Translations under genes and position numbers: made by a program
In this document: in pieces, positions 1 through 64,000 of the stretch
Position numbering within the stretch: the first letter of the stretch is position 1
Layout: each line of letters opens with the position of its first letter
Notes under the pieces: model-generated
What the model was told of the DNA's origin: nothing
The model's database searches: none
What the model saw: only the letters and a program-made list of their open reading frames with translations
Assembly: GCA_964023275.1 (NCBI GenBank)
Contig: OZ029923.1
Span: forward strand, 3,235,041 to 3,299,040
DNA length: 64,000 nucleotides
Source of the DNA: Norana najaformis
Taxonomy: Eukaryota > Annelida > Clitellata > Crassiclitellata > Hormogastridae
Direction of reading: 5' to 3'

Positions 1-3
1 TAT

Positions 4-83
4 TGATAAGCACTTGGTGTTCGCGGTTCGCATAATAATCAGCCACGATTGGTATGTGAACCGCGAACGCCATTCGCTTATCA
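4..83. repeat. Imperfect 31-bp inverted repeat
   Basis: Arms 4-34 and 53-83 (TGATAAGC...GTTCGCGGTTC...CATA) pair with five mismatches. It lies just before the perfect palindrome at 127-230. Confidence 0.8.
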
Positions 84-126
84 GTAATGTATATTCATAC
101 ATCAATAAAGAATATTCATTATTCCA

Positions 127-230
127 GAGATTTGAATCACGGTCCTTACACGGCGACCATAAACGACGTGTGCGCTTGAATGCGCACACGTCGTTTATGG
201 TCGCCGTGTAAGGACCGTGATTCAAATCTC
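127..230. repeat. Perfect 49-bp inverted repeat with 6-base loop
   Basis: Arms 127-175 and 182-230 are exact reverse complements around TTGAAT. The arm sequence (TTTATGGTCGCCGTGTAAGG) resembles 33735-33790, which lies beside another copy of the repeat at 235-345, so the arms are probably from an interspersed element. Confidence 0.95.
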
Positions 231-234
231 AGAA

Positions 235-345
235 GATTTGTATGTATGAATGTACAGCGGTACAGCGATGTGGAAAGGGATCTCACCTGATAAATTAATT
301 GAACAATGAGCAGGATCGAGGCTATATGGTCGCTATCGGAAATAT
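235..345 (+). repeat. Interspersed repeat (GAGCAGGATCGAGGC family)
   Basis: GAACAATGAGCAGGATCGAG and TATGGTCGCTAT. Closer copies are 54250-54372 and 54415-54535, each with CATTCAAACAGGCAGCGGTG and GAGCAGGGTCGAGGCCATAC. Reverse pieces are at 17400-17445 and 33665-33790. Type unknown. Confidence 0.5.
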
Positions 346-360
346 GTGAATTTCATTACT

Positions 361-493
361 CTTGGATCTTGACCCGGAACCGAACCCTTTTGCCTATCGA
401 TTTTGTTTTGACTGAGCGCCTGTGAATAAGCTGGTCCCCGCGGCGCGGCTTTCGTTGGGCGCTGTAGACATCTTGGGATTACGATTACGATTG
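361..493 (+). mobile_element. LINE 3' end with GATTAC tail
   Basis: Same 3' UTR as the copy at 21650-22172, starting GGATCTTGACCCGGAACC and ending in repeated GATTAC units. Little decay, so a fairly recent insertion. Confidence 0.7.
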
Positions 494-1090
494 TATGTCT
501 CCAGTGGTTGGAGAACGCCCACTTCTTAATTAATATGCAGACTGTAACTTTTATCCGAGCCATCGGTGACGCCATTTAAAACGCCCTCTAGTTTCTAAGA
601 AATCCGATCAGAATTGTAAAACATTGCCTCATGGAATGTGGTGGAAGTTTCTTACGGGCTTGGGGGGGTGGGCTGACAGAGAAGCAAGTTTGCAAACAGG
701 CAGACAGAGAGACTGACTGAGAGGGAGACAGGCAGGCAGACAGGACTGCGCGTAGGCAGAGGGCGTTGTCTGTAAAGCTTTTTCCTCGCTTGTTCTTTGA
801 CCCTTCTTAGTTCACGTTGTTGTAAATCTCGGCTTGTCTTATAATTTTTGTATATTTTTATACCCAGAGACCGATCTATTCAAACTTTTTGCTTATTTTG
901 CCAGACCCTAGGATCGGTTCCTTCCGATCCGTTCAAGTATTAAACGGACATTTTCTTGAGTTTCATGAATTACAGCTGTTTTCACCATAATTGTATTGTG
1001 TCCAGATGCCTTTCCAAGGTTTTATGTTTGTGATGCTGAAAGATGCCTTTAAGAAGTTACAAATTGGCGTTATTTTAAGAGTCTTGATAC

Positions 1091-1250
1091 ACATGTATGT
1101 ATACATACATACATACATACATACCTACATTCATACATACATACATACGTACATGCATACATACCTACATTCATACATACATACATACATACGTACATGC
1201 ATACATACGTACCTACATTCATACATACATACATACATACATGTGTATGT
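1091..1250. repeat. (ACAT)n microsatellite
   Basis: Imperfect ACAT units with ACCTACATTC interruptions. Long open frames here on both strands (Tyr/His/Thr or Met/Tyr/Val/Cys) are by-products of the repeat. Confidence 0.95.
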
Positions 1251-1599
1251 ACATAGGTACACACAGTGCAGTGGAATGTGCGGGTTTCAGCTTCACTTGG
1301 GATGGTTACTCTGTGGATCTTTGAAGAAAAAAACACACACTGATCAGTGACGTTGAATTGTAGCGCTCAACAAAGAAATAATAATAATAATAATATGAAT
1401 AATAATAATAATGATAGGACGAGGCCTGATTTTCCAGATACCATTTAACAGTGCATAGCATAATTTTTTGTTCATGAGTGATTACACTTACCTCGGGTTA
1501 AAATAATGATAATAGTAGTGATAATATTAATAATGTAACGATCCTACAGGTTTGACTGAGGTTGTTGTTAGTTAAGTAGCGTAGTGACCTACTGAATGG

Positions 1600-1915
1600 C
1601 ACCTAAGGTGTATGGTTGAATGTACCTAAGGTTAATGTACCTAAGGTCCCTCGTCAAGGTACCTAAGAATACCTAAGGCCCATATTAATGGTGCCTAAGG
1701 TTGAGTTACCTAAGGTCCATAGTTAAGGTACCTAATGGTGCCTAAGGTCTATAGTAAGGGTACCTAAAGTTGAGGTACCTAAGGTCTATAGTAAAGGTAC
1801 CTAATGGTGCCTAAGGTCTATAGTAAGGGTACCTAAGGTCTATGGTTGAGTGTACATAAGGTCTGGGTACCTAAGGGTACCTAAGTTCTGTAGTGAAGGT
1901 ACCTAAGGCGGCCTA
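1600..1915. repeat. GGTACCTAAGG minisatellite
   Basis: More than fifteen units of the type GGTACCTAAGGTC and ATGGTGCCTAAGGTCTATAG with variable spacing. CCTAAGG recurs throughout. Confidence 0.9.
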
Positions 1916-2017
1916 TATAAAGGGGGAATTGGTCTTAGATTACGCTCTGCCTCTGATGTCGTCTTGGATTTCATCGTGCCATCGGACTTTATCTTGCCTC
2001 GGGATCGCGTATAATAT

Positions 2018-2428
2018 GTATTTATGTATGTATGTATGTATGTATGTATTTATGTATGTATTTATGTTTGTGTATACGTATGTATGCATGTATGTATGTA
2101 TTTATGTATGTATGTATGTATGTATGTATGTATTTTTGTTTATACGTATGTATGCATGTATGTATGTATGTATTTATGTATGTATTTATTTTTGTGTATA
2201 CGTATGTATGCATGTATGTATGTATTTATGTATGTATGTATGTATGTATTTATTTATTTTTGTTTATACGTGTGTATGCATGTATGTATGTATGTATGTA
2301 TTTATGTATGTATTTATTTTTGTGTATATGTATGTATGCATGTATGTGTGTATTTGTGTATGTATGTATGAATGTATGTATATGTATGTACATTTGTTAT
2401 TATGTGTGTATGTACGTATGTATGTATG
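2018..2428. repeat. (TATG)n microsatellite with ~60-bp higher-order period
   Basis: TATG units broken at regular intervals by TATTTTTGTGTATACG blocks, giving a higher-order unit of about 60 bases repeated five or six times. Confidence 0.9.
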
Positions 2429-3235
2429 ATCATTTTGAGTTCGTTTTTGCGGTTTCAATTATAACTGTCAACTTTAAGTGTCGTGCTTGTTGTAAATCAA
2501 TGAAGTAATTTGTAAACGTGTAGGCTTTGTTAATTCAGCCTCCTGGTAAACCACGGGAGCCTTACCCGCGGACTGAACTTTAGAACGGGTGCTGGTTAGG
2601 GTGGATAGGTCATCGGGTGTGCCTTTGGACCAGCCGCCCGTTGGAATCATTGGTACCCCCCGAATTCCTTCACAATAATAAGAATAAGAATACGTGTGTA
2701 ATGTAAGGGTGTGTGTGAGAGAGAGAGATCTATGTGCTAATAAACAATGATCGCTATTGGCAGTGCGAAACAATTTCAGCGTTTAAAAATGACAAGACAA
2801 TAGCCATTATTAGGAAATTTGGAAAACCCTAACACACAGTTTTAAACAACACAGAACTGTCTAAAAAGGCAAAGCAGTTCGTCCTCGTGAACCGAACGAT
2901 TGTTTATGATTATGCTGTTTGATAATTGCTTATAACAGAATTCAGTGGATATGTACTTTTCAAGGACACGTAAAAAATCGCCGGTTTCTGCTTATCGGAA
3001 GTCAAAGCTCTTCTATCAAAGCTGAAAACTGATTTGGAAAGTGCACAGATAAATTCGGTTGCAACGATGTGGCGGTCGTTTGCAATAAATTGATAAGCTG
3101 TATAACTAGGTGTTTAATGAACAAGGAAGTAATTGGAAGTCGTTAGTGCCCTGGACACGTTTTCTGGGATGCACTCGACATGTTAAAATTTAAGGACTAA
3201 TGTAAGGGAAGAGAGTACATGCCCTACATGACAGT

Positions 3236-3606
3236 TGTATGTATGTGTATGTGTGTGCATGTATTTATGTGCATATGTATTTATGTATGTATGTATGTAT
3301 GTGCATGTATGCATGTATGTATGTACGTATGTATGTGTGTGTCTGCATGTATTTATGTATGTATATATGTATGTATGTGTGCATGTATTTTTGTGTATAT
3401 GTATGCATGCATGCATGGATTTATGTATGTAGGTATGTATGTATGTATTTGTGTATGTATGTACATATGTTATGTGTATGTATGTATGTATATGTATGTA
3501 CATACTGTATGCATGTATTTGCATGTATGTATGTTATTATGCGTGTGTATGTATGTGTGTGTGTGTATGTATGAGATTGTTTTGTAGGTATTTATGTATA
3601 TGTATT
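3236..3606. repeat. (TATG)n microsatellite
   Basis: Degenerate TATG/TGTG units; no gene. Another similar run is at 34272-34525. Confidence 0.9.
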
Positions 3607-3872
3607 TGTGTACCTTGAGATTTATGCTGAGCCTTTTTGGAAATTCCGAGACCCATTATAGTTCAAGAAGAAACAGTTGGAATGATAGATTTTGCCATTC
3701 AGGTCACACTCTTTCCTGTCATGGAAAGACTGCATTCCCAAGGATTACAATTAAGTGTAACGTTTACTTGCCTATTTAATTACCTATTTACTCACCTACG
3801 TATTCATCTACTTACTTTTATGTGGTTACCTTACAGAAACTGTAATTTTGTGTGGTCTCTTCTCTTTTACAG

Positions 3873-3961
3873 TTCCAGGCGATTCTCCATCCATTACTCC
3901 TGGTGGATTTTTTGTCATCGAACACAATGCATCGCATCGCAACATCAAACTGTTCTTCCAG
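3873..3961 (+). CDS. receptor A exon: first half of fibronectin III domain D4
   Basis: Acceptor follows TTTTACAG and donor is GTAGTT. It enters with two bases of a split codon and leaves in phase 0. It encodes [19 protein letters not shown] and then NIKLFFQ, strands A and B of an FnIII fold, with one N-glycosylation site (NAS). The upstream exon that should supply the first codon base was not identified. Confidence 0.75.
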
Positions 3962-6900
3962 GTAGTTGCATTTCCTTACACATTTTACAACTACAGGTTG
4001 TATGCTTTACCGTCGATGACCTGCTTGTCCCGTTGGTCTGGAAAGCCATGACTAAGCGCAGAAGTTTTGCTGTAGACGGCCAGAAGGACAGTCCAGCGCA
4101 TGAGAAATAATGCTCAGGTCTTTATGTGTAAGTAAATTTCCCCCTCCAATGACCAATAACTTTCTCACAGGCCGTAAATATCAAACTTCATAAATCTCCA
4201 GTTTTGCACTAAATTTTCACAATTTTACTGATCTTTTTCTGCGTTTTTGTCTGGTAACCTGAGACAGGAGCTTCTCTGCCTTTCTCTCCTCTCTTCCACA
4301 AGCTCTTGAAGGCCCTTTTTTCCCCAGTGGCGTTGGGTTGTCCAGTCGGGAGCGCCTCTCAGGAGTGTATCTTGAAGTGGCGCTTTATAAATTCCTGATT
4401 ACGATTACGATCATTGCAGTGGGTGCAAACACGCCAGTTGCGCAGACTAAGGTTATGGCTTTATGCCACATAGTGGTCTGTTGAATGGTCTGTAATTATC
4501 CAACAATTGCAGCTTCGAGCCTGCTGAGTGGACTGCGTGTAATGACCCTTCACAAGCTGTTTGCTTCCACTTTTTTTGCGTGTGAGAATCGGATTTATGG
4601 CATTGCACGAGTAATAAATGCAGTCAATAAATGAATAATCAAAAAACCGGGTTTCGCCAGATGTGGAAAATGTTTTGGTTTTTACTTTTTTGCGATGATT
4701 TCTCGTGATCAACTGATCTATTACGGTTATTTATTTATTCGCCAACCATTTTTCAAATTTATGTTTGTGTTATTGCTTTTATCTGGATCCAGTTGTTAGT
4801 TACACTGAATCCTCTCAATGACTGGCTTCTTATAACACATGTCTGACATAATGCAGTCAGCAACATGGATCTGAGGTTTAACATGGCTCTTCAAAACAGT
4901 CTCGTTATAACATAACTTATAAAAGCATCAGAACACAGCCTTGAATATAAAAACCTCGAATAATAACACTTCCTATAACACAGCTTCATTGTAACACAGC
5001 ATTGTTATAACAGCCTTGTTACAACACAACCTTGTTATAACAGTTTTATCGTAACACAGCCTTGTTAAGACAGCTTTGTTATAGCATAACTTTCTTATAA
5101 CAGTTTCATCATAACAGCCCTGCTATGGTTAAACTTGGTTTTGAATCAGTTATGAGCTTACATGCCATGTTGTATTAGCCGCCTGTATATCAATTATGTG
5201 AGAGGGTTTTCCATACAGTTTTCTCCTCTGGATTGCCCCTTTGACGCCAGCACTTGCAATATTTTACATGAAACTATTCTGGCTATCTAGATTGTTGGTT
5301 GTTGGTGATTCAATAAACAATGATTGATTGATTGATTGATAACAGCCTTGCTATAACACAAGCTTGTTATAACAGCTACCTAATAACGCAGCCTTGTTAT
5401 AACACAGCCTTGTTATAACACAATCTTGTTATTATATAACCCTGTTATTACACAATTTATAGCAGCTAGCTTATAACACAGCCTTGTTATAGCCTAACTT
5501 ATGATATAACCATGTTATAACAACAGCTACCTCATAGCACAACCTTGTTATAACACAACCTTGTTATTATATAACCCTTTTATAACAACTTATAACAGCT
5601 ACCTCATAACAGCCTTGTTATAACATAACCTTGTTATAACATACCTACAAAAATTGACAGATCTGTTAACCTACGTTTCTCCACAGCCTGTTGATGACTT
5701 TCATTCGCATGGCGAGGTCAAAGGTTATCGAGTGAGGTATTCTGTGGGAAATTCCACGACTGATTACGAGACCCCACCAGATTTGAAGTGGAGTGTGGAT
5801 CTGGCGCTGGAAATGAACAGCACATACACTGTTTCCATGGACATGAAAACAGTTGTGGGTTATAATGAATCGCTCACACCTAAGACGATTGTAATCGACC
5901 GACAGTCGGAATGTGAGTTGAAGCGTCTTGTCCATGTATATGCATGTGTGTATGTATGTATATATGTATGTATGTATTTATGTATGTATGCATGCATATA
6001 TGTATGTATGTATTTATGTATTTACATATGTATATACAGGGTGGGCCAGAAGTATTTGTTCAACTTAATTTGATGCATTAAGCATACACTTACTTGCTAA
6101 ACTGCCTAAGTTATAGGCCTTCAAAGTTGAACAAATACTTCTGGCCCACCCTGTATGTATGTATGTATTTTTGTATGTATATGTATGTATGTATATATAT
6201 GTATATATGTATGTATGTATGTATGTATTTATGTATGTATATATGTATGTATGGATGCATATATGTATGTATATATGTATGTATCTATGTATGTGTATGT
6301 ATCTATGTATGTATATATGTATGTATGTATATATATGTATGTATGTAGGGATGCATGTATGTATGTATATATGTATGTATCTGTGTGTGTGTGTATGCAT
6401 GCATGTATGTGTATGTATGTATGTGTATGTATGTATGTATTTTATTTATCTTCTTGTTTATGTATGTGTGAGTGCATGTATGTATGCATATGTGTTGTAT
6501 ATATTCTGGTAAGTTTCTTTAGAGGCATGTAAATAAATATGTTACCTTTATCTTCATCCTTCTGAGGAGTTTATATGGGAAAATGTAATCAAATGTGTTT
6601 ATCGTTACCTTTATCTTCCTGAGGACTTTCTCTGGAGTGGTGTAAATAAGTTGCCTTTGCAAACAAATGTTTTACCTTTACCGTTTTTAGTTGACATAGT
6701 TGATACTTTATTTAGTTTATTTGTTTGTGTAGTTTATTTGTGTTTAAATTTTTATGTAGCACCTTTTAAAACCCTCTAACAGTGCTAGTATATGTCGAGA
6801 AGGTCTAAGAGGTGAGATATTTCTGAAATGTTTCTCTCTGATTTTATTGATAAGGTTTGGATTTGTGGTGTGGAAATGTCCCGAAGGACAGTCCAGTGCA

Positions 6901-9900
6901 TGAGAAATAATGCTCAGGTCTTCATGTGCAAGTAAATTTTCCCCTCCAATGACCAATAGCTTTCTCACAGGCCGTAAATATCAGTCTTCATAAATCTCCA
7001 GGTTTGCTCTAATTTTGCACCATTTTACGGGTCTTTTTTGTGTCTTTTTATTTTGATCTTCTAGTGCCACCGTTTCCTAAGAATTTCGTTGTGCAAACCG
7101 ATGACGAAGGGACGTACATACTCAGCTGGACTCTGGTTGACCAGGCTTCGTCATACACTCTGTATTGGTGCAGCAGTGGCCTCAGACAGTTTAATTGCAT
7201 GGTAGGGAACCAGTTTTCTTTCGTTATATGACGCATTTCCGTTGACTTTCCCATGAATACTAAAGTCTTGTTTTGAGAGAGCTTTGAAAGAGTAAAAAAT
7301 ACTATGAACATTGAGAAAGCTTTTGAACAGCTTTTATAGACTTCAAAACACACCGAAACAACTCTGCTTCACTCTTTGGCCTGAGTCACTCATTCACTGT
7401 CATTCAATCATTCACTCACTCTTTCCCTTTCATTCATTCATTCATTCATTCACTCATTCATTTGCTCATTCATTCATTCACTCACTTATGAGGTTGTACA
7501 GATTTGTTGTCTACTGTAGAACCCATTGGACTGGAAGGTTCTACCGTCAAACCAGATAAACCAGCCAAACCAGACCTCATACGTCCTGAAGGTGGTTGGA
7601 CTACCTGACTTGACTGTGCGTTTTGCGATTTCGGTGGAGAGTGTCACTTCTTCTGGGAAAACAGTGAGCAGTGGAATGCTGATCGCCAACTGCACTTTCT
7701 CAAAAAATAAAGGTAATTGCCATTTGCTCCATTTTCACCTGTAAATGTGAGCTCTCCTCGACTTGCCCTATCTCCTGAAGTCGCGCCTTCTCGGTGGCTG
7801 GGCCCTCTACATAGAATGGCCTCCCTTTTAATCTACCTGTCCTTCTAACGAGGGATTCTAGACGCGCTTTTCACCAACTGTTAAAAACTGTTCTCTTTCA
7901 CCTGAGTTGGGGTGGGAGCACCTCTGGTTGTACTACTTGAAGGGGTGCTATAAGTTCTCTGAATGAGTGAGTGAGTGCGTGAATGTGTGAATGAATGAAT
8001 GAAAGTGAATGAGTGAGTGAGGGAGTGAGTGAAGCAACCGAACTTTTAAATAATCCTATCCTGCACAAGATCCTGGGGACCATCCTACGACCTATGTTGC
8101 CTTCATGATCGATATCCACCTTAGTAACTTGCTGGCCGTTCCTGTCTGACCCTTCGGGTTCTGACCCGGCACGAAAACTGACCCAACAACCTGGCGCTTG
8201 CTGGCTTGATTTGATATAGCGCCGGTGAATAAGCTGGCACTGAAACTTTCGGAGATTTACATTATATTCCAGCAGTGACCGCTACAGGATTGCTTGCATG
8301 GGGGCAAAAGCATTTCCAGAGGGGCGCCACATGCTGGCAGTCAACCATGCACAGGTCTGGTAGTAGTAGTAGTTTAACGACATCTTGTGGCAACAAAGGC
8401 CGTTGACGTCGCCCTCCTCCATTACCAAGGCTTGGGACTGGCACTACCCGACTAAAGGCAATGGCAGAATGAAACTTATTTTGTAGTAATAGTAGTTCCA
8501 ATGTTTAACGACATCTTGTGGCATCGTTGACTTCGCCCTCCTCCTTTATCCAGGCTTCGGACTGGCACTTCCCGAGTACGGCAGTGGAGGGTCTGGTCAT
8601 ATAACCAAGAGGGGCGCGGGGGGCGAACTACCCCGACGCCTAGGGCTAAATCCGCCACTGCATCCTAGACAGCTACGTGATTTGGGCCAATAGCTAAAAC
8701 ACGCTTCGTCCGAATCGTAGCAGGTGGTTGCTACTAGCTGTCATTGGGTTCAGTGTTTGTCTAACTAAGGTGTATGGCAGTGGTGCAGATGACTGGTTCA
8801 ACCAGTTCGTAGGACCAAGGACCCCACGGCCTCAGCTGGTTGGAGAGGTTGATTTGTTTAAACTACACTGAAATGCCACAAGGAAATTAAAAGAATTGGG
8901 GATAGACGCATTCTCAAAGCGCAAAGACGTCGACTCGAAGCCAGGTCCATTGGCTTTATGCCACCCGGGGATTAGATGAGTGATGTGGTTTCCCGTTGCC
9001 TTCCTCACAGACAGTTGTGGTTGAGCAACTTGTCCAAGGTCGCTAAGCATACGCAGTGGCTTGAGGCAGATTCGAACCCGCGACCCTCCTGTTACAAGGC
9101 ACCGACCATACCACTACACCACCGCGTCCCACATATATTATAACATGAGATAATAATATTTATTATTAATTTTGCTATTATTATTTTTTACTAAAATTTT
9201 TTCTGTAATCTATCTTGCAGAACTGAAGCCTCCGGAAAATATAATCGTGATGCCAACAGATCAAAATTCTGTCACAGTGCATTTATCTCGGCCAGACAGG
9301 ACATCCTCGTTCGACAAATGCGCAGAAATGGCCTATGCGTCTCACTATCTTATATCCTACTGGCCGGAAAACCGTTACAAAAAACCCGGTATGATCTCCT
9401 GAATGTTTCAAAATGTGTTTTTTGTCGAGTTAAGATAAAGAAAAGTGAGATTTTTCTAGTTTCGTGCGCCACCCCAACACTTTTCTTCCTGCTGTAACAC
9501 ACACTTCTTTAGATCACTTAGGTAATTGAGTAAGTGGGTAAATAAGTAAGTAATTGAGTAAGTGGGTAAATAAGTAAGTAGGTAATGTAATGACGACAAT
9601 TTATATAGCATCTTAAGTAGCAGGCTACTTCTAGGGTGCATTACAAAGTCAAAAGTCAGCCCAAGTACTAAGAGTTATGCTCTAAATAGAATTTCAGGTA
9701 AGTATGTAAGTTCATGTAATTGTAATCAAAAATTTATAAAGCGCCACTTCAGGGTATACTCATCAGAGGCGCTTCCGGCCCGACGACCCAGAACCACTGG
9801 GGAACAAGTAGGTCTTCAAGCGCTTGCGGAAGAGAGGGGGAAAGGCTGAGAAGTTCATGCCGCAGGTCAACAGACAGGCAATTCCAAGATCTAGGGCCAG

Positions 9901-12865
9901 CCACAGCAAACCTTCTGCGTTGAGAAGTATGTATGTATGAAGAAACTTAATACAGCAGCTTTTAAGTACCTCACTGAAGCGCTGTAACTATCTAACTGGC
10001 GTAAAGAAGTGCGTCGTATGGCAGTAAGTGAGTGAGTTGTATTGTATTGTATTGTATTTGGTTACTTATTTAGCGTTTCTTGCAAAACAAACTACTCAGA
10101 GGCGCTTCCAGCCTGAGAACACTTAGGAAATAAGAATGTCTTTAAAACAACGAGCTGACTCAGCTCTATCACCAACAGTGACCCTTGCACGAAACGATAG
10201 AAGAAGTCCATTCCATAGAGATGGGCCAGCAACAGCAAAATCCCTCTGCTGTGCAAGGGAGAACCTAACACGAGGAACAGATAGATCCAGACGACTTAGA
10301 GAACGTAGAGGACGGGATGAGTTGTGTGAAGTTTTAACATGTTGTGCATTTTTGCATTCGTAATGAGGGCTTTGCTTAGAGGTGTGGGGGATTCTTTGCA
10401 GTGATTAGCTGTTGATGTTTCTCTAGATGAAACTGTGGTGGAGTCTTTCCTGGATTCCGTGGTAATCAGTGGACTTGAGGAGGGTAAAACTTACGAGTTC
10501 CAAATTCAGAGCTTGTCAGAGAATGGGAATTCCAGTATTGCTGCATTGATCAAAAGTGTGGCATTGAATGCACGTGCAGGTAAGCATCCAGTTGTAGTAG
10601 TGTGATTTGTTCAGGTGTGATTTTGGAATTAAATCACGTGTGAAATTTCAATTTATGTATGTATACATGTAAGCCTGAATAATGTATGTATACATGTATT
10701 TGTGTGCATTCATGCATGTATGTATGTATGTATGTGAGTGAATTATTGTATGTATGTATGAGTGCATATGTAAGCATATATGTATGTATGTATGTGATTG
10801 AATTATTGTATGTATGTATGAGTGCATATGTAAGCATATATGTATGTATGTATGTGATTGAATTATTGTATGTATGTATGAGTGCATATGTAAGCATGTA
10901 TGTATGTATGTATGTGATTGAATTATTGTATGTATGTATGAGTGCATATGTAAGCATGTATGTATGTATGTATGTGATTGAATTATTGTATGTATGTATG
11001 AGTGCATATGTAAGCATGTATGTATGTATGTATGTGATTGAATTATTGTATGTATGTATGAGTGCATATGTAAGCATGTATGTATATATGTATGTATATG
11101 TGATTGAATCTATGTATGTATGTATATATGTGTGTGTCAGGTGTATATGTAGGATTGTGCGAGATTTGACTGTAATTGTAGGACAAAGCCGGGTGTGATT
11201 TTGAGGGGTTTGATTTTTGAGAATTAGAAGGGTGCGATTGCGGGATTGAAGTAGCGTGTTGCTAGCAGCAAGACCACTTTTTAACATCGGTATCACTTTT
11301 TGACTTCAGTACCACTTTTTGACTTCTGTATCACTTATGCCTTTTGTACCACTTAAGACTTTTGTACCACTTATGACTTCAGTACCACTTTATGACTTCT
11401 GTATCACTTCTGACTTCATGTACAACTTTATGACTTCTCTATCAATTATGACTTCAGTACGACTTTATGACTTATGACTTCTGAATCACTTATGACTTCA
11501 TTATCACTTTATGACTTATGTACCACTTATGAATTCCGCACTACTTTATGACTTCTGCACCACTTTATGACTTCTCTACCACTTGACTACAGTATGATAG
11601 TATCTCGTTTAATTCCCACCTCCTTTAAGAAACGTGGAGTGGGGAAGCCAAATTGGTTCTTTTATTTTTTTCTTTACAGTGGAAGAGAATGCATCTCCAG
11701 TTGCAATTGTCATAGCGCTGGTGGTTGTGGTTTGTGTTGCAATTTGTGCCATACCTGTTGTTGTCAAATTGATCAGGTAAGAGTTGCAGCTGAACTAAAA
11801 CTTCTGAGCACCATATCTGTGCCAGAAACCTTCGAGACTTTCCTTAAAGGCTCTATATAAATGTCTAGATATCTACATAAATACATACACTCATGCATAC
11901 ATATTATATGGGTGCATACGTTCTTACGTATATATGCCTACATACCAATACATTGATATATATATATATTTATGTATGTATATATGTGTGTGTGTGTACG
12001 TGTTTGTGTGTGTGTATACATACATACACACATTGATACTTGCATGCATACTTTAAGCAACCATCAATTGATTGTCTTGTAAATACATTATGATAACGGC
12101 GCTATAGAAGTCATTATATTAGATTAGTTAGTGGCATGTACCAGGATTTGAACCTCAGATCCAATCTGCAGTTCTTCGTTTACAAGTGCACTTTTTGCAA
12201 GGAAGTGCAGTTCCTAAAAATAACTCGATTGACAGAGGGAGAAAAATTCATATTCTAGTTCTTCTTCAAGTTCTTTTTCAAGTTCTTTTTCAAGTTCTTC
12301 TTCAAGTTCTTCTTCAAGTTCTTTTTCAAGTTCTTCTTCAAGTTCTTTTTCAAGTTCTTTTTAAAGTTCTTCTTCAAGTTCTTCTTCAAGTTCTTTTTCA
12401 AGTTCTCTGCTCCGGGCAGGTTCGAACGTCCAATGGCGCCATTCCTGACGTTGTTGGGCCTCCTCCTTAAGTTTACAGTATCCGTCTACCATCATCCACT
12501 CTAGCAGCATTTGTCTAGGTCTTCCTCCTCTTTTCTTTTCCTCCATTCTTCCCTCTGTGATATCTTTCAGAAGGGAATCACCTCTCACAATGTGTCCAAT
12601 CCATTTCCTCTGCCTCATTCTTTTTGTAGCCATCAGAAGTCTTTTCTCTTCCACCTGTTGAAGCACCTCTTTGTTTGTTTTGAGCTCTGTCCATCTAACC
12701 TTCTAATGTTCTAGTAGAGTTAGTTAAATTAAATTACTATTTTATTGCTGTAATATTGTAGATGGTGGAAAAAGAAATGGCATATTGAGGTTAAAACTCC
12801 TCCAAAATATGTCAGTGACGCCCAGGGCATAGCGGTGCGTACTTCACATTTGCAGTGGTTTGATA

Positions 12866-12941
<76 letters not shown>

Positions 12942-14574
12942 CATATATATATACACACATATATATACACACATATATATATACACACATATATATATAC
13001 ACACATATATATATATACAGTAGCAGGCTATATGTATTTATTATCGTAATCTTAATCGTAAACTTGAGATTTCTACAGCGCCCAATGAAAGCTAAGTCGC
13101 CGGAACCAGCTTATTCACAGTCGCTCAGTCAAAACAAAATCGATAGACAAGAAGGGTTCGGTTTTACATTTGTACTACATTTGTACTTTGTTTAATTTGC
13201 TCATTTATGAGGCATAATAATTATTGTAATTTGTAACTGTAATCGTTAATTTATGTAGCGCCGCCTGAAGAGAAACTTGTCAGAGGTGTTCTCTGTGCTA
13301 TGTTAAAGTTCATTAAGAACAAGAAGCTCATCAGTGCAGGTCTGCATCAAATGGAACAAAGGAACTGCAAAGAAATTTAACACGAACTTAGACAGGCTTC
13401 ACATATATTCGCTTGAAATCTTAGAATGCAAGTCCTTCCTTTTTTGATGAGTTCTTTGTCAAAGAGCGCGTTAACCGTAGTAGCTAACCAGTCCCGCTGA
13501 GATACCATGACGACGATTGTGACGTCAGTGTGTGTAAGGCCAAGTGAGGCGCCTTGACATACACTTTAACCAATGTAGCTAACCAGTCCCGCTGATATAC
13601 CATGGCGACGATTGTGACGTCAATATGTGTAAGGCCAAGTGAGGCGCCTTGACATACTCTTTAACCAATGTAGCTAACCAGGCCAACTGAGATACCATGA
13701 CGACGATTGTGACGTCAATGTGTGTCAGCCCATGTGAGACCCCTTGACGTACGCTTTAACCAGTGTACCTAATTAGGCCAGTTGAGATACCATGACGACG
13801 ATTGTGACGTCAGTGTGTGTGAGGCCAAGTGAGGCGCCTTGACCTACCGTTTAACCAGTGTAGCTAACTAGGCCAGTTGAGATACCATGGCGACGATTGT
13901 GACCTCAATGTGTCAGGCACTTTGACATACGCTTTAACCAATGTAGCTAAATCCCCCCAGCATATCTAACGGGTTCGAACCTCCCCTCAGACGGTTACTG
14001 TGTAAGGACCTTGAGTAAGTCCTTCACTCACAGTTGATCAGAGTCCTCAACTGATGCCTAGTCATTAGAGAGTGGCACTTAATAAATGCAGAAATAATAA
14101 TGATGATGATAATAAGTGGTAGTGGTAGTGGTAGTGAACTTGAACTTGCCCTGTTTCATTAATCCTGTTTTGTCGTTACAATCCTAGGATGACCGCAACG
14201 GATACTCAAACTTTCTCAGATGCAATCTCCGCAGCAATGGCCAAGTTCAAACCACATTGTGCGAAAGTGGACACAAAAGTGGCTACTTCAATTCCGCTTT
14301 GTTTCATCCAGGCGACGATGAATGCCTTCTATCGAAATACAACTCTGGATACAAATGGTCGAGCTCCTCCTCATCCCAGGTTTCACCTGTGCCCAGCACA
14401 CAGTCAAGTTCCGCTTCGTCGCAGTCTTCAGACACGCGTCGTGACTCGGTAATATCCGCCAGTATTTCAGGGTACAATGTAGTCATCGCACAGCCATGTG
14501 AAAATTCTGCCGCCACACCGAGTGGTTCCGGAACCAGCGTTCCACATGACGACACTTTCGTCGCCCACGATTGA
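3873..14574 (+). CDS. gp130/LIFR-like class I cytokine receptor A, C-terminal part
   Basis: Nine exons join in frame: 3873-3961, 5687-5912, 7065-7201, 7520-7712, 9221-9388, 10427-10579, 11680-11776, 12762-12834 and 14188-14574 (506 residues plus stop). The product has three fibronectin III domains of two exons each, one transmembrane helix and a tail of about 155 residues. The middle domain carries the pattern [17 protein letters not shown], seen in the fifth domain of gp130, LIFR and OSMR, which supports a signal-transducing shared receptor chain. By family knowledge it would bind a helical cytokine and act through JAK/STAT. The N-terminal Ig and cytokine-binding domains are not seen and probably lie before base 1 or in unrecognised exons. 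No Tyr-x-x-Gln (gp130 STAT3-type) motif is present in the tail. The gene stands head to tail with receptor B. Confidence 0.85.
4255..4412 (+). mobile_element. Interspersed element, second tail family (forward)
   Basis: CTCTTGAAGGCCC..., TCCAGTCGGGAGCGCCTCTC and AGTGGCGCTTTATAAATTCC followed by GATTACGATTACGATC. Reverse copies lie at 9714-9930, 55012-55262 and 55606-56040. Confidence 0.55.
4880..5650. repeat. TTGTTATAACACAGCC minisatellite
   Basis: Two blocks (4880-5130 and 5338-5650) of units like CCTTGTTATAACACAG, split by about 200 bases of unique DNA. TTATAA recurs in most units. Confidence 0.9.
5687..5912 (+). CDS. receptor A exon: second half of fibronectin III domain D4
   Basis: Acceptor CTCCACAG, donor GTGAGT. 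It begins [20 protein letters not shown], the usual 'G-x-I/V-x-x-Y-x-V-x-Y' C-strand of FnIII domains, and ends RQSE in phase 1. Three potential N-glycosylation sites are visible (NST, NST, NES). The donor is followed within 30 bases by a TATG microsatellite. Confidence 0.85.
5938..6498. repeat. (TATG)n microsatellite split by a MITE
   Basis: TATG units at 5938-6034 and 6154-6498 surround the 117-bp MITE at 6037-6153. Confidence 0.9.
6037..6153. mobile_element. 117-bp MITE, Tc1/mariner-like, TA target site
   Basis: Perfect 30-bp inverted ends (CAGGGTGGGCCAGAAGTATT... and its complement) flanked on both sides by TA. The inner 57 bases are unique. It sits inside a TATG microsatellite in the intron after receptor A exon 5687-5912. 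Confidence 0.85.
7065..7201 (+). CDS. receptor A exon: first half of fibronectin III domain D5
   Basis: Acceptor TCTTCTAG, donor GTAGGG. It encodes [20 protein letters not shown] and then [18 protein letters not shown], ending FNCM in phase 0. The Tyr-x-x-x-Trp-Cys and following Cys match the D5 domain of the gp130/LIFR/OSMR group. Confidence 0.88.
7520..7712 (+). CDS. receptor A exon: second half of fibronectin III domain D5
   Basis: Acceptor CTACTGTAG, donor GTAATT. It starts [12 protein letters not shown], the Leu-x-Trp-Lys-x-x-Pro motif typical of D5 in the gp130 family, and continues through the F and G strands to SKNK in phase 1. Sites NQT and NCT could be glycosylated. Confidence 0.88.
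8355..8655. repeat. Two copies of a short element (ACATCTTGTGGC family)
   Basis: Copies at about 8362-8470 and 8500-8655 share GACATCTTGTGGC, CGTTGACGTCGCCCTCCTCC and AGGCTTGGGACTGGCACTAC. The family recurs at 20186-20300, 57080-57300, 58835-59045, 61565-61755 and 62870-62930, with shorter pieces at 60810, 61130, 61410 and 63235. It looks like a non-autonomous element with no visible coding part. Confidence 0.55.
8825..9131 (-). mobile_element. tRNA-derived SINE, second family
   Basis: Minus-strand head GGTGGTGTAGTGGTATGGTC (A box) and GCGGGTTCGAATCTGCC (B box), then a body with GAGGAAGGCAACGGGAAACC. It lies in receptor A intron before the exon at 9221. A fragment of the body (GGTTTCCCGTTGCCTTCCTC) is also at 36805. 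Confidence 0.65.
9221..9388 (+). CDS. receptor A exon: first half of fibronectin III domain D6
   Basis: Acceptor ATCTTGCAG, donor GTATGA. It encodes [20 protein letters not shown] followed by a segment ending [11 protein letters not shown]. This is the membrane-proximal FnIII domain, phase 1 at both ends. Confidence 0.83.
9714..9930 (-). mobile_element. Interspersed element, second tail family (reverse)
   Basis: TGTAATCAAAAATTTATAAA then GCGCCACTTCAGGGTATACT and GGCGCTTCCGGCCC, through CAGGCAATTCCAAGATCTAG. Related, more diverged sequences at 10060-10330 and 35500-35740 share the 'ggtccagcaac' style 3' part. Confidence 0.55.
10427..10579 (+). CDS. receptor A exon: second half of fibronectin III domain D6
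   Basis: Acceptor TTTCTCTAG, donor GTAAGC. It contains [20 protein letters not shown], the classic 'Leu-x-x-Gly-x-x-Tyr-x-Phe-x-Val/Ile' signature of the E and F strands of FnIII domains. Phase 1 at both ends. Confidence 0.9.
10658..11150. repeat. 60-bp tandem repeat of TATG type
   Basis: From 10741 the same 60-base unit (AATTATTGTATGTATGTATG..., ...TGTGATTG) repeats six times, the last partial. Units 1-2 have AAGCATATATG and later ones AAGCATGTATG. 60 is a multiple of three, so long open frames on both strands result; they are not genes. Confidence 0.95.
11270..11590. repeat. ~20-bp minisatellite (ATGACTTCTGTACCACTT)
   Basis: About sixteen degenerate units of ATGACTTCAGTACCACTTT type end 90 bases before the transmembrane exon of receptor A. 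Confidence 0.85.
11680..11776 (+). CDS. receptor A exon: transmembrane helix
   Basis: Acceptor TCTTTACAG, donor GTAAGA. After ENASP it encodes [20 protein letters not shown], a single hydrophobic helix, then Lys-Leu-Ile-Arg as a stop-transfer signal. It shows that receptor A is a type I membrane protein. Confidence 0.9.
12250..12405. repeat. 12-bp minisatellite (CAAGTTCTTTTT)
   Basis: Thirteen or so units of CAAGTTCTTSTT, contiguous with the reverse LINE fragment at 12361-12666. Confidence 0.9.
12361..12666 (-). pseudogene. LINE ORF2 C-terminal fragment in receptor A intron
   Basis: Minus-strand reading [37 protein letters not shown] and [12 protein letters not shown], an open fragment of a LINE C terminus. 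It runs on into the 12-bp repeat at 12250-12405, which it reads as [11 protein letters not shown]. Confidence 0.6.
12762..12834 (+). CDS. receptor A exon: juxtamembrane box 1-like segment
   Basis: Acceptor ATATTGTAG, donor GTGCGT. The short exon encodes [20 protein letters not shown] and leaves in phase 0. An aromatic residue, hydrophobic spacing and a Pro pair just inside the membrane resemble the JAK-binding box 1 of class I receptors. The match is by position and composition only. The donor is followed by a long TA repeat. Confidence 0.75.
12858..13019. repeat. (TA)n / TATATACACA repeat
   Basis: A TA run followed by units of ATATATATACACAC, 24 bases after a receptor A donor site. Confidence 0.95.
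13044..13162 (-). mobile_element. LINE 3' end, reverse orientation
   Basis: Starts at the tail complement (ATCGTAATCTTAATCGTAA) and runs to AAAATCGATAGACAAGAAGG, the reverse complement of the shared LINE 3' UTR. It adjoins the TA repeat after receptor A exon 12762-12834. Confidence 0.65.
13482..13944. repeat. 95-bp tandem repeat (4.9 units) with CRE motifs
   Basis: Units start at 13482, 13577, 13672, 13767 and 13862. The first four carry TGACGTCA; the fifth has TGACCTCA. On the minus strand each unit junction reads GGTTAGCTACATTGGTTAAA, like a tRNA A-box region, so the unit may come from a SINE. Confidence 0.95.
13965..14095 (+). mobile_element. tRNA-derived SINE, third family, head-truncated
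   Basis: Begins at the B box ACGGGTTCGAACCTCC and continues AGACGGTTACTGTGTAAGGA to CACTTAATAAATGCAG. Confidence 0.55.
14188..14574 (+). CDS. receptor A terminal exon: cytoplasmic tail
   Basis: Acceptor AATCCTAG. The 128-codon exon opens [13 protein letters not shown] and ends FVAHD with TGA. It holds tyrosines in [15 protein letters not shown] and SISGYNVV, and a Ser-rich stretch of about 30 residues. SGYFN, SGYKW and SGYNV share a Ser-Gly-Tyr core and could be related docking sites. No YxxQ or YxxL motif is present. Confidence 0.85.
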   Translation, partial: DDRNGYSNFLRCNLRSNGQVQTTLCESGHKSGYFNSALFHPGDDECLLSKYNSGYKWSSSSSSQVSPVPSTQSSSASSQSSDTRRDSVISASISGYNVVIAQPCENSAATPSGSGTSVPHDDTFVAHD

Positions 14575-15171
14575 GCTGCTAATTTCATCAATCAACATCT
14601 GAATTTCTGTTGATCGAGTGAAATGCAGTGGTACTAGATGTAGGGTTGATAGTACCAGATATATCCCTGATGAGCTACCTGCCAATTCTGACCGGGAAAG
14701 AGTGACGTCACGTAGTGTCACCCTCTGTATGTATTCTTTAGTATTTCAAGAAAATACTGTACTTGTTGTTGAACCACTATATCCTTGACAGCTGTATTCA
14801 CTGGTTAAGGACATTTTAGTTTGTTGCTGCTGCTAATGACATTTGCCAGAAGACAGTTGTGTATCAGTTTAATTCTTCAATGAAATACCGATTTCAAATG
14901 GTATGGTATTCCAGTCCAATGGTTAGCGTGTCGGACTGTCCACCATGGGGTCATAGGTCAGGCCCATCTAGGACAGAAAAAATTCAAGATTTCTGCTACA
15001 GTAGTAAACTATCCTACAAAAATGAATATGTAACATATACAGTGTCGATGGGAAGATCGGACAGCTCAGGAGAGGACTGGTGTTAGTCCTTATATGCTGA
15101 CGTTAATGAAACCAAGTTGTTAGCACTTCATTTTCTGCTTTCTGTTGGTGGCTTATGATCTTCGAATTCCA

Positions 15172-15177
15172 AATAAA
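15172..15177 (+). terminator. candidate poly(A) signal of receptor A
   Basis: AATAAA lies 598 bases after the receptor A stop codon and is the first canonical hexamer downstream. The intervening 3' UTR would include a tRNA-derived SINE at 14910-15120. Confidence 0.4.
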
Positions 15178-17849
15178 AGTTTATTTATCAGATACTGATG
15201 CATAAACTCATAGAAAAGCCAATATAATCAGAACATGATAAGAAAATCTGTGCCTGGAGGGAGAACTTGTTTGAAAAATACCTTTTTACACACTGGATTT
15301 TGGAGTGGAATGAATCAAAATCAGTCCAGAACTTCAGTAGTTACCCATGTATGATGTGCTTTCATAAATGGTTCAAACAATAGGGTTCAGACTTTTTGAC
15401 TGCAGAGTGCTTGAAGTAAATTTGTGTTGTCTATTTTATGTGCTGCATTCTTTATAATAAACTAGTGGTTGAACGTATGGATGAAATGAAGTTTGTTAAT
15501 TTTGGACAGTATACCTATACTAATATATATTCTAAATGTAAATCCTATACATTTATTTAAATGTGTTAAGAGAACGGATAAGTTGCATTCTGTTTTGTCT
15601 CTTGACAGGTTGTTTTTGTAATTTTTTGCCTCTTCTATGATTTCTTGTCAGATGAGTAAGTACTTTTGTGAGGTAATTAAAAGTTGCTGCTTTAACCGTC
15701 TGATAGATAACTAAGTAATGAATCTAATCTAATTGAATGACATCCATAGCGTTGTTTTCGTAATGCCCAAAGCGAAATCATAATAAAAAAATCATGTTAA
15801 TTTCTTTCTGCATTTATGAACAATTTTGGATCATAGTCAACATATGTAAAATGCTATAATACTCTACAGTATTCAGTATGTTATTACCTCATATTAGCTT
15901 GGACTGTGTAACCGGTTATACTCGTGTATTCCATTATTGGTATGAGATGTCCTACGATGTAACAGTGATAATGTAAACTTGACTGTTGGTTACATGTTCA
16001 GGAACTGCTGAGAGAGTTCTCATGTGACGGGGGTGAACTTCGAAAGTCCTTGACCTGTGCTATTTCTGTATTTATTTCGTTTAAATTAAGCGGAAAATTG
16101 AAGTGGGACAATTATTAACAATGACTGAGGTCATGCAGTGCAAATTAATTGCAATTAGTGATTGTTTTTATAATTGCCTAGCACCACTTGCAACATTTAA
16201 AGCAGTTTTGTCAACGTAATTGATGCCTGGTGCTTATTGCGAAGAGGTCAGAAGGGTTAATCGCGATAAAGTGGTGGTTTGGGGATGACTTTCTTTCAGG
16301 TTTCTGATATTTGCCACTGAAGGATTGTTATTCTCATGTGTAATCTATTATACCATTCAATTATACCATGTGTCATTTTGTTGAACGTTTTGTTTTAAAT
16401 ATTTTGCTTTTGGCCGTAATTACAGTTTCGGGGACCGCTGTATTTTGGGCTATTTTTGGGACGACTTTCGGCTAGAGCGTGCCTACTGTGATTGGTTAGC
16501 TAATTAACGCCAAGATGAATCTTCGAGCTAAACACTATTTGCAACGATCATTTAAGCGTTACTTAATATTTACAAAGCCGAACTAACCCTAACTTTAACC
16601 CTAACCCTTATTTAATAGCAAACATTAGACGCCATGTTTATTTACTTCAGTCAATGACGGGACATTTATAGAAGCCACGCCTATTATTAATGTCACTGCT
16701 GAAGGCGACGCCAAAAAGCAACGGACAAAATAGAGCGGTCCCCGATACTTTAAGTATGCTGCTTTTGTTGTTTTAAATCAGTCGGTGTTAATTACTCATA
16801 ATGGTGCTACTTGAGTGTTTATTTTTTAAATTTGTTATAGCACCACAACTTAATGAAATGGCATCAAAGGATGGTGCATGATAAATTGTTCATGGACGCA
16901 GCATTTGTCAGTTTTTCTGGGGTGGCTCAAGCCTGCTATCCTACATGATAGGCGCCTCTTGATTCAACTTGTGAATCTGTTGTCTTTGAATCTCGATTCT
17001 TATGCCCAAATCCCAGATTTCGACTCCCAAATCAAATCGCAGATACCATGAGTGAATTATAAACAGTTTATTCAGTCACAGTGATCAGGATAAACTTACC
17101 TAAAGTTTTATTTTATTTCTTCAACATTTGTTTAATGTCGAGTCGTTTACATCCAGGCGTTGATTTCTGCCGTGTGTTTTCTTACACTGTGTTGCCTGCA
17201 TAAAACGAGTATGTTAAAAGACTTTAGAAATTTAATGTTGCATTTTGATACATAAATTTCAAAGAACAGTTGCATTAGTAATGTTCAGAACATTAACATA
17301 GATCTTTAGGAGTGTAAATTTTACGAAACAATTGTTAAGGGTAATATTCAGATGTTAATAAGGAACATGTGGAATGGTGTCTTTAGTGTAAATGTACATA
17401 TTTTTCTATATCGACCGTATGGCCTCGACCCTGCACATTTTGCAATGAATTAATTGAAAGTCTGCTATAACTTTAGTTATTTTTTAGATTATGCTTTTCA
17501 TAAATAAAATTGTAAAGTAATTAAGCTTGATAAAATTGTCTGGGTTTGAAATATTCAGTTTTTCCTTGTGTACAGTAGCATAGCTAGCCTTCCGAGGGAA
17601 CGTGTGCAAACTAACCTTTGGCTATTTTGCTTTAAGTAATTAAGCAACCAGGCCTTGGTCCTTTGGGGCCTCGGTGGGACCTGGCCTTGTGGGCCCTTGT
17701 GCTTTGCACAACCTGCACAACCTATTGCTATGTATATTTTGATGAAACAGTACTGTCTTTTATTCTTGATGTGTTTTTGATTCGTTGCTAGGAACAGCCC
17801 TGGATGAGGTTAATTATTTAATTGGTCTTTTGTGCTTCAGACAAACGCT

Positions 17850-18572
17850 CCTTTTTGGATGTTATTCCAGCTTCTCTTCACGCAGAATATTTTATGTCCT
17901 CAGTCCTATACTGACCTTGTTAATCAACCTTTCCTCGGTGGGAGGGTGCTTTTCCCGAAACCTTTGCTTATGCTTTGGCAAATCCACTCCTTATGAAACT
18001 GTCAATTGTTCTGATGAACTTTCAAATTATATTATCGCCCTATTTCTAATCTGCGTTTTATTCAAAAACTGAACTTGTAGTACTAATCCGCATGCCTGCT
18101 CACTCATCTTCCTTTTCTCGTTTCTGTCCCTTCCACTCTGCCTATAACTTACTGTAAATTACACTCCCCGGAAACTGCCCTGTTTACTGTACGTAATGAC
18201 ATTTTATGTTCAAGGGGCAGGGTTGAGGTTACACACTGGTGCTTCTTGATCTGTCGTCTGCTTTTGACACATGTAGTTGGTATCTCCATTAAACTGTCTT
18301 CAGGACTGGTTTAGAATTTCTGGTACTGTTCTAAACTGGTTTGCAACTTATCTCAGCCCACGCACTGAAGCCATGCATGTATCTTGATGGTAAGGTGATC
18401 CAATCATTTTGAACTGTGGTGTTTCTCGGGGTTCAATCCTTGGCCTTTGCTCTTTACGCTTCTACCTTTCGATTTTGTTTTGACTGAGCGCCTCTAAGCT
18501 GGCTCCCGCGACTTATCTTTGGTTTGGCGCTGTAGAAATCCCGAGTACACGATAACGATTACCTCCAATTAC
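17850..18572 (+). pseudogene. LINE (L2/CR1-like) reverse-transcriptase relic with 3' end
   Basis: Pieces of a reverse transcriptase appear in several frames: SPILTLLINLSSVGGCFS, DELSNYIIALFLI, LVLLDLSSAFDT (the Asp-bearing motif A) and CGVSRGSILG, a decayed form of the CGVPQGS motif B. It ends in the 3' UTR type shared by many copies here (GACTGAGCGCCT ... GCGCTGTAGAAAT) and a short GATTAC-like tail. Confidence 0.75.
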
Positions 18573-18961
18573 CTGATAATTTTAAGCTTCCCCCTATGCC
18601 GACCTTATTTTTGACCATGATGGGGCTTGGGCAGCCACAGAAATGTGTGAAGAAGGCGCAAAACACGAAAACGGGTACACGTCTTTCCCTAAAGATCTCC
18701 TAGAGATTCTAGACGACACAAACACCCCATCTTGCTCTTTTGTGCGGGCACGCATATACCTGGTGAAGGTGTGGTAGGATGAAAGTACTTTTAGTCAATC
18801 TTGAGACTTGTAAACCACTAATCGTCATGAACCCTTCCAAGTATTTTCATTACTTTTGTGCGATTTTGCATTATCTTTTCATGATCCTGTCCTACTTTTC
18901 CTGTTTATTTTACTTGTCTTAATTTTCCAGTATTAAATGAAGTAAGTAGTTAAATAAAGTA

Positions 18962-19236
18962 TTCCATATCCCAAAGTGAGATGTGGGGAGGCGCTCATTT
19001 CTTTTCTTTAGATCCTTCAGCGGCAATGGACGAATCCCAAGGTCCTGGACACGGGGCCAGTGCATCACAGGACTTGCCGTTTACTTCCCAGCTTACGCCG
19101 GTACCAAATTCTGCTGCTTGGTGACAGAGGCACGGTGTGCGCAAACAACTTGCCCAGGGTCGTTAAACACGAGTCGCACCCGCAAACGCACGATCACTGA
19201 CCAAACGCGTTACCGATAGACCAACGTGTCGCACAG
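18962..19236 (-). mobile_element. tRNA-derived SINE
   Basis: On the minus strand the head reads GTTGGTCTATCGGTAACGCG (A-box-like) and GCGGGTGCGACTCG (B-box-like), followed by a body ending at a 'CCCATATCCCAAAGTGAGAT' type sequence. Other copies: 27165-27445, 48978-49245 and 63883-64000. Confidence 0.65.
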
Positions 19237-19477
19237 TATCAGATTGGTCGTTTTTATTTCATAAATTCCGTGGGCAAACTTCATCGAACCCAGTTAGGGA
19301 ACCAACTGGATGGCTTGCCTCCAAATCAAATGGTGCCCTGACGGGATTGTGTATTGTGCCCCTAGATACGTTCTTGGGCAGAGGGAAAATTCCACCCAAA
19401 CGATGACTCGGTCTTAATCCTCTACCCCGAATAGACAACCGGATGTTGTTGCAGTAGGAGCTCGTCTAACGGAGGGT

Positions 19478-19556
19478 AATCGTAATTGTAAACTCGAGAT
19501 TTCAACAGCACCCAGTGGAAACTAACTCACCGGAACCAGCTTCTTCACTGGCGGAG
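19478..19556 (-). mobile_element. LINE 3' end fragment, reverse orientation
   Basis: GTAATCGTAATTGTAAACTC followed by CAGCACCCAGTGGAAACTAA, a short diverged reverse copy. Confidence 0.5.
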
Positions 19557-19844
19557 ATATTAAGCTACGGGACAGTACTGTTTACCCGCACTCCTTAGGT
19601 CAAAGTTCAACGTAATTACCATACATTCCTCATACGTTTGTTTTAGCTATGACGTTTTTTCTTTAACCAAGCAAAACACTGGTTCAGTTAATGTCTGGTG
19701 AACAGCAGAGACTGTTAATGTGGCTAGAATATTCGTGGGCGTATACTGCGTCGCCGTGAAGCACAGCAGCTGTGGTCTTAAGTCATACACCTGATGTGTG
19801 ACAACTGTGTAAAAGCTGCACTGGCTGTATAGCATTGAGGCACA

Positions 19845-20060
19845 GTGTGTTATCATTGTCATCATTATTATAGTCATAATCATGATCAGGACAATTATCA
19901 TCATCATCGTTGTTGTCGTCGTCGTCATTATCGTCATCGTCGTCGTCGTCGTTCTCGTCGTCTTCAGTCTCATCATCATCGTCGTCGCCATCATAATCAT
20001 CATCATCAGCAGCAGCATCATCATTATCATCATAGTCATCAGCACTAACACCACTGCCGT
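19845..20060. repeat. Trinucleotide (ATC/GTC)n tract
   Basis: Imperfect ATC, GTC and AGC units. It gives Asp-rich or His-rich open frames on both strands, which are artefacts. Confidence 0.9.
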
Positions 20061-20588
20061 GGCCGCATCCACCACCACCACCTCTACCACCACTGATTGG
20101 TTGAATTAGCATCTCGCATGATTTGAGAATTTAAAAAAGGCACTATATGAATTGCCGGATTAAAGTGTCACATGGTATAGTTATGTAGTGTTTAGCGACA
20201 TCTTGTGGCTGCGAGGGCCATTGCCATGGTTCCATTTTCCCGGTAATCTCCAAGTATCAGCTTTCGCCTTCCGTCTCCCGGTTACCCTTACCCCTCGGAA
20301 GACGGAAATCTCCCTTTTTTGCTGTTTCCCATATTTTAGTTTTAGAAGTTATCAATTGAAAAATTTTCTTTTGCTTGTTCGTTAAGTTTTTGAAATAGCA
20401 ATAGTTTTTTGCAGATGAAATTTGAGAACTATTGGATAATTTGCTAGTCAGTGTTTACTGCAGATTAAATTTCAAAATCTGTTAACAGTTAGGAGTCTGT
20501 TAATCAGTTTGCTGTATAGTTTCTTCACCTCGTGATAGGGGCGAGTTTTGTGTCATGAATAATGTCTGGGTGTGACCCGTAATTTGTA

Positions 20589-20596
20589 TGACGTCA
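20589..20596 (+). promoter_or_regulatory. CRE-type site upstream of receptor B
   Basis: The palindrome TGACGTCA lies 281 bases before the receptor B start codon. Short AT-rich TTTAAAA-type sequences lie just before the ATG (about 20847-20865) and could act as a weak TATA element. Function is inferred from the motif alone. Confidence 0.35.
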
Positions 20597-20876
20597 AAAT
20601 GAGACCATTGTGAGGAGTTTCGAGAAAACTGCTGAACACTCCCTAAACTCTAGACGGATTTTAAAGGTTTAAATAGCCAGGGATAGTGAAAGTGAACTTT
20701 CTTCCTTAACTGGATTCTGGAGAGCTTGGGAATATTCGTTGCTGTCGACCTTTTTCGACCTCATTTTATTTCTGCAATTTCGACTGACGCTTGCACTTAT
20801 TTTGTATTCATGAGTTGTTGTTTAATTACAATGTTGATGTATTTGCTTTAAAAAGGTATTTAAAAGCGACGAGAAT

Positions 20877-20970
20877 ATGAGACCTTGCTGGACTATGGCT
20901 GGTCTGGTCTGCAGATTCATCCTTCTGTCAGCTTTCGTCAGCCTGACACAGTGTTCTCCGATCACAGCAA
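20877..20970 (+). CDS. receptor B exon 1: signal peptide
   Basis: The ATG begins MRPCWTMAGLVCRFILLSAF, then VSLTQCSPIT: a basic start, a hydrophobic core and a small-residue end, a typical secretion signal. Donor GTAAGT follows one base into a codon. It is the only ATG nearby giving a signal peptide in the phase of exon 2. Confidence 0.8.
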
Positions 20971-23900
20971 GTAAGTAGGGTTTGTTGACGACTACGGCGA
21001 CGACGATGAAGATGATAATGATGATGGTGATGATGATCATGAGTTTGATGATGCGTTTTATGATGGTGATTATCATGGTGATGACGACGACGATGATGCT
21101 GATGCTGATTATGATGACGATATAGGATGGCGTCCTTTAGGATGGTGATATTATCGTTATGATGGATTGATGATGAAGGAAATGATGGTGGTGTTGGTGG
21201 TGGCAGTGGTCAATATCATGGTGGAGATTAAGATGATGATGACGAAGATAATGATGACAATGTTGATGAAGGTGATGACCACGAGGATGATGATGATGAT
21301 GATGAGGAGGAGGAGGAGGAGGAGGAGGATCATGATGAAGATCATGATGAAGAAGATCATGATGATGTTGGTGAAGAAGAAGAAGAAGATGATGATGATG
21401 GTAACGATGATGACGATGATGATGATGATGATGATATTTATCTCATCATTAAGTTGAAGATGACATAATGCTGGCGATGATCATAAAGGATGCTATTGCA
21501 AAATAATCAACAATATCATCATCATCATTATCCTCGTCATCTTCATAATCATCATCATCGTCAGAGTCACATTAGCATCATCATCGTCGTCGCCATCGTC
21601 ATCATCATCATCATCATCATCATCACGTCAAAAACACTTCATAACCGTAGCTTAGAGTCTGCTCTTCTTCTTTGAAACTTCAAACACAACATCTCTTCTT
21701 TGTTTGTACATTGCAACCGGCTCCTCTTCTGCCCTAGCACTTCTCCGCCCTTTCGTCACCTCATCCTTAAAATTTGGTAATTGCTGCATAGCCATAGCTT
21801 CCCCACCACTCTGGAATAAACTCCCCCCAGAAATGCGACAGTTTTCTGACCCATCATACAAACTCATCGATGCTTCACCGCTTGCAATTTCTGCTTCGAC
21901 CTTTCACTCAAAACTGAAAACGTTCTTTTTTCTCAGATCCTATCTTGACACCTCCTTCTTCCTCTTATCTCTCTCTGCTCTCCAACCCCAAACACCACCA
22001 CCCCGTAGCTGCCACGCTGTCTCTTCGTCTGACTTTCGGATCTTGACATGGAACCGGACCCTTTTGCCTATCGATTTTGTTTTTACTGAGCTCCTGTGAA
22101 TAAGCCGGTCCCCGCGGCGCGGCTTTTGTTGGGCGCTATAGAAATCTCGGAATTATGATTACGATTACGATTGCAACATTTCTTCGGATGTTGTTTACTT
22201 AAGCCCACGCGACCTTTATTGAGGACAAATGGAAAGCTGATCCTGGGGCCATTTAAGGTCATTGATATAAGTTATGTGACATGGAGCTGAAAGATCGAAC
22301 AGCCCCCACTTTTGGCATCACGTGCTCTTCATCAAAATCTAAGGTCTTCATATAAATTGAAGACTCAAGTTTTTGCCGCAACAGGAAACAATTAGAAAGC
22401 CCAATTCCTCTTAATGCCGGTCATGTGATGTTCCTCTATTTGAATTTTTAACACACTCCTAATTCTAGTGATCCTAAGGCAGGTGTGCAACAGATGTTCT
22501 CAGATAATTTATTCTTTAATGTCTGGTTATAACACGGATTAGGGTGGCTTATCCAAAACTATGTCCCTGAGGAGGTATTTTATTCGGCGCTGTAAAAATT
22601 TGCGACTGCAAAGGGGATGGAGACAATTGGTTAAGACCTTGTTTCTTTATGTACTTTTTCCTATGCCAAATATTTTCATGAACGTTTTGTAGTTTTTGTG
22701 ATTTTGATGGCCTCTTTTGGTTCCTCAGTTTTGGATGACCTGTTTAGTATCTGATTTTTTAATAAAATTTTTTTGATTTTTCTGATTTTTATGTCCATTT
22801 TTCCATTTTAGTTTCCCAGTGTTTTTAATGAACGTTTTATTTTTTAATTTTTATGAGTTTTTTGTTTTTTATTTTTAGTTCCTCAGGTTTTCGGTGACCT
22901 TCTAAGTTTTACTAATCTTTAAGGGCTTTTAAATTTCTCACTTATTAGAAGACTTTTTTTATCTTTTCTGATTTTGAAGGCCTTTTTTGTTCTTCAGTTT
23001 CTTGATGACTTTTCTTCATTTTCCAAGTTTAGTAGGCAACCGTCACCCCAACCCTGAGGCAATTACTTGCCCACAAACTGAGATGGGGGCATGGACAGAT
23101 CTGCTATTGATGGCGGCCAGAATACCCATCTCATCACACATGAATCTTTCAGTCTGGAAAAGGTTGCCTAGCAACCTGCAATAAAGTTACCCAGCAACCT
23201 GCAAAGAGATTGGCTAGCAACCTTATTTGCCTATGTTTCATCTGCAGTTGAAAACGATTCTGTTCAGTGATGGGATTGTGATGTCTTGCTGGTAGAGCCT
23301 CTTGAAATGATGCTATATATTATACTATAAAATTTAATTGTATTGATATTCATTAGCAAGAGACATGAATATATATTATGTTAATTATGTATGAATATTG
23401 ATATTCATTGAAACAGACTTGATTGTACTATGTTAACTGAGCATAAAATAATTTTAATTAACAATAGACAGTATTATACATAAACATTTACTGTCATATT
23501 TATGCAGCAATCACGCCTTCCACTCCTTCTGCCTTCAGTGGTCGTAACATTAACATGAACTGTACCCTGGAAAGCACAGTTGCGAGTGACATATCGGCCA
23601 GCAATTTATCTTTCTCTTGGACAAATCCGGAGTTGAATGAGAAATCTGTAACTCGCGTCATCAATAGTCGTACCATCGCCCTTACAATCACGAAGGTGTA
23701 TGCCAATATGTCATCCAGCAGAATTTCCTGTCGTCTGGGCAATTATACCCTGGATGAGGTCGCCATTGTTGTAGGTTAGGCCTGTTTTTGGATGAATAGT
23801 TTACTTAGAAAAGCTGCGACTGGTATGTGAAGTTAACAGCCTTAAAATTTGTAGTTTGTGACATAGCTGCTCCACCCCTATAGAAGCTCAACAACACTTC

Positions 23901-26900
23901 ATCTGTTGCAGTTTCTTTGCTGGTCTTTTTCACTCGAAACTGAAAACATTACTTTTTCAAAATCTCATCCTGATTCTTCCTCTTCCCCTTATCTCTCTTC
24001 CTGCTCCAGTTCCAAACACCATTCGCCGTAACCGTCCAACTGTCTGCCTGCCTGACTCCTGGATCTTGACCTGGAGCCGAACACTTTCTGCCTATCGATT
24101 TTGTTTAGACTGAGCGCCTGTGAAATCTCGAGATTACGATTTCCGTGACTGTTGGTTGGGCCATGGATGAGGTGCTTCTCATTTAGACAAGGGTGCAAGT
24201 AGTAGGTTTTTAGGTATAAGATTTATTAAGAAACCTCTTTTATTATGTTCTTTTATCACCTTGAGGCAAACTAAAATGAGCACTTCAGCCGTACACTGTT
24301 GAAAGAGGGATCAGACGGTGACGGCGGCAGAGAAAATTACTTCACTGATGCTCAGTACCCATCTACAATCTCTGTCCCTCAAGGTTAGCTTCAAAGTAGT
24401 AAGGAAAGGGCAGGTTTAGCTTCGCACACTCACCAGGCACGGGCGATCATAAGCCAAGAAATGACCTACCTTCTCCTTTCTCTTATTTTATACATACATG
24501 TGCAAATAAAGAGATACAAATAAAGAGATAAACTTTATAGCATCAAAGCACTTTCCCCAAATAGTCTACTCTAAGAAGTACTGATATTCTCCTAAGTAGT
24601 CTACTCTTTAAGGTCCTGGTGTTCACCTAAATAGTCTAATCTTAAGGGTACTGATATCCTCCTTCCTTGTCATCATCTTCGTCCTACTGCTTCTATTCCT
24701 ACTTCTCTTAATCCTCTTCTTATACACTTCAATTTGCAGCGCCATTTCCTTTGCCTTCACTTTACACCTACGTTGTTGCTATAAATCTACATTCTATGTT
24801 TGTTTTACAATTCTCAGATGAACCTCGATTCCCCAACCCTCCCGAGTGTGTTGTCTACAACTGGGACAGCATGACTTGCTCCTGGGAAGTCGACGAAAAT
24901 GAAACTTCAACCATTTCGCTGGCTTGGAGTCGATCGTAAGTTTCAGATATCAACATATTACACCCGTATTTCATTTACTGTATTTGCTGCCCATTGGGCA
25001 GACAATTCAGTTAAAATTGGTATTGTAGAATTGGATTGGACACATACTGGATTGATGAAATGGATTGGTCACATACTATGTGGAAATTCTCAGTGATCGA
25101 AGGAAGAATTGAGTGAAATAAGGTTCCAGGAAGAGTAAGGAATATGCTGTTGGACTGGATGACTGATAAAGAAAGAAGACGAGGCTACAAAGAAGTTAAG
25201 GAAAGGGCACAGAACAGATAAGAATGGCGTCATTGGATTCTTGGACTGGCCTAAGGGCAGAACACTGAAGAAGAATTGTAGTTCACAAGGTAATACATTT
25301 AATCCAAAGGACCCAGTTTCTGCTCAATGCTTGCCCCATATACCAACAAATGTTGCACTCGATCAACGGACACTGACTATTCCTGTGCCTCGCACCAGAA
25401 CAGTGTTGGTCTCTAGGGCATTCTCAGTGGCTTGTCCGAAGCTTTGGTATTCACTGCCCAGTCCTGTTCGTTCGGTCAGTTCTTTTACGTTCCTAAACTG
25501 AAGACTCTGAGATCTTTTTCAACTTACTTACCCACCCTGACTGTGAACTCTGATGTACATGATTAGATGTGCAAAAGCGTGGTACCACCACCGCCAAGCC
25601 TTCATTGCCTTGGAGATTGGCATATGCAAGATTCAGTGAGGGCTGTCCAGGAAAGAGGATTCTGAAATCTATGATTTACTCAGCTGTGTACGGTGTTCCT
25701 ACCAGGCACCGACAGTTCCAAAAATTACAAGGAGGGTAGGTCAAGGGCGTATTTGTTGGTGACCTGTCCTTTTTCTGTAGGTCATCGGTCATTTTGATTA
25801 ATTACTGGTACCTTTATTGAATTCCAGATTTCTTATGACCTCTTGTTTAGTCTCCTGATTTTTAACGATTTTTTGACTGTTTTTAGTTTAAGATATCAAT
25901 TGCCTTTAAGAGTTCCGAGATTTATTAAAAAGAACCTCTTTAAGTTTACATGTTTAGTAGGCAACCCAACCCTGCCTTGTTCGGGGCCTTGTTGCTAGCA
26001 GATAGTTTAGTATGGGTAAGAATTTTCTTGTTGGGGTTCACGTAGTATCTTAATTAAAGTTCACAAATATGCAGTTATATTTAGTTTACTTTGCTGTCCT
26101 TAGTTGATATCTTCAACATACATTAACAAATTATCTATTAAATTGCAATATTTTGTACTTTAAATATTGTAAACTAAATACTGATCTAGAATATGACATT
26201 CAGGTTGTCAATATGCTGGCCAGTAGTTGTTAGAGACAAGATTTCGTGAAAGGGGAGAAGTGTAGAGTCAAGATATTTGAATTAAACAAATTAAACATTT
26301 TGAGTAAATTGACATTTTTTGTAAAGCAGTTACGTCAATTGTTAAATTTACATTCTTGCTTAACTTAAGATTTCTGGTTACATTTCTGTTTGTCTATATT
26401 TCAGTTAATTTTCAAATAATACAATTTTTATCCTATAGCAGTAATATTGAGCAAGATCATAAAGACATTATAATGACAGTAAGATCATGAAGCAGTAATA
26501 TTAACCAATGATAAAAATACCATAAAGGTAACATAATGATAATAAGATCATAAAGCAAAAAATTAAGCTATGATAATAAGGTCATAAAGATCACATAATG
26601 ATAATAAGATCATAAAGCAATATTATTAAGCAATGATAATAAGACCATAAAGCTATAATATTAAAGAATGATAGTAAGAAGATCGATAATAATAACAGAG
26701 TACTCGCTGCCCTGTGCTAAATCGGAGAGAAGTTAAGCCTTTCTTACACTGGAAAATACCACAGATGCTACTACGGCAACTATCCGCCCCTTGCCACCTC
26801 TTGCATTTTCTGTACAGGTCTTTCACTCCAAAGCTAAAACATTACTTTTCCAAAGATTGGCTCCTGTTATCTTTCCCAGAATCACGATTTTGCTTAGCAA

Positions 26901-28549
26901 ATGACCATCAACTGATGCCTTGAGCATTATTTCAGTGGCGCTATAGAAGTTATTAGATTAGATTAGATCAGATTATCTCCATATCTTTCATGCCGATCCA
27001 ATTCCAAACACCATCCACCGTAGCCGTCCGTCTCTCTACCTGCCTAACCATTGGCTTTGGGCTTGAAACCAAACCTGACCTTACCTGCCTTACCGATTTT
27101 GATTTGACTGTGCGCTTCCGTGAATAAGCTGGTTCCCGCAACTTAGCTTTTCTGTTAAGTTAAGTATCCTGTATCTCACAATTGAGACGTAGTGGAGACG
27201 ATCATTTCATTTCTTAGGCCCTTGAGCCGACAATGGACGAATCCCAAGGTCCTGGTCACGGGGCCAGTGCACCGCAGAACTTGCCCTTTACTTCCAAGCT
27301 TAGGCCTACGCCAGTACCAAATTAAACTGCCTGGTGACAGAGGCATGGTGTGCGCAAACAAAAGATTTGCCCACGGTCGTTACACGGTGTCGAAGCCGCA
27401 ACCGCATGATCATTGTCCAAAAGTGTACCGATAGACCACTGTTAATCCAGAAATTGCAATTACGATTGTATGATTATACGGATAAGACTTAGCATGTGTC
27501 ATGATTTCTTATCGTTACAAAGCGCTTCCTTACAAAGATCGCTTAGATATTTGTACGTGTACTTGCTTCTTCGTCTTCTATAGAACGTGTAGATCAGACA
27601 AATACATGTGTCCTCGCCCGTTCCGTGAACGTGGACGCGGCAGTTGCACATGGAGTGCACTTGATCAAAACACAAATTATTTCATGTATTTGGACCACTG
27701 CTTGGCCTATGCGATCACAAATGCTTTCAGTGCGATGGCACTTGGCAGGAATACATTTGTCAGGATTGAAAACTTGGGTAGGAATTTGTTACAGGTGGCT
27801 TCGTGTCGAGATTGCTTTGCTCACGTATGAAAAGCATGTTCCACCACTAACAACTATAGTAACTAATACAGCTGGTTGTTTTTGTTAGCATCAAGAGACA
27901 CTACTAATGCATCGCAATTGTAACTTAACGTGAATGCTATTAAAATATTTTTTATTCAATTATGGTGTCAATACCTAGTCCAAGAGTAGTAGAGTGAGGA
28001 TATTCAAGTTGTGTGTGATTTGGTGTTATGTTGAGCCTAACAATGGTCAACACTGTAGCATGCGTAGATTTCGCTAACAATAACGCAGTTCTTTATACTG
28101 TACACGGTATTGCAGCCTTCAAGTTGTACCGTGTCTCGACATAGATTACTTCCTACTATCTCTCAAGTACCACAGAGTGTTTTCTTTTCCTGGGTTGTAA
28201 TTTGGTTGAACACTTGTCTGAGATTACTTACAGTGGTTGAATCACCTGTTTACCTACCAGCTTGCTTTGATCAGTATTCATTTACTGACTCCAGACGAAT
28301 TGAAGACTGAGTTTGCACCATAGTCTGGTATCAAATGAATTATCACACCTTCAAGTGCTAACCTGGCTCAGTGCTGCTTAACGTTTGTGCACCAGAGAGA
28401 TTTGTTTTGTCAGGTGTTGGAGAATAGTGTGATTGTGGATTTTAGTAAAGTTTTGACTGAATTCTGTTTAAATTTCTATATTTCTTACAAAAATTTTGAA
28501 TAGATATTTTATCGCTGTGCATTAAAATATCCTGCACAAACACTGTGAA

Positions 28550-28612
<63 letters not shown>

Positions 28613-30634
28613 GCATTTACTGCGCACACACGGTCAGTGAATCTGATTCTGAGGCGCGAAGCAGTTGTGAGTGAAGGACTTGCTCAAGGTCCCTACACAG
28701 TAACCGTCTAAGAGGAGGAGGCTCGAACCCGACCTCTCCACGTTACAGACCGAGCGCTCTATCCAATCGGCTACCATGACCTACATACAATCCGAGCGCT
28801 CTATCCAATCGGCTACCATCATATCCAATCAGTTGTTGTAGACAATATCGTAGTTACTGACTACAGTAAACAGAAGCAGGAAAATTGATTGAATACTGAT
28901 TGAAATTCAAGCGAAATGTGTAACTGATATCGATGTAGCAGGACGGTCGAATAGTTTACAATTCCAGGCATCTGTTCACGGCTGTCATGCCCCACTGCCA
29001 GTATCCCAATATCCATCCGTCTAGGATATGAGTTGAAATATGGGTGAACGAGTGGATGTGAGTTCGTGTAGCCGGGCTTAAGAATTATATTATGAGGGCA
29101 CCATTAGTGTGAAGTTCCGAGTTTTGTACTCTGAATGCGCATGTGATTAAATGCAGTAGAGTTGGAATTTTGCGCAGTTTCAACGAGAGACGGCTGGGAA
29201 AGTTTTATGTGTACAATGGCGTATTGACAAATTAGATGTTACTTGTGTTTCGCATGTAACTTTTGTTTTAAAAAGTAAGGTGTCCTATATTCCACAAATG
29301 AGACTTAGGGGTTTCCTTTTCTTTTCCTCTGAGCCGGTGTCATGAAATAAAGTTCCCCCAAACAGAGTCTCTCCCCGGATTGGAATAATGTCTCCCTCGG
29401 AGACTCTTTCGGAACAAATTCTCCCCCATTGAAATGAAATCTCCCCATCTACAATACAATCTCGCCCCCATTTAAAACCGCCCCCATTTTAGGTTCATTT
29501 AAAATCAGATTTCATATATACAATATTTAAATAAATGCCTTCTGTGATGTTGTGTTCATTCTTCTTGATGTGAAAAATGCTTTATAGCATTTGCCCAGTT
29601 AACATATAACGCCACTAGGATATTGAGCGTTGGCGGTTTTAGAAGGCGGCGGAGGGGTTAAGTACGTCTTTGCATAATAAAGAAAAGGCCTTTGTTTACT
29701 ATACAGATTGGACCGTTAAGGAAATGACTGTAACTTCTTTCAGAGCCAACGCATATTATTTACATAACGTGAATTCAGATATAGCCCTGACTTCGGAATA
29801 AATCTTTTATAGTTAATCCCCTTCACATTCATTGGTACTGGATTTCTTATACCAGTTAGCTCTGGCTTCACTGTAGTTCTTTAAACAAGTACAAAAGATG
29901 ATAAAACAAGCAGCCAATGTTGTTAATTTTAAAAGATGGTTTGAAGAAAGGACACCGATTAAGTCTCGCGATTTAGATAAAAGAGATGAGAGACCACCTT
30001 CCATTTTGCTAATTGGCCATGAACAGGAGAGAAAAGAAAAATGACCGCAAACATTGAAACTGATAACTCGCCAGCTGCTACAACAGCATCGAAGGCTAAA
30101 GAAATTCAACTTGCATAAGCTTGACCGATGCAATCTACCTTCTGACGAGTGGTAAACGACAACCTGATGGTAAGTATAATCCCTTGGTTGTTCAAAAATT
30201 TCCGGAGAAAAAGAGAGAGAGGGATTCTGGAACGGCTAATACTCGTCTGGATTCGGCACCACAAATGTACCGTGGAAGGCGACTGCATTGAAACGCTGTA
30301 ATGTTATAGATAAACGTTGAAAAAGGTAACCTGTTTCTCTACCATCTCCGGATATGAGGGACAATATACGTTCCAAGTCTGTAAGAAAGGTCATACCCAA
30401 ACCATTGATAGGGCCTAAAGTCTCAAAGGCCAGAGGGACAAAGTGGTAAGCATTAGTGAGATGATCATATTTCAAAGGTTTTCTATCGACCGCCAGTTCA
30501 GCTGCGCCTCCTGCTGTAACAGAGGTTGCCTGTAAGTAAGAATGTGCAAGCGTGTCAATCACGGTGACATCCCATAGGAGGCTGCGCCCCGAACGCCAAG
30601 GAATCAGAGTAAGGCCATCCGGTTATTGTTGTTG

Positions 30635-30699
<65 letters not shown>

Positions 30700-31262
30700 C
30701 CTTCCGTACTCCATGCGCCGCTGGTCTAAAGTGCGACCGCCACAACAGAGTGGGTTTGGGCTTAAGTGGCGTATTTTAGCCTTTTGACTGAGACTGCCCG
30801 GTTTGCAGCTTCACTTGGTCCGGTTGAAGTAAAACCTAGATGTGACGTTGCAAATGTGTCCGAAACTGTCACATCCCATGTAAGACACCTTCCGCGAGAC
30901 CACGGGATAAGAGTCACGCCATCCGGTCGTTTGCCATCTTCCCTGGTGAGTCCCAACGGTTCTTTCTGAGCAGGGATGTTGGCTCTGGTAAGCGCTCTCC
31001 ATATAATGTCGTTAAGCATGAAATGGCATTGTTGTCTGCCAGCACTCTTTCTGCAGACCAGACCGTGGAGTCCTCTGGCGTCGACTCTTTCGCCACAGTG
31101 ACACAGATGTGGCTCGCACAGTGTGGTTACCAGTCTCATTCCAACCGCGGTCCGTATCACCTCATCCGAAAGACGGAGTCCCAATGCGGTTACTGGAGGA
31201 GCCAGCATCCAATCTCCAGAGTGTGGTGCTTGAGAGGCCAAGAGACGAGCGCGGTCTAGTGG

Positions 31263-31345
<83 letters not shown>

Positions 31346-31426
31346 CGGTGATCGGTTGATCGGTGTCACTGTTGATCCTTTTCAATGATGCTTCTCTGCA
31401 ATTATTAATATCAATATTATTATTAA

Positions 31427-31490
<64 letters not shown>

Positions 31491-31559
31491 GCCTAAAGAT
31501 ATGCATTTTTCATCTGACAACAACAACAACAATTACTACTACTACTACTATGTAACCAC

Positions 31560-31657
<98 letters not shown>

Positions 31658-34600
31658 ATGTTCATAGTAGAGTTCCTGAGAAGCAGATGGCGTTCCCACG
31701 CTGGACAGCTACTGAGAGTCTTTGAAGCAGGTAGCTGGTCTCCAGTGGATCTTGGGTTGCCATTGTCATCCTTCGTCCTAACTCCCACACAAAATCCAAT
31801 CCTTCCGTACTCCATGCGCCGCTGGTCTCCAGTGCGACCGCCACAAAAGAGTGGGTTTGAGCTATAGTGGCGTATTTTAGCCTTTTGGCTGAGACTGCCC
31901 GGTTTGCAGCTTCACTTGCTCCGGTTGAAGTAAAACCTAGATGTGACGTTGCAAATGTGTCAGAAACTGTCACATCCCATGTAAGACACCTTCCGCGAGA
32001 CCTCGGGATAAGAGTCACGCCATCCGGTCGTTTGCCATCTTCCCTGGTGAGTCCCAACGGTTCTTTCTGAGCAGGGATGTTCGCTCTGGTAAGCGCTCTC
32101 CATATAATGTCGTTGAGCATGTTATGGCGTTGTTGTCTGCCAGCACTCTTTCTGCAGACCAGACCGTGGAGTCCTCTGGCGTCGACTCTTTCGCCACAGT
32201 GACACAGATGTGGCTCGCACAGTGTGGTTCCCAGTCGCATTCCAACCGCGGTCCGTATCACCTCATCCGAAAGACGGAGTCCCAATGCGGTTACTGGTTA
32301 TTATTATTATTATTATTATTGTTATTGTTGTTGTTGTTAATGTTATTGTTGTTGTTGTTAATGTTATTGTTGTTGTTATTGCTGTTATTATTATTATTAT
32401 TATTAAATGTTATTATTTTTATTTTGTTATTATTTTTTGCCCCCGAGGTACCTATGATCCCTTTGGACTTATAAGAAAAAGGCTCAGGAGAAATAAAATC
32501 TCTGGGTAGGCTAAATATCGTAATTGTTTTTGTTGTTGTTGCTGCAACTGTGGCTGTTGCTGTTGCTGTTGCTGCTACTGTTGTTGTATAGGATCCCATC
32601 AGAGGACCAAGCCTTAAAAACCCATTCGACCGTGTCTAGAGAAAACCACATAGACCATGGCTTTAATTGGGGATTTCTTGAACCATGCCTTTGAAGACCT
32701 CCAGGACTTCAAGGACCTTTGAAGTTCTTAGCGGCATTTGGCCCATAGGCCATACGCCTCTAAGAATTTCAGCGGACTACTCCTAATAAGACCTGGGCCA
32801 TCCATCAGTCATAGTTTAAGTACTCTAAAGGTCAGACTTTTGAGGACCCAAAAGATATGCTTTCGAGGACTTAAAGACCATCCATGTGAGGACCCCAATG
32901 GACCAAACCTTTGGATGCTGAATTACAAGGCCTGCGAGCAATTGAAGCACGATGGCTTCCGGACACTGCAATGTCTCGTATAATCTGGAACCAGATGGGA
33001 AATGGTTCTGACAGTTTCATTTTCTCCTCCAGTTTCTCTGTCTGCCCAACTTTTATGAGCGTGAGTAACCAAACTTCCGCTTTTTCTGCATGTTTGCCTT
33101 GAACGTTGATTGCAAGTTTGAAATAGGGTCTCTCCTCGGTAGTTTCCTTTTGATCGCTAGGCCTCTGTTAGTATGTTTGTTAAACATTTAGATCGTTTGT
33201 TTGGTGATGGCCTTTCATACCAAAGTACTAACAGTTCGTCTAGTTTGGCTTCGTACGCTACTAACATTAACTGATTGTGAGCAGAAGTTCGAAGTGTAAA
33301 TTATTATCAGTTGTGTCAGATGTTTGTAATGTAACTGTTCAAACATACATTGGCACAGTATGGCTGTGAGAGCTAGATTATAAAGAAAGATGAAGATGCA
33401 AGAATCAATACATTTGAAATGAAGTGTCTGCTGCAGAATCTGAGAGTACCTCGGACTGCTAAGAAGGCAAATGAGTGGGTCCTAGAGACAACAGGAGTAG
33501 AGAGGAATCTGCTGGGATTAATCTAATAGAGGAAGCTTTAATTCTTCGGACGTGTCCTATGAAAGCATGGAGACTGCATAAAGAAAGAGGTCATCCAAGG
33601 GTACAATTCCTGGATCCCGAGCTCGGGGAAGACCCAAGATGACACGGATAGATAACATCAAGTAAATTGTAAATTTTACACGTTTTTTTATAGCGACCGT
33701 ATGGCTCGACCCTAACGGGTGAGATCCTTCACCACCGCTACACGCCATTTATGGTCCCCGTGCACGAACTGTGCTAGGTTGAGATTCAAATCTCTGAAAT
33801 AAGGCACCACGCGAACCGGGGATCCTCACGCACAGATAACTCCTTGGCGTACGCGCTTACCGATGTAGCTAAATAAGCCAATGGGCTGAATTATCGTTCA
33901 ACCAGTTATTACAAGAGACGAGGGACAGAAGCAGTTGCTACAACGTTGTCCGTGGTGCTACCAATCGTCGGGTTGAGGACGATTGAAGAAAAGACAAAAC
34001 GTGAGCGCTCTAAGAGCTTTAGTGGGTAGTGTGTGAGACACTGAATTTTGGAGTGGGTAAACTGTACGACACTTCAGAAGTATTAAATTAGAGGAATTAA
34101 CGAGTAGAACTATTACTCAACAGTGTTTTTGTCCGGATAAACAAGACAAAGTATTCCAGAGGTAAAACTTCAGCCAAAGACAGTATGCAGTAAGCTTATT
34201 AAGCGAAATTGTTCATTAACGTGGCTCTTGACGGGCCAAAGATTATGTAAAGTAAGATTAGGTGAAGTATGTATGTTTTAATGTGTATGTATGTATGAGT
34301 GCATACGCATATAGGTATGTACCATGTATGTATGTATGAATGTATGTATGCATGTCTGTATGTAAGTATATGTATGTATGTGTGTATGCGTGTAAGTATG
34401 TATTTATATGTGTTTGTGGGTATGTATGTATCTATGTATGTGTATATATTAATGTGTATGTCTTTATGTTCATGTATGTATGTCTGTATGTATATGTATG
34501 TGTGTATGTATATGTGTTTGACTAAATAATGTTCAGTGTACCAGAACTGTCACCACTCGGAGGCTCTCGCATGCTGGTACAGCCAGCCAAATGAATCCTA

Positions 34601-37510
34601 TCAATAGCTGACAGCTGACAACATTATTAAGAGTTCCTGGTCCACCACGGGTACGCTCATCTACTGGTACCCCCCTCGCGGATGGTAGAAGACGCAGCAT
34701 CCGGATTTCTCTGAAGCAACCAGGTCTGTGGAGGACAGGTATTCGTCAGTTGCCGGCCGACTGGTTCTAGAACCTCTCGGTGATTGACGGTCTCTTGCCC
34801 ATGAAAGACTGCTGCATCGTTGCTTCACTGAATCCGAGCTTTCCCGGTCGCAGACGGCATTTTTAAGGTTAAGAGGAAGGTCGAGTCAAAGGCTGTGGAA
34901 GATGTCATTAAACAGCGGATACTACAGAGGGGAGTATATATATAGTTGGCGGATTCAAAGGGAAAAGATGAAATAAAGGAGTTTGTATTCATTGTATAAA
35001 ATTCAGTGACCTGTACCCAATCAGGCGTATGCCCATTATGCAGTAGAGGGCAGCACGTATACCGTGATGTGATATTTGTTATGTAGTTAATATAATGTTA
35101 TTCGATGCTAATGATTACGATGTTTATTTCAGGTGTCACACTGGCAACAAAATTGCTGGACATGTTTGTCGACTGTTATTTGCTTCATTCTTTGGTTTAT
35201 ATTTTCGTTTTCACACAGTTAAACCAGATCGTGTCACAAATATTGCCGCCAGTGTCGCGGCCTATGAGGTCGACCTGAGCTGGTCGCCTCCTTCAGCTAG
35301 AAAACAAATCAACTATAGAGTCGCATATGCATCTAGATTTTCAGGCATTTTAGTAAGTTTGACGTTTGTCTTTTATTTCGGAGTCAGATTCTGATATTTT
35401 ACTGGTCACAAAGAATGCAAAATACATTGGATTAATAAAATAAAAATAAAATAATAATAATATTAATAATGATAATAATAATAATAACAATTATTATTAT
35501 TATTAATTGGTAACTTCTAATGTGCTGTGATGGTGCACCAAAGCCAAGCCACAATCAGATTATTATCCATAAGCAGAGAGACGGCCTACAGAGGATATGC
35601 AATTTGAAAATATTAGTTTTAAGTTGAGAACAAAATGACAGAAGCAGAACGAATAGACACAGGAAGGGAGTTCCAGAATTTAGGTCCAGCAACCGAGAAA
35701 GCCCGTACATTCGAGAACAGTTGTAGTCCAAGGTATGACCAGAGAAAAACAATCAGATGTACTTATGAATAACACAACTTAACATAAAATAACACAACTT
35801 TACATAAGATAACAACACGAACTATCGTGAGATAATATGATATAGGATAACATAGCATAGCATAACATAAAATAAGAAAACGTAAGATAACATAGCAAGA
35901 TAATATAACGTAGCATAATATAAGAAAACATAAGATAACTAACATAATGATGATATAGTATATAATAACATAAAATAAGAAAATATAAGATAATAACAGA
36001 TAACATGGCATAATAACATGACATAAGAAAGCAAGATAACTTAAGATAATGACATAAGAAAACAAGATAACATAATATAATGTAGAATAACAGCATGAAA
36101 TAACATAAGGTGAGCGTAATGGGTTTTAAGGGGTTCAGAAGACAATTTATTTGTGTTAAAACCACTGCAAATTTACGCACACGATTCCTCGTCAGCCAAT
36201 GGACACGTGGCTTGCTAGCAAATGTCTTACTTACTTACTTACCCAGAGTGATCAATGGGCAATTGTTCCTAACTTCTGAAAAACTACTGTGGGGTCCAAG
36301 AAGACAATACTCAAATATTCCACTTCAACAAGTTGTACCATGTTTAAAGAAAGAGATATAAATAAAGAAATAAACTGTCTAGTATCAAGGCACTTTCTCT
36401 ACCCAGATCACCTTTATGCTTGCATATACAGTAAAAATATTCACTACTCTCATACGAAACAATGCAAACGTCTGGTTGACACAGATTACCGATAAGTAAT
36501 CCTCACCATACTTACCTGCTTCTTCTTCTGCTTCTTCTTTAGTGTTCTGCCCCTAGGCAGATCCAAGAATCCAACGACTCCACTCTTCTCTGTTCTGTGC
36601 CCTCTCCTTGACTTCTTTGTAGCCCCGTCTTCATCCTTTATCCATTATCCAGTCCAACATCATATTCTTTGATCTTCCTGGAACTTTCCTTCCCTCAGTT
36701 CTTCCTTCAATCACTGTCCTTAGGAGAGAATTTCCACGTAGTATGTGAACGTTGTCACCTTCTTTTGTCGTCATTCTCAACATGCATGGGATTAGTAGAG
36801 AAGTGGTTTCCCGTTGCCTTCCTCCCGATGTTTTTTGCGAGACACCATCTCAGAAGCGTCGATGATCTCCATCGTCCGTCCTTCTGGCTCTTCAGGAAAC
36901 TGGACACTTGCATCTACCGGGAAAGACTCGGTCGCCCAACATACACTGCTTCAACGGGAGGACTACGTGTAGGTGGTATGGTGGACATTTGGTCATCAGA
37001 GGGTTTAAGAGGCTCTAGATGTCCCATTTTCCTCCCACTTATCTGCATACGTACATATAATATTATATCTTTACAGGGTGCTTGCAGATGTTCAAGTTTG
37101 ATGATGATGGTGATAAAGTCGATGACGACAACGCCGATAATGATGGGATGATGACACCGATGACGATGGCGGTGGAGAACTTCATGCTGATTAGTTTATT
37201 TTCGTTGACCTCAGATAAAAAACACCACTGCAATATCGATTACCCTTTCCAATCTCATTCCAAACACGAAATACTCGGTTACCATTGACTGCATTCCAGT
37301 CATTAGAGGTGTCGTCACCGGATTCTGGAGCGATAACCATACAACAGAATTCACAACTAAACCAGATGGTATGCACATTTGTTTAGTTAATTTTTGTTTT
37401 TATCTGTTGTATGTATAAAATAAGAAAATAACCAGTCCCGATATCTCGCCGGTTGCATGCTACGAAAATACACAGTGAAATTGTTCTAAATAATAATAAT
37501 AATAATAATA

Positions 37511-37545
<35 letters not shown>

Positions 37546-40500
37546 CATCATAATAATAATAATAGTTGTGTTTTATTCTTTTCTCAGGGAAGGCAACTGT
37601 GGAGATTAGAGGCTCAAAAAATGTGTCATTTGATTTTCGGGAGGAAAAGCAGTTCGTCTTTCAGTGTCATGTAACTTCCGAATCGGGTAGACCTCCGATG
37701 GGGGTATGGTACAAGGTACAACCGTATGGTGACTTAGTTCGTGATGACCCGCCTTACGTCTATGTAACAAGGGATCTCTTGATTATAATGATTGGTCCTA
37801 ACTGCTCCACTTTTTGCACTAAATACCTCGGAGAATACAGGTGCGTTGCTCACAATGGATACAGCCGAGGAAATGGCACTATAACACTTTCCTATCAGTA
37901 CAAGTCTCTACCAGGTGAACACATTAAAAGCAAATGTTATTTAGCATAAGTGTGATGCTATCATTTCAGATTAGCTCTAAATAATTCCTGATACTAAATG
38001 AAAGTAGGGCTGCCAACTTTTGATTTTGTCAATCCGGGATGCCCGCATAGTCACTGAATATGCCAGTACCAATTTACCCTGTCCACATGATTGTACTGTA
38101 TGTAACGAATGTTGCATCAGCCTAATGTAGGATCTACTGCAAACAGTCATTAAAAATTACCGTCACATGATTTGACTCAAATCATCAAGAGACAAATGCC
38201 TGTATATAAAGTTTGAATCAACTTCAAGTGCAAAACGTTTATTAAATCCCAGTAACCTACCAGGCTTCAGGGCCCAGCACGAGCGAAGTTCATATAGGCC
38301 TATACATGTATGATGCATGCAATTTGCAGATGTCATTTATTGGGTCTACTAACCTAACTACTCTCTATTCTATCGGCACTCTGTAAAACTTATTTACGGC
38401 CGGCTGTTCGAGTTTAGTGTGCGAAAAGAACAACATTTGGTGAAGTTCCGGTCAATTTCGGATCAATCCGGGACATGGGACGCACAAGAACGATTCCAGG
38501 ACTGTCCAGGCGAATCCGGGACGGTTGGCAGCCCTTAATGAAAGATTTAGAGCAGTGATTGAACGTTCACATATACACATTTATGAAAGAAGAATATAAG
38601 CCTCTCAATATTTACTTCGCTTAGCTGTAAATAATAAAGTCTCAAAATTGACGAATAGCCTCTTAAATGCCAGATATAGGGTAGACCTATGTTTATAAAA
38701 GAATAATATTCCAAACGTGTAACTTACTTTGTTTAATTGCCTCAAAAGATAATTTCGAATTTCTGCGTTACTGTAAATTTCTTTTACAGAGACATCGATG
38801 GAGAACATTCAAAGTAGGCCTACAGTGTGGACCGTAATTCTAGGAACCTGTGTTTGTGGCCTATTTCTGCTTCTCGTCGGAGTTTTCTTTCGCTTCCGTT
38901 GGAAGCGATACTTTGGTGGTAAAGAGGCTATTGCATTTTTATTTTACCAGGCTTTTGTAGAGAATGGGATGAGGCCACTTGCATCGGGCCTTTGCTGTAC
39001 ATTAAACAATTTGTATACGAATATCTGGACATTTTGTAACGCCGTCCAAGGCCATTCATATGATTTGATTGTTCAGCTTACAAGAAAAGGTTGCGATATT
39101 TTAATTCATGAAGCGGTGCCGAATGGTTTGTAAACCCCAGGATAAAACGTTTTATAAATTTTGTGGACATACATGTTTGTACGAATATGTGTAGTATATA
39201 GGCAGAGTTAGGCGTTATGTCCCTATGTCTCTAAGGATATCTCTTACAAATGCAATGATCGCCAGTCGCGTAGATTATTAACTCGCTTCTTGAGGTATCA
39301 TAAAGTTAAACATGCAGAATTTCTAGAGAGATAAGAACTCTGTAGCTAGAGTCTTAACTGATACATGACGATATGAACATATAAGATATCTGCTTGAATC
39401 CTTGCATTGATTTCTTGTTCAGCAGCGGATCTCTTTCGAATTGGGACTTACATTCGATGAAACATTAAATTGTGGCCGACCACAATACTTAGAATAATTA
39501 TTTATTTTCCAAACTTATCATGTTCAGTTGGTTCGCCTGATTGCCTTTCTCTATTTATTTAAAAACTAGAATTGTTCATGGCTATAAATTAGTTCTTTCG
39601 GTTACTGGCTCTCGATTATGGCACTCTCTTAGAGCATGTGTTCGTTCTTCTCCGTCTCTCATGCCAGTTTGGTCTTAGGCATAAAACTCACCTCCTTTGA
39701 GCTGCTAATCCACAATAAACTGTCTTCCTGTTTTAGCGGCCTCACCTTTAAGATATTGACCTGTCTACGGCTTGATTTGGAAAGCCATCGGTTGATGCTT
39801 TGTGCAATATACATTGGCGCTGAAAAACTGGCTAAATATTAATTTCTATTGCTGCTTTTATTAAAGTGAGTTTCTAACCCTCTTTGACCTAATTTAATCC
39901 GTACATTCCAGTAGTAACCAGTCATTCTATCGCCTATATTTATTTTATATTTTAGATGCGAACAGACGGACTAAAGAAAGAAGATTGCCCAAGCCTCCTA
40001 GCATGTACGAGCGTGTAGACTATGATGCAGTAGCTCAGGGTCTGGAAGCAGGAGGAAACAATGAAGGATTGATGCCACGAGCATGCAGCATGTATGAACA
40101 CATTGGTTATGACTCGATTGATCAGGTACTGAAAGAAATGGCAAGCATAGAAAATGCGATGTCGCAATCACATGATGTGTATGGAGAAAACCGATATGAA
40201 ACAATAGATGCACCACAGAAGGAAGCGATAGACAGAGTTAGACGGCTGCTCGATGAAAATACCGCTCTGGAAGATATCAAAAATCGTGGGAAAAGAGACC
40301 AACATCAAATCCACGGTTGCGAATCAGTAACTAGTGAATCAGATAAATTTCCATTCTCAAATGAGCAACCAGAATCAATGAATCCTTACCTGGACCTGTG
40401 TGAAGAAGAGATGTATCCCTACATGGGTATGGTTTCAAAAGAAGTGAACCCCTACTTGGATCTGGTCTCGAAAGAAGTAAATTCCTACATGGATCTGGTT

Positions 40501-40881
40501 TCGAAGGAAGTGAATCCCTACATGGATCTGGTTCCGAAAGAAGTGAATCCCTACATGGATCTGATTTCGAAAGAAGTGAATCCCTACATGGATCTGATTT
40601 CGAAAGCAGTGAATCCCTACGTGGATCTGGTTTCGAAGGAAGTGAACCCCTACATGGATCTGGTTTCGAAAGAAGTGAATCCCTACATGGATATCAGCCC
40701 GAAGGAAGTGAATCACTGCCTAGATATAGATCAACAAGAAAAGGATTCGTCCTTGGTTTTGGGATACTTGGATATGGGCCCGAAAGAGCTGGATCCCTAC
40801 TTGTATCGGACTCCAGATCCGGTCTCTACATCAGCGTATACAACCTTACATGAAACGGAAGGTGTCGCTCTTCAGAACTAA
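20877..40881 (+). CDS. Ig-CHD-Ig class I cytokine receptor B with tandem ITAM-like tail
   Basis: Nine exons with matching phases give 780 residues: 20877-20970, 23508-23774, 24818-24935, 27584-27777, 35219-35352, 37215-37368, 37588-37914, 38790-38918 and 39956-40881. Order: signal peptide (about 1-27), Ig domain (about 32-120), cytokine-receptor D1 (121-225) with Cys-x9-Cys-x-Trp, D2 (225-321) ending FWSDNHTTEFTT, Ig domain (321-429), transmembrane helix (about 441-463), then a 310-residue tail. D2 resembles gp130 D3 closely, so the cytokine-receptor assignment is firm. A membrane-proximal Ig domain after the CHD is unusual. The tail carries a Pro-rich box 1-like motif (RRLPKPPS), three Tyr doublets, and a run of ten YxxL/I/M motifs at 11-residue spacing. 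It probably signals through SH2-domain proteins; JAK/STAT or Syk-type routes are both possible. No known orthologue is recognised. Confidence 0.87.
20996..21630. repeat. GAT/GAG and CAT trinucleotide tracts in receptor B intron 1
   Basis: GATGAT/GAGGAG at 20996-21450 and CATCAT at 21508-21627. The two are inverted in sense, so they could pair. Confidence 0.9.
21650..22172 (+). mobile_element. 5'-truncated LINE 3' end with GATTAC tail
   Basis: It starts in an ORF2 C terminus (FGNCCIAIASPPLWNKLPPE and then STFHSKLKTFFF, typical of L2/CR1-like elements). It continues through the GTTTTTACTGAGCTCCTGTG 3' UTR and ends in repeated ATTACG. It is the most complete 3' end of this family in the window. 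Confidence 0.75.
22640..23085 (+). repeat. Low-copy interspersed repeat (T-rich)
   Basis: A T-rich block containing GTTCCTCAGTTTTGGATGAC and ending TTAGTAGGCAACCGTCACCC. Similar copies at 25780-26000 and, reversed, 44455-44705 share the TTTTGATGGCC / CTTTTAAATTT / TAGTAGGCAACC order. Family not recognised. Confidence 0.45.
23508..23774 (+). CDS. receptor B exon 2: N-terminal Ig domain
   Basis: Acceptor TTATGCAG, donor GTTAGG. It encodes an Ig-like fold with NINMNCTLES (B-strand Cys), NLSFSWTNP (C-strand Trp) and SSSRISCRLGNYTLD (F-strand Cys). Several N-glycosylation sites are present (NCT, NLS, NMS, NYT). A better-looking donor GTAGGT four bases earlier would break the frame of exon 3, so GTTAGG is preferred. 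Confidence 0.82.
23885..24141 (+). mobile_element. LINE 3' end, internally deleted
   Basis: Includes TTTTTCACTCGAAACTGAAA and the GACTGAGCGCCTGTGAAATC junction, where the section between 'CTGTGAA' and 'GAAATCTCGAG' is missing, then a short GATTAC tail. Confidence 0.65.
24818..24935 (+). CDS. receptor B exon 3: cytokine-receptor D1, first half
   Basis: Acceptor TTCTCAG, donor GTAAGT. It encodes RFPNPPECVVYNWDSMTCSW, the Pro-rich lead and Cys-x9-Cys-x-Trp signature of class I cytokine receptor D1 domains, then ETSTISLAWSRS. It leaves in phase 2. Confidence 0.9.
25045..25500 (+). pseudogene. LINE ORF2 C-terminal fragments
   Basis: The first part reads MKWIGHILCGNS and then MLLDWMTDKERRRGYKEVKE with stops, a LINE ORF end shared with 12408-12666 and 36520-36780. 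The second part reads SRAFSVACPKLWYSLPSPVR, another LINE C terminus. These may be two nested insertions. Confidence 0.6.
26445..26700. repeat. AT-rich tandem repeat (ATAATAAGATCATAAAG)
   Basis: Six or so degenerate units of AATGATAATAAGATCATAAAGCA in receptor B intron 3. Confidence 0.8.
26700..26960 (+). repeat. LINE-like element with TTAGATTA tail
   Basis: CTTTCACTCCAAAGCTAAAA, then CATCAACTGATGCCTTGAGC and GCGCTATAGAAGTTATTAGA ending in TTAGATT repeats. Related 3' ends: 12095-12150, 39600-39845, 47490-47560 (forward), 48490-48560, 57560-57650 and 58490-58580 (reverse). Confidence 0.5.
26970..27165 (+). mobile_element. LINE 3' end
   Basis: CACCATCCACCGTAGCCGTC, then GATTTTGATTTGACTGTGCG and a diverged end. 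It directly abuts a tRNA-derived SINE at 27165. Confidence 0.55.
27165..27445 (-). mobile_element. tRNA-derived SINE
   Basis: Same family as 18962-19236, with GGACGAATCCCAAGGTCCTG and TGGTGACAGAGGCATGGTG. The head lies at the right end (GTACCGATAGACCAC on the + strand). Confidence 0.6.
27584..27777 (+). CDS. receptor B exon 4: cytokine-receptor D1, second half
   Basis: Acceptor TTCTATAG, donor GTAGGA. It encodes TCRSDKYMCPRPF, GRGSCTWSALDQNTNYFMYL and ITNAFSAMALGRNTF. Cys pairs and the late 'N-A-x-x-x-x-L-G' stretch align in position with gp130 D2. The intron that follows is 7.4 kb, the longest in the gene. Confidence 0.85.
28615..28780 (-). mobile_element. tRNA-derived SINE, third family
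   Basis: Minus-strand head GGTAGCCGATTGGATAGAGC then CGCTCGG, B box GTCGGGTTCGAGCCTCC, body ACGGTTACTGTGTAGGGACC. Its 3' end meets an (ATT)n run. A partial duplicate of the head follows at 28785-28820. Confidence 0.65.
30236..30625 (-). pseudogene. Non-LTR-type element C-terminal region, copy 3 (divergent)
   Basis: Minus-strand reading gives [20 protein letters not shown] then VIDTLAHSYLQATSV and GYLFQRLSITLQRFNAVAFH, the same domain as copies 1 and 2 but a diverged subfamily. It is 5' truncated at an (AAT)n run. Confidence 0.6.
30699..31260 (-). pseudogene. Non-LTR-type element C-terminal region, copy 1 (broken)
   Basis: It is about 95% like copy 2 over its length and begins LDRARLLASQAPHSGDW. 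It has two in-frame stops after KRLKYAT where copy 2 is open, and is cut off after SGAWSTEGL by an (AAT)n run at 30627-30697. Confidence 0.65.
31263..31655. repeat. (ATT)n tracts between non-LTR copies
   Basis: ATT runs at 31263-31345, 31421-31490 and 31560-31655, with others at 28551-28612, 30627-30697 and 32297-32405. They coincide with the ends of the non-LTR copies and so look like 3' tails or insertion targets. Confidence 0.9.
31662..32297 (-). pseudogene. Non-LTR-type element C-terminal region, copy 2
   Basis: A 207-codon open stretch (ATG at 32285) begins MGLRLSDEVIRTAVGMRLGT. It has a zinc-type motif (CEPHLCHCGERVD then HGLVC) and RPDGVTLIP followed by LTWDVTVSDTFA, resembling the PD-(D/E)xK core of restriction-like endonucleases in site-specific non-LTR elements. 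It ends RLSVAVQRGNAICFSGTLL. An (ATG/AAT)n run follows as a 3' tail at 31560-31655. There is no reverse transcriptase, so the copy is 5' truncated, cut by an (AAT)n run. Confidence 0.65.
33375..33663 (+). pseudogene. LINE ORF2 C-terminal fragment
   Basis: Plus-strand reading RINTFEMKCLLQNLRVPRTA, then NEWVLETTGVERNLLGLI, then stops and HGDCIKKEVIQG. A decayed LINE region just after the reverse-transcriptase thumb. It lies in receptor B intron 4. Confidence 0.55.
35219..35352 (+). CDS. receptor B exon 5: cytokine-receptor D2, first half
   Basis: Acceptor TCACACAG, donor GTAAGT. It encodes VKPDRVTNIAASVAAYEVDL and then SWSPPSARKQINYRVAYAS, the FnIII A-C strands, including the Leu-x-Trp and Tyr-x-Val-x-Tyr positions of the gp130-type D3 domain. 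Phase 0 exit. Confidence 0.9.
35760..36105. repeat. A-rich minisatellite (ATAACATAAGATAACATA)
   Basis: Degenerate units of ATAACATAAGATAAC and AAGAAAACATAAG in receptor B intron 5. Confidence 0.85.
36515..36785 (-). pseudogene. LINE ORF2 C-terminal fragment
   Basis: Minus-strand reading NSLLRTVIEGRTEG, NMMLDWIMDKG, RRGYKEVKERAQNREEW, with stops. It is the same family as 25045-25265 and lies in receptor B intron 5. Confidence 0.55.
37215..37368 (+). CDS. receptor B exon 6: cytokine-receptor D2 with degenerate WSxWS
   Basis: Acceptor TGACCTCAG, donor GTATGC. It is in phase with its neighbours and free of stops. It encodes SITLSNLIPNTKYSVTIDC, then GFWSDNHTTEFTTKPDG. The first half of WSxWS (Trp-Ser-Asp) is kept and the second Trp-Ser is Asn-His. 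Confidence 0.9.
37588..37914 (+). CDS. receptor B exon 7: membrane-proximal Ig domain
   Basis: Acceptor TTCTCAG, donor GTGAAC. One exon encodes a whole Ig-like domain: FVFQCHVTSESGRPPMGVWY (Cys and Trp core) and LGEYRCVAHNGYS, the Tyr-x-Cys motif of the F strand. Two extra cysteines (CSTFC) may form a local disulphide. Phase 1 at both ends, as expected for a shuffled Ig module. Confidence 0.88.
38790..38918 (+). CDS. receptor B exon 8: transmembrane helix
   Basis: Acceptor CTTTTACAG, donor GTAAAG. It encodes WTVILGTCVCGLFLLLVGVF flanked inside by RFRWKRYFG, a positive stop-transfer stretch. Read-through past the donor stays open until a stop ending at 39133. Confidence 0.9.
39956..40881 (+). 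CDS. receptor B exon 9: cytoplasmic tail with tyrosine-motif array
   Basis: Acceptor TATTTTAG; 308 codons including TAA. Residue order: box 1-like RRLPKPPS (482-488); Tyr doublets SMYERVDYDAV (490/495), SMYEHIGYDSI and DVYGENRYETI; a charged linker; then eleven 11-residue units from residue 615. Tyrosines fall at 617, 628, 639, 650, 661, 672, 683, 694, 705 and 716; unit 11 has Cys at 727. After a 5-residue shift, YLDM (743) and PYLY (754) repeat the same spacing. The last tyrosine lies in AYTTL. The whole tail from the juxtamembrane segment is one exon, so the array can be lost or gained by splicing as a block. Confidence 0.93.
40381..40743 (+). repeat. 33-bp coding tandem repeat (11 units) encoding YxxL-type motifs
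   Basis: Units of exactly 33 bases start at 40381 and encode, in order, YLDL, YMGM, YLDL, YMDL, YMDL, YMDL, YMDL, YVDL, YMDL, YMDI and a decayed CLDI. Spacer consensus is (V/I)SKEVNP. Units 3-9 are nearly identical in bases, mostly differing at single codons, which points to recent expansion or gene conversion. Length is always a multiple of three, so the frame is preserved. Confidence 0.97.
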
Positions 40882-41733
40882 AAAGGCATATTCGCATTTT
40901 TATCCTGGCTAATGCAGTGACGTTTTATTACTTGTTTAAGTCTTTGTGACAATAGAAGAAAATCAACGATGTGTATACAATAGGTCAATAAATAAGTCAG
41001 TATAATAAGTCAGTTCATTATTCATGGTAATAAAAAAACTCCTCGGAAGTACGTTTCCCGAGCCACTCGCCATTAAAGTGTGGGGTATGTGATTGGCAGG
41101 ACTTGATTTCCTGTTATTAGCAAAGCATTTGCTAGGAAAGTTCATAATCGTAATCGTATTCGTTAACAATAGATGACTTAAATAAATTTCAAATTGTAGA
41201 ATTCATGTATCGCTACGAAAGAAGATTATTGTCTTGTGTATCTGATAATTATTTCAAACATTTCTCTCAACTTCATATATATCCTACAAGATTTCAGGAT
41301 AATTTTTGTAGTACTTTTGCATGAACAAACACTAGGTATTTCAACATTAAATGTTTTGGTCCGTCAATCTGGCAATTTACCTTTAAAAATCCGTAACCTA
41401 CCTAAACTGTATGTGTTTAAAAACAACTGCGTGATTTCTTAATCATGTCGCTAGACTTTCATGTCTAACACATGTATGTATTTAGACTGTTTTATTTCTG
41501 TTTTGGAAGTCACAATTATGACTCATTTTGGGTTTCTTAGATCACGATTGTGATCCTTTTTCTTAGTTCAGACTTTCTTTTTAGTTAAGTCATACCTAAT
41601 ATTTGTTAAATTTTTTTGTCGCCACATGCATTGTTTTGTAATTGGCGGCCCTAATTTATTGGGATCTAGGTCTACCATTTGTATCCCAATAATTAACTGT
41701 ACACTGGCTAATGTATTTGTTCTTTTTTGAATC

Positions 41734-41739
41734 AATAAA
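41734..41739 (+). terminator. candidate poly(A) signal of receptor B
   Basis: AATAAA in the context ATCAATAAAGCTTC, 853 bases after the stop codon. A closer candidate at 40987 is in AATAAATAAG. Either would leave the receptor B 3' end before the MBOAT promoter region. Confidence 0.45.
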
Positions 41740-41767
41740 GCTTCAAGTAATAACAATAAGATACAGT

Positions 41768-41895
41768 AAAGTTCATAATCGTAATCGCAATTGTAAAATC
41801 AAAATTTCTGAAGCGCTAGTCAAAGCTAAGAGCAGGGCACCAGCATATTCGTGAGCGCTGCGCCAAGTCAGTGGGGTTGTCCAAAGATGCCATGT
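41768..41895 (-). mobile_element. LINE/SINE 3' end, variant family, reverse
   Basis: ATAATCGTAATCGCAATTG then GAGCAGGGCACCAGCATATT and GTTGTCCAAAGATGCCATG. The same variant recurs at 55305-55435 (reverse), 47735-47850 (forward) and 48800-48895 (reverse, decayed). Confidence 0.5.
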
Positions 41896-42113
41896 CAAAA
41901 ACACAACATATTACACCTAGAGAACATTATCAGGTATCAAAATGGCTTATTCATGTATCGCTATCATCATAGATTGTTACCTGCGACCTTTTTGAGAACT
42001 TCTTTCGGCAAGGTACATCGATACACAGTCATAACACTAGCTCCTCCAGGCGTTACGGTAGTCAAGGAACTTGTACTAATGTAATGATGTTCTCCGTAAA
42101 ATGCTCTGGCCTC

Positions 42114-42242
<129 letters not shown>

Positions 42243-43016
42243 TATATATAATCTCTTATTAAATCCATCCAAGACAATTTCTCCGCCTTGGTACGCATCA
42301 GCGGGCTTAACGGGTATGAAACACCGAATTCCTCTTGGTGAGTCAGCGACTGATCACTCAGAATGCAGACATAATTTGGGAGTAACATTCGACTCCAGTA
42401 GGCCTATTTGTTTCAATGACCATGTAAATGGCATTCGTTAATCATCTCAGTTGACTTAAATAATTACTGAATAAAGAACGCAGCTAACAGCTCGCGAGTG
42501 CTTGAGTACTTGAAGAACTACTCGATTCGTTTTATGAATAGAGTACTCGAGTACTTGCGGCAGCCATAGGCCTACATGGTGTTCGTGGATGTAATTAAAT
42601 CTTTCTGCCTGTTTGCTTTATTAATAACAACTATATGTATCAACAAAACACAAGTGAAACACAGTCTAGTACCTCAAACAAATGTCCGTGGAATATTTCA
42701 GTCTAGTGCCTCTGTTTATGCCAGAGAGTTTTAATCCAGTGCCAAATAGGCTGATCAAGAAGGCCAAACACTAACGAATCTATCAACACAAGCACGTTTA
42801 AGCGCATTTGTTTCGTGTCAGTAAAATTTACCAGAACACCCGCGGAAAGCTTTAATTCATTGCTGGATATGTCAGTGAAATAAAAAGTTATGCAGTGAAC
42901 TTTGGTTTGGCATCAGTGATTTAACAACCTACATGGTGCTTTTAGGTATTGCGTTGCCTCAGAGCTTAAATTATCGTGTTGTTTTTGTCAAAAAACAGGG
43001 CACCAGCGTCGTACGC

Positions 43017-43064
43017 TGACGTCATTAAAGTCGCAGAAGTTGGCGTTTTATTCATTTCCGGAAG
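43017..43064 (+). promoter_or_regulatory. CRE and ETS motifs before MBOAT exon 1
   Basis: TGACGTCA (43017-43024) and CCGGAAG (43058-43064) lie within 110 bases of the MBOAT start codon, a pairing typical of TATA-less housekeeping promoters. A nine-codon upstream ORF (43066-43095) lies between them and the start. No TATA box is seen. Confidence 0.45.
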
Positions 43065-43125
43065 AATGAAAGAAGTGACAAAAGAAAGAATTTAAATTAA
43101 TCAGTGATTATCTAATTTAGCAAAC

Positions 43126-56164
<13,039 letters not shown>

Positions 56165-56427
56165 ACGACATCCAACCAGACCATAAGACAAAAGGGACCA
56201 AAAGTTCAACCAGACCAGAAGACCAGACCATAAGACCAAAGGGATCCAATGCTCGACCAGACTAGACCATAAGACCAAAAGGACCCAACATTCAACCAGA
56301 CCAGGAGACCAGACCAGAAGAGTGAGCAGGAGAACCAGGATTTCGTCTGTGATAACATCAGATTTCAAAAGCAGCCATTTTGTTGATCACTGCAGACTCT
56401 CGTTAAGGCATAAACATGGTCTCGTAT

Positions 56428-56433
56428 AATAAA
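56428..56433 (+). terminator. candidate poly(A) signal of MBOAT
   Basis: AATAAA in TATAATAAATG, 264 bases after the MBOAT stop codon. Confidence 0.5.
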
Positions 56434-56764
56434 TGAAAACTATTAGGATTTTTGTTCTAATAATTATTTTAATTGTTATAATTTTTCCCGAGGTAAACGT
56501 GATCCCTAAGCAACGAAAAATTAATATAGGAGCTTGTTAAACATCATAATTGCTATAATTATGCACTTTGTGTCTTACTTAGACTGGCTGATAAGTTTGG
56601 TGAAGTACTGGGTTTCTTCGTGTCTATCGTCATGTCTTCATTTTTGAAGATTTTTTAAATTAAATCGTTTTAAATTATGTTGAACTTTAAAATAAAATTT
56701 GTAAATATTTCTGCGACGTTTTACGCTCAAATGGTGATGAATGTTGTGGTATGGCGTTTCATAA

Positions 56765-56940
56765 TCAAATCTCCAATCCTAAACACCATCCACCGTAGCT
56801 GCCACGCTGTCTCTCCGTCTGACTTTTGGATCTTGATCAGGAACCAAACACCTTTGCCTATCGATTTTGTTTTGACTGAGCGCCTGTGAATTAGCTGGTC
56901 TCTGTGGCGTGACTTTCGTTGGGGGCGATTTTGCAGTTTT
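56765..56940 (+). mobile_element. LINE 3' end
   Basis: Same family: CACCATCCACCGTAGCTGCC, then TTGCCTATCGATTTTG and GACTGAGCGCCTGTGAAT, cut before the GATTAC tail. Confidence 0.6.
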
Positions 56941-59285
56941 CACTTTCAATACTGGATAAATTGCCCTTGCTGTGGAGTGCTCTACTTCTGGTATTTATTG
57001 AGAGCATGGCACAGTTAAGAGAGGTGTGTAAGGGAAGGGCGTAGTTGTTTAACAACGCTGGGCCACAACAAAGACGATTAGTAGAAGTTCCTCGGTTTAA
57101 CGACAGTTTATGGCATCAAAGGCCGTTGCCGTCGCCCTCCTCCCTTATCCAGGCTTGGGACTGGCACTACCCCCAAACAAGGCAGTGGCGGAGTTAACGA
57201 AGACGATTAGTGTCGCCCTCTGCCTTTATCCAGGCTTCGGACTGCAATACCCACGTACGCAGCAGTAGAGTTGACCCGGAAATCGAACCCAAGTCACTGA
57301 GGTGAAGGACGCGTTAACCTTTCGGCTATTATCTATGCATGCCATCAGGGCCTTTCACGGAGAGGGGCAGAGGGCCATTTGATCCAGGCCTCACATAGCG
57401 CATATGAATTGGCCCCGTACTCGTTATCATCAGGGCCTTTCAGGTATTCTGGGAGGCCCGGGCCACGGCAAATACGAGGCCGCATTCTCGAAGCACGCAC
57501 ATCATAAGCCTACTAAATCGCAATGTGAATAATTATAATACAAAATAGCATACATAAATATTAGCCTAATCTAAAAGACTTCTATAGCGCCGTTATCATA
57601 ATACCCAAGGCATCAGTCGATGGTCGAATCGCAATCCAAAATCGTTATCTGTTCAGCGATAGATATTAAGGATAGCTGGGGGAAAGGGGTAAAAAAATGA
57701 GGGTTCTATAACCTAAAGGGGTTGAAAAAATAAGGCTACTCCGAAGTAGGGAGTAGATGCCTCATATGTGTTATAAGATCATATGATCTCTTCCGTCCTT
57801 ATCAAGGGGAGTGCTAACCGTCTCTCCTTTCTTACAACACGCTTGTTATTCCGTCCCTGTCGTCTTATATAGAGTGCAAAATATTGTTACCTAAAAAGTG
57901 GTGTTTTCGAGCTCCTCTTAAATGAAACAAATTAGGTGAAACTTTGTTGTTGTGTACGATAATTATTAAAGTCCTTTATTATTTTTAGTTAATAGGTTAA
58001 TTACGTAAAAAGCTCGATATTTATTTTGTTACAGAAATTATATTTTGCGACTGTAAAAATCCAAACGCAGAATACGCTGTCAAAGTGACTCGCTAGATGG
58101 CAGACTCCTGTAGAAAGGGTAAAATGTAACCAAGATGGTCGGCATATTAGGCTATTACGACACAATACAATACAATAGAGCATGAGTAAAAAAGTAAGTA
58201 ATGCATGAATCAATGAATGAATAAGTCACTGAGTAAGTAAGAAGACCTAATCTCTATTATCGCGAGACAAAAGCCCACAAAATGAAGAATCAAACGCTGC
58301 AATACAGTAGTTCAAAATGAAACTCTAGTGTAGCCTATAGTTTGAGTGAAACATACATCAATCATAGTATAGAAAAACATGCACATTAATTTACACTATG
58401 CATTTAGAGCAATGATAGGCACTAGAGTTCATTTCTAATGCGACTTTAACTCCTAGAACTGATTGAAAGACGTGTGTTGTTATTTCGAATATCTAATCTA
58501 ATCTAAAGACTTCTATAGCACCGTTATAATAACACCCAAGGCATAAGTTAATGTTCGCTTCGACTCAATAAGCGCAGTAAAAAAATAAACCCTTGGAGAA
58601 GCCGGGTTAATAGGTCAATAAAATAGCATTTCAGATTAGACACCTCTAAAACAATTTTAACTGAAGTTATATAATCAACAACTTAGGACGCTTGTTAGTT
58701 AAGTAGATGTGCTATGTTAATTAACATCGATGGCTATTATGTTAAACGCACAAAATGGCCCTGTAATTGACCATTTCAAAGTGGGTGAACAGTGTAAGGC
58801 AAAGATGTTAATAATCCCTTATTAACATCTTTGGTGTAAGGTAAGGTCGACGTTAACAGCCCTTGGAAGCTACAAGATGTCGCTAAATAATGGATAACTT
58901 TAATAAAACAGCATTTAGATTAGACAACTTTAATGGGGTCTTAACCGACGCTATATAATGAACCACCGCATTAGATTTTCAAATGAGCTCCGCCACTGCA
59001 TTGTTTAAGGTGGTGCCAGTCCCAAGCCTGGATAAAGGAGGATACTTTATACTTACCTGATTATTCTATATCGGTATGAAACTGCGGGGTGGTATGCCAA
59101 ACTGCGATTCATGTTATTACTTCATACTGTATAAAATTCATACGTTTTGATTTGAAAATTCATTTGTGTATAATTAGCTTAAATGAACTGAAATTGAGAC
59201 TCTATGTTAGCTAAAAGAACAACTGTGTTAGCTAACTGCATAGTTTAATGTGCTTCCAGTTTGCGTAATTGCTAATTTATGATAT

Positions 59286-60110
59286 TGTAGCGGAAATTAC
59301 TATAGCGCCAGGCAAGACTGAGCTTAGTCGGGAAGCGAATACAGTAGTGATTATGATAGTTTTATTGATCGATGTCGGCTGATGTATGAGCGCTAGGCTA
59401 GGCCGGGCGACGGTGATTGCCGCTAGCAATGGAAGCCGCTCGCGCCTAAGAGCTGGAGTAGGCGGGAACGAGAAGCGCGCCGAACGATGGATGACGCGTA
59501 AAGTTGCCGCTCGCGCCTAGGATTTGGAGGGAAACAAGCCCGCCTAAGTTGGCGCGCGCGCGAACGATGCGAGGGAAGAAGAGCCGCCAATAGATGGAGC
59601 GAAAGAAGAGGCGCGTACAAGAACGCGGGAGAGTTGGCGCCTAGTCAAAAGCGCGCGGGTATCTCCTATATAAAGAATGCAGTTGGAGCTCGATCGGACG
59701 ACGATTGCTCTCTTGGCGCTACAGTAGTTGGCGGACGGAAAAGAATCTTCTTGGAGCTTACTTTGCGGTAGTTTATTGCGCAAGTTGTGTGTCCTAGCTG
59801 ATGTTCGTTGTGGATTATTTTTGCCGTCGATGTGCTTAGTCAATACGCTGTCGTTGGGAAGTATACGGGATTTTTCTCGGAATATACTCGGTCGTCGCCG
59901 CTGTCAACGACGAGTTCGACATTTTAAGCAGGGAGTTAAATCTTTTCTTTTATGTGTAAATTGTGGGCGAAATCTTTGAGCTCATGTCAGGCAGCCAATT
60001 TTCTATTAGATCGAAGGTTTAGAGTTCGATTTTAGCAATTGTTGTAAATAAGAACACTTGAGGTTTAACGAACTGGTAATTAGTAAAGCATTGAGATTGA
60101 CTAATACAAT
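59286..60110 (+). mobile_element. Candidate LTR / leader of an LTR retrotransposon
   Basis: It starts TGTAGCGGAAATTAC, has a GC- and CpG-rich section (59395-59660) with an internal duplication around GCCGCTCGCGCCTA, then a TATA box (59667-59674) and a poly(A)-type AATAAA near 60112, followed by a coiled-coil ORF. This is the usual order of an LTR and gag. No second LTR or polymerase is in the window, so a host promoter is the alternative. Confidence 0.4.
59667..59674 (+). promoter_or_regulatory. TATA box of the candidate LTR
   Basis: TATATAAA at the end of a GC-rich block. The sequence GATCGGACGACG about 25 bases after could hold an initiator or downstream element. This is the clearest core promoter in the window. 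Confidence 0.5.
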
Positions 60111-60160
60111 TAATAAAGATTGAATATATTAATTAAGAATAAACTGGTAAAACGAAAGAA

Positions 60161-60706
60161 ATGGCTGAATCAGATTTCCGTAATGTAGTAGAGTCTATAT
60201 TTGCCTCTCTGTCCTCGCTCAGAGAAGATTTAGCAGAGCGCCAGAATCAATTGATAGAGAGCCAGGTACAGTTACGAAGGGAATTGATAGAGCGCCAAGC
60301 AGAGATAGAACGCAAATTAGATCAAATTCATGTAGCGCCTATGTCGGACATTATGCAGCGCTCGAGTTTAGAAACAGAAAAGTCTGGCGGGAAAGCCACC
60401 ACGAACCCTTACGCTCTAGGAGAGGGGGTAGCGGCCCATCCGGCTGCCGCGGACAACAATTGGCCATCTGGTGATCGAACGGCGGAAGAATCTAAGCAAC
60501 TTCCGGTCCTTCGCAGGAGTTTAAGATTGAGTTCGAAACCGCCCACTTATTATGGAACGGGTGCTGTACGAAGTCGAATTGCAAGTTCGTCCGACCAGGA
60601 TTCGAACCCACTACCATCACCTGGTGATTCCTCAGTTCTTTCCTCCGGGCTTTCCCGACAGCTAACGGTGGCGTCACTCCACGCACCCGAAACCGTTACA
60701 ATATGA
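60161..60706 (+). CDS. Gag-like coiled-coil ORF, partial
   Basis: 181 codons starting MAESDFRNVVESIFASLSSL and then a heptad-rich part with Glu/Arg/Gln (ELIERQAEIERKLDQ, about 40-65), typical of the N-terminal coiled coil of Gag proteins. The last 40 codons (DSNPLPSPGDSS) read through a reverse tRNA-like sequence (GGATTCGAACCC), so the ORF end is probably SINE-derived and the element is broken here. No CCHC zinc knuckle or protease is present. Confidence 0.4.
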   Translation: MAESDFRNVVESIFASLSSLREDLAERQNQLIESQVQLRRELIERQAEIERKLDQIHVAPMSDIMQRSSLETEKSGGKATTNPYALGEGVAAHPAAADNNWPSGDRTAEESKQLPVLRRSLRLSSKPPTYYGTGAVRSRIASSSDQDSNPLPSPGDSSVLSSGLSRQLTVASLHAPETVTI

Positions 60707-61989
60707 CGCCAAGGATTGAGATTACCATTAGAAATCGCTAAACTGAGGAATTCAAAATTCCGTTAATTGTAGTCGCGAATATGAAAATGAATCATAGATG
60801 CGAGCAAAGGTCTACGTAACGGCCTTGGCAGCCATAAGATGTCGCTAAATAATGAATACCAGTAAAAAAGCGTTAAAGATTAGCCACCTTTAATACGGTT
60901 TCAATCGAAGGTATATATTCAACAACTGCGAACGTGTGCGTGTGTAGATTGTTGATGTATGTAGGTATCACTAAATTTCTAAAGCACTTTTAAGTAAGTC
61001 ACAAAGGCGCTGCAGCACGGCAACCTAACGGTCTTTAAATAGGAACGTCTTGAGATGGGCAGAAAATGTTTCTTTAACTGTTGAACAGGCAAGATATGAT
61101 AATGAATTGCAGCATATAAAAGATGAGGTCAATGTCAAGGCCCTGGCAACCACAAGATGTCGCTAAATGACAGGTACCAATACTAACGTATCACTTCAGT
61201 TTAGACACCTTTAATGCAGTTTCAGCCGACGCTATATATTCAACAAATCGCTACTATAATAACGAATAGATTCTATCGCAGTGGAAACCGTACAAATCAT
61301 TTCCTATCGACGTCAACGGCTTTTGATGCCATAAAATGTTAAACGTTGGAACTGCTACTAATTGTTAATACTGAATTGCAGCATTTAAAAAGGGCAACAT
61401 GAGGTCAATGTCAAGGCCCTGGCAGCCACAGGAATCCGATAAATACGGGATATCAATACTGCATTTGGGGATAGACACCTTTAAAACGTTTTCGACTGTT
61501 ATCGTCTTAGATCAAATAAAAACGCCATATGAAAACGCAAAACTACAGTAAAGACTATACAACTACGCCACTGCCTTGTTTGGGGTAGTGCCAGTCCCAA
61601 GCCTGGATAAAGGAGGAGGGCGACGGCAACGGCCTTTGATGCCATAAGCTGTCGTTAAACTGCGGAACTACTACTAAAGACTGTACAATTTTTTTACAAT
61701 CGACGTCACGGACATTGATGCTACAAGATGCCGTTAAACATTGATACTACTACTACTACAATCGTTACATTAAGTACAACATGCGGCAGACATGGAAAGC
61801 ATGTTATTTAGGTTTACTTCAAAACGTTTGCGAAAACTGGCGTATCAGCTGGCAAAGGCTAGCAATATTCATGACCGATTCAATGTTGAGAAGGAGGAGG
61901 CTGGATTAGAGTGATACCGAGGCTTTAAAGTTTAAATCATCCACATTAGAACTGATTCTGCTAGCTCTCCTGCCCACCAAACTCGTGTT
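60707..61989. other. Repeat-rich DNA without a recognised gene
   Basis: Several fragments of the ACATCTTGTGG family (60810, 61130, 61410, 61565-61755), each followed by similar 'TTTAGACACCTTTAAT' sequence, so there may be a larger repeat of about 300 bases with several copies. No long ORF is seen. Confidence 0.55.
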
Positions 61990-62473
61990 TCAGACATTTC
62001 CCCATTGCCAAAAATAAAAAAAGCACAGTCGCAGATGGTCAAGAGTCAAGGGGAGGAGTGCCGTTTTTACAGCTAGTCGTTACAAATTAGAGTTGGAAAC
62101 AAAGAAGTGCTTGTTGGACGAGAAAATGTCTGCCATTCATAGAAAGAAAATGAAGAAAGTGACAGAGGATAAAAAGGTTCAGCCGAAAATAGAGAAGAAA
62201 ACGAGAAAGGTGACACCGAAAGCAGCAACTAGTCACGCAAAGAGTCGTTCAAGAAAATCGCTGGGCAAAATCAAAAGAACTGGAGACGAACATCCATCAT
62301 TGTCCATTTGTCCAGGATGTGGCATCAAAGAAAAAAATACAGAACAGTATGCGCAAATGAATCGTGGTTGGATTGCATGCCAAACATGTGGTATTTGGTA
62401 CCACGAACTATGCACGGAAGTAAACAGTGTACTTGATGATGACTATTTTACCTGCTTACAATGTTGTGAATAG
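61990..62473 (+). pseudogene. pogo/Tigger-like transposase C terminus with PHD-like zinc finger
   Basis: The 126-codon end (from 62093) has a Lys-rich part and then CPGCGIK, WIACQTCGIWYHELC and YFTCLQCCE, a Cys4-His-Cys3-like PHD finger seen at the C terminus of many invertebrate pogo-type transposases. In another frame just upstream VSDISPLPKIKKAQSQMVKS reads into FTASRYKLELETKK after a frameshift and a stop, so this is a relic. The DDE catalytic part is missing. A host PHD protein is less likely given these breaks. Confidence 0.6.
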
Positions 62474-62804
62474 TGTTTTTGTTGCCGTTATACTGTGTTT
62501 TTGTCAAACAAATGACATAACTAACAGCTGAATGAACCAAAATAATTAAGCGTATTTACTTTTCTTCAGGAACGCTATTACTGCAATGATAAAGAATATG
62601 GGGCCCATTTTAGACATAGTAGTGTGGTAAAACGGGTCCCCTCTGAGTCTGTCTACCGAAAATGTTTTTGTCATTCTGTAAATAAAGTTAATCGTACATA
62701 GATGCTGCCTAGTAAATGTACATTGAATTACCTACATTAGCAATGTATTTGACAGAGAATATTTGCAAAACTGTCCCTTAAATCACTGGTTTTGTGTTTA
62801 GGGG

Positions 62805-62862
62805 CCCGTTTTAGACCACTTTCCCCTACTAGTAGTAGTAGGGGAAAGTGGTCTAAAACGGG
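62805..62862. repeat. 58-bp palindrome (27-bp arms)
   Basis: Arms CCCGTTTTAGACCACTTTCC... and its complement around AGTA-type centre. A related motif GGGCCCATTTTAGACATAG with AAAACGGGTCCC occurs at 62600-62640, so these may be ends of the pogo-like element. Confidence 0.9.
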
Positions 62863-63404
62863 TACGGTGGGGTCGACATCAACAGCCCTGGGAGCCATAA
62901 GATGCCGTTAAACGCTGGATCCTACTTCCCAGATTTAGCTAATACCAGTGCTTTTTTCAGACGGAAGGCTCCGGAACGGCGTTCCATCACCTTTTTTGGC
63001 TAATAAAAACTAATTTAGTTATTAATAAAAGAATTTAGTGTTACTAAGTTATTTTAATTATGTAATATAATGTAACTTACTTTAATTCAATTTCAGTGTT
63101 TACAACTTTACACTGTTTTCAGTGCTTATTGATTGATAAAAACTAATGAAATCTTAGCACAAAATTCCATAATTCTTCCGTTACGGAACCTTTTCTTCTG
63201 GAAAAAAGCACTGGTTAATACTCATCATTTTGTAAGGTATGATCGACGTTAAAGGCCTTGATCTTGCACGGTGGAGGTTCGGACCGGCGGAAATATTATG
63301 CGTGAATCCATACATGATACAACAGCGCATACGGAGAGACACTGTTTGGCAACTGATTCTAATCTCGACTTGTTCAAACTTCAGTTCATTTACCTACCTG
63401 TAAT

Positions 63405-63510
63405 TTAACTTTAGCACACACGCACGCACACTTACACAAACACACACACACGCACATACACACACGCACACATACATACAGACACACAAGCACGCATGCA
63501 CACGGAAGCA
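63405..63510. repeat. CACA/CGCACA-rich tract
   Basis: Imperfect CA and CGCA units. A TA run follows at 63812-63861. There is no gene between. Confidence 0.9.
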
Positions 63511-63819
63511 CGCACACCTTACATTCTATATCCAATTTATCATCTTATCATCCTATGATCCTGTAAATTAGATAGACCTTCGTTAAGACGATAACACGAT
63601 TTTACTGAAAGACTGCAGGGTTGACATTTGCATGCATGCACGAATAGATTCAGGTACACATACGACGCAAGTGGACACGCAATGCTAATTGGATTCTGTA
63701 ACAGACTGACAGCGATATAAGCAGTTTCTGAAAATGTCTGACGTTTCCTCGGGAGTCACGTGACATAAAAAATGCCATCTTCCAGTTCTACAATTAGAAA
63801 CAGTGATGGCATGTAGATA

Positions 63820-63862
<43 letters not shown>

Positions 63863-63882
63863 ACAGTACATTGATTACATGT

Positions 63883-64000
63883 GCGGCACGGTAGTTTTAT
63901 TTGGTCAATGATCATGTGGTTGCGGGTTCGACTCCGTGTAACGACCCTGGGCAAGTTTTTTTGCGCACACCGTGTCTCTGTCACCAAGCATATAATTTGG
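63883..64000 (+). mobile_element. tRNA-derived SINE, cut by window end
   Basis: Plus-strand head GGCACGGTAGTTTTATTTGG, B box GCGGGTTCGACTCCGTG, then TAACGACCCTGGGCAAG. Same family as 18962-19236; the rest lies beyond the window. Confidence 0.6.

Follow-up and report, generated by a model that had tools for sequence, protein, structure and literature searches.

A predicted gp130-like receptor gene

The window, i.e. the whole 64,000-nucleotide stretch of Norana najaformis DNA analysed here (C11:3235041-3299040), contains a predicted gene of nine exons, which runs from 20877 to 40881 on the forward strand, as do all of its features given below. The model was built from splice signals and phase; it encodes 780 amino acids with no internal stop, and all phases join (intron phases 1-1-2-1-0-1-1-1). 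Exon 1 (20877..20970; ATG at 20877 or 20895), placed by a hydrophobic N-terminus and a phase-1 donor (GTAAGT), would supply a signal peptide, and exon 2 (23508..23774) a putative N-terminal Ig-like domain. Exon 3 (24818..24935), with C131-x9-C141-x-W143, and exon 4 (27584..27777), which was chosen by splice score and phase and fits the frame, would make up the two halves of a first cytokine-receptor-like domain, while exons 5 (35219..35352) and 6 (37215..37368) share a fibronectin III domain, the latter with FWSDN at the WSXWS place. They are followed by a membrane-proximal Ig-like domain in exon 7 (37588..37914), which has 49 matches on C15 (see below), by the one clear transmembrane segment in exon 8 (38790..38918; amino acids about 441-463, hydropathy maximum 2.73) and by exon 9 (39956..40881), which, as judged from the model and from homologues, encodes the entire cytoplasmic tail of 308 amino acids up to the stop TAA at 40879-40881. 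A candidate polyadenylation signal (AATAAA) lies at 40987..40992. Of two predicted tandem fibronectin III folds in the spliced ectodomain, the second matches Pfam fn3 over the cut-off (E 3e-10, across exons 5-6), whereas the first is seen only through IL6Ra-bind (E 0.1), which is below the cut-off, as is the match of the N-terminal Ig domain to Lep_receptor_Ig (E 0.018).

The first domain reads C131-x9-C141-x-W143-x25-C169-x11-C181, compared with CX9-10CXWX26-32CX10-15C in class I cytokine receptors (PMC1963337); its long gap, spanning a predicted splice junction, thus counts 25 residues instead of 26-32. At the WSXWS place (GFWSDNHTTEF) the first WS is present and the second absent, in a motif described as slightly variable, e.g. 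in GHR (PMC1963337). With the second WS lacking, we describe the receptor as gp130-like rather than counting it among the class I members in the strict sense. A Box 1 is only suggested, by the proline-rich RRLPKPP near the membrane (RRLPNLP and RSLPNPP in homologues). The CHD occupies predicted exons 3, 4, 5 and 6, at whose borders the phases are 1-2-1-0-1, and a complex splice structure is common to gp130-like genes (PMC1963337). With its signal peptide, Ig domain, multi-exon two-domain module, transmembrane segment and long tyrosine-bearing tail, the predicted protein resembles gp130/IL6R-type class I receptors, including the gp130-like receptor of Ciona (PMC1963337). It likewise resembles the molluscan IL6R-like receptors, invertebrate proteins with Ig, IL6R and FN3 domains, transmembrane segment and tail, in whose phylum STAT5A/B also occur (PMC13203501). 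On the other hand, it differs from gp130, which has five membrane-distal tyrosine motifs (PMC13203501), in FWSDN for WSXWS, in a second Ig domain by the membrane and in a tandem tyrosine array; extra FN3 domains as in gp130 were not found in the window receptor model.

A sequence search of the PDB returned FN3 proteins (fibronectin, Eph receptor, tenascin, receptor phosphatase), a weak match to EBI3 (IL-27 beta; E 0.06) and, at E 0.47, a single surface protein of bacterial origin, with no gp130 chain among the matches. When the full-length protein was searched against those 7993 candidates that had most words in common with it, none was hit at E 0.01; the tail alone did find relatives. The structure model of the Ig exon (pLDDT 46) was too poor to serve as a search query. 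Taken as a prediction from sequence, the gene model is convincing, and it agrees with the initial annotation in placing the array in a cytokine-receptor tail encoded by exon 9, the last exon.

Elsewhere in the window, pieces upstream of the receptor (5669-14572, forward strand) appear, by eye, to belong to a second receptor-type gene. They include FN3-like stretches at about 5.7 and 9.2 kb and a TM-like exon at about 11.68-11.78 kb, and what may be a Ser-rich tail ends close to 14572. These pieces gave no Pfam match over the cut-off and, with tblastn, only a match at E 0.94. Inside intron 4 (30239-32297, reverse strand), repeated retroelement-like pieces, again recognised by eye, adjoin long AAT/TTA microsatellites; 31665-32297 had no Pfam match. 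Besides, two arrays, each with about 23 copies of a 16-bp unit (44984-45358 and 46391-46747), form an inverted minisatellite pair about 1 kb apart, the consensus of one being the reverse complement of the other's, and a 579-aa open frame on the reverse strand (50852-52588) shows sub-threshold similarity to zf-AD (E 0.006) and perhaps encodes a mobile-element or domesticated protein.

A coding minisatellite with a tyrosine at every eleventh residue

From 40381 to 40743, in register and in the coding frame, exon 9 advances in 33-bp steps. As defined by Tandem Repeats Finder and unit translation, ten units (40381..40710) read Y-[LMV]-[DG]-[LMI], and an eleventh (40711..40743) is degenerate, with NHCLDI and Cys replacing Tyr. 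The initial annotation had described ten Tyr-x-x-Leu/Ile/Met units, with a tyrosine every 11 residues, over this whole span. The ten units are confirmed (their tyrosines are model residues 617, 628 ... 716; +3 residue Leu in 8/10, Met in 1/10 and Ile in 1/10); its start and register, the seven residues from Leu to the next Tyr and the acidic residue at -4 were right as well, while the span turns out to contain eleven units, only ten of them with Tyr. Tandem Repeats Finder gives a period of 33 bp, 8.4 copies and 88% matches (40415-40692), and none of 5000 composition shuffles of the tail reached its 11 tyrosine pairs at +11. Despite this non-chance spacing, the units are copies of each other and hence do not represent ten independent occurrences. 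Since the array joins eight predicted upstream exons without phase conflict and independent tail homologues match in the same frame, the frame is coding, and the array is a coding 33-bp minisatellite.

All ten array tyrosines fit YxxPhi. The units could accordingly be endocytosis signals or a membrane-lying 11-residue amphipathic helix instead of phosphotyrosine sites, which of the explanations weighed here we hold to be the least probable. In favour of a helix, the Pfam family that the tail matches best is Apolipoprotein (though well short of the cut-off), its PDB matches are apolipoproteins A-I/A-IV in 12/12 cases (best E 5e-5), a single-sequence model has helices at the array (pLDDT up to about 74), and the helical moment at 98 degrees is 0.41 against a permuted mean of 0.23. 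However, 6.8% of permutations reach this moment, which is not significant, the model is of low confidence overall (mean pLDDT 48), residue 2 is Pro in 9/10 units, and ten endocytosis signals would be redundant. The apolipoprotein and perilipin matches were set aside, those from Pfam being below the cut-off, and attributed to the 11-residue periodicity.

ITAMs mostly carry a polar residue at +1. The initial annotation had likened the units to ITAMs, which tandem-SH2 kinases such as Syk read; on such a reading, each adjacent pair would be an ITAM for a kinase of the Syk or Shark type. Strict ITAM spacing (YxxL/I-x6-8-YxxL/I) does hold for 7/9 adjacent pairs, both pairs with unit 2 (YMGM) failing. 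Yet the acidic residue is misplaced, as none of the seven ITAM-spaced pairs has one within 0-2 residues before the first Tyr (6/7 if three residues are allowed), and the +1 residue of the array is hydrophobic. STAT5 sites, for their part, prefer Leu or Val at +1. In sequence, the units match the STAT5-type docking pattern YxxL (PMC11685922), 8/10 of them as Y(L/M/V)xL.

Related tails within and outside the genome

Far from being the lone oddity of the initial annotation, the receptor has relatives in the same genome that bear the array too. Searching the 608-Mb, 17-contig assembly with the tail gave 59 matches. One is the window itself, 37 lie on C15, and the remaining 21, elsewhere in the genome, are weak (E 7e-9 at best). 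Those on C15 cover parts of about 22 places between 22.48 and 23.34 Mb, plus one weak match at 23.75 Mb, and the best of them by rank is 67% identical, with short pieces reaching 80%. With the membrane-proximal Ig exon as query we obtained 52 matches, all of them free of internal stops. Of these, 49 are on C15 (C15:22459187-23813313, 1.35 Mb), in many cases with no more than 29-40% identity, while C11 (self), C14 and C3 have a single match each. The 49 matches are not a gene count, given that L064 has two Ig exons 1.9 kb apart ahead of one transmembrane exon. Judging from these matches by Ig exon and tail, the C15 stretch appears to be a large, fast-evolving tandem cluster of receptor-like genes. 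The family is larger and stranger than the initial annotation had seen.

Tails were taken from 23 places, 22 of which yielded open pieces; among 20 further stretches behind more distant Ig exons, a motif filter retained tail-like frames in seven (L034, L035, L040, L044, L047-L049). In the best open piece per place of 24 rows (the 22 places plus L034 and L040), the longest run of tyrosines at every eleventh residue was 13 in L020, whose frame stops inside the array, followed by six in L015, L016, L017 and L022, five in L009, L010 and L014, four in L011, L013 and L028, and one to three in the other 13 rows. Several paralogue arrays, read as pieces only, end in a broken frame. By reading, six tails are complete (window, L010, L011, L018, L026 and L040), and the longest run among these is that of the window.

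The tails of L026 (same place as L044) and L040 are short and consist of one SKE(V/M)NPYMDL unit and then YTAL at x9; L034 resembles them in a shorter frame, L035 is without a unit, and the distant members L047-L049 have YMEL-x10-YADL. By reading, the C-terminal x9 pair is complete in L009, L010, L018, L024, L026 and L040 and broken in L011, L019, L021 and the window, where comparison of the model with paralogues places degenerate flanking units and the C-terminal pair (YLDM 743, YLYR 754, YTTL 767) at 40765..40848, YLYR being the broken member. The single unit with YTAL of the short-tailed paralogues suggests that the array is the amplified first half of an ancestral two-tyrosine motif, and amplification of one ancestral site would be the simplest history.

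Outside the genome, the tail search found seven matching protein fragments (three at first, seven with a profile; best E 7e-49). In the alignment of these with the window, tail residues Y46, G50, Y51, S53 and D55 (SMYEHIGYDSID) are invariant. Hand parsing recovered units at 11-residue steps in 6/7 fragments, some with 5-residue inserts; Tyr is present in 23/43 of these units and lost in 20/43, and the +3 residue is hydrophobic in 20/23 units with Tyr vs 13/20 without (P 0.09, not significant). Over the seven fragments, L/I/V/M follows at +3 in 50/78 tyrosines, against 29 at the offset that comes second. The units of P0005 are otherwise quite different, but its five in-register tyrosines all lie in Y-x-(D/E)-(L/M), a sixth unit having Asn for Tyr.

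These relatives also bear on the ITAM proposal. Strict pairs occur in P0001 (2), P0005 (2) and P0007 (1), and a C-terminal YxxL-x9/10-YxxL pair recurs in the short-tailed and the distant paralogues; however, a spacing of 9-10 is outside 6-8, the other four homologues are without a strict pair, and three of these (P0002, P0003 and P0006) lack a loose pair as well. P0003 has four array units with YxxPhi, whereas the other two are short fragments. In view of such relatives, which keep YxxPhi without the spacing, the similarity to ITAMs is, as far as the sequences tell, one of spacing and not a membership, and it is very unlikely that adjacent units are read as ITAM pairs. ITAM receptors do share with the array a multitude of YxxL/I sites, as in the TCR complex with its 10 ITAMs, whose multiplicity amplifies TCR signals (PMC4428620), and this would be the nearest known precedent for site number mattering. 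Nevertheless, they comprise separate di-tyrosine motifs read by tyrosine kinases, whereas the array has a continuous 11-residue period, a hydrophobic +1 residue and a displaced acidic residue.

Selection, candidate readers and signal amplitude

The tail has 21 tyrosines in its 308 residues. Of the 11 outside the array, eight have L/I/V/M at +3 (background 0.20, P 2.3e-4), while at every other offset from -5 to +7 at most five residues are hydrophobic, which makes a multi-site phosphotyrosine tail likely. The many-site scaffold envisaged in the initial annotation gains from these sites, yet it fares less well in the array, where the codons are under almost no purifying selection. YxxM occurs in the tail at 626, 628 and 743; YxxQ and YxN were not found in the 308 residues.

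According to the model and the paralogue alignment, six membrane-proximal tyrosines (Y490, Y495, Y519, Y524, Y548 and Y553) lie at 40006..40197. We compared 11 tails, namely that of the window and ten that were picked from the 24 rows because their core is open. Y519 and Y524, in the SMYEHIGYDSIDQ core (40087..40125), are retained in 11/11, Y495 and Y553 in 10/11, Y490 in 7/11 and Y548 in 3/11; equivalents of Y519 and Y524 are present in 8/8 sequences of the homologue alignment as well, although the placement of P0007 is less sure. In the array, pN/pS between places is 0.91 (bootstrap 0.81-1.01), as computed from the 11 window units together with 95 cleaned units of 21 paralogue places, and the Tyr codon is kept no better than other array columns (difference -0.21 to 0.10). 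Visible constraint is hence found in the core, and the array is fast-evolving. The ten window units differ from their consensus by 13.5 synonymous and 21.5 nonsynonymous differences (ratio 0.43-0.60, P 0.06, not significant). Tyr is present in 81/95 cleaned paralogue units, 76/81 of them with a hydrophobic +3 residue, but so have 14/14 units lacking Tyr, and the +3 residue is accordingly not tied to Tyr. An apparent link between the two in unfiltered paralogue units (Fisher, P 2e-8) rested largely on non-array windows and was gone after the filter. This filter dropped 24 windows by pattern (23 paralogue, one from the window), eight of which were an RNSD/INSD/RTSD-type stretch at the array start; since unit finding required 4/6 anchor residues (Tyr not among them), strongly diverged units were missed.

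The near-neutral array codons, next to a core with visible constraint, are the main evidence against a dosage function. They would fit a minisatellite that expands and contracts in a disordered tail, unit number being without selected function and the working sites being the conserved membrane-proximal tyrosines, an explanation we think unlikely, if a serious one. It would account for Y519 and Y524 persisting while runs range from 1 to 13, and for the broken frames at the end of several arrays. However, the frame is open through the whole window array and the complete array tails of L010, L011 and L018, and diverged homologues (P0005) show the unit period again, as well as Y-x-D-Phi. Besides, the membrane-proximal part evolves nearly as fast (pN/pS 0.87 over 147 columns in the 11 tails), so that a ratio near 1 is typical of the tail and no proof that function is absent.

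As for possible readers, a STAT_bind search of the genome gave four matches. A STAT SH2 exon located on C6 scores highest against STAT5A/5B (52 bits; STAT6 42, STAT2 38, STAT3 34, STAT1 26). An SH2 scan gave 131 matches. Of three tandem-SH2 pairs, from each of which one exon was compared, one is p85 and two are closest to SHP2 (C1 and C10); further pairs on C6, C15 and C10 are alike by eye only. Among the SH2 exons compared, none came out as Syk-family. On C10, several SH2 pairs stand in a row (about 11.587-11.983 Mb), of which two that were read look alike and one exon is closest to SHP2, possibly reflecting a local expansion of tandem-SH2 phosphatases. On C8 (about 30.389-30.615 Mb) there are six partial SH2 matches in a row, two of which, when read, were nearly identical and Src-family-like by eye. 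Genome searches for a JAK domain and for molluscan haemocyanin gave no match, nor did their controls, and are hence uninformative.

With such SH2 exons in the genome, the tail might mainly be a scaffold for tandem-SH2 phosphatases of the SHP2 type, an ITIM-like core and tandem YxxL motifs binding both SH2 domains. Five tail sites fit the ITIM pattern [SIVL]xYxx[ILV] (motifs from 488, 493, 517, 522 and 765; four are membrane-proximal), yet none of the ten array units does, the residue at -2 of Tyr being Asn in 9/10, and we rate this use of the tail as improbable.

Our leading explanation, held tentatively and at somewhat less than an even chance, is that exon 9 encodes a gp130-like receptor tail with an amplified docking site for single SH2 domains, whose unit number sets amplitude. 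Its computational footing is the gene model, the array, the family with its single-unit relatives, and SH2 exons closest to STAT5, SHP2 and p85. Through the coding minisatellite, a single ancestral docking site, NPY(L/M)D(L/M), would have been copied many times; it was probably the leading half of a C-terminal YxxL-x9-YTxL pair, which is single-copy in short-tailed paralogues. What we infer beyond this is expression, JAK binding, phosphorylation, reader identity and a dosage effect: once ligand is bound, a JAK associated with the receptor would phosphorylate the tail, each pY-(L/M)-D-(L/M) would be an independent site for one SH2 domain, and unit number would set the local concentration of the reader and with it the signal amplitude. 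A STAT5-type STAT would be the first candidate reader, SHP2 the second, and PI3K p85 might bind at YxxM units. Docking of single SH2 domains is favoured since YxxPhi is common in the tail, P0005 keeps Y-x-(D/E)-(L/M), the STAT exon on C6 is nearest to STAT5 and P0003 is without ITAM spacing.

Many similar phosphotyrosine sites within one disordered region are also a feature of the multi-YxxP/YxxM docking proteins p130Cas and IRS. These are, however, cytosolic adaptors whose sites are not known to lie in a near-perfect nucleotide repeat, whereas the array is a nucleotide repeat in a receptor tail. No tandem tyrosine array in a cytokine receptor is named in the titles and abstract openings searched, which lie mostly outside the subscription literature, and the word 'repeat' is absent from the text on molluscan IL6R-like receptors (PMC13203501).

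Two class I receptors have been described in the sea squirt (PMC1963337) and one in the fruit fly (PMC3296744). The large, apparently cytokine-receptor-like cluster on C15 contrasts with these few known from other invertebrates. The effect that the number of near-identical phosphotyrosine sites has on receptor output is usually studied with engineered receptors. Here, one genome holds related tails with runs from 1 to 13, a natural series in docking-site number, in which scaling of output with unit number can be tested. It is possible, though we would not call it probable, that a mutable coding minisatellite serves this receptor family as its gain control, with the C15 cluster as a natural titration series, and that SHP2-like readers may have undergone local expansion as well. 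If so, receptors within one genome would differ in signal amplitude through docking copies gained or lost.
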